This document shows positions 1 to 64,000 of a stretch of 64,000 nt of DNA, one piece after another. The translations under genes were made by a program, and so were the position numbers. This DNA comes from Oscillatoria sp. FACHB-1407. GTDB lineage: Bacteria; Cyanobacteriota; Cyanobacteriia; Elainellales; Elainellaceae. The DNA lies in contig NZ_JACJSA010000004.1 in NCBI RefSeq assembly GCF_014697545.1, forward strand, positions 62,001 through 126,000, read 5' to 3'. The notes beneath the pieces are model-generated. The model did no database searches and was not told the DNA's origin. It saw only the letters and a list, made by a program, of their open reading frames with translations. Position 1 is the first letter of the stretch. Every line of letters starts with the position of its first letter.

Positions 1-481
1 GCTCATCCCGCGTCAGTTCTTCGATCGCCCCTCGTGTTATCCCAATCACCGCATCCTTGGGCGTGTGTCCAGCCGCAAAGGCGTTGATCCCATACTCCTG
101 ATCCAACACGTAAACCGGGGGAACGGGCATATTAGCGGCGATCGCCATTTCTTCAACCACGTTAAGAAGCTGCTGCTCTGCCGGATTTGCCATCTCAGGA
201 ACTAGCAACTTGCCGCCCAAGTCTTTGGCGATCACCTTGCCGCCTGCCTTCAACAGACCTGCCTTGTACCAACTGCCCAACCCAACCACACCCGTTGTCA
301 GGACGGCAGTCCAAAAGAAGAGTTCTGGCTGCCATACTGTAACCGAACTGCCTGTTACTCCAAATGCAATCAGAGCGGCTCCATAAATACACAGGACGAC
401 GCAGATCAGCGACAAGATAAACAACCCAACTAACTGTTGGGTGTTGCGGCGAGCGCGATCTTGATGCTCAAAAAAGCTCAT
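1..481 (-). CDS. M48 family metalloprotease, N-terminal part (runs off left edge)
   Basis: This is the first 160 residues of a membrane-bound zinc protease of the M48 (HtpX/Oma1-like) family. The start ATG is at 481-479. Two hydrophobic segments lie at about residues 17-40 and 48-68, followed by a soluble part that ends in the stretch AFAAGHTPKDAVIGITRG, which in M48 proteins comes just before the HExxH zinc helix. The helix itself lies outside the window. The start is 5 bp after the lemA stop codon on the same strand, so the two are very likely cotranscribed; LemA-M48 pairs are common in bacteria. The family assignment is firm from the conserved segment; the substrate is unknown. It differs from the second M48 protein in the window (HtpX), which has a shorter N-terminal region. 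Confidence 0.85.
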   Translation of the reverse strand, partial: MSFFEHQDRARRNTQQLVGLFILSLICVVLCIYGAALIAFGVTGSSVTVWQPELFFWTAVLTTGVVGLGSWYKAGLLKAGGKVIAKDLGGKLLVPEMANPAEQQLLNVVEEMAIAANMPVPPVYVLDQEYGINAFAAGHTPKDAVIGITRGAIEELTRDE

Positions 482-486
482 AGAAG

Positions 487-1074
487 TTAGAAGGAGACAC
501 GAGGAGCATTTTTAACTTCAGGTGCCACGTCTTCTAGTAGGTCTGCCGGATTGAAGTTGAAGGAACCTGCAATCAAGTTACTGGGGAAGACTTCGCGCTT
601 CGTGTTGTAGAGCGTAACTGCGTCGTTAAATGCCTGACGGGCAAAAGCAACCCGGTTTTCCGTGGAGGACAATTCTTCCATCACCCGTGTCATGGTCTGG
701 TCTGCTTTCAGGTCGGGATAGGCTTCACTCAAAACCATTAACCGTCCCAGTGCTCCGGTTAAAGCGGCTTCTGCGGCTCCCAGTTGTTGCATGGCTTGCG
801 GATCACCGGGATCGCGAGATGCCCGACCATTAGCACTCACAGCCGCATTCCGAGCCGCAATCACAGCTTCCAGGGTTTCCCGCTCGTGCTTCATGTACCC
901 CTTCGCCGTTTCAACCAAATTGGGAATCAGGTCATATCGTCGCTGAAGTTGAACATCAATCTGCTTGTAGGCGTTTTTGTAGCGATTTCGCAGGGTGACA
1001 AGGCTGTTATACGCATTGATAACGATGAAGGCGAGTATCAACGCCAGCATCACGATAAAAATGAAGGCTCCCAT
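487..1074 (-). CDS. lemA: LemA family protein
   Basis: A 195-residue LemA-family protein: one N-terminal membrane helix (about residues 3-22), followed by a long helical domain with the family pattern YNSLVTLRNRYKNAYKQIDV and RRYDLIPNLVETAKGY near residues 23-61, and ending in the typical ...FNFNPADLLED segment. Length and architecture match the family. The molecular role of LemA is poorly defined; it is a membrane-anchored, four-helix-type protein often encoded next to M48 proteases, as here, where the protease start follows by 5 bp. The ATG at 1074 has an AGGA about 10 nt upstream. Function with the protease (for example as an adaptor) is inference from neighbourhood. Confidence 0.92.
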   Translation of the reverse strand: MGAFIFIVMLALILAFIVINAYNSLVTLRNRYKNAYKQIDVQLQRRYDLIPNLVETAKGYMKHERETLEAVIAARNAAVSANGRASRDPGDPQAMQQLGAAEAALTGALGRLMVLSEAYPDLKADQTMTRVMEELSSTENRVAFARQAFNDAVTLYNTKREVFPSNLIAGSFNFNPADLLEDVAPEVKNAPRVSF

Positions 1075-1813
1075 AGGGTTGAGTCCTGTATATGAGGGGT
1101 AGGGTACGCTCTACTCAAAAAATACCCAACGCAACCCTAAAACTCCGCAATGAAGTTAGTCGCTCGCTAGAAAATTCATCAAAGGTTACCTCTATCCTCA
1201 GGAATATTTATATGTTCCAATCAGCAATCACGAGCAAAAAGCTGTTTCTCAGAATCGTGTTTAGGAAGGGGCGATCGCTGGACTACAGCAGTCATACAGC
1301 GATTTTTGGATAAGGAAACCATAGCTATGCAGTGTGAATGGGTGGATGGGTGGATGGGTGGATGGGCGTGGGTGGCTTATGCAAGGCGCAACCGCTGTAA
1401 GTTAATTGGGAAAACGGCTCTGTCTTAGTCACCAGTCATTTGTCATGAGTTATTGGGGTGTTAGACCCAAATAGCGAATGACCATTCACCTATACCCCTG
1501 CGGCTACGTTTTCTTATAAACCAACCACAATTGCTCTATCTCTGCTTCAGAGCTCGATCTCCTAAATATCAAGCCAACCTTATGATTGAGCTTTAGAATT
1601 CAAATCCTTACTCTAGTGCAGTCAGTACCTACCTTTCTGACCATCCATCCCTATAATTAATAAAGTGCAACACAAGACTATTTAATTGCCGATTTGCCGA
1701 GAGAGTCTTGAACTTGGAATTTTGTTGGAGACTGCCCCCCAGCCTCATAACAGACCCAGCCATCAAACGAAGTCGGTGCGGCTTACAGTTGTAAATCGGG
1801 AGACAGATCATCT
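1075..1813. other. intergenic region between lemA and ndhH
   Basis: About 740 bp without a supportable gene. It separates the divergent lemA and ndhH and so should hold both promoters; I cannot point to a convincing -10/-35 pair. The notable element is a G-rich 8-bp repeat at 1340-1372, listed separately. Open frames here are short and lack recognisable content. Confidence 0.5.
1340..1372 (+). repeat. G-rich 8-bp tandem repeat with G-quadruplex pattern
   Basis: Five GGG runs are separated by TGGAT, TGGAT, TGGAT and CGT, arising from tandem copies of an 8-bp unit (GGGTGGAT). This satisfies the usual G3-loop(1-7) pattern for an intramolecular G-quadruplex on the plus strand. It lies between the divergent lemA and ndhH genes, about 440 bp before ndhH. 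Whether it forms a quadruplex in the cell or affects expression is not known. Confidence 0.7.
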
Positions 1814-2998
1814 ATGGCAATGATCGAAACCAAAACCGAGCCTATGGTGCTCAACATGGGTCCACACCACCCCTCAATGCACGGGGTGTTGCGTCTAATC
1901 GTCACATTGGATGGCGAAGACGTGGTGGACTGTGAGCCAGTCATTGGCTATTTGCACCGAGGCATGGAGAAGATCGCCGAAAACCGCACCAATATTATGT
2001 ATGTGCCCTACGTTAGCCGTTGGGATTATGCGGCGGGCATGTTTAACGAAGCCGTAACGGTCAATGCTCCTGAAAAGTTAGCAGATATTGCAGTGCCCAA
2101 ACGTGCCAGCTATATCCGCGTCATTATGCTGGAGTTGAACCGGATTGCCAACCACCTACTGTGGCTTGGTCCCTTTATGGCAGACGTAGGAGCACAAACT
2201 CCTTTCTTTTATATTTTCCGTGAACGGGAAATGATCTACGACCTGTGGGAAGCTGCAACAGGCTATCGCATGGTCAACAACAACTACTTCCGCATCGGTG
2301 GTGTCGCCGCTGACCTGCCCTACGGTTGGGTAGACAAGTGCGCTGACTTTTGTGATTACTTCATGCCTAAGGTCGATGAGTATGAGCGGTTGATCACCGA
2401 TAACCCCATCTTCCGACGTCGGGTGGAAGGGGTAGGCACGATTACCCGTGACCAGGCGATCAACTGGGGCTTGTCGGGTCCCATGCTGCGGGCTTCTGGG
2501 GTGAAGTGGGATCTGCGGAAGGTAGACCACTATGAGTGCTACGACGACTTTGATTGGGAAGTGCACTGGGAAACCGCAGGTGACTGCTTTGCCCGGTATC
2601 TGGTGCGGATGCGCGAGATGCGTGAGTCCGTCAAGATTATCCGTCAGGCATTAAAAGCACTGCCCGGTGGTCCTTACGAAAACTTGGAAGCCAAGCGGAT
2701 GTCGTCGGGTCCAAAGTCGGAGTGGAATGCCTTTGACTACCAGTTCATTGGTAAGAAGATTGCGCCTACTTTCAAAATTCCTAAAGGTGAACACTACGTC
2801 CGTGTAGAAAGCGGCAAAGGTGAACTGGGGATTTACATCATTGGGGATGACAACGTTTTCCCCTGGCGGTGGAAGATCCGGGCAGCCGACTTCAACAACC
2901 TGCAAATCCTGCCTTACCTGCTGAAGGGCGTGAAGGTGGCGGATATCGTCGCTATCCTGGGTAGCATTGACATCATCATGGGTTCCGTCGATCGCTAG
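1814..2998 (+). CDS. ndhH: NAD(P)H-quinone oxidoreductase subunit H
   Basis: NdhH (394 aa) is the 49-kDa/NuoD-type subunit of the cyanobacterial NDH-1 complex in the thylakoid membrane; it helps form the quinone-binding site between the peripheral arm and the membrane arm and works in respiration, cyclic electron flow and CO2 uptake. The N-terminus with the stretch [18 protein letters not shown], the [13 protein letters not shown] segment, the [11 protein letters not shown] segment and the C-terminal MGSVDR are all hallmark NdhH sequences, and the length equals that of other cyanobacterial NdhH. The ATG at 1814 gives the expected [12 protein letters not shown] start. It stands alone; other ndh subunits are not in the window. 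A riboflavin-type reductase gene follows 16 bp downstream on the same strand. Confidence 0.98.
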
Positions 2999-3014
2999 GT
3001 TGACTGAAATATCA

Positions 3015-3725
3015 ATGGGGCGATCGCACACAACGGTAGTTCTGGCAATGAGTGCCGATGGCAAAATTGCAGACTATCAGCGATCGCCTGCTCGTTTTGG
3101 TTCCTCGACGGATAAAGCACATCTAGAAAGCCAGATTGCTCAAGCTGATGCGGTGTTGTTTGGAGCGGAAACGCTGCGTGCCTACGGTACGACTTTACCG
3201 ATCCGGCAGACGCAGCTTCTAGACCAACGGCAACAGCAGGGCAAACCTCCGCAGCCTGTTCATATTGTTTGTTCGCGATCGGGAAAGTTGGACGCGAACT
3301 ATCCCTTTTTTCAGCAACCTGTTCCTCGGTGGCTGTTGACCACCTTAGAGGGAGCGATCGAATGGGACGAGAAGCCTGGATTCGATCGCATTCTGACTGT
3401 TCCAGTAGAGAATGGCGGGTTAGATTGGCAGGTTGCCTTTCAAGAATTTTTGCTAGCTGGATTTGAGCGAGTGGCTGTAACTGGGGGAGGAACCCTGGTT
3501 GCCTCGTTGCTAGAAGCCGATTTAATCGATGAATTGTGGATTACAGTGTGTCCCCTACTACTAGGAGGTAGGGATGCCCCAACGCTGTTGGAGGGAGAGG
3601 GATTCGCAGCAAAATTAGCTCCCCGTCTGGAATTGCTGTCGGTTGAGGCAGTGCAAAGTAGTTCCCCCAATGGGGTGATCGCCCAGGAAGTATTTTTGCA
3701 CTATCGAGTGCAACGTATTACTTGA
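3015..3725 (+). CDS. RibD C-terminal domain (dihydrofolate-reductase-fold) protein
   Basis: A 236-residue single-domain RibD_C/DHFR-like reductase. The sequence opens with TTVVLAMSADGKIAD, the NADPH-binding beginning of this fold, has DAVLFGAETLRAYG at about residues 46-59 and VAVTGGGTLVASLLEADLID in the C-terminal half, the conserved GGG turn and LID(E) motif. The family includes the pyrimidine reductase half of RibD and stand-alone relatives; there is no deaminase domain here, so this may be a separate riboflavin-pathway reductase or a relative of unknown substrate. An earlier in-frame ATG at 2967 would overlap the end of ndhH; the ATG at 3015 begins exactly where the family begins and was chosen. 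It lies 16 bp after ndhH and may be read with it. Confidence 0.85.
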   Translation: MGRSHTTVVLAMSADGKIADYQRSPARFGSSTDKAHLESQIAQADAVLFGAETLRAYGTTLPIRQTQLLDQRQQQGKPPQPVHIVCSRSGKLDANYPFFQQPVPRWLLTTLEGAIEWDEKPGFDRILTVPVENGGLDWQVAFQEFLLAGFERVAVTGGGTLVASLLEADLIDELWITVCPLLLGGRDAPTLLEGEGFAAKLAPRLELLSVEAVQSSSPNGVIAQEVFLHYRVQRIT

Positions 3726-3811
3726 TACAGTCGTAAAAGTGGCACATGTTTTGAGTGGACAGTTGGGGAGTTTGAATAGGCTAGGTTTACCTGAAACTCC
3801 GGTATTCCTTT

Positions 3812-4567
3812 ATGCCAGTTCTTAATCAACTACCTGCTCGTGAGATATACAACCCAGTCAGTCTGCCAACCGTCTCTGTGTTATCGGTGGATGCCTTAAT
3901 TCAACTCCCTGATTTTGAAGCGGCAGTTCACACAGTTGCAGATCATTACGCCTTTGAGCAGCACCCTTACTTGCAGTGGATGCAGGCTCCAACCACCACC
4001 CGTGATGCCTTTCGCCACAGCCAGTTATCCTTCCGGTTTGCCGTGGAGTCTTTTTCGCAATCACTCGCAGCCGTGTTAGCGCGGATTCTCTTGCTTGAAG
4101 ATCGCTTGGCACTGGCGGAAAACGTGGCTGAAGAACACGGACACGGCGATCGCCTACATGCTCACAAATACACCTTTCGGCAATATCTGCTAGCGTTGGG
4201 TGCTTCACCAGATGAGTTGACAAACCCCTGTTCCATTGCGGTGCTGGCGTTCAACCAATCCATCCTCAACTTTTGCCTCACGCAATCGGCTGAAGCTGGA
4301 GCCGCTGCTCTGGGCATGATTGAGCATTTGTATGTGCCGATTAGTGCGGCGATCGCCCGAACGGTACATGAACGAGGTTGGACGGCTTCGGGGTCACAGT
4401 CGCACTACACCGTGCATGAAGTGTTGGATGTCGAACATGCGCGAGATCTGCTGGCGATCGCGGCTCCTGCCTGGGAGTGCAAAACCTCTCGATTGCTCGT
4501 GGCTCAAGGATTGCTGCTCGGTTCCCACTATTTCTGGACGTTGTACCATGACTTACCCCGCTTCTGA
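3812..4567 (+). CDS. heme-oxygenase-like di-iron oxidase, CADD/UndA type
   Basis: A 251-residue all-helical protein of the heme-oxygenase-like di-iron oxidase (HDO) superfamily, which includes chlamydial CADD, UndA and a structurally solved Nostoc homologue of unknown function. The iron ligands can be aligned by spacing: E171 in GMIEHLYVP, then H202-x3-D206-x2-H209 in VHEVLDVEHA, the exact spacing of the CADD ligands; the first ligand pair is within AENVAEEHGHG (candidates E103/E108 and H109/H111). Such enzymes use O2 for N-oxygenation, oxidative C-C cleavage or desaturation of small molecules. The next gene starts 20 bp inside its 3' end, which indicates translational coupling and a shared pathway. 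The substrate is unknown. Confidence 0.82.
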   Translation: MPVLNQLPAREIYNPVSLPTVSVLSVDALIQLPDFEAAVHTVADHYAFEQHPYLQWMQAPTTTRDAFRHSQLSFRFAVESFSQSLAAVLARILLLEDRLALAENVAEEHGHGDRLHAHKYTFRQYLLALGASPDELTNPCSIAVLAFNQSILNFCLTQSAEAGAAALGMIEHLYVPISAAIARTVHERGWTASGSQSHYTVHEVLDVEHARDLLAIAAPAWECKTSRLLVAQGLLLGSHYFWTLYHDLPRF

Positions 4568-5675
4568 TCCGATTTCTGAGATTGCTTTCTCTCAAGTGCG
4601 GGAAGATCCGCGTGTGGAATTGAGCCTGGTGGATTACCTGGCGGAGCGGCAGAATCATCCATTGCGGGTGCTGTTGGTGGCATCTGGAGGATGCACCGCT
4701 TTGAGCCTGTTAGTTTCTCCGGCGATCGCCCAGGTAGAAGCGGTCGATCTGAATCCCGCACAGTTGCATCTGGTGGAATTGCGGCGACACGCTCTGGTGC
4801 ATCTGTCGTTGGAGGATCAACTCCAGTTAATTGGCGCAGATTGTTTAAGTGATCCACCAACGTTACATCAAGGCGAATTGCCATTCGCCCCTACCCATCG
4901 TCGCCAGGAACTTTATGACAAGTTGCGACCCTGGTTGCCAGAAGCCACGCGAGTCTTTTGGGATGTGCGACCGGAGCAAATTGCCTTTGGGGTGAATCGA
5001 GTTGGACGATTTGAGGCGTTATTTCGGGAACTGGCTCAGGCATTTGCAGCAGAAGGATTAGACCCACTAAATCAACCTGCGATCGCCCTAACTAGCCCTC
5101 GCTGGAAGCCCCTATTTGAGAAGGTGTTTGAGCGCAACAAATTAGCACGAATCTTTGGAGAAGCGGCGGTGAATTACTCGATGGATCGCAGCTTTGGCGA
5201 ACACTTTGCCGATGTGTTTGCTCAAGCGTTGCGTAGTAAAAACCCAGCACAAAACTACTTTGTGACGCAAGTGTGGGGCGATCGCTACACCACGGGTAAA
5301 CAGGGTTTGCCCCTCTACTTGCAAGCTCCGGCGCAACTCATGATTCGCCACCTCGGCGTAGAACGGTTGCGTCTGCATCAAGGAGCATTAGCCGATGTGA
5401 TGACCCAACTGGCTCAAACGGCTCCCTTTGATCTGATTCAACTGTCCAATATTTCGGATTGGATGCCTGTGGCAGAGTTGCACAAGTTGTTGGCGATCGC
5501 CACTGGTTGCCTCAATTCTGGAGGTGCGTTGTTGGGGCGCAGGCTCAATGGCGATCATCACCTTGCAAATGTTATGGCAGAACATGTGCGGGTCAATGCT
5601 GAACTGAGCCAGCAATTGCAGCAAGCCGAACGGTCTTATTTTTACCGGGAAGTGGTGGTTGGGTTTGCTCAGTAG
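4548..5675 (+). CDS. BtaA-like 3-amino-3-carboxypropyltransferase (DUF3419)
   Basis: A 375-residue DUF3419 protein, the family of BtaA, which transfers the 3-amino-3-carboxypropyl group of S-adenosylmethionine to diacylglycerol in betaine-lipid synthesis. A SAM-binding motif I (LLVASGGCTALSLL) lies at about residues 35-48, with motif II VEAVDLNPAQLHLVELRRH at about 58-76, and a second Rossmann-like part near FDLIQLSNISDWM at the C-terminal end. The ATG at 4548 overlaps the upstream oxidase gene by 20 bp; a longer in-frame reading from 4320 would only translate the oxidase gene out of frame. Since no BtaB-type methyltransferase is adjacent and the partners are a di-iron oxidase and a GNAT enzyme, the acceptor may be a small molecule rather than a lipid; that is inference. 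Confidence 0.85.
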   Translation: MTYPASDPISEIAFSQVREDPRVELSLVDYLAERQNHPLRVLLVASGGCTALSLLVSPAIAQVEAVDLNPAQLHLVELRRHALVHLSLEDQLQLIGADCLSDPPTLHQGELPFAPTHRRQELYDKLRPWLPEATRVFWDVRPEQIAFGVNRVGRFEALFRELAQAFAAEGLDPLNQPAIALTSPRWKPLFEKVFERNKLARIFGEAAVNYSMDRSFGEHFADVFAQALRSKNPAQNYFVTQVWGDRYTTGKQGLPLYLQAPAQLMIRHLGVERLRLHQGALADVMTQLAQTAPFDLIQLSNISDWMPVAELHKLLAIATGCLNSGGALLGRRLNGDHHLANVMAEHVRVNAELSQQLQQAERSYFYREVVVGFAQ

Positions 5676-5723
5676 AGGGAATGGGGAATGGGGTGTGGGG
5701 TGTGGGGTATGGGGAATAGCTTT

Positions 5724-5782
5724 TCATCCTTCATTCTTTATCCTTTACTCTTCATTTTTCATTCTTTATCCTTCATCCTTTT
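5724..5782. repeat. heptamer array (TTTATCC/TTCATTC) before the GNAT gene
   Basis: About eight degenerate 7-bp units of the type TTTATCC, TTCATTC and TTCATTT run up to 2 bp before the start codon of the GNAT gene. The same heptamer in the other orientation (GGATAAA) follows that gene at 6718-6745 and again borders the HNH gene at 7199-7244. The pyrimidine-rich array replaces any Shine-Dalgarno-like sequence in front of the GNAT start. Confidence 0.75.
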
Positions 5783-5783
5783 T

Positions 5784-6710
5784 ATGTCTCTTGCTGTTAA
5801 ACCTATTTCTCTCAGCGATCGCCCCATCTATCAATCAAAATTGGTGGAATTGGAGCAAACCGCCAGTTATCCGCTGGGAGAAGATGCCTTTCAGTTGGAT
5901 CATGGAGCAGATTATTTTGCCTTCTTTGATCGCCTGGGTCAGGTCAACTATTACGCCGTTTTAGATGGGGAAAAAGCGATCGCAGTGGGGGCAGCAGTGT
6001 TGCGTCAGGTTCCTGATCGTGCGGGAGAAAAGCCTTGTCCAGCGTGGTATCTGTGTGATCTAAAAGTGCATCCAGACTATCGACGGCAGCATTTGTCACT
6101 GCGGTTGTTTCGTCATGCCTTTACCAAGCATTTTGCGGAGTGCGATCGCGGCTATGCGATTTCGATGAATCCGGGAGATGACCATCCCAACCGGGTTGTA
6201 CCCCTGCTACAGTTTATCTGTCCTGTGAAGTTCCGCTGCACTGCCACTTTAGAAATCTATAGTTTAAGTGCTGATGAGATGCAGCGAGTTGAACCCCTGC
6301 TGAAGGAGCATCGAGGTGATATCTCCTATCTGTCGCTCAAGGGCATTAAGGATTTGCGATTACAAAGCACTGGAGCAGTGTTGCCATTGTTGCATGTTCA
6401 GCTTGGAGACACCGCACCGCCTCATACCTCCTACCTCACGCCAAGTCCAATAGGGAATATGACCCACAGCGGTTTGAAACCCCCATCACATCAGGCTCTA
6501 ACAATCCAAAATCGCCAATCCAAAATCCAAAATGGTATCTGTTATTTCTCGCCCATTCCAGGATTTACCCACATGTTTTGTGCTCTCCGTGGAGATGCGT
6601 TGGCGATCGCCCTTTCAAAACAAGGAATTCTACCTCAAGCTACCGCCAGTATTGTTAGTCACGGTATGAATGACAGCGATTGGCGGTTTGTGCTGACGAG
6701 CGACATATAG
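5784..6710 (+). CDS. GNAT family N-acyltransferase
   Basis: A 308-residue GNAT-fold protein. The acetyl-CoA-binding motif A is seen as LCDLKVHPDYRRQHLSLRLF at about residues 90-109, where RRQHLS replaces the classical Q/RxxGxG/A. The protein is the third gene of the oxidase/aminocarboxypropyltransferase run, 108 bp after it, and could acylate the amino group made by the upstream enzymes; this is inference. An odd feature is a poorly structured stretch at about residues 208-252 that contains ALTIQNRQSKIQNG, encoded by an in-frame tandem repeat of CCAAAAT-type heptamers at 6502-6533, so an intergenic-type repeat has expanded inside the gene without breaking it. The first in-frame start (5688) lies in low-complexity DNA; the ATG at 5784 fits the family start better. 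Confidence 0.78.
   Translation: MSLAVKPISLSDRPIYQSKLVELEQTASYPLGEDAFQLDHGADYFAFFDRLGQVNYYAVLDGEKAIAVGAAVLRQVPDRAGEKPCPAWYLCDLKVHPDYRRQHLSLRLFRHAFTKHFAECDRGYAISMNPGDDHPNRVVPLLQFICPVKFRCTATLEIYSLSADEMQRVEPLLKEHRGDISYLSLKGIKDLRLQSTGAVLPLLHVQLGDTAPPHTSYLTPSPIGNMTHSGLKPPSHQALTIQNRQSKIQNGICYFSPIPGFTHMFCALRGDALAIALSKQGILPQATASIVSHGMNDSDWRFVLTSDI
6502..6533 (+). repeat. in-frame CCAAAAT-type heptamer repeat inside the GNAT gene
   Basis: Three to four copies of a CCAAAAT/CCAATCC-type unit lie in the coding frame of the GNAT gene and translate into the low-complexity peptide QNRQSKIQN. This unit is a familiar intergenic heptamer of filamentous cyanobacteria. The reading frame stays open to the end. 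Confidence 0.75.
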
Positions 6711-6715
6711 AAGAA

Positions 6716-6985
6716 GGGATAAAGGATAAGGGATAAAGGATAAAAGTGTTGGTAGTCAATGGTCAGTGGTCAATGGTCAGTGGTCAATGGTCAATAGTCA
6801 GTGGTCAATGGTCAATGGTCAGTGGTCAATGGTCAATGGTCAGTGGTCAATGGTCAATGGTCAGTGGTCAATGGTCAGTGGTCAATGGTCAGTGGTCAGT
6901 GGTCAATGGTCAATAGTCAATGGTCAGTGGTCAATAGTCAATGGTCAGTGGTCAATGGTCAATAGTCAATGGTCAATGGTTCGTT
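6716..6985 (+). repeat. heptameric short tandem repeat arrays after the GNAT gene
   Basis: Two arrays in a row. At 6718-6745 there are four copies of GGATAAA/GGATAAG; at 6751-6985 about thirty-three copies of TCAATGG, TCAGTGG and TCAATAG. The array starts 5 bp after the GNAT stop codon. An open frame of QWSMVNG-type peptides through the repeat is an artefact of the 7-bp unit and is not called as a gene. Nothing like CRISPR spacers is present. Confidence 0.92.
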
Positions 6986-7024
6986 GTTAATAGCCAACTG
7001 TTAAGGCGCAATCCGTTGAGTTTT

Positions 7025-7138
7025 ATGTGCGACACTTCAAACATCATGCGCGAAAGTCTGAGCGTCACAGATAAAAGACTGAGCGTCATGCACGAAAGTC
7101 TGGGTTTCGCTCACCGTGATCTGAGCATTAGCCACTAA
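7025..7138 (+). repeat. four 21-bp imperfect repeats, potential 37-codon ORF
   Basis: From 7049 to 7132 four 21-bp units share the core GAAAGTCTGAGCGTCA. On the plus strand an ATG at 7025 gives 37 codons made of heptapeptides (RESLSVT, DKRLSVM, HESLGFA, HRDLSIS) and ending in TAA at 7136. The opposite strand is also open with AQTFVHD-type heptads. There is no clear ribosome binding site, so I treat this as a repeat with an open frame rather than a proven gene. Confidence 0.5.
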
Positions 7139-7198
7139 TCTTTGGGAATCATCAGACATCCACAATGGACTATCAGCGATTTGGTTTTTGCTACCTTT

Positions 7199-7244
7199 TG
7201 CAAATCCTTTATCCTTCATCCTTCATCCTTTATCCTTTATCCTT
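7199..7244 (-). repeat. heptamer array (GGATAAA) at the 3' end of the HNH gene
   Basis: About six units of TTTATCC/TTCATCC (GGATAAA on the minus strand). The array begins inside the last codons of the HNH nuclease gene: its final glycine and stop codon read GGA TAA, which is the first heptamer. It therefore supplies or coincides with the stop codon of that gene. Confidence 0.8.
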
Positions 7245-7764
7245 CTTCGTTTTGCTCCTTCCAAAATTGCTCGGCGAAGGCAACGGTGGGATGAATTGGG
7301 GCTTTGGGTTTGCTTTTGAGGGGCATATTGGCTTCGTGGGGGGTGCGATCGCCCTTTCGAGAATTACAGCGATCGCAGGCAGCGACGACGTTATCCCAGG
7401 TGTGAGTCCCCCCTCTGGAGCGGGGCATGATGTGGTCGATGGTCAGGTTGCGGGTGCTGCCGCAGTATTGGCAGGTGTGATTGTCACGCCGCAAGACTTC
7501 TCGACGATTGACGGGGGGCATTTTCCAGAGCCGTTCGGGATTGGTAACGGTGAGGCGGATATGTTCGGGGACGTGGACAACTAAACTCGGCGATCGCACC
7601 TGCCAGGATCGCGTTGTGCTAAGTTCCAGGGATTCTGCTTGCCCACTCACTAGAAGAACAACGGCTCGCTTGATGTTAATGCGGGCTAAAGGCAGATAGT
7701 TCTTAGAAAATACGACAACCGAGTTTTGTAGGACGGGCACTTGGTTTGGGCGACTGGCTCTCAT
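7237..7764 (-). CDS. HNH endonuclease
   Basis: A 175-residue HNH nuclease. The C-terminal half has the zinc and catalytic pattern: C98-Q-Y-C101, D110-H111 in TIDHIMPRSRGG, N125 in TWDN, and C130-x2-C133 followed by NSRKGDR. The N-terminal half (about 1-80) is the extra domain found in many cyanobacterial copies, with VLQNSVVVFSKNYLPLARIN. GAGGAG sits 8 nt before the ATG at 7764, so that start is preferred to the GTG at 7773. Stand-alone HNH proteins of this type are abundant in cyanobacteria and their biological role is unclear; no restriction-modification, toxin or intron partner is adjacent. The stop codon lies in a heptamer repeat. Confidence 0.88.
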   Translation of the reverse strand: MRASRPNQVPVLQNSVVVFSKNYLPLARINIKRAVVLLVSGQAESLELSTTRSWQVRSPSLVVHVPEHIRLTVTNPERLWKMPPVNRREVLRRDNHTCQYCGSTRNLTIDHIMPRSRGGTHTWDNVVAACDRCNSRKGDRTPHEANMPLKSKPKAPIHPTVAFAEQFWKEQNEEG

Positions 7765-8425
7765 GGGCAACACTCCTCAAAAACGAGAACCCCTGCTTTT
7801 GGTGTAAAAAGCAGGGGCAACATTCGGCTTATATCAAGGCTTGGGCAGACGCAGGTGAACGGTCGCACTGCCGACGGTAAGTAGAACGGCGAGTGCAGAC
7901 GCACTGATATCGGTTGAATCAGAAATGGGGTGGGTCTGGTTGAGGATGCAATCGACAGCACGGGCAGAAACTGGATTAACTGGATTAAGTGGATGACTGA
8001 AATGATTCAGGTAATCGCGTTGATGTGAAACGGTTGAATCAGAATGCTGCCATTCAACTCAATGATTGGCATGAAATACAGGATGTATTTAAGTGTTGTA
8101 ACGTGCAGCGATCGCCAACCAATCCCTCTAAAACGAACTATATCGCAAGATCTCCTGGATGTGATCCCTGGCGGTTGACAATATTAATGTTGTTGTTAAT
8201 GTCATTGCCTTTTAAGGGGATTTCTTAAGTAATCCGCTTCAAGTTAGATGAACTTCAGTTATCATGGCAACCTAAGATTGATTAAACTTGGCACTATGGA
8301 GAGCGGGTTGATTAAGTTCAAACCACTAAATACAGCATCAGAGTGGCATCCCTACTGATTAAAGAGGGCTACGGAGAACTCGGTTACAGAGAAGTCATAG
8401 TAACGTCTGTCCAGGTCATGGTTCG
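7765..8425. other. intergenic region between HNH and AMIN genes
   Basis: About 660 bp with no gene I can support. A perfect 11-bp-arm hairpin, CCCCTGCTTTT with loop GGTGT and its complement, lies at 7790-7817, 26 bp upstream of the HNH start. It is followed by no T-run on either strand that would make it a clear terminator for a known gene. The rest shows nothing distinctive. Confidence 0.5.
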
Positions 8426-10042
8426 GTGGAGCATATGCAGAAGGCACAATTTGGGCAACGATTTTGGTTAAGCCTTGGACTGGTGGGATTGTCGATAGTC
8501 GGGAATCCGGTCACGATTGCGCTAGGACTGGGGGCGATCGCCATCACCTCTGCTGCACCGGGGTATGCCGCTACACTCACCCGTTGGCAGTTCAACGCCA
8601 ATACCTCCGAGTTAGAGTTTACGGTGCCAGAAGGGGTAACTCCGCGATACTTTTTGTTAGCGCAACCTGCCCGGATTGTGCTGGATTTGCCAAATACAAC
8701 CGTGGGGAGTGTGCCTGCGGGGCAAACCTATTCAGGTCAGGTGCGCCAGATTCGGGTGAGTGAGTTTCAACCGGGAGTGACTCGCATTGTGATCGAGTTG
8801 TCTCCTGATGCGGTTTTGGCGGCTCAACAGGTTGACTTGCGAGAGGTTGGGCAGGGTCGCTGGGTAGTGCGTCCTCGGTTTGCGGGGGATGCTCCTCCTG
8901 TGGCAGCGCAACCTGCCCCTCCTCCCGTGGCTCCTGCTCCTCAACCGTCTGTGCAGCCCGCCCCGTTGCCAGAACGTGACCCCGTTGCAGAACTCTCGGA
9001 GACAGTGCGCGATCCCGTTATGGTGCAACCTCCCGCCGAAACCGCCGTGACTCCTGCCCCCAGTCCTACCCCTGCTCCGGCAGCACCCTTACCTCCACTG
9101 GAACCAAACGCAACTGAGATTCCTGTGGAGATTGCTGAACCTGTTACCCCTGTTGCTCCTCCGACAGCCACTCCTGAGCCAACTTCTGAGCCGACCCCTG
9201 AAGTTGCCAGTGCACCTCAACCTGCTCCAGTGGAGACGCCTAGCCCAACCGCACCTGTGGCTACCCCCTCGCCTGAACCCTACGATCCGCAGTTGCCGAC
9301 GACGTTGCCCCCGGCAACCTTGTCTAGCGATCGCCCCGTCACCGTTCAAGTGCCTGCACTGGGCAGTCCGCCTGCCAATCGTCCGACCCCTACTCCCCCT
9401 CCCGTCTTGCAACCTGCTCCGGTGCAACCTCCGATGAGTAGTCTGCCGCCTGCATCTCCCACCCCGAATGAGGCGACTCCCCCTGGGGTGACTCCGCCTG
9501 CGACGGCTCCAGTCGCACCGCCTGCACCTGTTGCGGTGGCTCCAAACCCCAATATTCTGTTGCCATCGGGGACGGTGTTGCGATTGCGGTATCCGCGTGA
9601 GTCTGTGTTAGAACTTCAGGCAGGTTCTCCCTGGCAGGAAGTGTTGGTGCTCAATCAGGCAGTGCGCGATCGCGCTGGCAACATCATTGCCCCAGAAGGT
9701 AGCCCGGTGATTGGTCGGTTTGAAACGGATCAAACAGGAAGTCGCTTTGTGGCGCAAGCCATCACACTGCAAGGACGCAATATTAGACTGACGGCTCAGT
9801 CTAACCGATTGGGGGGCGATCGCCAGGTTTCTGAAAATCAGTTAGTGCGAAACTCTGCCATTGGTGGATTGGCTTTGACCGTATTGGGTGCGTTTACGGG
9901 CATTGGGGCGATCGCCGGAGCCGTTGTCGGAGCGACTGCTGGAGCCGCAACCACCTATATCACTGCGCCTCAACCTGCGATTATTCAACCCAATCAAATT
10001 GTTGAGGTGCGTTTGACGGAAGACCTATCGCGATCGCAGTAA
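8426..10042 (+). CDS. AMIN-domain envelope protein with proline-rich linker
   Basis: A 538-residue exported protein. Residues 1-48 form a long signal sequence ending AAPGYAA; about 50-155 is an AMIN domain (LTRWQFNANTSELEFTVPEG, PARIVLDLPNT), which in amidases and secretins targets peptidoglycan in the periplasm; about 155-370 is a Pro/Ala/Thr-rich linker; the C-terminal part (about 372-538) has GTVLRLRYPRESVLELQAG and a glycine/alanine-rich hydrophobic hairpin (about 475-510), similar to TrbI/VirB10-like or organelle-type surface domains. There is no amidase catalytic domain, so it is more likely a cell-wall-binding structural protein. The GTG at 8426 or the ATG at 8435 could be the start; neither has a well-placed Shine-Dalgarno sequence. 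Its stop is 2 bp before a heptamer array. Confidence 0.85.
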   Translation: MEHMQKAQFGQRFWLSLGLVGLSIVGNPVTIALGLGAIAITSAAPGYAATLTRWQFNANTSELEFTVPEGVTPRYFLLAQPARIVLDLPNTTVGSVPAGQTYSGQVRQIRVSEFQPGVTRIVIELSPDAVLAAQQVDLREVGQGRWVVRPRFAGDAPPVAAQPAPPPVAPAPQPSVQPAPLPERDPVAELSETVRDPVMVQPPAETAVTPAPSPTPAPAAPLPPLEPNATEIPVEIAEPVTPVAPPTATPEPTSEPTPEVASAPQPAPVETPSPTAPVATPSPEPYDPQLPTTLPPATLSSDRPVTVQVPALGSPPANRPTPTPPPVLQPAPVQPPMSSLPPASPTPNEATPPGVTPPATAPVAPPAPVAVAPNPNILLPSGTVLRLRYPRESVLELQAGSPWQEVLVLNQAVRDRAGNIIAPEGSPVIGRFETDQTGSRFVAQAITLQGRNIRLTAQSNRLGGDRQVSENQLVRNSAIGGLALTVLGAFTGIGAIAGAVVGATAGAATTYITAPQPAIIQPNQIVEVRLTEDLSRSQ

Positions 10043-10044
10043 TA

Positions 10045-10257
10045 GTTAATGGTTAATGGTTAATGGTTAATGGTTAATGGTTAATGGTTAATGGTTAATG
10101 GTTAATGGTTAATGGTTAATGGTTAATGGTTAATAGTTAATGGTTAATGGTTAATGGTCAATGGTTAATGGTTAATGGTCAATGGTTAATGGTTAATGGT
10201 CAATGGTTAATGGTTAATGGTTAAGGGTTAATGGTTAATGGTCAATGGTTAATGGTT
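10045..10257 (+). repeat. heptamer array (GTTAATG)n
   Basis: About thirty copies of GTTAATG with occasional GTCAATG variants, starting 2 bp after the stop codon of the AMIN gene. It is the same class of array as at 6751, 21053 and 23494, with a different consensus unit. Confidence 0.95.
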
Positions 10258-10259
10258 GA

Positions 10260-10445
10260 GCGCATAGAGCAACAATTGACGATTGACGATTGACGATTGA
10301 CGATTTCCCTAGTTGAGGGTTAAGCGCATAGAGCAACAATTGACGATTAACGATTGACGATTGACGATTTCCCTAGTTGAGGGTTAAGTACATAGAGCAA
10401 CAATTGACGGTTGACAATTGACAATTGACACTTACAGTTTCCCTT
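10260..10445 (+). repeat. 64-bp tandem repeat (two full copies and a divergent third)
   Basis: Units begin GCGCATAGAGCAACAATTG, continue with several TTGACGA heptamers and end TTTCCCTAGTTGAGGGTTAA. Copy 1 is 10260-10323, copy 2 is 10324-10387 and a divergent copy 3 starts at 10388 and leads into the 5' leader of the GST gene. The unit holds an inner heptamer array, so the locus is a repeat of repeats. Confidence 0.9.
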
Positions 10446-10483
10446 GGCACTTAACGGTTTCCCTTCGTCTTAAGAGGTTTTTT

Positions 10484-11098
10484 ATGCAACTGATCGGCAT
10501 GTTGGATTCACCCTATGTTCGCCGTGTTGCCATTTCCTTAAAACGGATGGGTATACCGTTTGAACATCGTCCCCTCTCTGTGTTCCGCAATTTTGAGGAG
10601 TTTCAGCGGGTCAACCCTGCGGTTAAAGCACCCACATTTGTCTCAGACAAAGGGGAAGTGCTGATGGACTCGACCCTCATCCTTGATTACCTGGAAGCGA
10701 TTATTGCATCTGACAAGCGATTGATGCCTGCTGATCCGGATCAACGTCTAATAGCACTGAGACTGATTGGTCTTGCGCTGCTTGCCTGTGAGAAGACCGT
10801 GCAATTGGTGTACGAAACTACCTTGCGCCCACCGGAAAAACAACACCAACCCTGGCTCGATCGCGTCGATCGCCAGTTGCATACGACTTACAATTTATTA
10901 GAAGCTGCCATGGAGTCTGCGAATCCCTGGTTTTTGGGTACTCAACTCATGCAACCGGATATCACTGTGGCTGTGGCATGGCGGTTTACGCAACATACGA
11001 TTCCTCAGATTATCGATGGGGAATCTTATCCGGCATTGGCGCGTTTTTCGGAGCAGGCGGAGGAGTTGCCGGAGTTTGTAGCGACTCCGCTTGAGTAA
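10484..11098 (+). CDS. glutathione S-transferase family protein
   Basis: A 204-residue soluble GST. The thioredoxin-like N-terminal domain starts MQLIGMLDSPYVRRVAISL, with SP-Y at the place of the active-site Ser/Cys motif, PAVKAPTFVSDKGEVLMDST (the cis-proline and glutathione gamma-Glu-binding D-S pair) at about residues 46-65, and an all-helical C-terminal domain follows. AAGAGG lies 6 bp upstream of the ATG at 10484; an upstream in-frame start at 10418 would begin in repeat DNA and is rejected. The substrate is unknown. It stands alone; the leader is formed by 64-bp repeats. Confidence 0.88.
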   Translation: MQLIGMLDSPYVRRVAISLKRMGIPFEHRPLSVFRNFEEFQRVNPAVKAPTFVSDKGEVLMDSTLILDYLEAIIASDKRLMPADPDQRLIALRLIGLALLACEKTVQLVYETTLRPPEKQHQPWLDRVDRQLHTTYNLLEAAMESANPWFLGTQLMQPDITVAVAWRFTQHTIPQIIDGESYPALARFSEQAEELPEFVATPLE

Positions 11099-11114
11099 TT
11101 GGCGGAATACTCGA

Positions 11115-11232
11115 TTCTGACCTGGATGCGCACCCCTGCAAGCCACATTCCATGGGGTGAAGGCGGTCAGAAAGCTTCCCAGCATCCGGGTTTGAGCCAT
11201 TGTCTCTGTTCTAAGCTTTCTGACCAAAGCTA
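11115..11232 (-). repeat. dispersed repeat with TATAGC end and internal inverted repeat
   Basis: On the minus strand it begins TATAGCTTTGGTCAGAAAGC and carries the complementary AAGCTTTCTGACC about 45 bp later, so the transcript could fold into a long stem. Better copies are at 45113-45236 and 52860-52961; half copies are at 15400-15456 and 54885-54920. It does not encode protein and looks like a MITE-type element. Confidence 0.7.
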
Positions 11233-11280
11233 TATCTCTCTTTAGTCACTTTGGACAGAAATTATTTTGCCCAAATTCTC

Positions 11281-11357
11281 ATTCCTGGCTAGAAGCCAGG
11301 AATGCACACCTGGAGGCAGAGCCTCCATAACTCCATTTCCAAGCAGGAGCTTGGAAA
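11281..11357 (+). repeat. composite of three perfect hairpins (REP-like)
   Basis: Three inverted repeats follow each other: ATTCCTGGCT/AGCCAGGAAT (11281-11303), GGAGGC-AGA-GCCTCC (11312-11326) and TTTCCAAGC-AGGA-GCTTGGAAA (11336-11357). The same three modules occur in the opposite order and orientation at 45583-45690, so this is a mobile or dispersed palindromic element. A separate 20-bp perfect palindrome, CAAGGGGCTTAAGCCCCTTG, lies further on at about 11472-11491. Confidence 0.88.
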
Positions 11358-11577
11358 CGAGGTTTGTCTGGGATTTGTTTGCAAAGAGAGTGACAGAAGA
11401 GGGATATATACATTCATCTTTTCACAGCTATAGCAGTCCCAAATCATTTGTGAAATAGCATCTGTATAGAACAAGGGGCTTAAGCCCCTTGCCTGTTCAC
11501 GATTCAAATAGGATCGCTATATCTACACCGGACTGCTGTAGAGTTGAGGCATTGGAATCCTTCAGGGCAATGTCGTC

Positions 11578-12945
11578 ATGAGTCAACTACCAAATCGTGT
11601 TCCTGCTCCTACCTGGTGGCAACTCCTTACTTGGATCGCCGACCCAATTAAATTTCAAGACCGATATCATCAGCGGTATGGCGATATTTTTACCATGAAC
11701 TTAGGCAGGCTTGGCGGATATGTGGTTATTGGCGAGCCGAAGTTGATTCAAGAGATCTTTAGTCAAGATTCTAAGTTTGAAATTGGGCGAGGAAATGTGC
11801 TTGCTCAACCCTTGATTGGTCGAAACTCACTGATGTTAATGGATGGCGATCGCCACAAGCGAGAGCGCAAGCTCTTGATGCCATCCTTTCACGGTGAACG
11901 GTTGCAAGCATACGCGACTCAGATTTGTGCGATCGCTGACCAGATAGCCAGTCAATGGCACGTTGGGCAGCCTTTTGTGGTGCGATCGACCATGCAAAAA
12001 ATCAGTCTGGAACTGATTTTGCAGGTGGTGTTTGGCTTGAGTGAGGGTGAACGCTATCAACAACTCAAACCATTGCTGACGGAATGGCTAGATATGACCG
12101 ATTCGCCATTGCGATCGAGCCTATTGTTTTTGAAGTTTTTGCAGAAAGATTGGGGCGCGTGGTCACCCTGGAGCCAAATGAAACAGCGGCAGCGGCAAGT
12201 GCATCAGCTCTTGCAGGATGAAATTAGCGATCGCAAAAACCAGGGTGATGCCGGACGGATCGATGTCCTCAGCCTGATGATGGCAGCCCGCGATGAGCAA
12301 GGCAACGCCATGACCGATGAAGAATTGAGAGACGAACTGATTACGCTATTGTTTGCGGGACATGAGACGGTTGCTACAAGCCTCTCCTGGGCGTTTTATG
12401 AGATTCATCGTCAGCCACATATCCTTGAAAAGCTGTTAGTGGAGTTGGAGAGCTTTGGGGCAACCCCATCCGTAGGGGCGATCGCCCCCCAGGAGGATCT
12501 GCTCCGCATTGCCCAGTTGCCCTATCTCTCGGCGGTCTGTCAGGAAACTCTGCGAATGTATCCAGTGCTTCCAGTCATTTTTCCCCGCATTACTAAAGCT
12601 CCGGTTACCCTCGCGGGACGTTCCTTTGACGCAGAAACGGTATTAATGCCCAGTATCTATCTCGTGCATTATCGGGAAGACCTGTACCCTCATCCTCACG
12701 AGTTCAAGCCAGAGAGGTTTCTGGAGCGACAGTATGCTCCATCAGAATATTTTCCGTTTGGGGGTGGTGTCCGTCGCTGTCTGGGGTATGCACTGGCGCA
12801 GCTAGAGATGAAGTTAGTGTTGGCAACAGTGGTGTCTCGATATCGCCTTGAATTATTAGAGACAAAGCCTGTCAAAATGCAACGACGGGGGTTTACCCTC
12901 GCTCCCAAGGGAGGCGTGCGAATGGCAATAATTGGGAAACGATAA
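11578..12945 (+). CDS. cytochrome P450, CYP110-like
   Basis: A 455-residue bacterial P450 without a membrane anchor. The I-helix oxygen-binding motif A260-G-H-E-T264, the K-helix E323-T-L-R326 and the heme loop [10 protein letters not shown] with the thiolate ligand C401 are all intact. The N-terminus ([20 protein letters not shown]) and overall sequence resemble CYP110, a cyanobacterial family whose members oxidise fatty acids, alkanes and terpenoids. No terpene synthase, ferredoxin or reductase is next to it, so the substrate and electron donor cannot be read from context. It is monocistronic, with repeat-rich DNA upstream. Confidence 0.93.
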
Positions 12946-13182
12946 CCGAATTTGACCGTTGCGTCATGAAGCTCAAAAACGATTCAAGGAGTGGGTTTTG
13001 CCGTCGAACGCACTACAGAGTACAGGCTGATTTGCTAAACCCGCCCGTACAATTTGCGGATTGATTAAACCCATCATCCTAAGTTTTTGCTATATCCACC
13101 TTTTGAAGGTTATTTTAGGGGAACCTGTGGAGTAATATCGAGTCCGGTAATCTGTCTCAGATAAAGCATCCCTAAAAAATTA

Positions 13183-15276
13183 ATGCATTTAGAACCCATT
13201 GTTTCGTTCGCTATCCTGTTAGCCGTTATTTTGATTGTGCCTTTGTGCTTTGAGCGGCTAAAACTTCCAGGATTGCTGGGGCTGCTTGTAGCAGGCGTCG
13301 TGCTTGGTCCAAACGGATTGCGCCTGCTGGATACTGATTCTGAAACGATGAAACTATTGTCAGACATCGGATTGGTCTATCTGATGTTTGTAGCAGGTCT
13401 AGAAGTGGATCTGGATGAGTTTCAAGCCAACAGAAACCGCTCGATTGGCTTTGGTGGCTTCACCTTTGCCGTGCCCCTGATCGTCGGCACGATCGTTGGG
13501 CGCATGTTTGGTTTCGGCTGGAATGCCTCTATCTTGATTGGTTCGCTGTTTGCCTCCCACACGTTGCTGGCGTACCCCATCATTAGCCGTTTGGGCGTGA
13601 TCAACAACGAAGCGGTGATGGTGACCATTGGGGCAACTATCTTTACGGATATTGGTGCATTGATGGTGCTGGCGGTGTGCGTCAGCATTCATCAAGGTGA
13701 ATTTACAGCTTTGAGTCTGATAACGCTCTTGGGGTCGCTGGCACTGTATTCAGTGCTAATCCTGGTTGGGTTTAAGCGGATCGGCAAAGAGTTTTTCCGG
13801 CGATCGGGCGACGAAGAAGGAAACCAATTTCTGTTTGTGCTGCTGGTGGTGTTTATTGCCGCATTAGGGGCTGAAGTCATCGGGGTTGAAAAGATTATTG
13901 GCGCGTTTTTGGCGGGATTGGCAGTTAACAGCGTGTTGGGCGAAAGTCCCGTCAAAGAGAAAGTGATCTTTGTGGGGAATGTGCTGTTTATTCCCATCTT
14001 TTTTGTGGATTTGGGGCTACTCATTGACATTCCGGGGTTCATTAGCAGCTTAAGTTCGATCTGGTTGACAGTGGCGATCGTCGTTGGTTTGGTTAGCAGC
14101 AAGTTTGGAGCGGCTCTGCTCGCGAAATTGGTTTATCGCTATAACTGGCAAGAAATGCTAACAATGTGGTCATTGTCACTGCCCCAGGTAGCCGCGACTC
14201 TGGCAGCAACACTGGTGGGTTATCGGGCTGGATTGCTGACTGAGAATGTGTTGAACGGGGTGATTGTGTTGATGTTGGTGACCGCCACTTTGGGACCTCT
14301 GATCACCGCCCGTAGTGCTGCTAACCTCGTTCCCACGGTGCCCAGTAGTGTAGAACCCGAATCTAACTTGTCCCTGCACTGGAGTGATGAAGTAGACTCT
14401 AAACCGTTAACGATTGTTGTACCTGTTTACAACCCTAAAACCGAGCAATTTTTGATCGAAATGGCGGCGTTGCTCGCACGACATGAGTCTGGAAAGCTTG
14501 TGCCTCTTGCCGTAACTACGGCTCAGGCTTCAATGGATGCTCCGGAGTTAAAGAATGCGCTGCAACGAAGTGAATTGTTATTGTCGCGTGCGACTGAGTT
14601 GAGCCGAGAGTTTGGTGTTAATGCAGAACCGCTGTCGCGTATTGATGACAGTATTGCTCAAGGTATTAGCCGTGCTAGCCGAGAGCAAAATGCGGACTTG
14701 ATTGTGATGGGATGGGGCAAAACTACGGGCTTTCGGGCGCGACTGTTTGGCACGGTGATTAACAGCGTGTTGTGGTCGTCACATTGTCCTGTGGCAGTGA
14801 CTCGATTGCTCGATTCTCCGGGCAGTATCCATCGCATCCTCGTACCCATCGATACGTTAACTCACCGGGCGGTGCGTCTGGTGCGCTTTGCCCAGATTCT
14901 CGCTGCCTCCAATCTGGCAGAGGTGACGCTGTTGCATGTGTGCGATCGCCACACCACTCCTAGCCGCATTGCCTGGACTGAAGAGCAACTAAATCTGCTG
15001 ACTGCCAAATACTCCCCTCATACGAGAACTACGGTGTTAGTGGTGCCATCAGACAATGTGGCTGCCACCATCATTAATACGGCTAAATCGTTTGATCTGG
15101 TCGTGTTGCGATCGATTCGACAACGCCTGCGAATTGGAGAATTGGCAATTAGTGACCTCACTACTGAAGTTGTTCAACACCTGACTTGTTCTGTTGTGCT
15201 GCTGGGCGAGCCGCAACGACAGTCGGTTCCGGCTTTGCTGGATATGCGGGGACAGGTGATTCCGGCGAGTAGCTAA
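13183..15276 (+). CDS. cation:proton antiporter (CPA2) with USP-like tail
   Basis: A 697-residue protein. Residues 1-380 are an Na+/K+:H+ antiporter domain of the CPA2/KefB-NapA type with about twelve membrane helices (FERLKLPGLLGLLVAGVVLG at the N-terminus; GVEKIIGAFLAGLAVNSVLG in the core). Residues about 405-545 and 553-680 are two universal-stress-protein-like domains; the first has DLIVMGWGKTTGFRARLFG and VLWSSHCPVAV, the second ILVPIDTLTHRAVRLVR. The tail is cytoplasmic and may sense nucleotide. The likely job is monovalent cation and pH homeostasis in the plasma or thylakoid membrane. There is no partner gene; downstream is a nested repeat element. Confidence 0.9.
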   Translation: MHLEPIVSFAILLAVILIVPLCFERLKLPGLLGLLVAGVVLGPNGLRLLDTDSETMKLLSDIGLVYLMFVAGLEVDLDEFQANRNRSIGFGGFTFAVPLIVGTIVGRMFGFGWNASILIGSLFASHTLLAYPIISRLGVINNEAVMVTIGATIFTDIGALMVLAVCVSIHQGEFTALSLITLLGSLALYSVLILVGFKRIGKEFFRRSGDEEGNQFLFVLLVVFIAALGAEVIGVEKIIGAFLAGLAVNSVLGESPVKEKVIFVGNVLFIPIFFVDLGLLIDIPGFISSLSSIWLTVAIVVGLVSSKFGAALLAKLVYRYNWQEMLTMWSLSLPQVAATLAATLVGYRAGLLTENVLNGVIVLMLVTATLGPLITARSAANLVPTVPSSVEPESNLSLHWSDEVDSKPLTIVVPVYNPKTEQFLIEMAALLARHESGKLVPLAVTTAQASMDAPELKNALQRSELLLSRATELSREFGVNAEPLSRIDDSIAQGISRASREQNADLIVMGWGKTTGFRARLFGTVINSVLWSSHCPVAVTRLLDSPGSIHRILVPIDTLTHRAVRLVRFAQILAASNLAEVTLLHVCDRHTTPSRIAWTEEQLNLLTAKYSPHTRTTVLVVPSDNVAATIINTAKSFDLVVLRSIRQRLRIGELAISDLTTEVVQHLTCSVVLLGEPQRQSVPALLDMRGQVIPASS

Positions 15277-15357
15277 TGGGGATTAGGAGAGTGAGGGAGT
15301 AGGGGAGTAGGGCAATACTCTGTCACGCCATCACGCCATCGCTCTAGTACCTAAGGC

Positions 15358-15576
15358 TAACGTGAATTCGGGATAAGAATTTTGGCGGTTAAAACAAACC
15401 CTGGTGCTGGGAAGCTTCCTGACTCGCCTTCGCCTCATCGTATGTGGCTACAGCTATACAAACAAAACCGATCTACGTCGGTTGAGTAAACCTTTGATTT
15501 CCGGTAGTCCGCGTCGGCGGACTTCGCTTTGATAGCCGCGAATTCATTCGCCAGGCTCTTAAACGAGCTGACGTTA
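15358..15576 (+). mobile_element. MITE-like element, copy A, with nested insertion
   Basis: This copy begins TAACGTGAATTCGGGATAAG and ends CTTAAACGAGCTGACGTTA, as in the uninterrupted copies at 28078, 43215 and 48083. After the inner GGTTAAAAC the element is interrupted by about 60 bp of the TATAGC-family repeat (GGGAAGCTTCCTGACTCGCC ... GTGGCTACAGCTAT), flanked on both sides by ACAAAC, which looks like a 6-bp target duplication. The end of the element is 3 bp from the stop codon of the minus-strand gene at 15580. Confidence 0.8.
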
Positions 15577-15579
15577 AGG

Positions 15580-17427
15580 CTACTCTGGCAGATGTCGATC
15601 TAGTAGCCCATTGTTGGGATCGTAGACCTCAACGGGTAAGCGGAAGTGGTTGGCGATGCCTTCGAGCGATCGCCTCAAGGTCAACTGGTGGTCGGTCACG
15701 ATCGCCTGAAGATCTCGATTGCCACTATTTCGAGCTGTTTCGATCGCCTGCACGTAGGTTGGGTTCAACTGCACGCGAATCTCATCACTCACCGACATCA
15801 ACTGACAGGCTTGCAGTTCGCGGCTGCATACTTTGGTTAACTCATTGGATACTTGTGCGGATGCCTGTACCTTTTGCTCTGCCTGACTGAGGGAGGCTTT
15901 ATAGGTATCGATTTGCTCTTGTGCCTGAGTGGCGTGAGCCGTTCCATCAGGGACTTCTTGAATCACCTCAATGGCCAATCGCCAGCGGGCGATCGCTTCC
16001 TGCCAGGCAAAGCGACGTTCAGCCGATTGAGCCGTTTGAGCATGTTGGGTCGCCTGGGTAAACAGTTGAACTCCAATTTCTTCCTGTTCAACGCGCTCGT
16101 TGGCTTCTGCGAGTTTGGGTCGATAGGCATTCAACAATCGCTCTGCCTCCAGTGCTCCTGTCGTATCTGCTGTCACTTCTTGTAACCGCATAATGACAAT
16201 CTGCCAGGTGGCTCTGGTCAATTGCCAATCTGCCAGAGTATGAGCTTTGCGGTGGCGTTCTCCTGCTAGCTGTACTGCCTGTTGTGCGACATCTAAAGTG
16301 CTCTGTGCCTGTTCTTCTCGTTGCAAGTGTCGCCCTGCTTCGGTCAGGTTGGTGCGATAGGTTTTTAATCGCTGTTGAGCCAGGGTATACAAGGTGCTTT
16401 CGGCATCAATCTGCTCCAGTTGGGCGATCGCCTCCTGCCACTGCGATCGCACGTTACGCCAGATCTCAACCGCGTGAGGAGGATTTTCGCTCGCCTGCAA
16501 TGCTGAAGTTGCCTTATCTTGAGCGGCGACCAGATGATTGAGGGCAGCGGCTTGTGCCTGATAGGTCTGCATCAGTGTACGAGCATCAGACGATTGCCCA
16601 GACCAGACCGGAATCGTTTCAAGCAGGGCGATCGCCTGTCCTAACTGTTGCTGCGCTTGCTCCAAGTCTGCTTTGGTTTTGGCTGCCTCCACCCGATCGA
16701 TGGACTGCTGACTCAAGTCCTGTGCTGTTTGCAACTCCGAACAACTGCCTACAACACAGGGACGAGTCAGGGCATACATCCCTCCAGCAAGGCTCAACGT
16801 AGCAACTCCAGTACCAATTACGAGCTTGTGTTTTCCCTGCAACTGGTTCATCCAGCCATTCCAGGTAGAGCGAGTGTCAGTTGCGAGCCGCTCCAACGCT
16901 GAGGATGAAATCAGAGCCAATGCCCCTCCCCGCTCAAAGGATAGAAGAGAGGGTGGAGTCGTTTCGCCATCGGGAGGGCTACTCTGGGTTGGCTCCGAGG
17001 CTGACTGAGCAGCATGGGTCATCAACTCTTGTACCAGTGCATCCAACTCTTCATCGGGAACAATCCACTCTTCGGATTTTGCCGTTCCCTCCGCCTCACA
17101 TAGAACCGGATTGGGTGGCGGTGGCGGTGGCTGAATCACGAAGAAACGATGGGCGTAGGGCTGTTTTTGCCCTGCAACCCGCAGGTAAAGCCGCACCTGC
17201 TGAGTAAAGTGCAGTTGCAAGGATTGAATCGTGCGTTCTAAAAATCGCAGCGTTTGCGTGGGATCTAGAGAAATACCCGCCTGGTGTTGCCCCAAAACAA
17301 TTAATTTTTCTTCTTTAAGAGTGCAACGAATGCCAATCAGACTATCGGGTAATAAATTTTCGTGTAATAAGTCCTGTAGCTGTACCCCCAATGTATCCAG
17401 GTTGTCTAAAGGAATGGTCGTCTGCAT
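15580..17427 (-). CDS. membrane-anchored coiled-coil protein of unknown function
   Basis: A 615-residue protein I do not recognise. An N-terminal soluble part (about 1-100) ends in a run of prolines; a linker of about 100 residues follows; one membrane helix lies at about 201-220 (KLVIGTGVATLSLAGGMYAL), then a cysteine pair (RPCVVGSC). Residues 230-540 are helical repeats rich in Gln, Glu and Ala with a repeating W-x2-A-(I/V)-xx-L-xx-(I/V) pattern (WQEAIAQLEQID, WQIVIMRLQEVT, WRLAIEVIQEVP), four units of roughly 75 residues resembling TPR-like or coiled-coil repeats. The C-terminal 60 residues may form a small domain. It probably acts at the membrane as a scaffold; no neighbour helps assign a role. 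Confidence 0.75.
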   Translation of the reverse strand: MQTTIPLDNLDTLGVQLQDLLHENLLPDSLIGIRCTLKEEKLIVLGQHQAGISLDPTQTLRFLERTIQSLQLHFTQQVRLYLRVAGQKQPYAHRFFVIQPPPPPPNPVLCEAEGTAKSEEWIVPDEELDALVQELMTHAAQSASEPTQSSPPDGETTPPSLLSFERGGALALISSSALERLATDTRSTWNGWMNQLQGKHKLVIGTGVATLSLAGGMYALTRPCVVGSCSELQTAQDLSQQSIDRVEAAKTKADLEQAQQQLGQAIALLETIPVWSGQSSDARTLMQTYQAQAAALNHLVAAQDKATSALQASENPPHAVEIWRNVRSQWQEAIAQLEQIDAESTLYTLAQQRLKTYRTNLTEAGRHLQREEQAQSTLDVAQQAVQLAGERHRKAHTLADWQLTRATWQIVIMRLQEVTADTTGALEAERLLNAYRPKLAEANERVEQEEIGVQLFTQATQHAQTAQSAERRFAWQEAIARWRLAIEVIQEVPDGTAHATQAQEQIDTYKASLSQAEQKVQASAQVSNELTKVCSRELQACQLMSVSDEIRVQLNPTYVQAIETARNSGNRDLQAIVTDHQLTLRRSLEGIANHFRLPVEVYDPNNGLLDRHLPE

Positions 17428-17554
17428 AGCAAATGGGTGATGGGCAACACGTTGAATGGAAACTATCGCTTTTTACATTGACCCATAACGCCTTCCGGAC
17501 GAATCGGCTTACAGCCCCTCTTCTGCAATATTTAGCAACACGCTGAGGCTTAGT

Positions 17555-17640
17555 TTTATAGCCGTAGTCACTTGGGTGAGGGCGGGGTGCAGGGGTGGAA
17601 CCCCTGGCCGGGGGCTGCGTCCCCACACCTCCTTTGTCCT
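17555..17640 (+). repeat. GC-rich dispersed repeat
   Basis: The segment runs from TATAGCCGTAGTCACTTGGG through GGCGGGGTGCAGGGGTGG and GGGGGCTGCGTCCCCACACC to a TAGCTATA end near 17660. Related copies are at 47865-47935 and 54950-55010. The ends carry the TATAGC/GCTATA pair seen in the repeat at 52860. Confidence 0.7.
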
Positions 17641-17809
17641 AAATGAAGTGGCGGTAGCTATATCAATAAAAACAGGGAACTGTATTCATACAGATGTCAC
17701 ATGTGACGTTGCTGGATGCAAATTATGATTCTCAAACACGACCACTGCTGTACGGGTGTTTAACGAAACGCCCTACGAAATTCATATTACTTTGGGTCTG
17801 AGGTGAAAT

Positions 17810-17917
17810 ATGACGCAGAGTTCCGGCAGCCAACCGACCTGGTGGGAACCTGTACAGAATTTGGATAACAAGTTTGTTGAGTGGGGTATTCCAGGTGCTT
17901 TTGTGGCGATCGCCTAA
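17810..17917 (+). CDS. small ORF, 35 aa, unknown
   Basis: An ATG at 17810 preceded by the Shine-Dalgarno-like GAGGTGAAAT opens 35 codons and stops at TAA 17915-17917, where a HIP1 site (GCGATCGCC) ends the frame. The peptide has a polar N-terminus, then PTWWEPVQNLDNKFVEWGIP and a short hydrophobic end. The Trp-rich, non-repetitive sequence does not look random. It could be a small protein or the remnant of a longer gene whose hydrophobic part was lost. A perfect 12-bp palindrome GTCACATGTGAC lies about 100 bp upstream (17696-17707). No family assigned. Confidence 0.35.
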   Translation: MTQSSGSQPTWWEPVQNLDNKFVEWGIPGAFVAIA

Positions 17918-17962
17918 AATAGGCTTATTGCGTCGTTTTGCTTCCCTCCTTTGTGAACCCGT

Positions 17963-18907
17963 ATGAGCCAGCGATCGTACCCCGTCCCGCAGACAGACCC
18001 GCCTCTCTCTCCCAGAGAGACACTGCCCACGATGTATGATCTACCGAGCGAAAATCCTGAGGAGCCTGGATTGCCCGACGAGTTTCATGATTTACAACCC
18101 CAACTGCTGAGTGCCACACTCCAGCTTCGCAACTACGCCCAAAACCAATTCTTCACAGGCTCAGACTTAAATCTCTATTACGATGTACGCCATGCTCAGT
18201 GGTACAAGCGTCCTGACTGGTTTCTAGTTCTGGGGGTGCCCCGTCTGTATGATGACGATATGCGATCGAGTTATGTCGTCTGGCAGGAAGGGGTCAATCC
18301 TTTTGTCGTCGTGGAACTGCTGTCGCCAGGTACCGAAAAGGAAGACTTAGGAGAGTATGCGAATCCAACTCGTGTTGTAGAGGGTGATCAATCTCTCACT
18401 CCCCAGTTGACCCGCGCAGTCCGGGTAGGAACCAAGTCAGGGGACGGGCAACTCGCGGAAGACAGTCCACCCCGAAAGTGGGAGGTGTATGAGCAAATCT
18501 TGCGAGTGCCCTACTATGTCGTATTTAGTCGCTATACCAATCAACTCCGGTTCTTTCAGCTGCTTGGTGGGCACTACCAGGAGCAATTCCTTGACCCCAA
18601 CACTCCTCGCATTTGGATTCCCGAATTGGAGCTAGGGCTAGGGCTGTGGCAAGGAGAATTTCAAGGAATCGATCGCTTGTGGCTGCGTTGGTGTGATAGT
18701 CAGGGAAACTGGATACTCACCGATGCAGAACAGGAACGAGAAGAAAAGGAAAGAGCGATCGCACGGGTAGAGCAGGTAGAAACCCAGTTACGTCAGGTCG
18801 CTTTCAATCTCATGCAACAGGGAATGTCAGTAGAGCAAGTTGCGACCTTGATGCAGCTCACACCCAATGAAGTGCAAACGTTGGTCAACGCTGACCTGGA
18901 AGGATAG
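17963..18907 (+). CDS. Uma2 family (DUF820) endonuclease-fold protein
   Basis: A 314-residue Uma2 protein, a PD-(D/E)XK nuclease-fold family expanded in cyanobacteria. The core shows KRPDWFLVLGVPR (the catalytic Asp) at about residues 77-89 and NPFVVVELLSPGTEKEDLG (the E-x-x-S element) at about 112-130. A segment of about 50 residues (134-183) sits between the core motif and VPYYVVFSRYTNQL. The C-terminus is a Glu/Arg-rich helix (about 255-285) followed by a small helical motif with EQVATLMQLTPNEVQTLV that resembles a helix-turn-helix. The biological role of Uma2 proteins is unsettled. It is monocistronic and ends before a bidirectional terminator. Confidence 0.88.
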   Translation: MSQRSYPVPQTDPPLSPRETLPTMYDLPSENPEEPGLPDEFHDLQPQLLSATLQLRNYAQNQFFTGSDLNLYYDVRHAQWYKRPDWFLVLGVPRLYDDDMRSSYVVWQEGVNPFVVVELLSPGTEKEDLGEYANPTRVVEGDQSLTPQLTRAVRVGTKSGDGQLAEDSPPRKWEVYEQILRVPYYVVFSRYTNQLRFFQLLGGHYQEQFLDPNTPRIWIPELELGLGLWQGEFQGIDRLWLRWCDSQGNWILTDAEQEREEKERAIARVEQVETQLRQVAFNLMQQGMSVEQVATLMQLTPNEVQTLVNADLEG

Positions 18908-18983
18908 TTGGGGAGTTTCGATTTATAGCCGTAGTCACAACGATAAATCAGGTGTTTCGAGGATCTGTTACCTGGTGACGTTT

Positions 18984-19017
18984 AGATCTCCAACTTTTTT
19001 AAAGAAGTTGGAGATCT
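18984..19017. terminator. hairpin between convergent Uma2 and mgtE genes
   Basis: AGATCTCCAACTT and its perfect complement (13 bp) flank an 8-nt loop TTTTAAAG. It lies between the stop codons of two convergent genes (18907 and 19032) and probably ends transcription from one or both sides, although there is no long T-run after the stem. Confidence 0.6.
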
Positions 19018-19031
19018 GAGGCTTAAACAGC

Positions 19032-20381
19032 TCAAGCAACCAGATTCAGAGCTACTGAGATCAGCGACAGGAACGTGAGAAACCCGACTGCATCCAGGGT
19101 TGTGGTCAACAACGGTCCACTAATCAACGCCGGATCGAGGTTCATGCGCTTGAGTCCCATCGGCAACAACGTGCCCAAACTGGCAGCGACTAAGACATTC
19201 ACCATCATTACCAGAGCCGCGACGATCGCAATCCATCGATCGCCCGGAACTGACCAGATCAACGACAGGATGCCCAGCGCAGAACCCAGCGCGATCGCCG
19301 TGCCAAAGCCCGCCAGGATTTCTTTTCGTAAAATCTTGAAGGTATCCTCATGCGTCACTTCGCCTACACCCAACCCCCGCACCGTCACCGAGAGGGCTTG
19401 AATCGCGACGTTGCCGCTGGTGTTGGACAGAATTGGCATGATCACGGCTAACACGGGGACAAGGGAGATCACGTTTTGAAAGGGGGCGATCGCACTAGCC
19501 GCACCGATATAAAGCCCGATGTTACCGAGCAACCAGGGCAACCGCTTGCGAATCGTGACGGTTGGAGGAGACAGAGCCGCTTCGTCTCCACCACTGACCC
19601 CTGCCAGTTTTTGGATGTCTTCGGTGGCTTCTTCTTCTAAAATATCTACCACATCGTCGATGGTAATGATGCCCACCAACCGATCTTCGCGATCGACCAC
19701 AGGCACGGCAATCAGGTCATAGCGTTTCATCAGTTGGGCGACCTGTTCCTGGGGCATCTCGGTATATGCCTTAATGACGCGATCGCTCGCCACATCGCGC
19801 ACCAACACCGTTGGAATGGTGAACAACAACTGCCGCAAGGAAATCACCCGCACCAGTTTGCGGTTGTCATCCGTGACGTAGGCGTAATAGATGGTTTCCT
19901 TGTCTTCGTCGGTGCGTCGGATCTTTTCTAGAGCTTCACCAACGGTCAACCCCTCCCGCAACCGCACATATTCGGTCGTCATCACCCGTCCCGCTGTGCC
20001 CTCTGGGTAGCCCAGGATGGTGGCAGTGGCTTGACGCTCCTCAATGCTGAGTTGCTGTAAGAGTTTCCGTACGATGCCTGCTGGCAACTCATCAAATAAT
20101 TCGGCGCGATCGTCAGGGCGCATGGCTTCGACAATCTGGCGCACCTGGGCATGATGCAGTGAACTGACGAGTTCTTCCTGCACCTCTGAGGGCAGATATT
20201 CAAACACATCAGTGGCATGGTCTTTGTTGAGCAACCGAAAGGCGATCGCCTGACGTTCGGGTGGCAAATCCGCAATGTAATCGCCAACATCAACAGCAGG
20301 GAGGCAATTTAGCTCCCACTTCAGCCGATTTAAGTCAGCAGTCGCCGCTGACAGTGAAGTGCAAACTTCCTGAGTGAGCAT
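19032..20381 (-). CDS. mgtE: magnesium transporter MgtE
   Basis: A 449-residue Mg2+ channel of the MgtE family. Order: an N-terminal helical domain with DLPPERQAIAFRLL and FDELPAGIVRKLL (about residues 30-130), a CBS pair (about 135-255, with MTTEYVRLREGLTVGEAL and GIITIDDVVDILEEEATEDI), the plug/linker and five membrane helices (about 285-449) including SNTSGNVAIQALSVTVRGL and the final helix after NLDPALISGPLLTTTLDAVG. AGGAGG lies 5 bp upstream of the ATG at 20381; a longer reading to 20486 would add an unrelated 35-residue leader and is rejected. In the family, cytoplasmic Mg2+ closes the channel through the CBS and N domains. Confidence 0.93.
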   Translation of the reverse strand: MLTQEVCTSLSAATADLNRLKWELNCLPAVDVGDYIADLPPERQAIAFRLLNKDHATDVFEYLPSEVQEELVSSLHHAQVRQIVEAMRPDDRAELFDELPAGIVRKLLQQLSIEERQATATILGYPEGTAGRVMTTEYVRLREGLTVGEALEKIRRTDEDKETIYYAYVTDDNRKLVRVISLRQLLFTIPTVLVRDVASDRVIKAYTEMPQEQVAQLMKRYDLIAVPVVDREDRLVGIITIDDVVDILEEEATEDIQKLAGVSGGDEAALSPPTVTIRKRLPWLLGNIGLYIGAASAIAPFQNVISLVPVLAVIMPILSNTSGNVAIQALSVTVRGLGVGEVTHEDTFKILRKEILAGFGTAIALGSALGILSLIWSVPGDRWIAIVAALVMMVNVLVAASLGTLLPMGLKRMNLDPALISGPLLTTTLDAVGFLTFLSLISVALNLVA

Positions 20382-20825
20382 ACAACCTCCTATGCCTCCC
20401 CCGCGCTGGGAGACACGCTCGCCAGGAGGGGAGTTATGTACTGTGGGGGGATGGACTTGGGTCCATAAAGCGCATGAATTCAACATCGGTACTCATAATG
20501 AGTACCGCTAATGGGTATCTTAGCCTACGAATGGTTCGATCGTTAAGTATCATCTTGGCTGATCTTGTAAAAATTCAGACCAGAGGAAGATCGAAGAGAG
20601 AAAAAAGAAAGACACGAGGATGAAGAATGAAAGCTAAATCGTAGAGGGGTAGATGAGTAATGAGTTTTGAATTGAATGCCTCAACTAGTGTTGCGTCACA
20701 GTTAAAAGTTAGGGTAGTGCGAACATCTTGCTCGCGCCGTGGGTGAGATGCTCACACCGACAATCCTAAAAATAAGGTGTGACGCTGCACTAGTCTTATA
20801 ACGATGAACAACTAACGATTAAGGG

Positions 20826-20981
20826 TGTGCCCAGAATTTTGTGTAAAACCTCATCCTATCTTCGTTCTAGCCCACCGTTCGGCTGAAGTTCACAGCGGAA
20901 GCCCGCGACTAAAGTGCGGGCTCATGGGATGAAGTCTGCTAAAGCAGACTAGGAGAGGTTTTCAGTCCACTTTAGTGAACT
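20826..20981 (+). repeat. dispersed repeat with stacked hairpins
   Basis: It starts at CCAGAATTTTGTGTAAAAC, continues with CATCCTATCTTCGTTC and CCACCGTTCGGCTGAA, and then has hairpins AGCCCGC/GCGGGCT (20900-20922), AGTCTGCT-AA-AGCAGACT (20933-20950) and an imperfect AGTCCACT/AGTGAACT (20964-20981). The first half recurs in the opposite orientation at 49858-49933. Confidence 0.75.
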
Positions 20982-21052
20982 TTGAAAAGTAGCCGCCATT
21001 GATGCGCGGGTGGATGGAAACGGTGACAGACCCACTTTAATTTACATAGCCC

Positions 21053-21205
21053 GATTAACGATTAACGATTAACCATTAACGATTAACCATTGACTATTGA
21101 CGATTAACGATTAACCACTGACTACTGACTACTGACGATTAACCACTGACTATCAACCACTAACTATTGACGATTAACCATTGACTATCAACCAATGACA
21201 AGTGA
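21053..21205 (+). repeat. heptamer array (GATTAAC/CACTGAC)
   Basis: About twenty 7-bp units of the type GATTAAC, CATTAAC, TATTGAC and TACTGAC, ending about 6 bp before the TetR gene stop codon. The array belongs to the same class as those at 6751 and 23494. Confidence 0.9.
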
Positions 21206-21210
21206 CTAAA

Positions 21211-21837
21211 TCAGGACTGTGTATGGCTCAAAACCAACTCCACCAAATTAGTAATGAACCGCTCTTTTTCCATAGGCATGACAAGTTTGCCGTAGAGAAT
21301 CTCTTGCGACACCAGAAATGAGACGAGGGAGCCCCAAAAGATCCGGGCGATCGCCTCTGGATCTTCTATGCCGAGTTCTAAATGAGACTTGAAATAAACA
21401 CTGAGGCTATGTTGTGCCCGTTGAATTACAGTGCGGGTGTAGAGTTGTGCCAATTCTGGGAAGCGGACAGATTCGGCAATGACGACGCGCAGCAGGGCGA
21501 GGTACTCCTCATCGGTCATCTTTTGGAGAAACGTATTGGCGAGACGACGCAGTAACACAGCAGGTTCACCATGCATCGCTTCAGCACAAAAGTCAAACTG
21601 CATCCGATTGATCGTGACTCGCTCAATCAATGCAGTAAACAACCCTTCCTTATCTTGAAAGTGGCTATAAATCGTTTGCTTTGAAACCCCTGCGGCGGCG
21701 GCGGCCCGATCCATACTGGTGCCTGCATAGCCCTGACTCAGAAAGACTTGCATGGCTCCCCGTAAAATTTGCTCTCGTTTTTCTCGTGTACTGCTAGATT
21801 CTTCGATTTGGGGGTTGGATGGTGACAACGATTCCAA
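21211..21837 (-). CDS. TetR/AcrR family transcriptional regulator
   Basis: A 208-residue TetR-type repressor. The DNA-binding domain covers about residues 18-66 (REQILRGAMQVFLSQGYAGT, then AAAAAGVSKQTIYSHFQDKE as the recognition helix region); the rest is the helical ligand-binding and dimer domain. It is divergent from a HlyD/ABC exporter operon, 325 bp apart, and a perfect 15-bp palindrome between them is a good operator candidate. The arrangement matches E. coli CecR (YbiH), which represses ybhGFSR, so the likely role is inducible control of the exporter and of itself. The ligand is unknown. Confidence 0.92.
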   Translation of the reverse strand: MESLSPSNPQIEESSSTREKREQILRGAMQVFLSQGYAGTSMDRAAAAAGVSKQTIYSHFQDKEGLFTALIERVTINRMQFDFCAEAMHGEPAVLLRRLANTFLQKMTDEEYLALLRVVIAESVRFPELAQLYTRTVIQRAQHSLSVYFKSHLELGIEDPEAIARIFWGSLVSFLVSQEILYGKLVMPMEKERFITNLVELVLSHTQS

Positions 21838-21925
21838 GAAGGTGTCCTCTCAATCAGATCCTAAAAGATTTACAAAATCTCTTCTTTTGTTATAGGGAAC
21901 AGTTTAAGATTCAAGTCATAATCAT

Positions 21926-21940
21926 ACTAGACAGTCTAGT
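21926..21940. promoter_or_regulatory. candidate TetR operator, perfect 15-bp palindrome
   Basis: ACTAGAC-A-GTCTAGT is a perfect inverted repeat with a 1-bp centre, 86 bp upstream of the TetR start and about 220 bp upstream of the HlyD start. Its size and place fit a TetR-family operator that controls both divergent genes. Binding is inference. Confidence 0.65.
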
Positions 21941-22162
21941 TTAGTCTTGCGATTTTAGCTGTCGATTATTTCTTAGCTTGTGTCATATTTCCAGATTTTA
22001 GAAGAGGTATTGCAAACACTCTAAAGCTTCCTCTGATTCCATTTTCTCTGGTTCTCGTCGCTGGGCACGGTTACCTTCAACGAAGCGATCGCTGACTTTG
22101 CTGACTTTATTGTGTCTGGGATTGAGAATCCGTTTTTGCATCGGTAATTAAGGTTTACATCT

Positions 22163-23419
22163 ATGGCGCAATCTGTTTCAGATGCCTCAACCCAAGCTGG
22201 GCAAGCCGCTCAGCACCGAGGTGCAGCAAAACGTCGGTTGTTATTGCCGTTGGGGTTGGTGGTGGTAGCGGCAGGGTTAACTACCTGGTATTGGCTCTCA
22301 CGACCGACGTCGGATGATTTGCAGTTGAGTGGTCGAATTGAGGGTTACGAAACGGACATTGGCAGCAAGGTGGCGGGGCGCATTGAAGAAGTCACGGTGC
22401 GAGAGGGAGAAGAGGTCAATCAGGGTGACATTCTGGTGCGGATGGATGATGACGAGTTGCAGGCTCAACTTCAGGGAGCGACTGCTGCACTGCAAGCCGC
22501 GCAACAACGCGAAGCCAACGCTCGCCTGCAAGTCTCGGTGCTGGAGAGCCAGATCGCCGAAGCGCAGTTAACCTTACAGCAATCGCGTGGTGACACGCAG
22601 GGACAAATTTCTCAAGCCGAAGCGACGGTAGCAGCCGCGATCGCCCAACTGCGAGAGGCTGAAGCGCAAGCAACACGAGCCAATGCTGATTTGCGCTTAG
22701 CCGGGATCAACCGCGATCGCTATGCCCAACTGGTCAACGAAGGAGCCGTAACCCAACAGCAATTTGACCAGGCTGAAACCACCTATCAAACCGCTCAAGC
22801 CACGTTGGTGAGTCAACAGGCGGCTGTCGAAGCAGCCCGTCGCCAGGTAGCCGCAGCGCAGGGAGGCTTGACCCAGACCCGCTCCACAAACCTCAACCCT
22901 GACATTCGCAATGTGCAGGTTGAGCGGCTCAACACCCAACTGGAACAGGCACGAGTGCAATTGGCGATCGCCCAATCTGACGTCACCAACGCTCAAGCCA
23001 GTCGCCAACAAATTCAGGCACAACTGGATAACCTCACCGTAGTCAGCCCAATTGATGGAGTTGTGACGACCCGTAGCGTGGAACCTGGAGTCGTGGTCGC
23101 CTCTGGCAGAAATCTCCTTTCCGTGGTGGATCTCAACACGGTGTATCTGCGTGGCTTTGTCCCGGCAGGTGAAATTGGCAATATTCGGGTGGGTCAAGCC
23201 GCACGGGTCTATCTCGACTCCAATCCTGACCAACCCCTCGCTGCCCAGGTTGCTGCAATTGATGCCGAGGCATCCTTCACTCCAGAGAATGTCTATTTTC
23301 AAGAAGACCGTGTGCAGCAAGTCTTTGGCGTTCGCCTCAGCATCGCCGAACCCGGAGGATTTGCCAAACCGGGAATGCCTGCTGATGCGGAAATTGTCTT
23401 AGAAGAATCAGAAGAGTGA
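22163..23419 (+). CDS. HlyD family membrane fusion protein (YbhG-like)
   Basis: A 418-residue periplasmic adaptor for an ABC exporter. One membrane helix lies at about residues 25-46 (LLLPLGLVVVAAGLTTWYWL). The first biotinyl-lipoyl half (SKVAGRIEEVTVREGEEVNQ, about 69-88) is followed by a long coiled-coil hairpin (about 100-280, rich in Ala and Gln), the second lipoyl half (LTVVSPIDGVVTTRSVEPG, about 291-309) and a beta-barrel domain. The ABC ATPase and two permeases follow on the same strand, making a full YbhG/YbhF/YbhS/YbhR-type unit. In Gram-negative bacteria such systems expel hydrophobic drugs and related compounds. Expression is probably controlled by the divergent TetR gene. Confidence 0.92.
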   Translation: MAQSVSDASTQAGQAAQHRGAAKRRLLLPLGLVVVAAGLTTWYWLSRPTSDDLQLSGRIEGYETDIGSKVAGRIEEVTVREGEEVNQGDILVRMDDDELQAQLQGATAALQAAQQREANARLQVSVLESQIAEAQLTLQQSRGDTQGQISQAEATVAAAIAQLREAEAQATRANADLRLAGINRDRYAQLVNEGAVTQQQFDQAETTYQTAQATLVSQQAAVEAARRQVAAAQGGLTQTRSTNLNPDIRNVQVERLNTQLEQARVQLAIAQSDVTNAQASRQQIQAQLDNLTVVSPIDGVVTTRSVEPGVVVASGRNLLSVVDLNTVYLRGFVPAGEIGNIRVGQAARVYLDSNPDQPLAAQVAAIDAEASFTPENVYFQEDRVQQVFGVRLSIAEPGGFAKPGMPADAEIVLEESEE

Positions 23420-23493
23420 AAAAAGAAGAAAGAATTTAGTCAATAAAAATAGGTTTTTCCTTCTACCCTCTGTACCTCTCCACTGGAACAACA

Positions 23494-23719
23494 ATGACAA
23501 TTGACCATTACCCATTACCCAATGACCATTGACCATTAACCATTGACCATTACCCAATGACCATTACCCATTACCCAATGACCATTAACCATTACCCAAT
23601 GACCATTGACCATTAACCATTGACCATTACCCAATGACCATTGACCATTACCCATTAACTATTGACCATTAACCATTGACCATTAACCATTGACCATTAA
23701 CCATTGACCATTAACCAAT
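23494..23719 (+). repeat. heptamer array (CCATTRA/CCCAATG) including the next start codon
   Basis: About thirty units such as CCATTGA, CCATTAA, CCCATTA and CCCAATG fill the space between the HlyD and ATPase genes. The last unit, CCAATGA, contains the ATG at 23718. No Shine-Dalgarno-like sequence remains upstream of that start. The array lies inside the operon and must be transcribed. Confidence 0.92.
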
Positions 23720-25697
23720 GACTGACACTGTCATCCAAGTTCAAGGCTTACAAAAACACTACGGCACAACACACGCGGTGCGGGGCATTGACTTCACGGT
23801 GCAGCGAGGTGAAATTTTTGGGTTAATTGGTCCTGATGGGGCAGGCAAAACCACGACTTTCCAAATCCTGGCGGGGGTGATGGAAGCTAGCGAGGGTAGG
23901 GTGGAGGTGTTGCATCGCCCGCCCAGAGACGCCCGTCTGGGCATTGGCTATCTGACGCAGCAATTCTCGCTTTATCTGGATCTCAGCATCGATGAAAATA
24001 TTCGCTACAGTGCAGGTCTGCGAGAGGTGCCGCCCGATCGCCTGTTGGAACGGCGCGATCGCTACCTCAAGCTGATGAGCCTGGAACAGTTTGGTAGTCG
24101 TCTGGCGGGGCAACTATCGGGGGGTATGAAGCAAAAGCTGGCGTTGTGTTGTGCGCTGGTGTCTCAACCCGAGATTTTGCTACTCGATGAACCGACGACG
24201 GGAGTTGATCCGGTGTCGCGGCGCGAGTTTTGGGATGTGTTAGCGACACTCTCTAGTCAGGGGGTGACGATCGTAGTCGCAACGCCTTACCTGGATGAGG
24301 CAGAACGCTGTAACCGGATTGCCTTGATGTATGAGGGAGAAATCCAGCAGGTGGGCACCTTACAGCAATTGCGGCAGAACCTGGGATTACACCGTCTGGA
24401 ATTGCGAACTGACTATCTGGAGCAGACTGAAGCTGTGCTGCTCAAGGCGATTCACCATGCCAAGGCTGACTCGAATGCACCTTCCTCGTTGGTGGATGTG
24501 CAGACTTTTGGCGATCGCCTCGATGTGTTGGTGTGTTCCCCTGACCAGAGTGAAGCCGAAGTAAGGCACTTGCTCGCCCAGGAACGTTTAACTCTGACCG
24601 ATCTGCAACCCGTCGAAGCCACGTTAGAGAATGTCTTTGTGACTCGTCTACGGCAACAGGGAGCCGATCCTCCGTTTATTTCCTTTCCACGCACTCGCCA
24701 AGATCTGGGGCGATCGCCCACATCCTCTAGTTCAGAAAACCACATCGCCATCAAGACCAACCACCTCAGCAAAACCTTTGGCAATTTTCAGGCGGTGCGC
24801 GATGTCACGCTCGAAGTCCGCTATGGCGAAATTTACGGCTTGTTGGGTGCGAATGGGGCAGGCAAAACCACCACTATCAAGATGCTCTGCGGATTGTTGG
24901 CTCCCAGTGGGGGAGAGATGATGCTGGCTGGGCGTACCCAAGATCTGCGAAATACGGCTCTGCGCCAACGGATCGGTTACATGAGCCAAAAATTCACGCT
25001 CTATGATGACCTATCGGTTGTGCAAAACCTGGAGTTTTACTGCGGGGTGTATGGTGTGCCCCGTCACCAGCGACGCGAGAAGATCGATTGGGTGCTGGCT
25101 ATTTGCGGGTTAGAGGGACAGGAGGACATGCTCACCGGACGCTTGCCCGGTGGTTGGAAACAGCGTGTTTCCTTTGGGGCGTCGGTAATGCACGAGCCAG
25201 AGATTTTGTTTTTGGATGAGCCGACATCGGGAGTTGATCCCCTGGCGCGACGGCAGTTTTGGCGACTGATCGAAGATTTCGCCCGACGTGGCACTGCCAT
25301 TCTGGTTACCACCCACTACCTCGAAGAAGCTGAACACTGTAACTATCTGGGCTTTTTAGTGGCGGGTGAGGTGATGGCTCAAGGCTCCCCTAGCCAGATC
25401 AAAGCCCAACAACCTGGGCAGTTGATTGAGCTTGTGACCAATCACACCCAAACTGCCTCAGATCTATTAAAAACACAACTCGATCCGTGGCGCGTCTCGA
25501 TCTTTGGCGATCGCCTCCACCTTGTCCTCGATCATCCCGACACAGAACTTCCCCACATTCGAGATCTGTTGGATCAAACACCTACCCCCAATGGAATGCT
25601 CGAAATTCACTCCTTACGTCCGGTTCCTTTCTCGTTAGAAGACACCTTTATTGGCATTGTGGAACGTGCTCAAAGCAAGGTTTCAACTAATGCTTAA
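23718..25697 (+). CDS. ABC transporter, two fused ATPase domains (YbhF-like)
   Basis: A 659-residue protein with two nucleotide-binding domains. Domain 1 (about 1-310): Walker A GPDGAGKTT near residue 37, signature LSGGMKQ near 134, Walker B ILLLDEPTTGVD near 154. Domain 2 (about 340-650): Walker A GANGAGKTT near 376, a divergent signature LPGGWKQ near 474 and Walker B ILFLDEPTSGVD near 494. The order and the altered second signature are those of YbhF-type exporters. It powers the two ABC-2 permeases that follow. The start codon lies within a heptamer array, and no other good start was found nearby that keeps the first beta strand (IQVQGLQKHYG). Confidence 0.93.
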   Translation: MTDTVIQVQGLQKHYGTTHAVRGIDFTVQRGEIFGLIGPDGAGKTTTFQILAGVMEASEGRVEVLHRPPRDARLGIGYLTQQFSLYLDLSIDENIRYSAGLREVPPDRLLERRDRYLKLMSLEQFGSRLAGQLSGGMKQKLALCCALVSQPEILLLDEPTTGVDPVSRREFWDVLATLSSQGVTIVVATPYLDEAERCNRIALMYEGEIQQVGTLQQLRQNLGLHRLELRTDYLEQTEAVLLKAIHHAKADSNAPSSLVDVQTFGDRLDVLVCSPDQSEAEVRHLLAQERLTLTDLQPVEATLENVFVTRLRQQGADPPFISFPRTRQDLGRSPTSSSSENHIAIKTNHLSKTFGNFQAVRDVTLEVRYGEIYGLLGANGAGKTTTIKMLCGLLAPSGGEMMLAGRTQDLRNTALRQRIGYMSQKFTLYDDLSVVQNLEFYCGVYGVPRHQRREKIDWVLAICGLEGQEDMLTGRLPGGWKQRVSFGASVMHEPEILFLDEPTSGVDPLARRQFWRLIEDFARRGTAILVTTHYLEEAEHCNYLGFLVAGEVMAQGSPSQIKAQQPGQLIELVTNHTQTASDLLKTQLDPWRVSIFGDRLHLVLDHPDTELPHIRDLLDQTPTPNGMLEIHSLRPVPFSLEDTFIGIVERAQSKVSTNA

Positions 25698-25810
25698 ACC
25701 TCACTGTACAGACATGATTAATCTCGCTTTCCCTCCAATCCCCATCTGTACAGCCGTGATTAATCGCGTCTCTTCTTCCTACTTCCTGCTTTCTACCTCC
25801 TACTCTTTGT

Positions 25811-26920
25811 ATGAAACGAATCTGGAGCCAATGTACTAAGGAATTAGCTCAATTTGGTCGCGATCGCCTCACAGTGGCTCTGGCGTTTGTGTTACCTTTA
25901 TTGACACTTTTAATCTTTGGTTTTGCGATTCGGTTAGAGGCTAAAAATATCCCGATCGCGATTCAAGATTTGGACAACAGTTTTTTAAGTCGTTCGTATA
26001 TCGAGCGCATATTTGCTACTAACCAATTTCAGCCTGTTTCCTGGGTTGGAGGTGATCCAGTTCGAGATGCATTAGATCCGGGTATTGCAAAAGCAGCATT
26101 AATCATTCCTCCTGATTTTTCTCGTCAATTAAAGTCAGGATTGTCCAGTGAAATTCAAGTGTTAGTCGATGGCACCGATGTTAACAATGCCCGCATTATT
26201 CAAAACAGTATTCAAGCAGTTACACAATTCTTTTTAAGAGTCACCGGGTTACAACAACCACCTGCTTTACGGGTCGTTCCCCATACCCGAATTTGGTTTA
26301 ATCCCGGTCGCAAAGAATCGCTTTACATTGTGCCCGGAACCTGTGCCGTTATTCTGTGGATTTATCCCTCTTTATTGGCGGCGATCGCTCTGGTTCGTGA
26401 AAAAGAGCAGGGAACGATTGTACAGGTTTATGCCTCCAGTTTGACTGCATTAGAATTCATTGCGGGAAAGGCATTGGCATATATTCTGATTGGCTTAAGT
26501 GAGGCAGTGGTCGTGATAGGATTGGGTGCTCTACTCTTTCGACTCAACTTTGCCGGAGATCCCACTCCACTCTTCATTGGCACACCGATTTTTATTGCAA
26601 CCAGCGTTATGTTTGGCATGGTCGTCGGCTCCCGTGCCACTAATCAAAATGCAGCCGTTCAAGCAGTAGCAACAATTGGGTTTCTGACGGCATTTTTACT
26701 ATCAGGTTTTATTTATCCCCTGAGCAATATTCCCTTTCCATTATCGTTAATCTCCAATGTGGTTCCTGCCCGCTATTACATTGAGATTATTCGGGATGCC
26801 TTTGTGCGAGGAACGGGTTGGAGTGGCGTCTGGTTCTCCATGCTTGTTCTAACATTAATTGGATTATTTCTTTTTAACGTGGCACGCCGTAATTTACAGC
26901 GAATGCAAATCTCAGAATAA
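25811..26920 (+). CDS. ABC-2 type permease (YbhS-like)
   Basis: A 369-residue membrane subunit. One N-terminal helix (about residues 19-38, TVALAFVLPLLTLLIFGFAI) is followed by a large extracytoplasmic domain (about 40-175, with IPIAIQDLDNSFLSRSYIER and VLVDGTDVNNARI) and five helices (about 180-360), with VREKEQGTIVQVYASSL after the first helix of the block, the conserved cytoplasmic coupling segment. It pairs with the next gene to form a heterodimeric channel for the fused ATPase. The ATG at 25811 lies 114 bp after the ATPase gene. The substrate is unknown. Confidence 0.92.
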   Translation: MKRIWSQCTKELAQFGRDRLTVALAFVLPLLTLLIFGFAIRLEAKNIPIAIQDLDNSFLSRSYIERIFATNQFQPVSWVGGDPVRDALDPGIAKAALIIPPDFSRQLKSGLSSEIQVLVDGTDVNNARIIQNSIQAVTQFFLRVTGLQQPPALRVVPHTRIWFNPGRKESLYIVPGTCAVILWIYPSLLAAIALVREKEQGTIVQVYASSLTALEFIAGKALAYILIGLSEAVVVIGLGALLFRLNFAGDPTPLFIGTPIFIATSVMFGMVVGSRATNQNAAVQAVATIGFLTAFLLSGFIYPLSNIPFPLSLISNVVPARYYIEIIRDAFVRGTGWSGVWFSMLVLTLIGLFLFNVARRNLQRMQISE

Positions 26921-26930
26921 CCAAAAACCT

Positions 26931-28061
26931 ATGTTTAAGAACTTCCTCAATCGCCTCCTCAATAGTCGGCTTTGGGCATTGGCAACCAAAGAAGTGAATC
27001 AAATCATCAGAAATAAACAACTTATATTCCTGCTAGTCTTTCCACCTACGATTCAACTGTTAGTTTATGGCTTTGCTCTAAACCCAGAAGTTCACTTTTT
27101 GAAACTGGGAGTTGTGGATTATGCAAACAGCATCCGCAGCCATGAATTAGTCTCTGCCTTAACTGAAAACCGCATCTTTATTACCCAGGATTATCTATTC
27201 AGTGAACAAGCCTTAGGGGAGCAAGTTCAACAGGGGCAAATTACTGCTGGATTAATCATTCCGCCAGAGTTCGATCGCCAGTTAGCCGAGTCTCAGACTG
27301 CCGATGTGCAGGTGTTGATCGATGGGGTAGATGCCAACACGGCGGGCATCGCAGCAGGTTATATCTCCCAAATCACCAATCAATTTAGTCGTCGCTTGAG
27401 TCCGGAAGTCATGACTGAAGTGATCAATCCCCAGGTGACGTTTCTCTATAATCCTGGTTTGGACAGCAGTTGGTTCTTTATTCCGGGTGTGACGGGTGTC
27501 GTGTTGACGTTGACCAGCGTGTTGGTTTCCTCCTCAACGGTGGTGCGCGAAAAGGACACAGGCACCCTGGAGCAATTGCTGATCACCCCGGCGGAAGCCT
27601 GGGAAATTTTGGTGGCGAAAATCGTGCCGTTATTTGTGCTGCTGATGGCAGATATCTTTTTGGCGTTAGCGGTCGGTGAGGTCGTGTTTCAGGTGCCGTT
27701 TCGGGGCAGCTTTCCACTGTTTCTCCTCATTTCAGCCCTGTATATCTTTGTGGGCATTGGTTTAGGGATCTTGCTGGCAACGATCTCGCGCAACCAGCGA
27801 CAGGTCGTATTGACCTCATTTTTCATTAATCTACCGTTGATTCAACTCTCAGGAGCGATCGCCCCCATTGAGAGTATGCCGCTGATCTTCCAACATCTGT
27901 CCTGGTTGAATCCCCTGCGACACTACGTTGCTGTGATTCGCGGCTTTCTCCTCAAAGGAGTCGGAGTTGTGGAACTGTGGCAACACGTCCTTGCGCTTGG
28001 GGCGATCGCGGTAATCCTGATGGCGGTGAGCATCAAAAAATTCCGTACCCAACTCAGTTAG
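26931..28061 (+). CDS. ABC-2 type permease (YbhR-like)
   Basis: A 376-residue second permease with the same plan: an N-terminal helix near IFLLVFPPTIQLLVYGFAL, an outer domain with VQVLIDGVDANTAGIAAGY, the coupling segment VREKDTGTLEQLLITPAEAW, and five C-terminal helices. The ATG at 26931 is 10 bp after the previous gene, and an in-frame extension to 26859 would overlap that gene and is rejected. It closes the exporter operon; 16 bp after its stop codon begins a MITE-like element, which may act as the transcript end. Confidence 0.92.
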   Translation: MFKNFLNRLLNSRLWALATKEVNQIIRNKQLIFLLVFPPTIQLLVYGFALNPEVHFLKLGVVDYANSIRSHELVSALTENRIFITQDYLFSEQALGEQVQQGQITAGLIIPPEFDRQLAESQTADVQVLIDGVDANTAGIAAGYISQITNQFSRRLSPEVMTEVINPQVTFLYNPGLDSSWFFIPGVTGVVLTLTSVLVSSSTVVREKDTGTLEQLLITPAEAWEILVAKIVPLFVLLMADIFLALAVGEVVFQVPFRGSFPLFLLISALYIFVGIGLGILLATISRNQRQVVLTSFFINLPLIQLSGAIAPIESMPLIFQHLSWLNPLRHYVAVIRGFLLKGVGVVELWQHVLALGAIAVILMAVSIKKFRTQLS

Positions 28062-28077
28062 CTCCTCGAATTTAATT

Positions 28078-28246
28078 TAGCGTGAATTCGGGATCAGGAT
28101 TTCGGCGGTTAAAACCGCCGCTATCGGAGCAAAATTGACCTGCGTCGGTTCGTCAAATCCTGCCTTTTCCGGAGTCCGCATCGGTGGACTTCGCTCTAGT
28201 AGGCGCGAATTCATTCGCCGGGCTCTCTTAAACCGAACTAACGTTA
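28078..28246 (+). mobile_element. MITE-like element, copy B
   Basis: 169 bp without coding capacity. Left end TAGCGTGAATTCGGGATC, right end TTAAACCGAACTAACGTTA. When the right end is reverse-complemented the two ends match at about 14 of the first 18 bases inside a TA dinucleotide, as in elements mobilised by IS630/Tc1-type transposases. Inner palindromes are GGCGGTT-AAAACCGCC, CCGACGC-type and others. Its last three bases, TTA, are the stop codon (TAA) of the minus-strand gene at 28244. No transposase gene is in the window. Confidence 0.85.
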
Positions 28247-30556
28247 TTTTAGCTGTAGCTTCTTCGCGGAATGGCGTTTTTCCCGTTGCTGCAAGTCGCG
28301 GAGTCGCTGCCGCAAATGGTTTAAATCGGGAGATTGCTTACCATACCGCCAGCGCACATAGGCTTGCGAGATCTCATCCACTGCTTGAGCATGGGTTGGC
28401 GGTTGATGGCCATAGATATGCTGGGAGTATTCTAGGGGAGTTTGGGCGTTGGGTTTGGGATAGCCCTGTGAGGCGAGGCGGTCGAGCATTTGGCGATAAA
28501 GGGCTTCCATGGGAGGCAATTTGCCCAAAAATCGGTGATACCGCCATTGGTTCCACCCGCTCCATAGCAGCCAACCCAAAAAGCCCAGTCCAGTGAGTAA
28601 CCCTGCCCCCAACAAAATACCGACCCAACTGTTCATGAAGGAGGTGACAAATCCAAATGCCCACGAGAGCGCGTTGGCAATCCCTTCAAACACCCAGGTG
28701 AGAAATCCAGTGACAGGAGAGGGCAACCATCCGGCAATCCAGTTCCAAAAACGCCGCAACACACTAAAGGTTTGGTATTCCTCAATAGACGGAGGAATCA
28801 CTTCATAGCCCGGGATCGGGTTAAAGGTAAACCAGCCATATTTGTTGAAATAGGCTTCGGTCATGGCGAAGGCATCGGTGTTTTGCACCACATAAAACCC
28901 GGTAAAGGGGTTGAATTCTCCAGGGTTAAAGCCAACCACCAGACGTGCCGGAATGCCGATCGCCCGTAGCATAATCGTCAGCACTGTGGAGAAGTGGTCG
29001 CCATAACCACCCCCAAACTTGAATAAGAACGCTTCGACTAAATCTTCGTTTTCTGCCAGGAAAGGCAGATTGGGCTGAATCGTGTAATTCTGCTTGAGGT
29101 ATTGCGCCAGATAAAGTGCCTTTTCGTAGGGCGTAGTGATGGGAGTGGGTGAGGTTGCCAAAATCCGATCAGCTTCCTGGCGCACTCGACTGGCGATCGC
29201 CTCTGGCACATCCATGTAGTAATCGCGAATCGGAATTGGATACCGTTGATCCGAGTTCCGCAGCAGGGTGCGATCGCGATAGGGTACCTCTGACACTACC
29301 GTGTAGGTCAAACCCTCTGACAAAGGCACAGGCGATCGCAGCGCACCTTCCGGGTCGATGGCTACCTGTCGTGTGGGGAAATAGAGTTCTTTGGGTTCGT
29401 ATAACGCGGGAATCAGATTAGGCAGGTCAGCCACGATTGTGTAGGACTGCACCACTTCTCGCGTCCGATTCAGCGTGACCGACCACGGCAAGTTAAACCG
29501 CAGTGACCAGGACGGGCGTTCAACCTTTTGCACTGCCAGGTCATCCTCGTTGCGGGACACCTGCCACCCCTGCCCGGTATAGCGATCAAACGCCATCACC
29601 CGCCAAAATCCCTCAGCTTGCGATCGCACCCGCATCACCACTTTAGGGTTGAGTTGACCCCGCAAGTTCTGATTAATTCGGTCATTAAAGCCGTAATAAA
29701 AATCCCCATCCAGTTCTCCCGGTCCATCCTCTAGCTCTCCGGCGGGACCGTTACCCACGCCCGTGCCCGATCGCCCCTCCCGCACATACCCCGGATTAAT
29801 GATATTGCCCGTATCAAATTCACCCTGAATGTCAATCGGAGCACTCACTGGAAACGTGCGGAGTTGATAACCGGGCAGTCGCGGTAAAAAGGCAAAGATC
29901 AATAAGCCCAGTCCAACGGTGATCAGCAAAAACACCCCCAACCGCCTGGGAGCCATGTCTAACCCACTCCGCTTAAAACTGGGGGATGGCAAACCCAAGC
30001 GAGAGCGATAGTCCAAAATCAGGACGGGAACCGCAATGATAAAAAACAGGAGCAACAAGGGCGCAAACACGAGCGTCTGGCTCAATGTTGCCGACACACC
30101 CATGAGAATCAGCCCAATCACCATGGAGTAGCCCAAATCTTTGCGACGGGGCAAGTCAAAGCTGTGAAACACCTGGAGCCAAATGAGTAGCTCCGCCAGG
30201 GCTAAACGGGTGTCATTGGCCGACGACAGCAACTTCACGAAAAAAGCTGCCAACCCGATCAACATGGCGATCGCAATGCAAAATTTGACAGCGATATTGC
30301 GTTTACGCCGACGATGCCAACTCCACACCGCCCCAAGGATGCTGACAGGCACCGCCCAAATGCTGATCCACAAGGGATCTGCCACATCTGCGGCGGCAAC
30401 ATCAAGCGCAACGATGCCCACGGCAACTGCGGCTTGAACCAGAATCCGCAACAGGATTGAGTCTTCGACTTCCGGTAAAGGCATTGCATTTAGCCGCTGC
30501 CGTAGGTCACTCAATCCGGGAATAGGGAGCGTTTGCCGTTTTGTCGCAGAAGACAT
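28244..30556 (-). CDS. TgpA-like membrane protein, transglutaminase fold without catalytic residues
   Basis: A 770-residue protein with the DUF3488, transglutaminase-like and DUF4129 layout: about six N-terminal membrane helices (residues 35-230), an outer domain with the transglutaminase fold (about 400-590), another membrane helix near 645-670 and a cytoplasmic DUF4129 tail (LYRQMLDRLASQGYPKPNAQ). The positions that hold the Cys-His-Asp triad in active members read G519 (GGGYGDHFSTV), F563 (NTDAFAMTE) and N579 (FTFNPIPG), so none of the three residues is present although the surrounding sequence is well kept. It is probably a non-enzymatic binding or structural protein of the cell envelope. 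Its stop codon is formed by the end of a MITE-like element. Confidence 0.87.
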   Translation of the reverse strand: MSSATKRQTLPIPGLSDLRQRLNAMPLPEVEDSILLRILVQAAVAVGIVALDVAAADVADPLWISIWAVPVSILGAVWSWHRRRKRNIAVKFCIAIAMLIGLAAFFVKLLSSANDTRLALAELLIWLQVFHSFDLPRRKDLGYSMVIGLILMGVSATLSQTLVFAPLLLLFFIIAVPVLILDYRSRLGLPSPSFKRSGLDMAPRRLGVFLLITVGLGLLIFAFLPRLPGYQLRTFPVSAPIDIQGEFDTGNIINPGYVREGRSGTGVGNGPAGELEDGPGELDGDFYYGFNDRINQNLRGQLNPKVVMRVRSQAEGFWRVMAFDRYTGQGWQVSRNEDDLAVQKVERPSWSLRFNLPWSVTLNRTREVVQSYTIVADLPNLIPALYEPKELYFPTRQVAIDPEGALRSPVPLSEGLTYTVVSEVPYRDRTLLRNSDQRYPIPIRDYYMDVPEAIASRVRQEADRILATSPTPITTPYEKALYLAQYLKQNYTIQPNLPFLAENEDLVEAFLFKFGGGYGDHFSTVLTIMLRAIGIPARLVVGFNPGEFNPFTGFYVVQNTDAFAMTEAYFNKYGWFTFNPIPGYEVIPPSIEEYQTFSVLRRFWNWIAGWLPSPVTGFLTWVFEGIANALSWAFGFVTSFMNSWVGILLGAGLLTGLGFLGWLLWSGWNQWRYHRFLGKLPPMEALYRQMLDRLASQGYPKPNAQTPLEYSQHIYGHQPPTHAQAVDEISQAYVRWRYGKQSPDLNHLRQRLRDLQQREKRHSAKKLQLK

Positions 30557-30738
30557 ATTCAGCTTAAAAGGAGGTAATTAATAGGGGGGAAATGGGAAGG
30601 ATAGAAACTAGGAAATGTGTTTGTTGTTTCTGATCGATCCAAAAAACTAATCCCCCCTATCCTAGCCGCCACAGAAGCAGAGTGGGAGGGGTGACACGAT
30701 GTCTCCGAAAAAATGAGACGGATGCAGTTGTAAATCAC

Positions 30739-30820
30739 GATGTCAAAAATGAGGCTCTAAAACGGAGGAGCGAAATGACTCATAGACACTTGTAGATGTC
30801 AAAAATGAGGCTATAAAACG
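30739..30820. repeat. 26-bp direct repeat upstream of the transglutaminase-like gene
   Basis: GATGTCAAAAATGAGGCT followed by C/A and TAAAACG occurs at 30739-30764 and 30795-30820 with one mismatch, 56 bp apart. The pair lies between the patU stop codon (30838) and the start of the transglutaminase-like gene (30556). It could be a pair of binding sites for a regulator or a short duplication. Confidence 0.7.
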
Positions 30821-30837
30821 AACAGCAGCACTATTCG

Positions 30838-31878
30838 TTAGACATCGGATGTGGTGGGATGAACCACGAACACAATAGGAGTTTGTTCTGATCCGGCTAG
30901 TCGAATTTCCAGGGGATAAATCTGGTTCGGAGCGAGATCAAACAATTCCACACTGAGAGAACCGGGGCTAGACCGCTCAGCAATCGACTGTGCCTCTGCG
31001 CCTTGAAAGCGGAGGCTTCCAGAGCAGGGAAGTTGACTTTGAATGCGGAGTTGCCCAGTGGGAGACGGATATTCAGCCGTCAATTGTAGAGGACCAGCAG
31101 TCGTATTCCACTGCCGCTCAGCCCGAGGCTCGTTCGGTGAAACCGACAGTGTCAGCGTCTCCAAAATTTCCCGCGCTGCCAACATTGACACAACCATCTG
31201 TTGTGATGGAGTGGCAGTGCTGTAGTCTTCGGGAAGACGGGAGGCGATTTCAGGCGATCGCAACGGTGAACGAGCGGGAGAAGTGAGCACTAACCCAGCC
31301 AGTTGATTCAAGGCTGGAGTGTTGCCGGGAAACAACCCCTCAACAGCTTGAACGAGCTTGGTGCCTTCTCGCAGAGAAGACTGCACTACTTCTAAACAGC
31401 GGTCAAATAACTGCGACAGTACGTTTTCCGGCATCGGAATCGGTACATTGAGGTTTTGCAGTTGGGTAATCCAGGGGGTCGCAGGAACCAAGTCAGAGGT
31501 TGCCCAGTCGGGGGTTTCAGAATCGTATTCATAAACCTCCGTCTCCCATGGAAACAGGGGTGGCTTGCGCTCGATTTCAGAGCGGAGCCGACGTTTTAAT
31601 AGGGAATGAAAACGGTCTTGCACAGCGGATCTATCTCCTGGGTAAAACAGTGGAGTTTCTTGAAATGAAAAGCGATTCGATCCCGATGATTCAGTCGATA
31701 ACGCCCTGATGTCTTCGGAATCGAGTGGATCTATTTCATCGAATTGCAAACTTGCTGCGTCAAGATCATCCAACTCAGCCCCGTGAACGGGACTCTGCCC
31801 TGATGGTATAACACCTTTGTTGGGATCTTGTAACAGCCAAGCCAGGAATTTATTAATGGCTTCTGATTCCCTATTCAT
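30838..31878 (-). CDS. patU: PatU-like protein downstream of hetZ
   Basis: A 346-residue cytoplasmic protein encoded directly after hetZ, with the ATG 8 bp inside the hetZ 3' end. Position, size and the N-terminal NKFLAWLLQDPNKGVIP fit PatU, which in heterocyst formers such as Anabaena is split into patU5 and patU3 and acts with HetZ in heterocyst patterning. Here it is one uninterrupted reading frame: an acidic N-terminal third, a helical middle with LFDRCLEVVQSSLREGTKLV and a beta-rich C-terminal domain (about 250-346). The window has no other heterocyst genes, so its role may be regulation in a non-heterocystous filament. The name rests on context and partial sequence recognition. Confidence 0.8.
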   Translation of the reverse strand: MNRESEAINKFLAWLLQDPNKGVIPSGQSPVHGAELDDLDAASLQFDEIDPLDSEDIRALSTESSGSNRFSFQETPLFYPGDRSAVQDRFHSLLKRRLRSEIERKPPLFPWETEVYEYDSETPDWATSDLVPATPWITQLQNLNVPIPMPENVLSQLFDRCLEVVQSSLREGTKLVQAVEGLFPGNTPALNQLAGLVLTSPARSPLRSPEIASRLPEDYSTATPSQQMVVSMLAAREILETLTLSVSPNEPRAERQWNTTAGPLQLTAEYPSPTGQLRIQSQLPCSGSLRFQGAEAQSIAERSSPGSLSVELFDLAPNQIYPLEIRLAGSEQTPIVFVVHPTTSDV

Positions 31879-33013
31879 CGGTTGCTGCCCCTGCTCCGGA
31901 TACTAAATTATTTCTAATTTCCCAAGCTTGTTCCAATAATTTTGACCATTGCTTCTGAACTTGGGTCACGGTACACCCTAAAGCCTGGGCGATCGCCGCA
32001 TCTGGCATATTTTTGCGCTTGAGATGTAACAGTTCTGCCTGTTGGGGGTTAATGCGGGCTTGCAGCAATTGCCACTGCTGTGGGGTCAAGCCAAAATTAC
32101 GCTCCAGGTCTGCCTCAAGCCACTGATGCACCAGTTCCCAGTGATGCGACAGGGCAAAGCGAATCAGATGATATTTAAATCGTTGTTGCAGATAGTCGCG
32201 TTGCCGGGGAGTTAGCCCTAAAATTGCCTCGATCTCGCTGGCAGGCAAGTCCTCCAAGCGCAGCGCAAAATAATCGGCACAATCTTGCTGTTGCCGTTCC
32301 TCCAGATATTTCATCAACTCTGCCACAACCGACAGCCGCAGGGCGTCTTCAGCAGGTTCCGGTTCCTGAGCCACCATTTGCTCGCGAACCTGTTGCACCG
32401 GAGCGGTGTTGCGATTTTGATCGGATTCTCCGGATGAACCTTCTGCTGCCTGCTCAATATCAACGGCAGTTTCGGGGGGTTGTTGTTGCGAAAAAGTCTG
32501 TGCCCGTAGAATAATTAACTGTTGATTGCGCCGACCTGGTAGGGGGATGCGACGTTTGCCATAGCGTTCGGTAAACGCCATATATTCCGCCAGTTGCAGC
32601 AAACTGCGGGGGCGATAGGTCGCTGGCAGTTGATTTTCTCGCCGGAAGGCGTTGAGGGCCTCAATATAAAACCCCTGCAAAAAGTCTTCGATCAGGGTGA
32701 GACGAGCTTGATAGCTGGACTGCACCTGGGGCGGTGTGATGTAGCGATAGACCACAGCACTTAGGGTACTGTGTAGCTCGACACGTCCTCGATGGGAACC
32801 CAACTGATAGTATTTAAGACATTGCTTGAGGCGATGACGAGCCAGGGTGGTCAACCAGGTATCGATTTGTCCAGAAGATTGAATGCGCTTACTTTCCGAA
32901 CAGATGCGGGTGACCTCTGCGGTAATACGAGTTGCAATATCCCGACAATGCTGTTCAGAAGCTTGTGTGGACTGCTTGAGTTCGCTGAACAATAGCTTAA
33001 AAATCGCCTCCAC
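31871..33013 (-). CDS. hetZ: HetZ transcription regulator
   Basis: A 380-residue protein that I recognise as HetZ by YYQLGSHRGRVELHSTLSAV, by AEYMAFTERYGKRRIPLPGR and by LGLTPRQRDYLQQRFKYHLI. HetZ is a DNA-binding regulator needed for heterocyst commitment in Anabaena and found also in filamentous cyanobacteria without heterocysts. Two helix-turn-helix-like parts are visible, near LPASEIEAILGLTPRQRDYL and near MPDAAIAQALGCTVTQVQKQ, the second like sigma region 4. The start is the GTG at 33013; an in-frame TAA is two codons upstream and AGGGGGGA lies about 12 nt before. It overlaps the patU gene by 8 bp, which suggests translational coupling. Confidence 0.9.
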   Translation of the reverse strand: MEAIFKLLFSELKQSTQASEQHCRDIATRITAEVTRICSESKRIQSSGQIDTWLTTLARHRLKQCLKYYQLGSHRGRVELHSTLSAVVYRYITPPQVQSSYQARLTLIEDFLQGFYIEALNAFRRENQLPATYRPRSLLQLAEYMAFTERYGKRRIPLPGRRNQQLIILRAQTFSQQQPPETAVDIEQAAEGSSGESDQNRNTAPVQQVREQMVAQEPEPAEDALRLSVVAELMKYLEERQQQDCADYFALRLEDLPASEIEAILGLTPRQRDYLQQRFKYHLIRFALSHHWELVHQWLEADLERNFGLTPQQWQLLQARINPQQAELLHLKRKNMPDAAIAQALGCTVTQVQKQWSKLLEQAWEIRNNLVSGAGAATDE

Positions 33014-33443
33014 GCCTTAGACGGTTCCCCCCTGATGGTTCTCGTCGCTACAAAGTTAACATACTAATCTGCGATCGCAAGTAATTTCGATCGATATCGT
33101 ACCCATTCTCTTGTTCCAGTCGTTCAATGACCCCATAAAGGCTCTCCGCTTAACGACTTAAGTCGTGACTGCCAGAGTCAAGCCCCGTGTGGCGGACTCT
33201 AAACCGTTGAGGGGTGCGCGAACGGATGCAGGTCAGTTACACTCCTGTAACTACGCATTTAAGCTGCGTAGCTCAGGACGATGTCGTTGAACATTACAGT
33301 GATGGGGGCTTGGCGCATGGGTACTCAGCTAAGAGCCGTCGCTTTTTGCAGTTGCCTCTCCGGAGAGAGAGTCGTGATGCAAGAAATGATGGTCTAGACT
33401 GGAGAAAACAATTTTCTCAAGAGTACTTTATTACAGCCCAATC
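33014..33443. other. intergenic region upstream of hetZ with two hairpins
   Basis: About 430 bp without a gene, between divergent hetZ and a hypothetical gene. Two adjacent hairpins are seen: AGTTAC-ACTCCT-GTAACT (33235-33252) and CTACGCA-TTTAAGC-TGCGTAG (33251-33271), sharing their junction. They lie about 170 bp upstream of the next gene and could be part of its leader. No promoter could be placed with confidence. Confidence 0.45.
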
Positions 33444-33914
33444 ATGGATATTCAACAGCAGATTAAAACCCTGATAGATAATGCCCCTCAGGATGGCACG
33501 ACACCTGCTGCGATTGAGGCGATCGCTCCTGCCTTAAAACTGATTGCAGAACAACTGAAACACCCTGAGTATTATATTCTGCAAACCCTGGAACAAAATT
33601 GGGTCATGACCACCCTAAGCCATCGTACCCAGCCTGATGTTTCAAAGAATGTGATCTATGCGTTTCCCACCCTTAAGGACGCAACAGCGGCTCCCTATGC
33701 TAAAGATCCGCAGGTCATTTCGATCCCGGTTCCGGTTATTCACATCCTCTTTCAAATGGTAGCAATGCAAACGGTCGATAGCATAGTCTTCTTTGAAAAT
33801 TCTGGAAATACCAGTGCTGGAACCGAGGTAACTCGTCAAGATTTGCAAAATTTGATCCAGGTGCATTTGCAGAAAATGCAAGGAACTCAGAGCGTTCCGC
33901 CGAATATTGCGTAA
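33444..33914 (+). CDS. conserved hypothetical protein, 156 aa
   Basis: A soluble protein that I do not recognise as a characterised family. An N-terminal helical part (PAAIEAIAPALKLIAEQLKH) is followed by an alpha/beta part with YYILQTLEQNWVMTTLSHR and VISIPVPVIHILFQMVAMQT, and a Gln-rich tail. No signal sequence or membrane helix. Normal codon use with a HIP1-type site, and the reading frame has clear amino-acid bias, so it is very likely a real gene. It is not closely linked to either neighbour. Confidence 0.7.
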   Translation: MDIQQQIKTLIDNAPQDGTTPAAIEAIAPALKLIAEQLKHPEYYILQTLEQNWVMTTLSHRTQPDVSKNVIYAFPTLKDATAAPYAKDPQVISIPVPVIHILFQMVAMQTVDSIVFFENSGNTSAGTEVTRQDLQNLIQVHLQKMQGTQSVPPNIA

Positions 33915-34171
33915 GTAAGGGAGTAGAAGGGTAGGGGAATAAGGGGGTAGAGGAGTAGAGGGAGCTTGGCGTTTTGAAGGGTAAGTTTTGATATTCCATT
34001 TAGGATGTCGAGATTAGGATGTCGAGAAGGTTGGTTGAGCATTACAAGGGCGAAACCACCCGCATTGAGTTGTCTATATAGTCAAGGTTTCAACCACCAA
34101 GATTCTTATCCCGAACTCAGGTTCAATTGCCTCCTCTACTCCCCTACTCCCCTAATCCCTCAACTTGAACC

Positions 34172-34972
34172 TCAATCAGAAAGAGGAATGATATTAATCC
34201 GTCCCTGACACCGCAACTGATTGTCTTCGATCTGAATTGATCGTAAATCTACATCGCTGCCCAGGTTGATTTGAAAGCCCTGTAGGTCGCTGAGGGGTAA
34301 GCCTCGGTTGGCGTTAGGATGGGGTAACCAGCAGGGGCGATCGAGTTGCAGGGTTTGCCCGTCGGCAAGTTGTAAGCCTGTGCGGATGGCGATCGCTGTC
34401 GCTTGACCTTCAGAAGAGAGGAGATCGGCGATGAGAGTGAGGTGCTGATTTGCCAGACGGATTTGGGGATTATGAAGTCGTAACACGGCATCGTCTGGTA
34501 GCTCTTCCGAGGTGGGGAGCGATTTCACCAATCCGGCTAAAAACTCGGTCACCGCATTAGCCAGCAGCGGAGCTTCTAGAGATGTATTGAGGTCGTCTTG
34601 ATGCATGACGACGTCTCCCTCGACGGGTACGACTTCCATCAACCGGAGTGGCTTTCCTCGTATAACCTGCCCCAGGTTGACTCGAATATTTGACCCGGTC
34701 AGGTGAATCTGGCTCAGGTGTAGCCCCTGGTATACCGCTCTTTCTGCGGCGATCGCCACCTTAGGGATGTAGCCCGACAAAATTTGGCGATCGCCCCCCT
34801 CAATCTGACAATGCAGTGTTTCAACGTGTTCGACCTGCGATCGCAACCAAAACTGGATTGCCGCAGATAACCCCTTGCTAACCCAATGGCTCTTTGGAGA
34901 TGGCGTGAGTGGTGAGATTGAGGCGGTTGTAGAGGAATCTGTAGTGTCAGCAACCTCTGAGTCGGAGTCCAT
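34172..34972 (-). CDS. LmeA-like phospholipid-binding (DUF2993) protein
   Basis: A 266-residue DUF2993 protein. The N-terminal 30 residues are Ser/Thr-rich; a helix with KGLSAAIQFWLRSQVEHVET leads into the beta-rich domain with VAIAAERAVYQGLHLSQIHL, GSNIRVNLGQVIRGKPLRL and LQGFQINLGSDVDLRSIQIE. Relatives include mycobacterial LmeA, which binds phosphatidylinositides; cyanobacterial members are common and of unknown role. There is no classical signal peptide here, so cytoplasmic or membrane-associated placement is more likely. Monocistronic. Confidence 0.82.
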   Translation of the reverse strand: MDSDSEVADTTDSSTTASISPLTPSPKSHWVSKGLSAAIQFWLRSQVEHVETLHCQIEGGDRQILSGYIPKVAIAAERAVYQGLHLSQIHLTGSNIRVNLGQVIRGKPLRLMEVVPVEGDVVMHQDDLNTSLEAPLLANAVTEFLAGLVKSLPTSEELPDDAVLRLHNPQIRLANQHLTLIADLLSSEGQATAIAIRTGLQLADGQTLQLDRPCWLPHPNANRGLPLSDLQGFQINLGSDVDLRSIQIEDNQLRCQGRINIIPLSD

Positions 34973-35531
34973 CTGTTTTACTTACGGTAAAAATACTTAT
35001 CCATCCCCTTGTACCACAAGACTTTGAGCTTTTAACACAATTTCTGGGGATCAAATCTGTGTGAGTAAACCTTGACATTAGGCTGATCCCAAAAGCGATC
35101 CCAGGTTGTTAAAAATGTCAGGAAATCATGACATATTGATCCCCGTTTTGCCCGAAAAACCGTAGATCCGTTCTAGATAAGGCTTGTTAGCCCCTTGACC
35201 AGTTGCTTGTTTTTCTGCACTATAAGGCTATCTAAGTGATCCCCAACGATCCCAAAAACATTATGTTTAGCTCTTAGAGATTTTGCGTTGACCGTCGATT
35301 TTTGTTGACCGTTAACTGTTAGGTTCAGGGATCAGTTTTAGCCAGGTTTAACTCTTGCGAGGGTTTAATGCCTGTCTGGGGTTTATCACTCACTTAGTGT
35401 TACTCCTCACTCCAGTTCTGGTTCCCAGACCTTTAGTTCTCACACGTCATTAGCTCTCAAAACTGTAAGGCAGAGTTTTCTCTCAACGGAGCAGATTCTG
35501 TAGTACTCACAAACACATTGGAGATTCATCC
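34973..35531. promoter_or_regulatory. upstream region of the DUF4912 gene with repeated GATCCC boxes
   Basis: About 560 bp without a gene. GATCCC or its complement occurs seven times between about 35046 and 35332 (for example TGATCCCAAAAGCGATCCCA at 35084-35103 and GTGATCCCCAACGATCCCAA at 35236-35255). A separate inverted repeat ATGTCA-N8-TGACAT lies at 35115-35134. The boxes are not a known tandem repeat class and may bind a regulator of the DUF4912 gene. This is inference. Confidence 0.45.
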
Positions 35532-36758
35532 ATGACTAAGGAACGTCCACCTCTTGAGGATTTGACCCTCAGACAACTTCGCAAAATCGCTAGCGAATAT
35601 GGCGTTTCTCGCTATAGCCGTATGCGAAAGGAGCAGTTGTTGACCTCAATCCAGGAGGCTCAACAGGCGGCGAAGTATCCCCCAGTAGCATCATCTCGAT
35701 CTTTAGAAGCACAAGAAGAAGTGGAAGCAGCAAAATTTGATGTAGGACAAACCGATCGCACGGGCGGCTCATTGGCAGCCGTTGATGAAGGTTTACCCGA
35801 TTTGCCGGATGGATATGGCGAGAGCCGCATTGTGCTTTTGCCGCGTGACCCTCAATGGGCGTATACCTATTGGGACATTCCCAATAGCCACAAAGAAGAC
35901 CTGCGTCGTCAGGGCGGTAGTCGCTTAGCACTCCGCTTTTATGACGTGACTGATATTGATATCAATTACCAGCGTCCGCACAGCTTGCAGCAGTATGAGT
36001 GTGATGAGCTGTCACGGGAATGGTATTTGCCTGTCCCTGTGAGCGATCGCGACTACGTGGTTGAAATTGGTTATGTCGCTGGCGATGGTCGTTGGTTACT
36101 GTTGGCTCGTTCGGCTCCCGTCCGTATTCCTCCGGTGTATCCCTCGGATTGGATTGATGACCAGTTCATCACGGTTAGCTGGGATGAAGACCTGCGCGGT
36201 AAGAAATTCCTCGAATTGGTGCCTCCCAGCAGACGGATGGCAGGGGCAGGAGCGATCGGCAGCAACGCGATTTACGACGAAATCTTTGGTATGGCTCAAT
36301 CCGCCGAGGCTCAGCGGGTTGCAGGTTCGCTCTACGGCTCCATGCAAATGGTGCCAGAGCAAGCGGTCAGTTCCTACATCTTCCCGTCGGGTGTGGGTAT
36401 GTGGGCACTGCCGACCATGTCAATGTCGGGTATTGGTATGTCGGGTGTCGGCTTCTCCGCGTCGGCTCCACCCATTCGCCCTCGCCAGTTCTGGTTAGTG
36501 GCTGATGCTGAGTTGATCGTTTACGGTGCAACGGAGCCAGATGCAACGGTTACTATCGGCGGTCGCCCCATCAAGCTCAACCCCGATGGCACCTTCCGCT
36601 TCCAGATGTCCTTCCAGGATGGCTTGATTGACTACCCAATCCTGGCGGTTGCGGCAGATGGCGAACAAAACCGTGCGATCCACATGAAGTTTACTCGCGA
36701 AACTCCAGAGCGTCGCACCAACACGAAGGAAGAAGCCGTTCAAGAGTGGCTGGTTTAA
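35532..36758 (+). CDS. DUF4912 protein with Rho N-terminal/SAP-like domain
   Basis: A 408-residue protein common in cyanobacteria. Residues 5-43 form a Rho-N/SAP-like helical domain (LEDLTLRQLRKIASEYGVSR, then MRKEQLLTSIQEAQ), a putative nucleic-acid-binding module. DUF4912 follows (about 95-215, with RIVLLPRDPQWAYTYWDIPN and WYLPVPVSDRDYVVEIGYVA). A Gly/Met/Ser-rich stretch (about 290-310) leads into a beta-sandwich end (LIVYGATEPDATVTIGGRPI). The function is unknown. It has a long leader with GATCCC boxes and ends at a strong hairpin terminator. Confidence 0.9.
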   Translation: MTKERPPLEDLTLRQLRKIASEYGVSRYSRMRKEQLLTSIQEAQQAAKYPPVASSRSLEAQEEVEAAKFDVGQTDRTGGSLAAVDEGLPDLPDGYGESRIVLLPRDPQWAYTYWDIPNSHKEDLRRQGGSRLALRFYDVTDIDINYQRPHSLQQYECDELSREWYLPVPVSDRDYVVEIGYVAGDGRWLLLARSAPVRIPPVYPSDWIDDQFITVSWDEDLRGKKFLELVPPSRRMAGAGAIGSNAIYDEIFGMAQSAEAQRVAGSLYGSMQMVPEQAVSSYIFPSGVGMWALPTMSMSGIGMSGVGFSASAPPIRPRQFWLVADAELIVYGATEPDATVTIGGRPIKLNPDGTFRFQMSFQDGLIDYPILAVAADGEQNRAIHMKFTRETPERRTNTKEEAVQEWLV

Positions 36759-36883
36759 GTTTTGAGACTGGGTTTTTGCAGTAGAGCACCAGCTTTGCAA
36801 GAAACCAGTTTTGCAAGTTTGTCTTAAAACAGCGGTTTAGAGAACAAAAACCAGGTTTTGAGACTCAAGGTTGCTAACCTCCT

Positions 36884-36909
36884 CCCCGTCAACTGACGGG
36901 GGTTTTTTT
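36884..36909 (+). terminator. intrinsic terminator of the DUF4912 gene
   Basis: CCCCGTCA-AC-TGACGGGG followed by G and seven T. It is a clear rho-independent terminator on the plus strand. The T-run reaches into the stop codon of the convergent PIN-protein gene (36908-36910). Confidence 0.9.
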
Positions 36910-37711
36910 ATGGGCTGGTTTGAGTTGGCGCGGCATCAGATGGATTGACCAACTGTTGAAAATTAGCACTCCGGAACACATTGACCAAGATGAATCCGGC
37001 GATGATCAGGGCAGCGAGGGATGTTGCCAGAGAAAAAGCTTGAGGAATCCAGGAAGGCATGGATGAGGCTTCCTGAATCGTTGTCTTTTTGCCGGAGGTG
37101 ATGCGGGTAGTCGATGTCGTTCGTGTGGGAGTCGTTGTGATGCGGGAGGGAGAAGTAGCGGTATAAGCTTGTCCCTGAATGGTAGAGTTGACCTGGGCTC
37201 CTGTGGCTACGCGCAACCGCTGTAACTTTTGACTAACGGCGATTGGGCGTTGCCCTGTGCGGCACCACTGCAACAGCGCAGGTCCAGTAATGGCACACAG
37301 GTTGTTAGCCTGGATGTCGTAGATCCGCTGCAACATAGAGCGATCGCTACTTACCAGCACCACGAGACTGGCAGGAAACTCTTGTGACAGAGCATAGGCG
37401 CATTTGCCCACCGCCAGAGAAATACGAGTGCGCCGAGTCAATGCCTGACCAGCCCCCGACTTGAGCACAGCATGATGAGCCGTTGCTTCGCTGATCTGCC
37501 AACCACTGGTAGCATAAAAACGATTAAAGGCTCTGGCGATACGCTCCAGGTCTGGGTCAGGAGAGCGATCAAACAAAAACTTCATCTCTTCGTAAACAAC
37601 TTGAGGCACGATGCAGCTCCCCACCCGCGAAAACTCTAACCATTCCCGTGGGGTTGCTGCGGACAACGCGCCAATATCCAGAACCAAAATAACGGGAGGA
37701 ATTGCCGCCAT
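36908..37711 (-). CDS. PIN-domain-like protein with C-terminal membrane helix
   Basis: A 267-residue protein. The first ~150 residues have a PIN-like nuclease layout: D12 in VILVLDIGAL, E41/E42 in VVYEEMKFL, and D123 in VVLVSSDRSMLQ. A Thr/Ser-rich linker (about 185-220) and a single membrane helix (about 228-247) follow, so the nuclease-like domain is tethered to the membrane from the cytoplasm. A fourth acidic residue is not obvious. There is no antitoxin-like partner, so a VapC-type toxin is unlikely. The start is 2 bp after the site-2 protease stop codon, so the two are one operon. The nuclease activity is inference. Confidence 0.72.
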   Translation of the reverse strand: MAAIPPVILVLDIGALSAATPREWLEFSRVGSCIVPQVVYEEMKFLFDRSPDPDLERIARAFNRFYATSGWQISEATAHHAVLKSGAGQALTRRTRISLAVGKCAYALSQEFPASLVVLVSSDRSMLQRIYDIQANNLCAITGPALLQWCRTGQRPIAVSQKLQRLRVATGAQVNSTIQGQAYTATSPSRITTTPTRTTSTTRITSGKKTTIQEASSMPSWIPQAFSLATSLAALIIAGFILVNVFRSANFQQLVNPSDAAPTQTSP

Positions 37712-37713
37712 GT

Positions 37714-39219
37714 TTAACCTCCAATACCGAGGCGACCTGCCAAATTAGGGGCTAATGGTAACAAAATTGCTGCCATTAGGAACAATGCCAACAAACCCAG
37801 AGCCGCCCGTGCATCATCCGGTTCAGATAACTCGTTGAGGGGCGGACGTTCCAGATCACGTTGTAAAAACAGAATGACGATTGCCCAATATAACGCCAAT
37901 ACATTAACAAGGGCAGCGAGTCCTAGAACAATTAGCGTAATAATCGTTGTGCGTCCGGCTACTTTACGACCGTAAATAGCCTGCACGATGCGTCCACCAT
38001 CTAACTGTCCTGTTGGCAATAAATTTATTGCCGTTAGCACCAACCCTAACCAACCAACTAATACAAGCGGATGCACCCCAACCAGTGGCTGCTGCAACGT
38101 ATCTCCTAAGATGATCCGTGCCAATGCGCCAACAAAAATCGATCCCTGAAATACATTGGACTGCACCTGAAACAAGCTACTCGATTGAGACAGTAGCAGC
38201 CCCGTAATCAACAGTACAACTGAAACAACGCCACCTGCTGCTGGTCCAGCGAATGCCACATCAAACAAAACATTGCGATTGGGCAAGAGGGATTCAAATC
38301 GGGTAATAGCTCCAAACGAAGCAATTTCCCAAGTTGGAATGAAAAAAGGTGGACTCAAACGAACATGGTGACGGCGAGCCAGTAGACGATGCCCAAGCTC
38401 ATGCGCTGCCAGGATAGACAGAATGCCGATACTGATTGGCAGAGCTTCACGAAAGCGATCGGGTTGTTGAGAGATATCAAATCCTAACATTAAGCCAGCC
38501 GATGCAACACTAGCGGCGATCGTTGTCAGGAATAACACCAACGCCAGCAACCCTTGCAACACGGTGGTGGGCTGTGGGTCATTGCTGCGAGGCAACACGA
38601 TAACAGTGGGGCGATCGTCCGGTCCTGCGACTAAGAAGAGGCGATAGCGATCGCCCACTCTTGCTGCCAGGTTATTGGCTAATCGCTGATAACTCGCGTC
38701 AACTTCACCCCGCAAATTGCCTTTAAAGATTGCCCCCTCTCGATAGGGAATCGTTTCAGTCGCAAAAAATGTATCAACGCCAAAAATACCCTGAATGAGC
38801 TTGAGGTCATCTGCTGGGATGCTCAAAACATCTGCCTCTAGAGCCGTTTCGACAGGCTTGGGCGTTTCCGGGGTGATCCCCGGATCAGTGGGAGAGTCAG
38901 ATGGCTCTGGGGAGCGAGTAGGATCGGTTGAGTTCGGCAATACAGAGAGGCGACTGAGCAGTGCAGAGTTGCTTCCTTCTGCTCGTAACCGATTGCCTAA
39001 AAAGATGTAGAGTCCAGCCGAGAGAACAATTAGAAAAATTATGCTAACCAGGTTGAGGTAGACCCCTGCTGTAAATAAGCCGAAGAACAACAACCAGGGA
39101 GCCATCAACACTACAGATTGAAGCCATGCTAGGATGCCGAGCTTGCCAAAAGGTCTAGCCCGGTAGAAGCCCCAGCCCAATATGATTAATGCAACTACAA
39201 GAATAAGGAGAGTGATCAT
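37714..39219 (-). CDS. site-2 protease family (M50) membrane metalloprotease
   Basis: A 501-residue intramembrane zinc protease of the EGY/S2P type. Two or three N-terminal helices (about 1-85), a soluble part (about 95-215) including a segment with FFATETIPYREGAIFKGNLR, then the catalytic membrane core with H273-E-L-G-H277 and the third zinc ligand D407 in LPTGQLDGGR. The GNxRG-type motif (FKGNLRGE) is also typical of the EGY subgroup, known in plant chloroplasts. It probably cleaves membrane-bound regulators or other membrane proteins. It leads an operon with the PIN-domain protein. Confidence 0.92.
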   Translation of the reverse strand: MITLLILVVALIILGWGFYRARPFGKLGILAWLQSVVLMAPWLLFFGLFTAGVYLNLVSIIFLIVLSAGLYIFLGNRLRAEGSNSALLSRLSVLPNSTDPTRSPEPSDSPTDPGITPETPKPVETALEADVLSIPADDLKLIQGIFGVDTFFATETIPYREGAIFKGNLRGEVDASYQRLANNLAARVGDRYRLFLVAGPDDRPTVIVLPRSNDPQPTTVLQGLLALVLFLTTIAASVASAGLMLGFDISQQPDRFREALPISIGILSILAAHELGHRLLARRHHVRLSPPFFIPTWEIASFGAITRFESLLPNRNVLFDVAFAGPAAGGVVSVVLLITGLLLSQSSSLFQVQSNVFQGSIFVGALARIILGDTLQQPLVGVHPLVLVGWLGLVLTAINLLPTGQLDGGRIVQAIYGRKVAGRTTIITLIVLGLAALVNVLALYWAIVILFLQRDLERPPLNELSEPDDARAALGLLALFLMAAILLPLAPNLAGRLGIGG

Positions 39220-39599
39220 CTGTAATGTTGTCTGTCATGAAAGACAGAGCTATCCAAAGCATAGTCTGCCGTATTTTCTGCACGCCCGATTTAAACTCCA
39301 GGTAGCGTTGCAAGGAACCGACTCCGAGAGGCATAAACGTCCAAGGCATTCACGTCCAAAGCGTTTATGTCCAGGGTGTTGACCTGTTACTGCTTGGCTT
39401 GGCTCTTAAGCGTGAGTAAAACGGTTTCGGTGGATGCAACCCTGTCTCTGTACTAACTATCTTAAAACTATCAATCTACCACTCCGTGCTTCAACGGTTA
39501 TATCTCGCCAAGAAAGTTTAGGGAGCTTAATTTTTGTCGAGAAGTAAAGTTACAGAGGGGTAGGAGGGTGCTGGTCGGTTGCGGGTGGGTTAGAGCGGC
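39220..39599. other. intergenic region between site-2 protease and murQ
   Basis: About 380 bp without a gene. The one feature seen is a 15-bp imperfect tandem repeat, three copies of ACGTCCAAGGCATTC-type units at 39337-39381. Since both flanking genes are on the minus strand, the promoter of the site-2 protease gene should be in the left part. Confidence 0.5.
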
Positions 39600-40523
39600 T
39601 TATTCTTTCACTGCCTGAACGGCTCGGCGCAAATTGCCGTGATGCTCCTGCAACAGCCGATCGCCCTCATCTCGGTCTAAGCCCGTCCAATGCATCAGAA
39701 GGGCTAATTTCACCTGGCGATCGCTCCTTTCTAATAGCAGAGCTGCCTCTTCTCGGCTGAGGTCAGTCAGGTCGCGCAAAATGCGGAGGGCGCGATCGTG
39801 CAATTTGTGGTTAGTGACGGCAACATCGACCATGCGGTTGCCATAGACTTTGCCCAATTGCACCATCGTTCCGGTGGAGAGGATATTCAGAGCCAGTTTA
39901 GTGACGGTGCCTGCTTTAAGGCGAGTGGAACCGGCCAGTACTTCAGGACCAACTATCAGGCGGATGTCGATATCTACTTCGGCACTCACCTGTTCTGGCG
40001 GAACACACGCCATAAAAATAGTAGTGGCTCCCCGTTGACGAGCCGCATTGAGAGCCCCGTGGACGTAGGGGGTTGTGCCGCCAGCGGTAATACCAACTAC
40101 AACATCTTTACTTGTGATGTGGTGGTGGGCGATCGCGGCGGCTCCGTCGTCTGCCAGATCTTCCAGTCCTTCGGAGCTGCGTACCAGGGCAGCGGCTCCT
40201 CCAGCGATGATGCCCTGTACCAATTCTGGGGGAGTACAGAATGTGGGGGGGCACTCCGCTGCATCCAACACACCCAACCGTCCACTGGTGCCTGCCCCAA
40301 TGTAAAAGAGTCGCCCGCCCTGTTGCAGTGCGGCAGCAGTGCGCTCAATCGCGGTGGCTAAAGCCTCCCGTGCGTGGGCGATCGCGGTAATCACTTTGGC
40401 ATCTTCTTGATTAAACAGATCCACCAACTCCAGGGGAGTGAGCTGATCAAGGGTTTGGCTTTTGGGATTTATCTGCTCGGTCAGCAGGTGTCCTCGTTCG
40501 GTGAGGTGTTTAATCGTTTCCAT
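39600..40523 (-). CDS. murQ: N-acetylmuramic acid 6-phosphate etherase
   Basis: MurQ (307 aa) splits the lactyl ether of MurNAc-6-phosphate to GlcNAc-6-phosphate and D-lactate in cell-wall recycling. Clear family sequences: GAGTSGRLGVLDAAECPPTF (about residues 76-95; sugar-phosphate-binding SIS core), GITAGGTTPYVHGALNAA and NRMVDVAVTNHKLHDRALRI, with the C-terminal CUE-like helices. Length is normal. The neighbours give no further recycling gene. It is divergent from the creatininase-family gene. Confidence 0.96.
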   Translation of the reverse strand: METIKHLTERGHLLTEQINPKSQTLDQLTPLELVDLFNQEDAKVITAIAHAREALATAIERTAAALQQGGRLFYIGAGTSGRLGVLDAAECPPTFCTPPELVQGIIAGGAAALVRSSEGLEDLADDGAAAIAHHHITSKDVVVGITAGGTTPYVHGALNAARQRGATTIFMACVPPEQVSAEVDIDIRLIVGPEVLAGSTRLKAGTVTKLALNILSTGTMVQLGKVYGNRMVDVAVTNHKLHDRALRILRDLTDLSREEAALLLERSDRQVKLALLMHWTGLDRDEGDRLLQEHHGNLRRAVQAVKE

Positions 40524-40613
40524 AGGGAGTCCACTTGAATACAGACGAGTCTATCATCGCTGTGTTTGGCTACAGGAGTAGAATACAGCTTTGACCTCAG
40601 TAACCCTATAGAC

Positions 40614-41423
40614 ATGCATAGTTTCATTCCGCCCGAACGGTTTTTTCCCTACCTCACCTGGACTGAAATTCAGGCTATGCCCCATAAAGAGAATGTGGTC
40701 ATTGTTCAGCCGATTGGGGCGATCGAGCAACATGGTCCGCATTTGCCACTTGTGGTAGACAGTGCGATCGCCACAGCGGTGTTGGGGAAAGCCTTAGAGC
40801 AGTTGCCTCCGGAAGTTCCTGTGTATGCGCTGCCGCCTCTGTGTTATGGCAAGTCCAATGAGCACTGGCATTTTCCGGGGACAATTACCCTGACAGCTCA
40901 GACGTTGTTGAGCGTGTTAACAGAAGTCGGTGAAAGCCTCTATCGAGCTGGGTTTCGCAAGTGGGTGTTGCTCAACGCTCATGGTGGGCAACCCCAGGTG
41001 ATTGAGATTGTGGCACGCGACCTGCATCAACGGTATGGAGATCTCATGGTGTTTCCGCTGTTTGTCTGGCGGGTGCCCAACAATGCGGCAGATTTCTTAA
41101 CACCTCAAGAATTAGAGTACGGCATTCATGCCGGAGATGCCGAAACCAGTGTTATGCTTTCCCTGCTACCCGATCAAGTCAAATTTGAGCGGGCAGTTGC
41201 TGAATATCCCTACGGTTTGCCAACAGATAGCCTGTTGAGCATGGAGGGACAGTTACCCTTTGCCTGGACGACCCGTGACCTCACCAAAAGTGGGGTTTTG
41301 GGCGACCCGACAACGGCAACTCGTGAGAAGGGCGATCGCATTCTAGAATCCCTCGCTTTGGGGTGGGTCAGAGTGCTCCAGGACATTTCCCAGTTTCATC
41401 AGCCCAACGCCTGGAAAACCTGA
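40614..41423 (+). CDS. creatininase family amidohydrolase
   Basis: A 269-residue metal-dependent amidase of the creatininase/MftE/ArfB family. Metal ligands are visible in PIGAIEQHGPHLPLVVDS (E38, H40, D49), with LLNAHGGQP and IHAGDAETSVML as the later metal and active-site motifs. The family includes creatininase, formamide hydrolase of riboflavin/F420 synthesis and mycofactocin MftE; sequence alone does not choose among these. The ATG at 40614 was chosen because the family begins at about PYLTWTEIQAM; a TTG at 40566 in frame is less likely. Confidence 0.88.
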   Translation: MHSFIPPERFFPYLTWTEIQAMPHKENVVIVQPIGAIEQHGPHLPLVVDSAIATAVLGKALEQLPPEVPVYALPPLCYGKSNEHWHFPGTITLTAQTLLSVLTEVGESLYRAGFRKWVLLNAHGGQPQVIEIVARDLHQRYGDLMVFPLFVWRVPNNAADFLTPQELEYGIHAGDAETSVMLSLLPDQVKFERAVAEYPYGLPTDSLLSMEGQLPFAWTTRDLTKSGVLGDPTTATREKGDRILESLALGWVRVLQDISQFHQPNAWKT

Positions 41424-41835
41424 CATAGAGGACGTCTGAAAAGCCTTGGAGATCTCACCTGATCCCCTTAAACGGCATCGGTGTACACGGTAGCCTTAAC
41501 AAGACGGGGATCGGAGCAGAAGTTTCCTGTTTAAGGGGAATTTAGGGGATCGATCTTCGTTTGAAGGTGCAATGTTCCCTTTTCGGACATCCTCTTAAGG
41601 AGATTTCCAGGAAACAAAATACCTGTAAGGGCGTTTCACGAAACGCCCCTACCAGAAACCGACTGGTAAATTCTTTCTCAGAAATCTCCTAAGCTGGATT
41701 GCAAAGAATGTTGGATGGCACACATCCAATTGGAGGTCACCTAGCGTAGTTCTTAGTGAACCTTCACGTCCAATTTGTGGCATGAAAATCCTATTTACTT
41801 CTTGCCCGCAATACGAAGTTCCTCGCATAACTATC
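41424..41835. other. intergenic region upstream of the ECF sigma gene
   Basis: About 410 bp. A long imperfect inverted repeat (TGATCCCCTTAAAC near 41460 and GTTTAAGGGGAATTTAGGGG near 41529) and a small dispersed repeat GGGCGTTTCACGAAACGCCC (41630-41649, a perfect hairpin) are seen. No gene is supported. The sigma operon promoter should lie here. Confidence 0.5.
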
Positions 41836-42423
41836 ATGCATTCTGATGCTGCTCAACCTGAATCAACAGCTAACCCCCAGCTTAGCGATCTCGATCTGTT
41901 GAATGCTTTGCGTGAAGGTCAGCTAAATGCATTGGGGATTTTGTACGATCGATATGCCAGTCTGGTCTATGGCTTAGCGTTGCGAATCTTGTCTAACTCT
42001 GAAGAAGCGGAGGATGTGACCCAAGATGTATTTCTGACGTTGTGGCATCGGGATGCATATAACCCTGCACGGGGTTCCCTTAGCAGCTTTTTAATCACGA
42101 TGGCTCGTTCTCGCTCGATTGATCGATTGCGATCGCGCCAAACCCGGACTCGATTTTTTCAACGGTGGGGGCAGACGGTCAGTACCGAAACCAGCGCAAC
42201 CCCACTAGAGCAGGCAACCCTAAAGGAGCGATCGCAACGGGTGCGAGATGCCTTGGGGCAACTGCCTGAACCTGAGCGTCAGGTTTTAGAAATTGCTTAT
42301 TACGAAGGCTTAAGCCAATCCGAAATTGCCAAGCGGCTCAATACCCCTTTGGGAACCGTGAAAACCCGCTCTCGTCAGGGCTTACTCAGGCTCCGGCGGT
42401 TACTTCAAGATTTTATTCAGTGA
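41836..42423 (+). CDS. ECF-type RNA polymerase sigma factor
   Basis: A 195-residue group IV (ECF) sigma factor. Region 2 reads LGILYDRYASLVYGLALRIL and EEAEDVTQDVFLTLW (about residues 33-68); region 4 reads LPEPERQVLEIAYYEGLSQS and LGTVKTRSRQGLLRLR (about 141-187). An anti-sigma gene starts at its stop codon (TGATG overlap), the usual arrangement by which the activity is held at the membrane until a signal arrives. The in-frame ATG at 41782 would give 18 more residues with no family similarity; neither start has a good Shine-Dalgarno sequence. The stimulus is unknown. Confidence 0.92.
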   Translation: MHSDAAQPESTANPQLSDLDLLNALREGQLNALGILYDRYASLVYGLALRILSNSEEAEDVTQDVFLTLWHRDAYNPARGSLSSFLITMARSRSIDRLRSRQTRTRFFQRWGQTVSTETSATPLEQATLKERSQRVRDALGQLPEPERQVLEIAYYEGLSQSEIAKRLNTPLGTVKTRSRQGLLRLRRLLQDFIQ

Positions 42424-43151
42424 TGGTTATGACCCATTCCGCACTTCCTGATAACTGGGAAGAATTAATGGCAGATTATGTGCTCGGCAACCTCACCCCA
42501 CCGGAGGCTGAGCAGTTTAAGCAGTTGATCGACACCCATCCTGAGGTGGCAGCCGAGGTGACTCAATTGCAAGAAGTGTTGCACCTGATCCCCTATGCGA
42601 TCGCCCAGCAACCCCCTGCCCATCTACGGGACAGATTGCTGTCTCAGGCGCAAGCCCCCAATGAAACCTCTCGCCTCACTCGCTCCAGGCGATCGCCCGT
42701 ACGTTGGATTGGCATGGTCAGTACCGCAGCAGCAGTGTTGGTGGCAGTGCTCTTAGGGGCAGACAACTATCGCCTCCGGCAGGAGTTAGCCGATACTCGT
42801 CAAGTGACGCAAGCCCTGAAACAACCCGATACCTTTATCGAAACGCTGACGGGTGACGACAACGCCGCCGGACGAGTCATCGTTGATAGCAACCAGCAAC
42901 ACCTGGTCATTGTGGTGCAAAACCTACCTGCCCTACCCCCAGGACAAACCTATCGACTGTGGGCGATCGCTGACCAGACTGTAAATTTTTGGGGGCAGTT
43001 TGAGACGGACGCAAACGGTACGGCGATCGCTAACTTAACGATTCCGGCTCCTCAATCGAATTTGTCAAATATCGAACTCCGCATCACAGTCGAGTCTGTC
43101 GCCGCGCCTCCGACCCCGCAGGGACCTGTGGTATTGCAGAGCAGCCTTTAA
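42423..43151 (+). CDS. anti-sigma factor, RskA-like
   Basis: A 242-residue membrane-bound anti-sigma factor. The cytoplasmic N-terminal part (LMADYVLGNLTPPEAEQFKQ) is the sigma-binding anti-sigma domain; one helix at about residues 95-113 (WIGMVSTAAAVLVAVLLGA) crosses the membrane; the outer domain is of the RskA type (HLVIVVQNLPALPPGQTYRL, GQFETDANGTAIANLTIPAP). There is no HxxxCxxC zinc motif. It overlaps the sigma gene by one base, so both are made together. Other in-frame starts at 42420 (GTG) and 42429 (ATG) are possible. Confidence 0.9.
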   Translation: MVMTHSALPDNWEELMADYVLGNLTPPEAEQFKQLIDTHPEVAAEVTQLQEVLHLIPYAIAQQPPAHLRDRLLSQAQAPNETSRLTRSRRSPVRWIGMVSTAAAVLVAVLLGADNYRLRQELADTRQVTQALKQPDTFIETLTGDDNAAGRVIVDSNQQHLVIVVQNLPALPPGQTYRLWAIADQTVNFWGQFETDANGTAIANLTIPAPQSNLSNIELRITVESVAAPPTPQGPVVLQSSL

Positions 43152-43214
43152 GGGGAAGTGGAGGAGTGAGGGGGTCAGGGAGTCAGGGAGTGCTTTCACA
43201 GCTATGCTTTCAAT

Positions 43215-43381
43215 TAACGTCAGTTCGATTTAAGAGCCCGGCGAATGAATTCGCGGCTACTAGAGCGAAGTCCGCCGACGCGAACTCCGGAAAATGTTGG
43301 ATTTGACGAACCGACGCAGGTCGGTTTTGCTCCGATAGCGGCGGTTTTAACCGCCAAAATCCTGATCCCGAATTCACGTTA
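43215..43381 (-). mobile_element. MITE-like element, copy C
   Basis: 167 bp in the orientation opposite to copy D. It starts TAACGTCAGTTCGATTTAAG, has the inner palindrome GGCGGTT-TTAACCGCC near 43350 and ends CCCGAATTCACGTTA. It lies between the stop codons of the convergent anti-sigma and glutathionyl-hydroquinone reductase genes. Confidence 0.85.
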
Positions 43382-43400
43382 GTTACTGAAACCCCCAAAC

Positions 43401-43470
43401 CATTCACAATTGACCATTCACAATTGACCATTCACAATTGACCATTCACAATTGACCATTCACAATTGAC
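43401..43470 (+). repeat. five perfect copies of a 14-bp unit
   Basis: CATTCACAATTGAC is repeated five times without change and is 2 x 7 bp, a dimer of two heptamer variants. It lies about 30 bp from the stop codon of the minus-strand gene at 43503. Confidence 0.95.
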
Positions 43471-43502
43471 CATTAACTCCTTCACTCCCTACTCCACACC
43501 TT

Positions 43503-44501
43503 TTAAGTGACGGCAGGAGTAGCTTGAGCCTGGGGACTAAACAGGCGATCGCGTCCTTGATGAGCTTCAAAATCAATGACGGGACCTTTGGGCACGATCC
43601 GGGTTGGGTTGACCTTGGGGTGGCTCTTGAAATAGTGCTGTTTGATGTGGTCGATGTTACAGGTTTCTCGTACGCCGGGATGTTGATAAATGTCGCGCAG
43701 GTAGCCCCAGAGGTTGGGGTAATCAATGATGCGGCGCAGGTTGCACTTGAAATGGGTGTAATAGACGACATCAAACCGCAGCAGGGTTGTAAACATACAT
43801 ACATCCGCCTCAGTTAAGGCATTACCGCAAAGATAACGCTGATTTCCCAGCAGGGTTTCCCAATGATCGAGTGCGTCAAACAGATCGGAAACGGCTTCTT
43901 CGTAGGCGTGCTGATGGGTCGCAAATCCAGCCCGATAAACGCCGTTGTTGATGGGTTGATAGATCGCTGTAATGGTTTCGTCGATCGCCGACTCTAGAGC
44001 TTCGGGGCATAGATCAACCGTTGCTGTTGCGATGCTACGAAACTCTGTATCTAACATGCGAATGATGTCGCGCGATTCGTTATTGACGATCGCCTGAGTT
44101 TGCTTGTCCCACAGCACAGGCACCGTAACCCGTCCGCTGTAGTCTGGCTCTGCCTTGGTATAGATCTCCCAAAGATAGTGCGCCTGGTTCACCTCATCGG
44201 GAATTGTTCCCGGAGCATCAGAAAACTCCCAGCCGTTGTCCTCAATTACCGGGTCAACCACCGAGACAGAAATTGCCTCCGTTAAACCGCTCAACGCCCG
44301 TACGATCAGAGTGCGGTGTGCCCACGGACACGCCAGCGATACATACAGATGATAGCGACCTGGCTCGGCTTTGTAACCGCTAGAGCCATCGGCGGTAATC
44401 CGGTTGCGAAATGTAGTGTCTGGACGGACAAAGCGTCCTTGTTTGTCCTCCTGGTCGCGATCGCTCACCCAACGACCGTCTACCAAAATGCCCAATCCCA
44501 T
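43503..44501 (-). CDS. glutathionyl-hydroquinone reductase (Xi-class GST)
   Basis: A 332-residue Xi-class glutathione transferase of the YqjG/PcpF type, which removes glutathione from glutathionyl-hydroquinones. The signature YVSLACPWAHR carries the catalytic C58 in C-P-W; the second conserved part is VPVLWDKQTQAIVNNESRDI (about 128-147), and the C-terminal helical domain has DVCMFTTLLRFDVVYYTHFK. Length is that of the class. In cyanobacteria a role in quinone repair is possible. Monocistronic, with its ATG overlapping an ATG on the other strand at 44500. Confidence 0.93.
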   Translation of the reverse strand: MGLGILVDGRWVSDRDQEDKQGRFVRPDTTFRNRITADGSSGYKAEPGRYHLYVSLACPWAHRTLIVRALSGLTEAISVSVVDPVIEDNGWEFSDAPGTIPDEVNQAHYLWEIYTKAEPDYSGRVTVPVLWDKQTQAIVNNESRDIIRMLDTEFRSIATATVDLCPEALESAIDETITAIYQPINNGVYRAGFATHQHAYEEAVSDLFDALDHWETLLGNQRYLCGNALTEADVCMFTTLLRFDVVYYTHFKCNLRRIIDYPNLWGYLRDIYQHPGVRETCNIDHIKQHYFKSHPKVNPTRIVPKGPVIDFEAHQGRDRLFSPQAQATPAVT

Positions 44502-44580
44502 GGATCTTTCCCCACTTCAACCCCTTCATCTTATCGACTGTTATCTGAGTCAACGGACACCAGAGGAGGGATTTATCGGA

Positions 44581-44871
44581 CTATCGCGATTGGCGTTTTG
44601 GAAAATCAATTGCCAGACACTTTTCTAAGTGCTTGATTTTTGCTTCCAGGGTTAGCTCTTTAGGAGGAGGCTGTTTGACAAACAGAGGTTGATTCAGGAA
44701 TGCCCAAATTCGTTGCCAGGTTTTGAAATTCATAGTTGATAGACGAATAAATCTTAGATGCAACCACGCAAAATGACCTAAGGTCAGTAGCACTAGCAGA
44801 CCGTCGTGTTCTAAAAGTAAGGCTTTGGGTGAAACGGTGTTGCGATGGAGCACACTACACCCTGATTTCAT
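44581..44871 (-). CDS. short ORF of unknown status
   Basis: 96 codons on the minus strand, with an inner ATG that would give about 50 residues starting MNFKTWQRIWAFLNQPLFVK and ending in a Lys-rich helix. A hydrophobic stretch precedes it (LLVLLTLGHFAWLHL). There is no clear ribosome binding site and no family was recognised; it may be a gene remnant. It is listed because amino-acid use looks more gene-like than in neighbouring open frames. Confidence 0.25.
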   Translation of the reverse strand: MKSGCSVLHRNTVSPKALLLEHDGLLVLLTLGHFAWLHLRFIRLSTMNFKTWQRIWAFLNQPLFVKQPPPKELTLEAKIKHLEKCLAIDFPKRQSR

Positions 44872-45112
44872 CTAGAACAGCCCATTAATCAAATTAAACA
44901 ACGTTAGAAAATTCAGGGGAGTACCCCAAAAGAGCGATTCTCAGCAAAATATCTGCTTCTAACGCTAAATTGGCAGCACTGCGCGGGGCTTGAATACTAC
45001 ACGCTCTCAAGCTGAGTCCTAGAACTAGAATCCACAGCAACGCTCAATTCTTTTAGCCTAAAGGGTTAGACGCGATCGCACTTCACCTGGCAGAGTCCTC
45101 TAAATGGGTGAT

Positions 45113-45236
45113 TTAGGCTGAATTTATAGCTTTGTTCAGAAAGCTTAGGACAGGGCAATCGGTCAAACACTGATTCGGGGGGAGCTGTCCGACTCGCTTC
45201 CGCCCCATCGAATGTGGCTACGGCTATAGTATGAAT
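45113..45236 (+). repeat. TATAGC-family dispersed repeat
   Basis: It starts TATAGCTTTGTTCAGAAAGC, has GAGCTGTCCGACTCGC in the middle and ends GTGGCTACGGCTATA. The ends are inverted (TATAGC/GCTATA). It matches the copy at 52860 in the same order; a reversed copy is at 11115-11232. Confidence 0.8.
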
Positions 45237-45582
45237 TTCGTATGAAGATAGCTGAACTGCTCTATGGGATTCAGGAGGAGAGGTGGAGGGGTAATACTGA
45301 CTGCCTGACAAATCTTTGATGCTTAACGATTGGAATCGCAGCGATAGGAGCAAAACCTGCCGATATGGTTACGAAGAACCTGGATGCATCCTGCCAAGGG
45401 AAACTTCGATTGGATAGGCGTGAATTAAATTCACCAGCCACATCACAGAAGATCAGAGGGTTTAGAACTTTTGTCAGTCAACCAGCCCATATCCATGCCG
45501 CTAGGCTCTCTCGCAAACCAAATAGGATTGTTATAGCCCTCTTCTGGCACTCTCTTCGTAAACACATCTCATACAGACCTCG

Positions 45583-45690
45583 TTTCCAAGCTCCTGCTTG
45601 GAAATGGACTGGCGGAGGCTCTGCCTCCTAAAGCAACGGTTGGAGGCAGAGCCTCCATGCGTACATTCCTGGCTAGAAGCTAGAAGGCTT
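45583..45690 (-). repeat. hairpin composite, inverted copy
   Basis: The hairpins of the element at 11281 recur in reverse order: TTTCCAAGC-TCCT-GCTTGGAAA (45583-45604), GGAGGC-TCT-GCCTCC (45614-45628), a second GGAGGC-AGA-GCCTCC (45642-45656) and an imperfect ATTCCTGGCT-AGAAGC end. The middle hairpin is duplicated in this copy. Confidence 0.85.
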
Positions 45691-45949
45691 TCGGAAAATA
45701 CTCTCCATCCAAAGTGATTAAAGAGGGATAGCTATCTTAATGAATAAAAAGATTAGATGTAGATGAAAGGGTAGCCGCATTTGTGCATTTAGAGTTGAAG
45801 ATGTTGGAGCGATAGTAAAGCAGTTTTTCTGAGGAGAAAATTACTCACCAAAGCTTTACCTGAAGGGGCTATAAAAACCAGACACTTTGCAGCGATTTAA
45901 AACAGACCTGTTAAGGTTGAATCATTGATCTGAAGATATGTTCTAACCA

Positions 45950-46288
45950 ATGAGCTCTGAGCAAGCCTTTCCCCAAATTGTCGTTCTGAAACCAAGTGGC
46001 ATCTTAGATAGTACTCAAACTAAAAAACTGCGCAGTGATATTGATGCTGTTTTGAACTCAAGCACCAAGGCGGTTTTGATTGATCTAGAAAATGTAACCT
46101 TCATGGACAGTTCTGGATTAGGTGCTTTAGTGATTATCTTGAAATCGGTTCGCATGAGTGGTGGGAAGCTTTATATCTGTTCTATGAATAGCCAGATTCA
46201 AATGTTATTTGAATTAACTGGAATGCATAAAGTATTTGATACGTTTGAAAATCAGTCTGAGTTTTATCAGGCGGTGAAAACTTCGTAA
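45950..46288 (+). CDS. STAS-domain anti-sigma factor antagonist
   Basis: A 112-residue single STAS domain of the SpoIIAA/RsbV type. The conserved phosphorylation loop reads FMDSSGLGALV (D53, S54, S55), preceded by VLIDLENVTF and followed by LKSVRMSGGKLYICSMNSQI. Such proteins bind a kinase/anti-sigma partner in the unphosphorylated state. Neither a kinase nor a PP2C phosphatase is adjacent, so the partner is elsewhere. The gene is monocistronic, AT-rich compared with its surroundings. Confidence 0.92.
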   Translation: MSSEQAFPQIVVLKPSGILDSTQTKKLRSDIDAVLNSSTKAVLIDLENVTFMDSSGLGALVIILKSVRMSGGKLYICSMNSQIQMLFELTGMHKVFDTFENQSEFYQAVKTS

Positions 46289-46976
46289 TTAAAACTGTCA
46301 GTAAGTAGAGCTGGTCAATGGGATGTGAGATGAATAGATTGTTTCTCGCAATCAACCCATTTTACAATTGATTTAGGAGTGTTATATTATTCATGTCGTG
46401 TGGAATGTTTTGTTGACAATCTGGGTTGTAACGCTTTTTAGGTGATGCATTGTACCCTAGTTGGCTGCCAAGCAAAGATTTGTTGGGCAATCAGCATCGT
46501 ACCTGTTGTGAATTGCATGATGCAAAAACGCATTCTGTACATACAATCTGTTCTGAGTTTCGTCTAATTAGTATTACTTTTAGCGTGGCTTTGCAAAAGG
46601 ATTGATGCGGCTAGAGCGATCGCAAAGCTGATGTAGTTATACGAATAGTTTTGACCATTCGTACTAGCAGCTTTGTTGTTGGAAGTCTTTATTGGTTTCC
46701 AGATGGCTACTTCAAACTGACATTTAACGAATGGCAGTTGAGTTGTCGTTGTAATCAGTTTTCAGAGCTATATTCGGTTTATTGAAGACAATCAAGTTGC
46801 CCCTGGCTGAGGCATAGTGGCGATCGTTGTCCTTATCAAATCGGTGAAGTTTCTGGTGGGAAAAATCAGCATACCCCTGCCAAACATCTCGACCAATGCT
46901 CTACAACTCGGTATTTTCCTTGGCTATTGAGTGGGTGCTGAAACGCAGGTAGTTGTACTTTACGTCGGTAAACTCA
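46289..46976. other. intergenic region before the PhyH gene
   Basis: About 690 bp, AT-rich, with no supportable gene and no recognised repeat. It may contain a long leader or promoter for the dioxygenase gene. I see nothing specific in it. Confidence 0.5.
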
Positions 46977-47816
46977 ATGGTAAGGTCAATCAAATCTTTA
47001 ACTGGAAGCGATCTACATCGTCTTGGACGCTTTTTGACAGTCCGCAAAACCTATAGTTTTATTCAGCATCAGCGACAACAGTTGAATGAAGCGCAGTGGA
47101 AACGCCATCTCAAAATTCGTGACGCTTCCTTGTTTGAAGCGATCGACATTAACGACTTTGTGAGTCAAATTCGTCAAAATGCGGTTTGTTTTGGTTTGCA
47201 ATTACCTGAAGCTCTGATCACAGAAATCGATCACTACGCCAGAACCACCTCTTGCACAGAACCTGGATTTCAGGATTCATTTTTGATTAATGAGGTGCAG
47301 GATGGACGACTGCGGGGTGAGCGGCCTGTGTTGCGGGCGTTGGTTGATCATACGGAGAAATGTGAGGCGATCGCCCTGTTAGAACAAGACCCTGTTTTAA
47401 TTGACATTGTGCGATCGTATTTGGGCTACTATCCCACTCGCATTACTCGTCATTTAACCTGGAGTATTGTTTCCAACTTGCCGGAACATGGAAAGCAATT
47501 TTACCCTCCCACAGCATTTCACTATGACATTGCCGGATTCAACTTTATGACCACCTATTTCTACATTACGGATGTAGATGCGGAGTCAGGAGCACATGTC
47601 ATGATCCCTGGTTCTCATGTGCAGAAACCGTGGTGGATGGTGTTTTCGTCAGGACGGCAATCCGACAAAGCAGTCTATGGCTATTACGGCAAGGACAAAG
47701 AATTAGTGATTGAGGGCAAACGGGGGTTTGGATTTATGCAAGATCCGTCCTGCATCCATAAAGTATTACCCCCAATTAAAGCCAATCGGTTATTGTTGCA
47801 ACTCCGCTATTCCTGA
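46977..47816 (+). CDS. phytanoyl-CoA dioxygenase (PhyH) family protein
   Basis: A 279-residue Fe(II)/2-oxoglutarate oxygenase. Iron ligands H182-Y-D184 in TAFHYDIAGF and the distal H261 in CIHKVLPP; the 2-oxoglutarate-binding arginine is probably that in KANRLLLQLR. VDAESGAHVMIPGSH between the ligands is typical. The N-terminal 90 residues are helical and not part of the core. Members hydroxylate lipids, amino acids or natural products; the substrate cannot be read from context, as no pathway gene is near. The ATG at 46977 is preferred to a TTG at 46953. Confidence 0.88.
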   Translation: MVRSIKSLTGSDLHRLGRFLTVRKTYSFIQHQRQQLNEAQWKRHLKIRDASLFEAIDINDFVSQIRQNAVCFGLQLPEALITEIDHYARTTSCTEPGFQDSFLINEVQDGRLRGERPVLRALVDHTEKCEAIALLEQDPVLIDIVRSYLGYYPTRITRHLTWSIVSNLPEHGKQFYPPTAFHYDIAGFNFMTTYFYITDVDAESGAHVMIPGSHVQKPWWMVFSSGRQSDKAVYGYYGKDKELVIEGKRGFGFMQDPSCIHKVLPPIKANRLLLQLRYS

Positions 47817-48082
47817 GGATTGTGGATTTATAGCGATCGCCGCTGCATTTAGGGCAGAAGGGGTGTGGGGCTGCGCCCCGATCCAGGGTTCCACCCCTGC
47901 ACCCCGTCCTAACCCAAGTGGCTACGGCTGTAATAAACTTCGTAAACTGTACGGGCGGGTTTAGCAGACCAATCTGCGCCTTGCAATGGGTTTGACGGCA
48001 AACCTCGTTTTCCCAACCACAAAAAGATCCCCGATTTTTGAGAAACCGGGGACTTAAACTGGTAGCCATACTACCAATTACT
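47817..48082. repeat. cluster of dispersed repeats downstream of PhyH
   Basis: Four repeat pieces lie one after another: the GC-rich family (about 47865-47935, GGGCTGCGCCCCGATCC ... AAGTGGCTACGGCTG), the AACTGTACGGGCGGGTTTAG family (47943-48010, also near 13055 and 52759), a hairpin TCCCCG...CGGGGA (48028-48052), and then the MITE copy D. Stacking suggests a preferred landing zone. Confidence 0.7.
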
Positions 48083-48249
48083 TAACGTGAATTCGGGATA
48101 AGGATTTCGGCGGTTAAAACCGCCGCTATCGGAGCAAAACCGACCTGCGTCGGTTCGTCAACTCCGGCTTTTTTCGGAGTCCGCCGACGCGGACTTCGCT
48201 CCAGTAGCTGCGAATTCATTCGCCGGGCTCTTAAACCGAACTGACGTTA
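48083..48249 (+). mobile_element. MITE-like element, copy D
   Basis: The best-kept copy, 167 bp. Left end TAACGTGAATTCGGGATAAG, right end CTTAAACCGAACTGACGTTA. Inner palindromes are GGCGGTTAAAACCGCC, CCGACCTGCGTCGG and GTCCGCCGACGCGGAC. The terminal TTA at 48247-48249 is the stop codon (TAA) of the minus-strand gene that ends there. Confidence 0.88.
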
Positions 48250-48648
48250 CTTAGATTCAGGATGCATCAGAGTATTCCATGCCGCCTTAGCCGCATCTGC
48301 AAGACGAGTTCCCAAGGTTTCCACTTCACTGACAACAGATTGCCAGTTCTTCTCGGCTTCTTTTTGAATCAGTTCAATGGATTTTTCGATGCGTTCTGGG
48401 TCGATCAGCTGATTTTCCTCGATCGCCTCACGCGCTTGCCGAACAGCCTTGAGATAGGCATCACGGGTGAAGTCACCTGCCGTTTGTACTTCAATCTGTG
48501 CCCTCTTTTTCACAGCTTCGATCAAGGCTTTTGTTTCGCGGCGGATTTCATCCGATTCATCTGCCATTTCAGAGTCAACCATCGCACTGGTTTCTGGGCT
48601 AACAGGGACGATCGCTGACGTTTCGGGAGTATCGATTTCAGAAGTCAT
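48247..48648 (-). CDS. small coiled-coil protein of unknown function
   Basis: A 133-residue, strongly charged, helical protein. After a Ser/Thr/Glu-rich N-terminus (about 1-30) it is a continuous amphipathic helix pattern (EIRRETKALIEAVKKRAQIE, YLKAVRQAREAIEENQLIDP, IEKSIELIQKEAEKNWQSVV). No signal or membrane segment. GGAGG lies 6 bp upstream of the ATG at 48648. It resembles stress-related or envelope-associated helical proteins in general form only. Its last codons are followed by a TAA that belongs to a MITE-like element. Confidence 0.7.
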   Translation of the reverse strand: MTSEIDTPETSAIVPVSPETSAMVDSEMADESDEIRRETKALIEAVKKRAQIEVQTAGDFTRDAYLKAVRQAREAIEENQLIDPERIEKSIELIQKEAEKNWQSVVSEVETLGTRLADAAKAAWNTLMHPESK

Positions 48649-48670
48649 AGAACCTCCTGGGGGATAAAAC

Positions 48671-48759
48671 AGAAGAAAGAAGAGGGAAAACAGAAGAAAG
48701 AAGAGGAAAGAAGGGAAATAGAAGCGAGAAGAGGGAAGAAGGAAGAAAAAAGAGGGTGA
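48671..48759 (+). repeat. purine-rich tract (AGAAGAAAG/GGAAGAA)
   Basis: About 90 bp almost only of A and G on the plus strand, with four or five pyrimidine interruptions, made of degenerate AGAAGAAAGAAGAGGGAAAA-type units. It separates the htpX stop codon from the upstream sequence of the small coiled-coil gene. Such mirror-like tracts can form triplex DNA; this is only a possibility. Confidence 0.75.
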
Positions 48760-48784
48760 GACAATTCAAGTGATGAAATTGAGC

Positions 48785-49657
48785 TTAGCGCACCGAGAAG
48801 GAAGTACCTAGTTCGCGTTCTAATTTCAACAGATTTTGAATTCTCGCCTCAGTGGAGGGATGTGTGGAGAAGAGATTGCTTAACGCTTGCCGAGGAATGG
48901 CGTTGACGATCAGCAGTGGCTCAAAGGCAGGATTTGCAGCGATCGGCATTTGACGTGCGCTGGCTTCTAGTCGCTGTAAAGCTCTTGCCAAAGCGCGAGG
49001 GTTACCTGTCAATCGGGCGGCACCTGCATCGGCTTCAAACTCACGAGTGCGAGAGATGCCCAGTTGAATCACAGAAGCGGCAACGGGAGCCACCATGAGT
49101 GTGAGCAACAGCCCAAAGGGATTACTGCCTTCGCGATCGCTCTGAGAACCGCCCCCAAACCACAGACTATAGCTAACGATTTGTGCCAGAAAAGAAATGG
49201 CTCCGGCGATCGTAGCGGCAACAGCTTGAGTTAGCGTGTCGCGGTTTTTGATGTGGCTGAGTTCGTGAGCAATAACAGCTTCTAGCTCGTCTTCGGGCAG
49301 CATGTTGACAATGCCCTGAGTTACAGCAACCGCTGCGTGTTCGGGGTCACGTCCAGTGGCGAAGGCGTTTGCTCCAGCCGTGGGAATGATATAAAGCTTG
49401 GGCATTGGCAGATTGGCGCGATCGCTCAGGCGTTGCACCATGCGGTATAACCCAGGAGCCTGGTTTGGGCTAATCGGCTGTGCCCGATAGGCTGCGAGGG
49501 CAATCTTGTCAGAGGAATACCAGGAGACGAAGTTCATCAGAGCGGCTAGACCAATCCCAAGCACTGCTCCGGTGACTCCTCCAATTAACCAATAGCTGAC
49601 CGTGATTAATAGCGCACTCAGCAAACCCAGCAAAGCAACGGTTTTAACTTGGTTCAT
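48785..49657 (-). CDS. htpX: zinc metalloprotease HtpX
   Basis: HtpX (290 aa) is a membrane-bound zinc protease for membrane-protein quality control. Two N-terminal helices (about 7-25 and 28-48), then the zinc helix H131-E-L-S-H135, the third ligand in SRTREFEADAGAARLTGNP (about 203-221), and two more helices between (about 145-195). The C-terminal part has LFSTHPSTEARIQNLLKLE, the usual end. It is separate from the LemA-linked M48 gene at the left edge, so the organism has at least two M48 proteases. Confidence 0.94.
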   Translation of the reverse strand: MNQVKTVALLGLLSALLITVSYWLIGGVTGAVLGIGLAALMNFVSWYSSDKIALAAYRAQPISPNQAPGLYRMVQRLSDRANLPMPKLYIIPTAGANAFATGRDPEHAAVAVTQGIVNMLPEDELEAVIAHELSHIKNRDTLTQAVAATIAGAISFLAQIVSYSLWFGGGSQSDREGSNPFGLLLTLMVAPVAASVIQLGISRTREFEADAGAARLTGNPRALARALQRLEASARQMPIAANPAFEPLLIVNAIPRQALSNLFSTHPSTEARIQNLLKLERELGTSFSVR

Positions 49658-49926
49658 ACCTTGGACTCCTTACGGCAACGCTGTGAGAGAGTTGGTTTAG
49701 GGTGAAATAGCGTTGCCTTTCATATTTCTTTCATTATTAATGATTTTTCTACGGGACGTGAGGTAGAACCCATCCCGATTTGGTACGGATTTCTCACCCT
49801 TGGGTGGGGAGTAGGGAGTGGGGAGTGGGGAGTAGAGAACTAGGAGCGTAAGGGCGGTGGGCTTCCGCCGTGAGCGTTCAGCCGAACGATGGGTTAGAAC
49901 GAAGACAGGATGGGGTTTTACACAAA
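49658..49926. other. intergenic region upstream of htpX with dispersed repeat
   Basis: The right part (49858-49933) is a reversed copy of the repeat at 20826, with GCTTCCGCCGTGAGCGTTCA and ACGATGGGTTAGAACGAAGA. To its left is a short GGGAGTGGGGAGTAGGG-like tract (49805-49835). The htpX promoter should lie near 49658-49760; nothing more can be said. Confidence 0.55.
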
Positions 49927-50186
49927 ATTCTGGACACACCCCGCGAGCGAGACGCTCGCACTTACTTTGACCGCATCAATTTCTTAACCTTATTCTGGAC
50001 ACACCCCGCGAGCGAGACGCTCGCACTTACTTTGACCGCATCAATTTCTTAACCTTATTCTGGACACACCCCGCGAGCGAGACGCTCGTACTTACTTTGA
50101 CCGCATCAATTTCTTAACCTTATTCTGGACACACCCCGCGAGCGAGACGCTCGCACTTACTTTGACCGCATCAATTTCTTAACCTT
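49927..50186 (+). repeat. four exact tandem copies of a 65-bp unit with hairpin
   Basis: Units start at 49927, 49992, 50057 and 50122. Each reads ATTCTGGACACACCCC, then the hairpin GCGAGCG-AGA-CGCTCGC, then ACTTACTTTGACCGCATCAA and TTTCTTAACCTT. Only one base differs (CTCGTAC in the third copy). The first unit joins the dispersed repeat at 49858. Near identity points to a recent expansion. There are no spacers, so it is not a CRISPR array. Confidence 0.97.
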
Positions 50187-50187
50187 T

Positions 50188-50223
50188 ATTAACCGCTAAA
50201 ATCCTGATCCCGACTTCACGCTG
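50188..50223 (-). mobile_element. MITE-like element, end fragment
   Basis: Reversed and complemented, this is the left end of the MITE family (CAGCGTGAAGTCGGGATCAG, GATTTTAGCGGTTAA). The rest of the element is missing. It lies between the 65-bp repeats and the CHASE kinase gene. Confidence 0.7.
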
Positions 50224-50357
50224 ATTAAATGCATACCTCAAAACTCAATTGCCTACTCCCTTACTCCCTTACTCTTTTCCCTTGTTACAAAAATGACAAT
50301 TGCCCCCTATAGAAGGACTGATACACTTACTGAATTGGTACTGCGGGTCGATCGCCC

Positions 50358-52670
50358 ATGACGATGAAAACCGAATTGCAGGAACGGGCAGATAGTTTGG
50401 CGAGTAATTTGCAACGCAGTGTTGATGCTTGCTTTGAGGTGTTGCGATCGATTAGTCAATTGTTTGCTTCGTCGCCGCAAGAGGTGAAACGGCAAGATTT
50501 TCAGCGGTTTGTACAGCCTGCGCTCGTGCGCCATCCCAGTATTCATGCGTTGGAGTGGTTACCGCGACTGCTGGATGGCGATCGCCCTGCCTTTGAGCAA
50601 GCCATGCAAGCCGAAGGATATGCCAACTTTCAAGTCACAGAACGGACAACGGATGGCACTTTGATTCGGGCAGGAGCACGACCAGATTATTTCCCGGTCT
50701 ACTATGTTGAGCCGCTCGACAACAACGAGTTGGCATTGGGCTATGATGCAGCATCGGATGCAACCCGACGAGCCGCGTTGGAGCGGGCACGCGATACAGG
50801 GGCGATCGCGGTGAGTGGGCGGATTGAGTTGGTGCAAACGGCTCGACAACAGTTTGGGCTGCTGGTGATTTTGCCGATTTACCGCCAGGGCATGGCGTGC
50901 GATACGGTGAGCGATCGCCGTCAGTATTTACAGGGGTTTGTGTTGGGAGTGTTTCGGGTGGCGGATGTGGTGCGTTCGTCGCTCGCAGGGTTAACGCTCG
51001 ACCACATCGACTTTTACCTGAGCGATCGCTCCGACCATCCCGAAGTGGGGTTCCTCGCTGCTTATGACTCTAAAAGTAAACAAGTGATTGCCAGGGCTGA
51101 AACCAAGTTGACCCTCCCTCATGCGGCTCAGGGTAAAGCTATTTGTACCCGCAGTTTTGCGATCGCTGACCGGGAGTGGTCGCTGGTGCTGATGCCTACA
51201 GCGGCTTATATCGACCGGGCAGAACTCTATCAACAGAGCCGCATTCGGGCAGATGCAGCGACGGCTGAAGCGGCGACCCTCAAAAAAGTGCTCCGCAACC
51301 TGCAACAAACGCAAGCCCGGTGGTTTCTGGAAAAAAACCTGATTGCAATCGGGGTTGGCTTGATTTTGGTGATCTTGAGCGGAGCGAACTGGCTGTCACA
51401 TCAGAATGCAACACAATTGTTGGAAAGCAAAGCCAGAACTGAGCAGACTTATGGGGTGTTGGCACGGTTGGCAACATTATTGGCACTGACGACTGATACT
51501 GACACAGTTTCCCGGGAGACTGCGCCAACCTCTGTGTCTACGGCAGATCTCATTGAGGCTGAGCTAGAAACCCTGCGGCGGGCGATCGCCCAAAATGCTG
51601 AGCAACAACGCCGACTCGATCAGTTGGAACCTCTGATTGCTCAACGGCTGAATACGCTGGATCAATCGCCCCCTGCGGTGGTGAGTCAGCTAACAACTCG
51701 CGATCGCCAACTGCAACAACAAATTCGTCAACTGATTGCAGAGATCGAACAAACTGAGCGATCGCAATTGCCCTATTGGCAAAGTCAAGCGAGAGCGAGT
51801 CTAGACAATAGCTTTTGGACTAACGTTGTTGGAAGTGCGTTGGGAATTGTGTTGTGGATTGGTGTGTATTACCTGTTACAACGACAAATCTCAGAACGTC
51901 AGCGAGTTGAAGCGGCTCTTTATGCGGCTAACAACCAGTTAGAACTGGAAGTTCAAGAACGGTTAGCCGAGTTGGCACAAACTCGCGAAATTAATGAACT
52001 CAAAATGCGTTTGTTTTCAATGGTGTCTCACGAATTTCGGACACCACTCAGCACCATTTTGGTATCCACTCAATTGTTAACTAACAGTGAGGCAGGATGG
52101 TCAGAAGAAAAGCGAGTGAAAAATCTTTCACGCATTCAATCTGCTGCGAAGACAATGGCGCAGCTGTTGAGTGACATCCTCACCTTAGGGCGAGCAGAAG
52201 CAGGAAAGTTAGAGTTTCGTCCAGAACTACTCGATCTAAAGAGCTTTTGTCATAGTTTGATAGACGAAATTCAAATCAGCACTGAAACACAACGGGCGAT
52301 CGCTGTGATCGTTTGTAGTGAATCAACGCAAGCCACGGTAGATGGCAAATTATTGCAATCGATCTTAACGAATCTGTTGTCCAACGCGATCAAATACTCA
52401 GAGAGCGATCGCCCCATTCAGTTGATCCTAACCTGCACACCGGAACAGGTAACAATTGAAGTCAAAGATCAGGGTATCGGCATTTCACCAGAGGATCAAA
52501 AACGTCTTTATGAAGCCTTTCATCGCGGTCAAAACGTGGGTGATGTGGTAGGTACGGGGTTAGGGCTTGCAGTTGTCAAAACCTGTGTTGATTTACATGG
52601 GGGGCACATCGCCGTAGACAGCGAAGTCGGAGTTGGTACAACGTTTATGGTGACTTTGCCACAACTGTAA
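50358..52670 (+). CDS. CHASE-domain sensor histidine kinase lacking the N-terminal membrane helix
   Basis: A 770-residue histidine kinase. Residues about 20-235 are a CHASE sensor domain (IHALEWLPRLLDGDRPAFEQ, GYDAASDATRRAALERARDT). A membrane helix (about 325-345), a CHASE3-like four-helix part (about 350-490) and a second helix (about 495-513) follow, then a coiled coil, the dimerisation domain with the phosphorylated H558 in MVSHEFRTPLSTI, and the ATPase domain (LTNLLSNAIKYS, VKDQGIGISPED, GTGLGLAVVK). CHASE domains are normally outside the membrane, preceded by a helix; here the frame opens right at the domain and an in-frame TGA lies 25 bp upstream, so the anchor is missing. The upstream DNA is repeat and MITE debris, which suggests loss of the 5' end. 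No response regulator is adjacent. Confidence 0.88.
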   Translation: MTMKTELQERADSLASNLQRSVDACFEVLRSISQLFASSPQEVKRQDFQRFVQPALVRHPSIHALEWLPRLLDGDRPAFEQAMQAEGYANFQVTERTTDGTLIRAGARPDYFPVYYVEPLDNNELALGYDAASDATRRAALERARDTGAIAVSGRIELVQTARQQFGLLVILPIYRQGMACDTVSDRRQYLQGFVLGVFRVADVVRSSLAGLTLDHIDFYLSDRSDHPEVGFLAAYDSKSKQVIARAETKLTLPHAAQGKAICTRSFAIADREWSLVLMPTAAYIDRAELYQQSRIRADAATAEAATLKKVLRNLQQTQARWFLEKNLIAIGVGLILVILSGANWLSHQNATQLLESKARTEQTYGVLARLATLLALTTDTDTVSRETAPTSVSTADLIEAELETLRRAIAQNAEQQRRLDQLEPLIAQRLNTLDQSPPAVVSQLTTRDRQLQQQIRQLIAEIEQTERSQLPYWQSQARASLDNSFWTNVVGSALGIVLWIGVYYLLQRQISERQRVEAALYAANNQLELEVQERLAELAQTREINELKMRLFSMVSHEFRTPLSTILVSTQLLTNSEAGWSEEKRVKNLSRIQSAAKTMAQLLSDILTLGRAEAGKLEFRPELLDLKSFCHSLIDEIQISTETQRAIAVIVCSESTQATVDGKLLQSILTNLLSNAIKYSESDRPIQLILTCTPEQVTIEVKDQGIGISPEDQKRLYEAFHRGQNVGDVVGTGLGLAVVKTCVDLHGGHIAVDSEVGVGTTFMVTLPQL

Positions 52671-52738
52671 AGAGTGGGGAATGGGGAATGGGAAGTCGCG
52701 AGTACCTCTACATCCTATGCGGTTGCTGCTTAGGATTG

Positions 52739-52962
52739 TGAATTTAATAAATCCGCAAACTGTACGGGCGGGTTTAGCAGACCCATCTGTGCCCTGTTAT
52801 AGATTTGACAGCAAAACCCGCCCCTACCAAACATCGAACTTATTTAATTTCCATACCTTATAGCTTTGGTCAGAAAGCTTAGGACAAAGGTAATGGCTCA
52901 AATACTGATTCTGGGAAGCTTTCTGACTCACCTCCACTCCATCAAATGTGGCTATGGCTATA
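52739..52962 (+). repeat. two dispersed repeats downstream of the kinase
   Basis: At 52739-52830 a copy of the CAAACTGTACGGGCGGGTTT family, with its inner inverted ends (GGGCGGGTTT ... AAACCCGCCC). At 52860-52961 the most regular TATAGC-family copy: TATAGCTTTGGTCAGAAAGC, then GGGAAGCTTTCTGACTCACC and GTGGCTATGGCTATA. They fill most of the 390 bp between the kinase and the PEP-CTERM gene. Confidence 0.8.
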
Positions 52963-53059
52963 TAGCGGTTTTTATATGGGTAAACCTCAAATGCTTTGTA
53001 GGGACTCGGCATTGCCAAGCCCCTACGTAACAGTATGGATAACGCAACTGAGAATAGCT

Positions 53060-54208
53060 CTATCTCTTCTTCTTGAAGAGCCAACCCAAGCCCAACAACC
53101 CTAAACCCGCCGCAACACCAGGTTCTGGAGTCGAGCGGGGAATCGGATCGAGGGGAATTCGTTCTGTGTTAGTGATGGTTGCCACATCAATCTCAATGCC
53201 ATCTTCTTTAGTTTCTGGATCAACGCATCCTTCACCAAATAGCTCAATGCTGCTTTGGGCGGGCACAAAGTCACCAATGACAGGAGGTGTAATCGGTGGA
53301 ACATTGGGATTGTCTACAGGCGTACTGAAGAACAAATCAATTTCTGCTTCAGTGGGGTCACAGACCGAGTTGTCATTGCTAATTCGGGCTCGGCTAATGC
53401 GATAGCGGTAACTGGCGACCTCTAAGAAAGCCTCTGTGGTTAACCCTTCTTCAGGAATGAAGTAAGCAAAAGGAGTGTCTTCACCGTTTTGAGTAGCAGT
53501 AAAGATGAAGTTGGTTAAGTTATAGCGTCCTACAGCCGGGTCAGCGTCTAGATCAGGACCATCGCCATCATAGAAAACGACCCCCTCAATGCGGGCGTTG
53601 GCATACTCTGGAATAAAAGAGCTACTGTCGAGGGTGCCCTCAATGCCAAATTGCAGCAGGTTAAAGGCGAGTTGCCATCCATCCAGGCTGCCTGAAAATA
53701 GGGTGGAGTCATTCTGAAGTGTAAGTCTCCAGGTGCCTTCGCGTAACTCGCCGTTGAAGTCAACTAACGTGCCATCTGGGAGATACGTGCCACTGGGGGT
53801 AAAGGTGCCTGAGAAAGCATTGAGATTGTCTGTGTGACCGTCATTAAAGCTGTAGTTCCCATCAATTTGAGTGGAGGGGGCAAGATTGGGGAATAGAACG
53901 ACGGTTGTACCTGTATCAACGTGAGTCAGCCTAGCACTGAGTTGAGATGCATCAGGATGAGCTAACCCAAAGAGGGTTACCGTCATATTGTTAGCAACTG
54001 TGCTAGGTCCGGGACCAATGATAATGTCACTGGTAAAGGTGCCATCTGATAATGGAAACAGAATTCCCGTTCCTTCGAGGGTGCCGCCACCGCCATTAAA
54101 GATCGCCGCTTGGGCAGCAGGGGCGATCGCCACCCCGACACCAACTGTAGTTACCACTAACGCCGCAGAAAAAGCTTTGGACAGCAACATGACCTTCGTT
54201 CGCTCCAA
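53060..54208 (-). CDS. PEP-CTERM sorting-domain surface protein
   Basis: A 382-residue exported protein. A signal peptide (about residues 8-34, ending APAAQAA) and a C-terminal sorting signal TPEPGVAAGLGLLGLGWLFK followed by KKR are plain; the latter marks proteins handled by an exosortase for surface display. The body is a beta-rich domain with a part (about 40-185) that resembles a proprotein-convertase P domain (GELREGTWRLTLQNDSTLFS, GSLDGWQLAF). The middle and C-terminal parts are unassigned. A role at the cell surface or in the matrix is likely. No exosortase gene is in the window. Confidence 0.88.
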   Translation of the reverse strand: MERTKVMLLSKAFSAALVVTTVGVGVAIAPAAQAAIFNGGGGTLEGTGILFPLSDGTFTSDIIIGPGPSTVANNMTVTLFGLAHPDASQLSARLTHVDTGTTVVLFPNLAPSTQIDGNYSFNDGHTDNLNAFSGTFTPSGTYLPDGTLVDFNGELREGTWRLTLQNDSTLFSGSLDGWQLAFNLLQFGIEGTLDSSSFIPEYANARIEGVVFYDGDGPDLDADPAVGRYNLTNFIFTATQNGEDTPFAYFIPEEGLTTEAFLEVASYRYRISRARISNDNSVCDPTEAEIDLFFSTPVDNPNVPPITPPVIGDFVPAQSSIELFGEGCVDPETKEDGIEIDVATITNTERIPLDPIPRSTPEPGVAAGLGLLGLGWLFKKKR

Positions 54209-55124
54209 TCTTGTTAAACAATGTTTTGGCTGTAGAAATTCAGTCGATTAGGGGTCAAACAGTAATGCTTTTGTCTACAAAGAGACGATAGATCGCGTTC
54301 GAGTGCTAAGCTCTAGCGTCAGTTACGCAGGGGGCAAGCTGTAAACACCAACAGGGGCGATCGCAAAAGCGAAAGTTCTAAAATACAGGCACTAGGGGTA
54401 GAGCAGCCCGTCAAAGGAAGTACTGAATTTGATATTTCATTTGTACTGAATATTGATTTTTGAATCCAGTATTTTCACTTAGCTTCAGCAAAAGAATACA
54501 ATCTTTGTTGAAGGCTTAAAGATTAAGCAAAGATGCATTTGAGTAAAAGATATAGATGCATAAATCTTGGCTGGCGGCAGTTTTGAGAGTTCTCCTCATT
54601 CACTTTACAAGCTACTAATGGTTAGTCAGGATCATCAAACTGTCTTTTATCTGAAACGGATTTGTATGAAATCAGTGTAAACAAAAATACTTGATATAAA
54701 TTTTGTTTAATGTCAAGAGATCTTTGATGCAGTCTCTATGAAATGGGAATTAAATAAGTTCGATATTTGGTAGATGTCGGTGGGGCGGGTTTTTCAGATA
54801 AGTTCTTGGATTTGCCGTTAGTAAACCGCTAAACCCGCCCCTACAAACGTCTGCATCTGCACTGGAAACCATTTAGATCGGTATGACTCGCCTCCGCCTC
54901 ATCGAATGTGGCTACGGCTATAAATCCATGATTCGATAGCAACCGAGGGGTTAGTTAGGACGGGGCGCAGGGATGGAAACCCTTGCTGGGGACGCAATCC
55001 CCACAATCCCTTGTCTCAACTGTCTGACAGTTGCTATATGTGAATTGGAGGTCACTGATTCAAAGAAGCCGGAGTTTTGTCATAACTCCGACTTCTGTAC
55101 CTTCATAGAGAAATTGATCAACAA
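54209..55124. other. intergenic region with repeats between surface-protein genes
   Basis: About 915 bp. The left 550 bp are AT-rich (around 54430-54760), upstream of the PEP-CTERM gene, with no recognised element. From 54785 to about 55035 dispersed repeats are joined: the GGGCGGGTTT family (54785-54845), half a TATAGC copy (54885-54920) and the GC-rich family (54930-55035). Just before the giant gene stop, CGGAGTTTTGTCATAACTCCG (55072-55092) may form a terminator hairpin. Confidence 0.55.
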
Positions 55125-58100
55125 TTAGCTCAAGGCTGTGCCAAAGATGGCATAAGCTGCACCATTGCCACTGCCAGGAGCACCAATTAACAAATCGGTG
55201 TCCCCACCACCATTAAAGTTACCCGATGCAACTGCGTAACCAAAGAAGCTGTTAGTGACTAACCCGTTGATGATGATGCCGTTTGAACCGTTGAGGGTTG
55301 ATAGGTTGATATTGGCAGCAAAGGGATCTCCTGCCTTGCGTCCGTACACGATATACGCCTCGCCTGAATCAACCCCATTTGGATCAGCATTGGGTGCGCC
55401 AATCAGCAAATCTCCAACTCCGTCACGGTTAAAGTCTCCCGCTGAACTGACCGAAACTCCAGCAAAGTCACCGATGTCGATGCCATTCAGTCGGAAGCCA
55501 TTGGTGCCATTAAGGGTTGAAAGGTTGAGGTTAGTTGAGAAACCGCTCGTTCTACCAAATACAACGTAGATTGCACCAGAGTTGCTACGTCCGTTGGGGT
55601 CAGCAAAGGGAGCCGTTACTGCCAAATCCGCAATGCCATCATGATTGATATCACCGATCGCACTGACGGCAAAACCAGAGTTATCACTGGCGGCTCCCCC
55701 ATCGAGTCTAAATCCATTCGTGCCATTCAATGTAGACAGGTTGAACTGCGCTCCAGAGGGTGTTTTGAGGGAGGAACTACCAAACACAACATAAGTTTCA
55801 CCGGAGTTAGTGCCATTGGGGTCGCCGTTGATCGCTCCGACAATCAGGTCAGACCGTCCATCCCCGTTGATGTCTCCAGCATTGCTCACGGAGTATCCAG
55901 TGTTGTCTCCTGCGTCAATGCCATTCAGCCGCACAACGCTGTTAGTCGTTGGGGTTGAGAGGTTAATGTTAGCGGTGAGACTGTTTCTGGCTCGACCAAA
56001 CACAATGTAGGCATATCCGGCATTTGAGCGAGTGCTGGTTGGATCACCGCCCACTGCTCCGACCAGCAGATCATCAAATCCGTCCCCATCAATGTCTCCG
56101 GCACTACTGACGGAACCCCCCGACAAATCAAATGAACTGGCACCTGTGAGGCGGAAGCCTGCTGGTGTAGTGGTGCTGGTGGGGGTGAGGTTAGCAGGGT
56201 TAACCACACTTGAGAAAGGACTGCGGGAGCCAAACAATATGTAAGTTTGACCCGAATCACTTCTGCCATTGGGGTCAGCCGCACGCGCCCCAAGAATCAA
56301 GTCGTCAATCCCATCATTGTCGATATCTCCAGCAGATTTGACTGCATTACCCAGCCCATCGGATGCAGCAATGCCATCAATTCTGAAGCCGTTGGTGCCA
56401 TTGAGGGTAGACAATGCGGGGAAGCCATTGGTGGTGCCAAACACGACATAGGCTGAGCCGGAGTCGGCGCGTCCATTAGGGTTTGCCCCACGAGCACCAA
56501 TAACTAGATCATCGATTCCGTCTCCGTTGATATCTCCAGCATTGGCAACCGACCCACCTGTAAAGTCGCCCGAAGCCAGTCCAGTGAAGGTAACGGCTCG
56601 ACCACTGTTAATCAGTTGGCTGAGATTCACGATCGCTTCGTCGTTGTTAATCGTAGCGGTCGCGGTGCTCGTGCCAATGGTTGCACCCGTTGCACTGGTC
56701 AGGGTCACGGTGAAAGTTTCATTCGTTTCTAAGATAGTGTCACCTGTGACATTGACGGTGATAGTGCGCGTCAGACCACCACCCGGTGTGAAGACAACAG
56801 AACTATCGTTGTCGGTATAGTCACTACCAGCGATCGCCGTTCCGTTGTTAGTCGTATAGTTAACCGTGACGTTAGAGGTTGGGTTGTTTGATATCGTCAC
56901 CGTAAAGACAAAAGCAGTGTTGCCGCTGTTGCCTTCGCTTTGGATCAGCGTTACAGGACTGATTGAAACCACCAGGTCATCATCGGTAATTGTTCCTGTG
57001 GCACTGCTTGTTCCTAACGTACCGTTGGCGGCACTGTTGAGCGTGACCGTGAAGTTTTCGGTAGGTTCGACTGTGGTGTCGCCATTCACCAAGACAGTGA
57101 TGTTTTGAGTCAGCGGTCCACCAGGATTAAAGGTGAGGGAACCATCGTTATCAATGTAATCACTGCCTGCCGTTGCTGTTCCATTGTTCGTGGTGTAGTT
57201 GACTGTGACTGGTAACCCACTGGCAGCGGAAAGTGAAACAGTGTAGACGTAAGCTGTGGTGCCACTGTTACCCTCGTTTTGAACAATTGAGGCAGGGCTA
57301 ATAGAAACCGTTGGAGGTAGATCATCATCGGTGATTGTGGCTGTCACCTGTTGAACACCTGATTCTGTACCATTAGTGACGCTAAGGATATCGACGACGA
57401 TAGTTTCGTTTGCCTCGTCTAACAGGTCGTTGACCCCAGTTAGAGTAATGCTGCCTGTCAAACTACCCGCCGGAATGACAATAGAGGTGCCGGAGCGGTT
57501 GTAGTCGGTAGTGTTAGTTGCCGTGCCGTTAAAGCCGAGGTTAACTGTGACAGGTTGCGCCGAGACGTTCGACAGCGTTGCTGTCACGGTTGCCACACCG
57601 CCATTTTCAGCGAGGGGACTACCTGTGAGTCCGAGGGTGACGGTAGGAATACCCGTCACAACCCTTGCCGCTGAAAATTCAGAGGTGTTGTTGTTCGTGA
57701 GATTTCTGGCGGTTGCGGTGATTGCCTGTCCTAGAGGAACTGCCGTTGCAAAGGAAGTGTTAAAGGTGGCATTGCCAGAGGCATTCGTCGCAACATCCAA
57801 AAATCCTAAGAATGTTTCCCCTTCCCAGGTGCCAGCGAGGTTAGGCGCAGGGTCACTGAAGAATTCTAGACGGAAGGTGGTGTTAGGCGTGCTATTGAAG
57901 GTGCCCGCCACGCGAGTAACGCTGCCGTCAAGGGTTGCGGCTGTGATCACCGGGAAGTTTTGCAGTCCGTTGGCTCCAGTATCGCCATCACCCGCATCAT
58001 TAGCGGTTACCCCGTCTGCCCCTAAATCGATACCCAGATCATCTGCCGTCGGAATTGACCCATTGTTGTGAATGGAGTTGCGGCTGATCAGATTGCCCGT

Positions 58101-61100
58101 CGAGCCTGCCCCGGTAATGGCAATGCCATCATCCTGGCTATTGGTAATCACGTTACCCGCACCTGCTACCTCACCTCCAATCGTGTTGTTTCCAGCGGAG
58201 ATGGAAATACCAACGGTATTCCCCTGAATCTGGTTGCCCTGCACGGTGGTGCCGGAGGTATTGATCACCAACCCAGTGCTGAAGTTAGCGGATATGACGT
58301 TGCCTGCTCCAGCACTGGTGCCCCCAATCTGGTTGTTTGTTCCCGAATCCACACTGATACCAAAGGTATTCAGAGTCAGACTGTTGCCCTGGATGGTGTT
58401 ATTGCTGCTGGAGATGCCGATGCCTCGGCTAAAGCGGGTGATCTCCAATCCTCGAATGGTGTTGTTTCCTGCAATCAGGTTTAGCCCGGTTACCCCAAAA
58501 CCTGCTCCACTGCCATTCAAGGTAATGAGGGGAGTGCTTGTATATCCGGGTTGAGTAGTGCCATCGATCGTGACTGAGCCAGTAATGCTGGGCAGAGCCG
58601 AGAGCAAATTGATCGTCTGAACCCCACTACCTGGAATGTTGAAGGTAATCGTGTCAGCACCGGGGTTGCTGTTGGCAAAGGCGATCGCCTCTCTCAAGGA
58701 ACCTGCCCCGCTGTCGTTGGTGTTGGTGACGACGAGTGGACTGCTCACAACACGAGCCGTGGAGAATTCAGAGGTTTCGTTCGTTGTGAGATTGGTCGCC
58801 GTTGCGGTGATGAACTGCCCCTGCGGAACCACCGTTAAAAAGGATGGGCTAAAGGTGGCGTTGCCAGCGTCATCTGTGGTGACATCCACTGTGCCTAAGA
58901 AGGTTTGCCCTTCGCCGTTTCCGGAGCCATCAGCAGTTGTGTTGCTGAAGAATTCCAACCGGAACGTCGTAGTGGCAGTGCTGTTCAGGGTACCTGCCAG
59001 CGAGGTGCCAAAAAAGCTGTTGGAACTTGCCCCGGTAATGACGGGGAAGTTTTGCAGTCCGTTGGCTCCCGCATCACCGTCGCCTGCATCGTTAGCCGTT
59101 ACACCGTTGTTACCCAGGTCAATTCCTAAACCGGCATTGCTGAAAATGCTATTGCCTTGAACAGTGTTGCCCGTTGTCGAGGTGCCAAACACTGACACCC
59201 CATCAGCACCGTTATTGGCAATCAGGTTGCCAGAAACTGCTGTTGTGCCACCAATTGCGTTATTTATTGCACCGTTGCCAATAGAAACGCCGTGAATGCC
59301 ATTGCCACGAGCGGTTATACCATCCGCAGCGGTTCCAATGTAATTGCCCTGAACGATGTTGTTGGCGGCTCCGGTGCTAATAGACACCCCGTTGTTGCTG
59401 TTGCTGCCGATGACGTTGCGATCGCCCGTTGTCGTTCCACCAATGGTGTTGTTGGAGGCACTCAGGGTAATCAAAATACCATCATCCAGGTTGCCCAGAG
59501 CCGCTGTGCCATTAGCCGCTAAACCAATGATGTTGCCCCGGACGGTGTTGTTATTGCCTAGAATCGCAATCCCCTGATCGCCGTTACCGGAGATAACGTT
59601 TCCTTGTCCTGCCAGGGAACCGCCGATGAAGTTGCCATTGCCACTGATGCGAATGCCGTTGTCTGTGTTGGCGATCGCCCCTGTTCCAAGAGCGTTGGTT
59701 CCGATGTAGTTCCCCTGGACAACGTTGCTAGAGCCAGAAATCAGAATGCCTGACCCATTAAAGCCTTGAATGACGAGTCCTCGAATGGTGTTTGAGTTAT
59801 TTAGGGTTAAGCCATTAACCCCTGCACCAGCACTGGCCCCGTTGAGAACAATCAGTGGTGAATCTGCAAAACCGGGTTGGGTTGTGCCATCAATGGTGAC
59901 CTGACTATTCAGCGTAGGCAGAGCAGAAAGCAGGTTAATGGTTTGAACGCCACCCCCCGGAATGTTGAAGGTGATGGTGCTTGCATCGGGGTTGCTGTTG
60001 GCAAAGTCAATGGCGGCTCTCAGAGAACCCACTCCACTGTCATTGGTATTGGTGACAATCAGTGGATCAACTACCTCAGGAGCCTCAAATGCCCCAATAT
60101 CAGCACTGCTGCCGACGACTCGTGAGAAGCCTGCTCCGCGTTGGTCGGTTGTTAGTCCATCGGGGTTGCTGCCCGCATCACGAGCTAGGCTGGTGTCGGT
60201 CAGGGAATGGGTTTGAGTGGGTCCGCCATTATTGGCTAGTGGATTCAATCCAGGGTCAGTAACTCCTGTGATGTCAGTTGGTTGGGTAAAGCCGCTGCCG
60301 TTACCGCTATCTAACAGGGCATTACCTGTGCCAATCAGGTTGTTGCCATCACTAAAGAAGAAGTTTGTTGTACTTGCCGTACCAATTACATCAACATCGC
60401 TGCTGACATTGCCTGCAATAATACTGGAAACGACGTCGATGCGTGCAAGGTTATCGCGATTAGCCACAACACCACTTCCAAAGCCACTTAGGGATGTGTT
60501 GTTGGTGATTGTGCTATTGCTAATCGTAACCAGTCCACTGTTGTTGTAAACCCCACCACCAGCATTGAATGCACTAGTACCTGAGACAATGTTTCCTGAA
60601 ATAGTGCTGTTACGAATGGTAGTAGTACCCACTGCATGCCAAATGCCAGCCGCAAAGCCACCTGAGCTGTTATTAGCAATCGTGCTGGAGTCAATGGTCA
60701 AATTACCATTTCCAGAAAAAATACCGCCGCCAGAAGAAAAACTACTACTTGCTGTGTTATCAGAGACGGTGCTGCTAACAATGGTCAGATTACCGGAACC
60801 ACTCCAAATACCGCCGCCAGTTCCGCTAGTGGTGTTGTCAGAAATTAGGCTGTTTTGAATATTAACCGTGCTGCTTTCGCTATAAATTGAACCTCCCTGA
60901 GCAGTAGAAGCATTCTCAGTGATTAGGCTATTGATAATCGTCAGGCTGCTGTTTTGATTCCAAATGGCTCCGCCGCCGTTACTAGCAACGTTATCTCGAA
61001 TAGTGCTATTGCTGATAGTCAAATTTTCTCGGTTGAGAATTGCACCCCCATCTACACCACGTCCATCTCTGAGGGTAAACCCACTGATATCGACCGTGAC

Positions 61101-64000
61101 TTGAGAGGCAGTGCCATCATCAATGGTGAATAAACGGAAGTTGCTAGCACCCGCATCGCGTTGAATGGTCAGTAGGTTAGCACCTAAGCCTGTGATAGTC
61201 AGGTCATCAGTAATACTGAAGCCACCCGACGTTAACAGGATTGTGTCGGGGATTGCGTCGGCAAAGGGAGAGCTTGCGATCGTGCTAAAGGTAATGGTGT
61301 CGGCACCGGGGTTGCTGTTGGCAAAGGCGATCGCCGCCCGGAGAGAGCCAAACCCACTGTCATTAGTGTTCGTTACTACAAGTGGGTTAGCCAATGCAGA
61401 GAACTCAGAGGTATTGGCAGTGGCGGTGTTGGTTGCGGTTGCTGTGATGTAGGGGAAGTCAGCATCAAAGGTGTGGGCAAAGCTAATGGAGGCGTTGCCG
61501 CTGCCATCGGTTGCCACGTTTTGGAAACCGAGATAGACCTGACCTTCACCGTTGCCACTGCTATCGGGACTGGCATTGGCAAAGAACTCAATGCGGAAAT
61601 TGCTGCTGGGCGTGCTATTGAAGGAGCCGATGATATTAGAGCCAGTAATATTGGTGATGAGCGGGAAGTTTTGTAGCGCGTTGTTGCCCACATCGCCATC
61701 ACCCAGATCGTTCGCTGTGACGCCGTCACCACCCAGGTCAATGCCCAGTCCAACGTTATTGGCGATCGCATTCTGAGAAATGGTAATCTCAGTGGCTCCA
61801 TCCTCCACTAATATCCCCGCTCCACCGTTACCTAAGGCATCGCCATTAGCCGCAATACCGATGGAGTTGCCAACCACCTGATTGCCCCGGGCTGGATCAG
61901 TATCGATCGTTGCATTCTCGCCAAATACAATACCGTGGCTTGTATTGCCAGCAATAATATTGCCTGCTCCTGGAGCGGTGCCCCCCACAATGTTGTTCGA
62001 GGGAGCAAACGTACTGCCTGCATAGAACTCAATCCCAACTGTGTTTCCAAGAGCGATTTCTCCGGTGACATCCGTGCCGATGTAATTGCCTTGAATCAGA
62101 GCATTTTCAGCAATATTGTTGATAGAAATCCCGATTACGTTTCCAGAGATGAGGTTGCGATCGCTAGCCGTTGTGCCGCCAATCCGAGTGTTGCTGCCGC
62201 CGGATAGCAAAATGCCTGTCCCAAAAAAGCTGCTCAAGGTTGTGCCTGTACCCGTGACATCAGTGCCGATGTAGTTACCGGCAACAACGTGTCCATCTCC
62301 GCTACTAATCTGAATCCCGTAGCCCAAGATATTGCTGAATACTAATCCCCGAACGATGCTGTTGTCAGAGCCAAACCCCAACACCAACATTCCAGGTCCG
62401 CCACTAATTCCGCTGCCATCGAGTTCAATGATGGGCGCACCGGCAAATCCGGGTTGGCTCGTGCCGTCGATGGTGATGGTGCTTCCAACTGACAAATCAG
62501 ACTGCAAGTTGATTCTGAAGGAATCAGTGGATGAGCTGTAACCCGGATCGGTGATGGGGATGTTGAAGGTAATCGTGTCATCACCGGGATTGCTGTTGGC
62601 AAAGTTAATGGCAGCCCGCAATGAGCCAGGTCCGCTGTCATTGGTGTTGGTGACAACCAGGGGGCTGCTGGCTGCCGCCAGGGTAACGCGAGAAAATTCG
62701 GAGGTGTTGCCGCTGGGGTCAGTTGCGGTCGCCGTCAGATACAGACCACTCAGGTCAATGGGAATCACTTCGCTGATCGTCGCGTTGCCCGTTCCGTCAG
62801 TCGTCACCGTAAAGCTGGTGACAAAGGTTTCTCCTTCACCCCGACCAGAGGGATCAGACGCCGTGTTGCTAAAAACTTCAATCGTGAAGGTCGTATTGGG
62901 CGCACTGTTAAAGCTGCCAGTCAGCGTCGTGTTGCTGCCAGATACCTCAGCCGTTCCCAACACCGGGAAGTTGAGCAGATCGTTGCTGCCAAAGTCACTA
63001 TCGTCTGGATCATTTGCGGTAACGCCGTCATTGTTCAGGTCAATTCCCAATTGACCGTTATTCAAGATGGAGTTGTTAGAAATGGTGTTGCCATTGGCAA
63101 AGTCACCTGTAATAGCAATGCCATCCTGCGTGTTACCCGAAATTAAGTTACCAACGGTTCCACCGATAGTGTTGTTGGTTGCACCGTCGCCAATCAAGAT
63201 ACCGTTCGTCCCGTTGCCTAAACTGGCTGTGCCTGTGACATCGGTGCCGATGAAGTTATTGAGAATCGTGTTGCCCGTTGTGCTGAGTCCATCAAACGGG
63301 TCGCTATCTAGAATTTCAATCCCATTTTCGCCGTTGCCAGAGATGATATTGCGGGCGCGGATTGGCAGACCTCCAACGGTGTTGTTGGTGGAGTTAGCGA
63401 TTAGGAGACCATCCAGCGCATTGCCCCAATCGACGGTTCCGCTGCTGTCAGTGCCAATAAAGTTGCCAATGATCGTATTGTTGTTGGAGACTGTACCCGT
63501 TTCCGTTGAGATGCTGACGCCATAGCGTCCATTAGCGGAGATGACGTTTTCGCTCACCTCGCTGTTGATACTGCCAATAATGTTGACCCCATCCGCTCCG
63601 TTACCTAAGTTGGAGTCGCCATTGGCATTCAAGCCAATGATGTTGTTTGCGATGACGCTGCCATTCGCTTCGTTGAGTTCGATGCCATCGTCCGCATTAC
63701 CCGAAATGACGTTGTCGCTAATGCTGTTGGTGTTACCACCGTCAAATACCCCATCTTCACCGTTGGCGATCGCCCCTGTCCCAGCCGCGTTGGTGCCAAT
63801 GTAGTTGCCTTCAACCGTGTTGTTAAATGCTCCACCAAACAGTTGAAACTCAATCCCATTGCCACTGTTACCAGAGATCAGGTTACGCGCCTCCAGCGTG
63901 CTGCCTCCAATCGTGTTGTTGTTGGCGTTATTGGTGACACGGATACCAAAGCCGACATTGCCAAGTGCCGCTGTACCGTTAATATTCGTACCAATGAAGT
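55125..64000 (-). CDS. giant surface protein: beta-helix modules, Calx-beta and FG-GAP propeller (5' end outside)
   Basis: At least 2957 residues; the frame is open to the window edge, so the true start lies beyond 64000 (a TTG at 63632 is only an internal codon). From the N-terminal side: several right-handed beta-helix modules built of N-x-I-x-GN(Y/F)IGTD and GG-x-R-N-(L/V)-ISGN repeats (64000 to about 57650). Each is introduced by PLVVTNTNDSGxGSLRAAI and closes with LGIDLGxxGVTANDxGDGD and TATxTNT. One module (about 60090-61400) is of the Pmp/choice-of-anchor-Q type. Three Calx-beta domains (about 57640-56620; SEGNSGNTAFVFTVTISNNP) and seven FG-GAP repeats (56600-55125; DINGDGIDDLVIGA) end the protein, an integrin-alpha-like propeller with Ca2+ sites. 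It is probably a secreted or surface adhesin. Confidence 0.92.
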   Translation of the reverse strand, partial: FIGTNINGTAALGNVGFGIRVTNNANNNTIGGSTLEARNLISGNSGNGIEFQLFGGAFNNTVEGNYIGTNAAGTGAIANGEDGVFDGGNTNSISDNVISGNADDGIELNEANGSVIANNIIGLNANGDSNLGNGADGVNIIGSINSEVSENVISANGRYGVSISTETGTVSNNNTIIGNFIGTDSSGTVDWGNALDGLLIANSTNNTVGGLPIRARNIISGNGENGIEILDSDPFDGLSTTGNTILNNFIGTDVTGTASLGNGTNGILIGDGATNNTIGGTVGNLISGNTQDGIAITGDFANGNTISNNSILNNGQLGIDLNNDGVTANDPDDSDFGSNDLLNFPVLGTAEVSGSNTTLTGSFNSAPNTTFTIEVFSNTASDPSGRGEGETFVTSFTVTTDGTGNATISEVIPIDLSGLYLTATATDPSGNTSEFSRVTLAAASSPLVVTNTNDSGPGSLRAAINFANSNPGDDTITFNIPITDPGYSSSTDSFRINLQSDLSVGSTITIDGTSQPGFAGAPIIELDGSGISGGPGMLVLGFGSDNSIVRGLVFSNILGYGIQISSGDGHVVAGNYIGTDVTGTGTTLSSFFGTGILLSGGSNTRIGGTTASDRNLISGNVIGISINNIAENALIQGNYIGTDVTGEIALGNTVGIEFYAGSTFAPSNNIVGGTAPGAGNIIAGNTSHGIVFGENATIDTDPARGNQVVGNSIGIAANGDALGNGGAGILVEDGATEITISQNAIANNVGLGIDLGGDGVTANDLGDGDVGNNALQNFPLITNITGSNIIGSFNSTPSSNFRIEFFANASPDSSGNGEGQVYLGFQNVATDGSGNASISFAHTFDADFPYITATATNTATANTSEFSALANPLVVTNTNDSGFGSLRAAIAFANSNPGADTITFSTIASSPFADAIPDTILLTSGGFSITDDLTITGLGANLLTIQRDAGASNFRLFTIDDGTASQVTVDISGFTLRDGRGVDGGAILNRENLTISNSTIRDNVASNGGGAIWNQNSSLTIINSLITENASTAQGGSIYSESSTVNIQNSLISDNTTSGTGGGIWSGSGNLTIVSSTVSDNTASSSFSSGGGIFSGNGNLTIDSSTIANNSSGGFAAGIWHAVGTTTIRNSTISGNIVSGTSAFNAGGGVYNNSGLVTISNSTITNNTSLSGFGSGVVANRDNLARIDVVSSIIAGNVSSDVDVIGTASTTNFFFSDGNNLIGTGNALLDSGNGSGFTQPTDITGVTDPGLNPLANNGGPTQTHSLTDTSLARDAGSNPDGLTTDQRGAGFSRVVGSSADIGAFEAPEVVDPLIVTNTNDSGVGSLRAAIDFANSNPDASTITFNIPGGGVQTINLLSALPTLNSQVTIDGTTQPGFADSPLIVLNGASAGAGVNGLTLNNSNTIRGLVIQGFNGSGILISGSSNVVQGNYIGTNALGTGAIANTDNGIRISGNGNFIGGSLAGQGNVISGNGDQGIAILGNNNTVRGNIIGLAANGTAALGNLDDGILITLSASNNTIGGTTTGDRNVIGSNSNNGVSISTGAANNIVQGNYIGTAADGITARGNGIHGVSIGNGAINNAIGGTTAVSGNLIANNGADGVSVFGTSTTGNTVQGNSIFSNAGLGIDLGNNGVTANDAGDGDAGANGLQNFPVITGASSNSFFGTSLAGTLNSTATTTFRLEFFSNTTADGSGNGEGQTFLGTVDVTTDDAGNATFSPSFLTVVPQGQFITATATNLTTNETSEFSTARVVSSPLVVTNTNDSGAGSLREAIAFANSNPGADTITFNIPGSGVQTINLLSALPSITGSVTIDGTTQPGYTSTPLITLNGSGAGFGVTGLNLIAGNNTIRGLEITRFSRGIGISSSNNTIQGNSLTLNTFGISVDSGTNNQIGGTSAGAGNVISANFSTGLVINTSGTTVQGNQIQGNTVGISISAGNNTIGGEVAGAGNVITNSQDDGIAITGAGSTGNLISRNSIHNNGSIPTADDLGIDLGADGVTANDAGDGDTGANGLQNFPVITAATLDGSVTRVAGTFNSTPNTTFRLEFFSDPAPNLAGTWEGETFLGFLDVATNASGNATFNTSFATAVPLGQAITATARNLTNNNTSEFSAARVVTGIPTVTLGLTGSPLAENGGVATVTATLSNVSAQPVTVNLGFNGTATNTTDYNRSGTSIVIPAGSLTGSITLTGVNDLLDEANETIVVDILSVTNGTESGVQQVTATITDDDLPPTVSISPASIVQNEGNSGTTAYVYTVSLSAASGLPVTVNYTTNNGTATAGSDYIDNDGSLTFNPGGPLTQNITVLVNGDTTVEPTENFTVTLNSAANGTLGTSSATGTITDDDLVVSISPVTLIQSEGNSGNTAFVFTVTISNNPTSNVTVNYTTNNGTAIAGSDYTDNDSSVVFTPGGGLTRTITVNVTGDTILETNETFTVTLTSATGATIGTSTATATINNDEAIVNLSQLINSGRAVTFTGLASGDFTGGSVANAGDINGDGIDDLVIGARGANPNGRADSGSAYVVFGTTNGFPALSTLNGTNGFRIDGIAASDGLGNAVKSAGDIDNDGIDDLILGARAADPNGRSDSGQTYILFGSRSPFSSVVNPANLTPTSTTTPAGFRLTGASSFDLSGGSVSSAGDIDGDGFDDLLVGAVGGDPTSTRSNAGYAYIVFGRARNSLTANINLSTPTTNSVVRLNGIDAGDNTGYSVSNAGDINGDGRSDLIVGAINGDPNGTNSGETYVVFGSSSLKTPSGAQFNLSTLNGTNGFRLDGGAASDNSGFAVSAIGDINHDGIADLAVTAPFADPNGRSNSGAIYVVFGRTSGFSTNLNLSTLNGTNGFRLNGIDIGDFAGVSVSSAGDFNRDGVGDLLIGAPNADPNGVDSGEAYIVYGRKAGDPFAANINLSTLNGSNGIIINGLVTNSFFGYAVASGNFNGGGDTDLLIGAPGSGNGAAYAIFGTALS

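What the first reader, a model, noticed from the sequence alone, without database searches (positions are those of the whole stretch)
3812..6710. Possible new pathway: di-iron oxidase, aminocarboxypropyltransferase and GNAT enzyme
Three genes in one direction, the first two overlapping by 20 bp, encode a CADD/UndA-type oxidase with all the distal iron ligands in place (E171, H202, D206, H209), a BtaA-like enzyme that would hand the 3-amino-3-carboxypropyl group of SAM to an acceptor, and a GNAT enzyme that could acylate the new amino group. No betaine-lipid methyltransferase is present, so a betaine lipid is not the obvious product. I know of no named pathway with this set. A SAM-derived amino acid or metallophore-like or signal-like small molecule is possible.
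Basis: partly seen in the sequence, partly recalled or inferred. Interest (0 to 1): 0.72.

Follow-up and report, generated by a model that had tools for sequence, protein, structure and literature searches.

The report
Unnamed conserved four-enzyme amino-acid pathway
Three neighbouring genes in a cyanobacterium are the core of a small, unnamed gene set that recurs in very distant bacteria, usually with a fourth enzyme, and probably makes an unknown modified amino acid from S-adenosylmethionine.

Summary
The three genes are real and intact: a haem-oxygenase-like diiron oxidase (HDO, 3812-4567), a DUF3419/BtaA-like enzyme (ACPT, 4548-5675) and a GNAT acyltransferase (5784-6710). They are not a chance neighbourhood. 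Of 27 loci found with the ACPT in a scan of 84,980 species genomes, 18 also carry HDO and GNAT and 14 carry a fourth gene too, a membrane desaturase/hydroxylase (DES): ten Cyanobacteria and four Verrucomicrobiota. The triad is also in Planctomycetota, a Chloroflexota-labelled MAG and a Mycobacterium plasmid. In 386 cyanobacterial genomes 4 have the set. No DES was found in the window's genome. The 22 cassette ACPTs in a tree are split from BtaA and from the genome's second DUF3419 protein by a 100/99 branch. The HDO keeps all iron ligands but is not a CADD/pABA synthase. No paper found joins these families. Most likely product class: a SAM-derived, substituted homoserine-type amino acid that is oxidised and N-acylated. 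Acp transfer, acceptor and product are inferred, not shown.

The parts
3812..4567 (+). HDO: haem-oxygenase-like dimetal oxidase, 251 aa; inferred ligands E107 (or E108), H118, E171, H202, D206, H209
   Evidence: PF14518 63.8 bits; PDB phmmer CADD 1rcw 4.4e-11; these residues invariant in 24 of 24
4548..5675 (+). ACPT: DUF3419/BtaA-like SAM enzyme, 375 aa, putative 3-amino-3-carboxypropyltransferase; overlaps HDO by 20 bp
   Evidence: PF11899 119.4 bits; shares conserved positions with a BtaA; AF2 mean pLDDT 91.7, class I methyltransferase core
5784..6710 (+). GNAT acyltransferase, 308 aa; start set by homologues
   Evidence: PF00583 23.6 bits, cut-off 20.7; three relatives 55-59% identical; AF2 model of a relative (L061) pLDDT 88.7, GNAT fold
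6432..6548 (+). 39-aa in-frame insert in the GNAT, absent from the 21 relatives aligned; its 3' part matches a dispersed repeat of this genome
   Evidence: 15 other matches in the genome, covering about 6493-6539
5677..5781 (.). 7-bp short tandem repeats between ACPT and GNAT
   Evidence: TRF
3726..3811 (+). gap upstream of HDO: DES stands at this side of HDO in the related cyanobacterial operons; no trace of it here
   Evidence: tblastn of DES on window 1-15000, best E 0.24; own genome

Best explanation
The window holds the HDO-ACPT-GNAT core of a dedicated small-molecule operon whose usual cyanobacterial form is DES-HDO-ACPT-GNAT. [quoted passage not shown] HDO, a diiron O2 enzyme, oxidises the amino-acid substrate or product (desaturation, C-C cleavage or N-oxygenation); DES, where present, adds a further hydroxylation or desaturation; GNAT acylates the alpha-amine, as maturation or self-protection. 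Shown here: the genes, their domains and conserved putative metal ligands, their conserved linkage across phyla, and the separate ACPT clade. Inferred: every chemical step. In this genome the product would lack the DES modification.
For: HDO, ACPT and GNAT together in 18 of 27 ACPT loci, all four genes in 14 of 27, with different gene orders (DES-HDO-ACPT-GNAT in ten cyanobacterial loci; HDO-DES-ACPT-GNAT in four Verrucomicrobiota), so linkage was kept or remade. Of 386 cyanobacterial genomes, 4 have the ACPT orthologue (58% identity or more) and the same 4 have HDO and GNAT beside it. Uabimicrobium keeps DES unlinked (502.5 bits). Pairwise identities of the four proteins co-vary (Spearman 0.82-0.92; shared ancestry alone gives some of this). 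ACPT shares E19-D20, ASGG, DxN, N236, D304-W305, R331 and DRSxxY with a Sinorhizobium BtaA. HDO's solved relatives by profile are CADD, a pABA synthase, BesC and HrmI, which act on amino acids or a protein Tyr (partly recalled; CADD); the best-matching curated model for three DES is the arginine hydroxylase GntB. GNAT's best solved relatives are aminoglycoside N-acetyltransferases, weakly (E 0.003). In L073 the triad is near an AMP-binding/PP-binding/reductase protein and an asparagine synthase.
Against: The ACPT fold is that of ordinary methyltransferases (best Z 13.0, OvoA, rmsd 3.3 over 192 residues); the aminocarboxypropyltransferase MtNAS appears only at Foldseek E 0.011, probability 0.41, so methyl transfer is not excluded. 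The DES-GntB link is weak (62-87 bits, cut-off 380; CrtR 41-59). Outside Cyanobacteria and Uabimicrobium the kinship is distant: ACPT 27-31%, HDO 34-41%, and GNAT in Verrucomicrobiota and Gemmataceae only 26-31% at E 1e-6 to 2e-10, so a common function there is less sure. Four of 27 loci have ACPT relatives without partners in view. HDO also occurs without ACPT (G096; no DUF3419 gene annotated near it on three of six Streptomyces plasmid hits looked at). No DES was found in the window genome and its GNAT carries an insert, so its copy may be altered or decaying.
Confidence: 0.55

Rival explanations
1. Betaine or homoserine lipid synthesis: ACPT adds the aminocarboxypropyl group to diacylglycerol, DES and HDO work on acyl chains, and GNAT N-acylates the head group.
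For: DUF3419 is the BtaA family (name recalled); DES matches Pfam FA_desaturase; in M. riyadhense the triad is beside an RND transporter, a class that exports lipids in mycobacteria (recalled).
Against: The 22 cassette ACPTs in the tree are cut off from BtaA and other DUF3419 proteins by a 100/99 branch; no methyltransferase among the four flanking window genes run against Pfam and only weak hits to a putative BtaB in the genome (9, best 32.2 bits); DES scores the amino-acid hydroxylase model above the DesA/DesB desaturase models.
Confidence: 0.15
2. ACPT is an ordinary methyltransferase, or a SAM cyclase (azetidine-2-carboxylate or homoserine lactone type), and the pathway tailors another amino acid.
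For: Fold matches are almost all methyltransferases; SAM cyclases with methyltransferase folds exist (PMC10491745, passages seen).
Against: Full-length homology to BtaA including conserved positions outside the SAM-binding core.
Confidence: 0.2
3. A stress-protection or redox set around the HDO, like Acinetobacter DtpC, rather than a biosynthetic pathway.
For: An HDO-domain protein with this role is reported (PMC13232832, passages seen); HDO relatives occur without ACPT.
Against: DtpC is co-transcribed with a catalase; here the recurrent partners are a SAM-dependent enzyme and an acyltransferase.
Confidence: 0.06
4. Horizontal hitch-hiking: genes transferred together without joint function.
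For: Patchy distribution (4 of 386); short repeats around the window copy.
Against: Linkage in more than one gene order under five phylum labels, and co-varying identities.
Confidence: 0.04

Closest known systems
BtaA (DUF3419) of betaine-lipid synthesis
   Same: same Pfam family, shared conserved positions with a Sinorhizobium BtaA
   Different: separate clade; no BtaB partner seen; partners are HDO, GNAT and usually DES
CADD/PabS self-sacrificing pABA synthases and other HDOs (BesC, HrmI)
   Same: HDO family with the same putative metal ligands; Tyr53 aligns with CADD Tyr27
   Different: CADD Lys152 (amine donor, PMC11965152, passages) aligns with Ile181, invariant in 24 of 24; TIGR04305 far under cut-off; the genome has a separate CADD-family protein (290 bits)
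GntB (guanitoxin, L-Arg hydroxylase) and RtxC (dihydrorhizobitoxine desaturase)
   Same: DES has the His boxes of FA_desaturases and matches the GntB model best of the NCBIfam models
   Different: 62-87 bits in three DES against 304.8 for a Paraburkholderia RtxC homologue; DES is at most a sister group
Rhizobitoxine operon (rtx)
   Same: small operon that builds and then desaturates a homoserine ether (PMC3222319, passages)
   Different: rtx forms the ether with an O-acetylhomoserine sulfhydrylase-like RtxA domain; here SAM is the proposed donor; no HDO or GNAT is annotated in the Paraburkholderia operon (PLSDB gene tables are incomplete)

Membership tests
Betaine-lipid pathway (BtaA/BtaB) | DUF3419 domain over cut-off | tested here: met
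   119.4 bits, cut-off 28.2
Betaine-lipid pathway (BtaA/BtaB) | groups with BtaA in a tree | tested here: not met
   opposite side of a 100/99 branch (one BtaA only; long-branch warnings apply)
Betaine-lipid pathway (BtaA/BtaB) | BtaB N-methyltransferase beside it | tested here: not met
   neighbouring genes are HDO and GNAT; no methyltransferase among four further flanking genes run against Pfam
Betaine-lipid pathway (BtaA/BtaB) | BtaB anywhere in the genome | tested here: inconclusive
   9 weak hits, best 32.2 bits, 29% over 111 aa; the query is a BtaB by position only
Betaine-lipid pathway (BtaA/BtaB) | acp transfer to diacylglycerol | not testable with these tools
   needs assay
HDO superfamily | PF14518 and the six metal ligands | tested here: met
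   ligand identity by alignment with CADD, CADD ligand set recalled
HDO superfamily | O2-activating dimetal centre | not testable with these tools
   needs spectroscopy
CADD/PabS pABA synthase | TIGR04305 cut-off | tested here: not met
   26.5 of 200 bits
CADD/PabS pABA synthase | amine-donor lysine (CADD Lys152) | tested here: not met
   Ile181 in the phmmer alignment, invariant in 24 of 24; role of Lys152 from PMC11965152
GntB/RtxC amino-acid desaturase-hydroxylases (DES) | NF041365 cut-off | tested here: not met
   62-87 of 380 bits in three DES; the RtxC homologue itself reaches 304.8, also under the cut-off
GntB/RtxC amino-acid desaturase-hydroxylases (DES) | FA_desaturase domain and His boxes | tested here: met
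   135.6-152 bits in three DES; H82, H86, H118, H121, H122, H258, H261, H262 invariant in 19 of 19
GNAT acyltransferases | GNAT fold and Pfam match | tested here: met
   PF00583 23.6 bits, cut-off 20.7; fold of a relative, not of the window protein

The most novel reading that the evidence does not exclude
A SAM-dependent route to oxyvinylglycine-type antimetabolites: ACPT makes an O-substituted homoserine straight from SAM (BtaA chemistry moved from lipid to small molecule), an RtxC-like DES desaturates it to the enol ether, HDO makes or modifies the acceptor, and GNAT masks the amine of the toxic amino acid. Strains without DES, such as this one, would make the dihydro form.
Probability: 0.1. 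Interest if true: 0.85.

Novelty: new variant of a known kind. Interest (0 to 1): 0.64.

Why it matters
A four-enzyme set this widely conserved with no assigned product is a short, testable route to a new metabolite. If the reading is right it would give the DUF3419 family a function beside betaine lipid and add a reaction to the roughly dozen HDOs validated so far (PMC13108848, section read). Carriers include named strains, some with culture-collection numbers (Calothrix PCC 7103, Dulcicalothrix desertica PCC 7102, Phormidium tenue FACHB-1050).

Tried and rejected
Led nowhere: Rfam gave no match in the window and, in five relatives' loci, one tRNA only. No shared regulator box upstream of DES in 12 relatives by four simple patterns; upstream of the window HDO there is one NtcA-like GTAN8TAC at -97, inside the preceding gene's end and not seen in those 12. 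Promoter-like sites in 3500-7300 are fewer than in shuffles (1 against 3.4) and terminator-like sites near the mean (5 against 4.1). The ACPT profile against PDB sequences gave nothing better than E 0.06. Known acp-transferases did not stand out among the fold matches shown (50 rows each).

Rejected: HDO as a pABA synthase (no Lys152 equivalent; the genome has its own CADD-family protein); ACPT as the genome's other DUF3419 (that is L001); a GNAT start at 5688 (repeat DNA); a gvg-type FVG cluster (PMC8064604, passages: the genes named there are other families; 'heme' does not occur, desaturase was not searched).

Rows dropped or mis-set: the trees held rows read in a wrong frame (L001_d, L005_d, L024_d among them) and are not used; one search drops these, adds the correct own paralogue, and lacks nine other DUF3419 hits that my script did not place (L004, L007, L008, L010, L011, L014, L025, L029, L030) and five of the partial or near-duplicate cassette ACPTs (L062, L066, L074, L078, L079). 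L061 is the same contig as G227 C23 and L072 the same as G078 C445, so these are not independent.
Full report
OBSERVATION. The window lies in contig C4 of an 8.13-Mb genome of 66 contigs; its phylum-mates include named cyanobacteria (G227 is the Pseudanabaena lw0831 contig). HDO 3812-4567 and ACPT 4548-5675 overlap by 20 bp, and the GNAT ends at 6710. Pfam identifies PF14518, PF11899 and PF00583 above their cut-offs, the last only just. NCBIfam gives a sub-threshold CADD match for HDO (26.5 of 200 bits) and nothing for the other two. The GNAT start is best placed at 5784, where its relatives begin. The space before it is 7-bp repeat DNA, and a 7-bp array of about 32 copies follows the gene at 6755-6980.

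THE GENES BELONG TOGETHER. A scan of 386 cyanobacterial genomes with each protein gave the ACPT orthologue (58% identity or more) in 4, HDO at 60% or more in 5, and GNAT in 4. Other DUF3419 matches at E 1e-12 or better are 37% identical or less. All three are adjacent and collinear in the same 4 genomes (G000, G227, G043, G125), of four different families; the fifth, G096, has HDO without ACPT or GNAT at those limits. Leaving out the window's own genome, three ACPT carriers falling by chance among four HDO carriers in 385 has a probability of about 4e-7; this is my arithmetic and ignores shared ancestry.

A FOURTH GENE. In those three other genomes an FA_desaturase-family gene (DES, PF00487 135.6-152 bits) stands directly before HDO and is 64-67% identical between them. 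I did not find it in the window's genome: best single-sequence hit 34.5 bits at 23% identity, no hit at 1e-18 with a profile, no trace within window 1-15000.

BREADTH. One scan of 84,980 species genomes with an ACPT alignment gave 27 loci. In these: HDO, ACPT and GNAT in 18; HDO and ACPT without GNAT in 3 (two end at the contig edge); ACPT and GNAT without HDO in 2 (L079 begins at a contig edge; L066 is a truncated cassette); ACPT alone in 4. DES is in 18, all four genes in 14: ten cyanobacteria (Pseudanabaena, Phormidium, Scytonematopsis, Calothrix, Dulcicalothrix, Leptolyngbyaceae) and four Verrucomicrobiota, where the order is HDO-DES-ACPT-GNAT. Identity to the window outside Cyanobacteria is 41% (ACPT), 52% (HDO) and 39% (GNAT) in Uabimicrobium, and in the other triad carriers 27-30%, 34-41% and 26-32%; DES stays at 51-53% in Verrucomicrobiota. 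The planctomycete Uabimicrobium has HDO-ACPT with GNAT 1.8 kb on and DES about 0.5 Mb away (502.5 bits), and Leptolyngbya RL_3_1 has a DES cut by a contig end (249.5 bits); of 8 genomes searched for DES these two have a strong match, two more have matches of 53-60 bits, and four have none at 1e-10. A plasmid search added Mycobacterium riyadhense, whose DUF3419, 'iron-containing redox enzyme' and GNAT genes are consecutive and followed by an RND transporter gene; the three score 260, 237 and 153 bits against profiles of the cassette proteins. Related HDO genes on three annotated Streptomyces plasmids (of six Streptomyces hits) have no DUF3419 gene annotated within 10-12 kb.

EVOLUTION. A tree of 35 DUF3419 proteins puts its 22 cassette members, with 3 lone relatives, on one side of a branch of 100/99 support; a Sinorhizobium BtaA (so named because a methyltransferase-like ORF follows it, my reading), one further relative and 8 other DUF3419 proteins, among them the window genome's own second copy, lie on the other (the program warns of long branches). 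Pairwise identities of the four proteins co-vary across loci (Spearman 0.82-0.92 over 16-22 loci), as expected if they are inherited or transferred together, though species history adds to this.

ENZYMES. HDO: E107, E108, H118, E171, H202, D206 and H209 are invariant in 24 of 24 sequences. By profile the solved relatives are CADD 1e-14, a pABA synthase 1e-10, BesC 1e-4 and HrmI 5e-4. CADD's amine donor Lys152 (PMC11965152, passages) aligns with Ile181, so pABA synthesis by the CADD mechanism is unlikely; the genome has another CADD-family protein (290 bits). ACPT: shares with the BtaA the positions E19-D20, S46-G48, D67, N69, N236, D304-W305, R331 and S363-Y366, invariant or nearly so in 10 aligned sequences; Q72 is His in that BtaA. 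The AlphaFold model (pLDDT 91.7) has a class I methyltransferase core. GNAT: weak sequence kinship to aminoglycoside N-acetyltransferases (E 0.003), GNAT fold in the model of a relative (pLDDT 88.7). DES: invariant His boxes; the best curated model is the guanitoxin arginine hydroxylase GntB, but at 62-87 bits (CrtR 41-59), whereas the desaturase of a putative rhizobitoxine operon of Paraburkholderia phymatum (PMC5789663, passages; record) reaches 304.8 bits.

MECHANISM. [quoted passage not shown] A GNAT would acylate the amine. The simplest reading is a small SAM-derived amino acid, oxidised by HDO and again by DES where present, and N-acylated. Which oxidation, which acceptor and which order are not known. 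The triad near an AMP-binding/PP-binding/reductase protein and an asparagine synthase in L073 fits a role in secondary metabolism.

NOVELTY. No paper in the held open-licence library has both 'DUF3419' and 'heme-oxygenase-like', and the listings of seven further searches show none that names this set. The enzyme families are known and the combination appears unnamed, hence 'new variant of a known kind'.

Noticed in passing
window 6755-6980, 5677-5781, 7204-7252: Several 7-bp short tandem repeat arrays (GTCAATG about 32 copies; GGGAATG; ATCCTTT) around the cassette; a dispersed repeat supplies part of the GNAT insert (15 other matches in the genome).
   Followed up: partly
L053:6598-7281: The same genome has a CADD-family protein (TIGR04305 290 bits over the cut-off of 200), a candidate self-sacrificing pABA synthase in a cyanobacterium.
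   Followed up: partly
L094:7985-8968 and L095:8722-9696: A related desaturase (205-218 bits to the DES profile) in two other cyanobacteria lies beside a GH3-like and a GNAT-like protein (both my reading, not run against Pfam): perhaps a second unnamed pathway.
   Followed up: no
L073:3093-13383: Triad in a Chloroflexota-labelled MAG near an AMP-binding/PP-binding/reductase protein, an AAA/cytidylyltransferase-like protein and an asparagine synthase.
   Followed up: partly
L104:3013-6966: Mycobacterium riyadhense plasmid with DUF3419, HDO and GNAT genes consecutive, then an RND transporter.
   Followed up: partly
L066:7850-9802: A Pseudanabaena MAG with a truncated cassette: DES, HDO and the ACPT N-terminus are not found and other DNA stands there.
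   Followed up: partly
window 3000-3725: A RibD_C-domain gene ends 86 bp before HDO in the same direction; I saw no such gene directly before the cassettes whose neighbours I listed (by eye, not by Pfam).
   Followed up: partly
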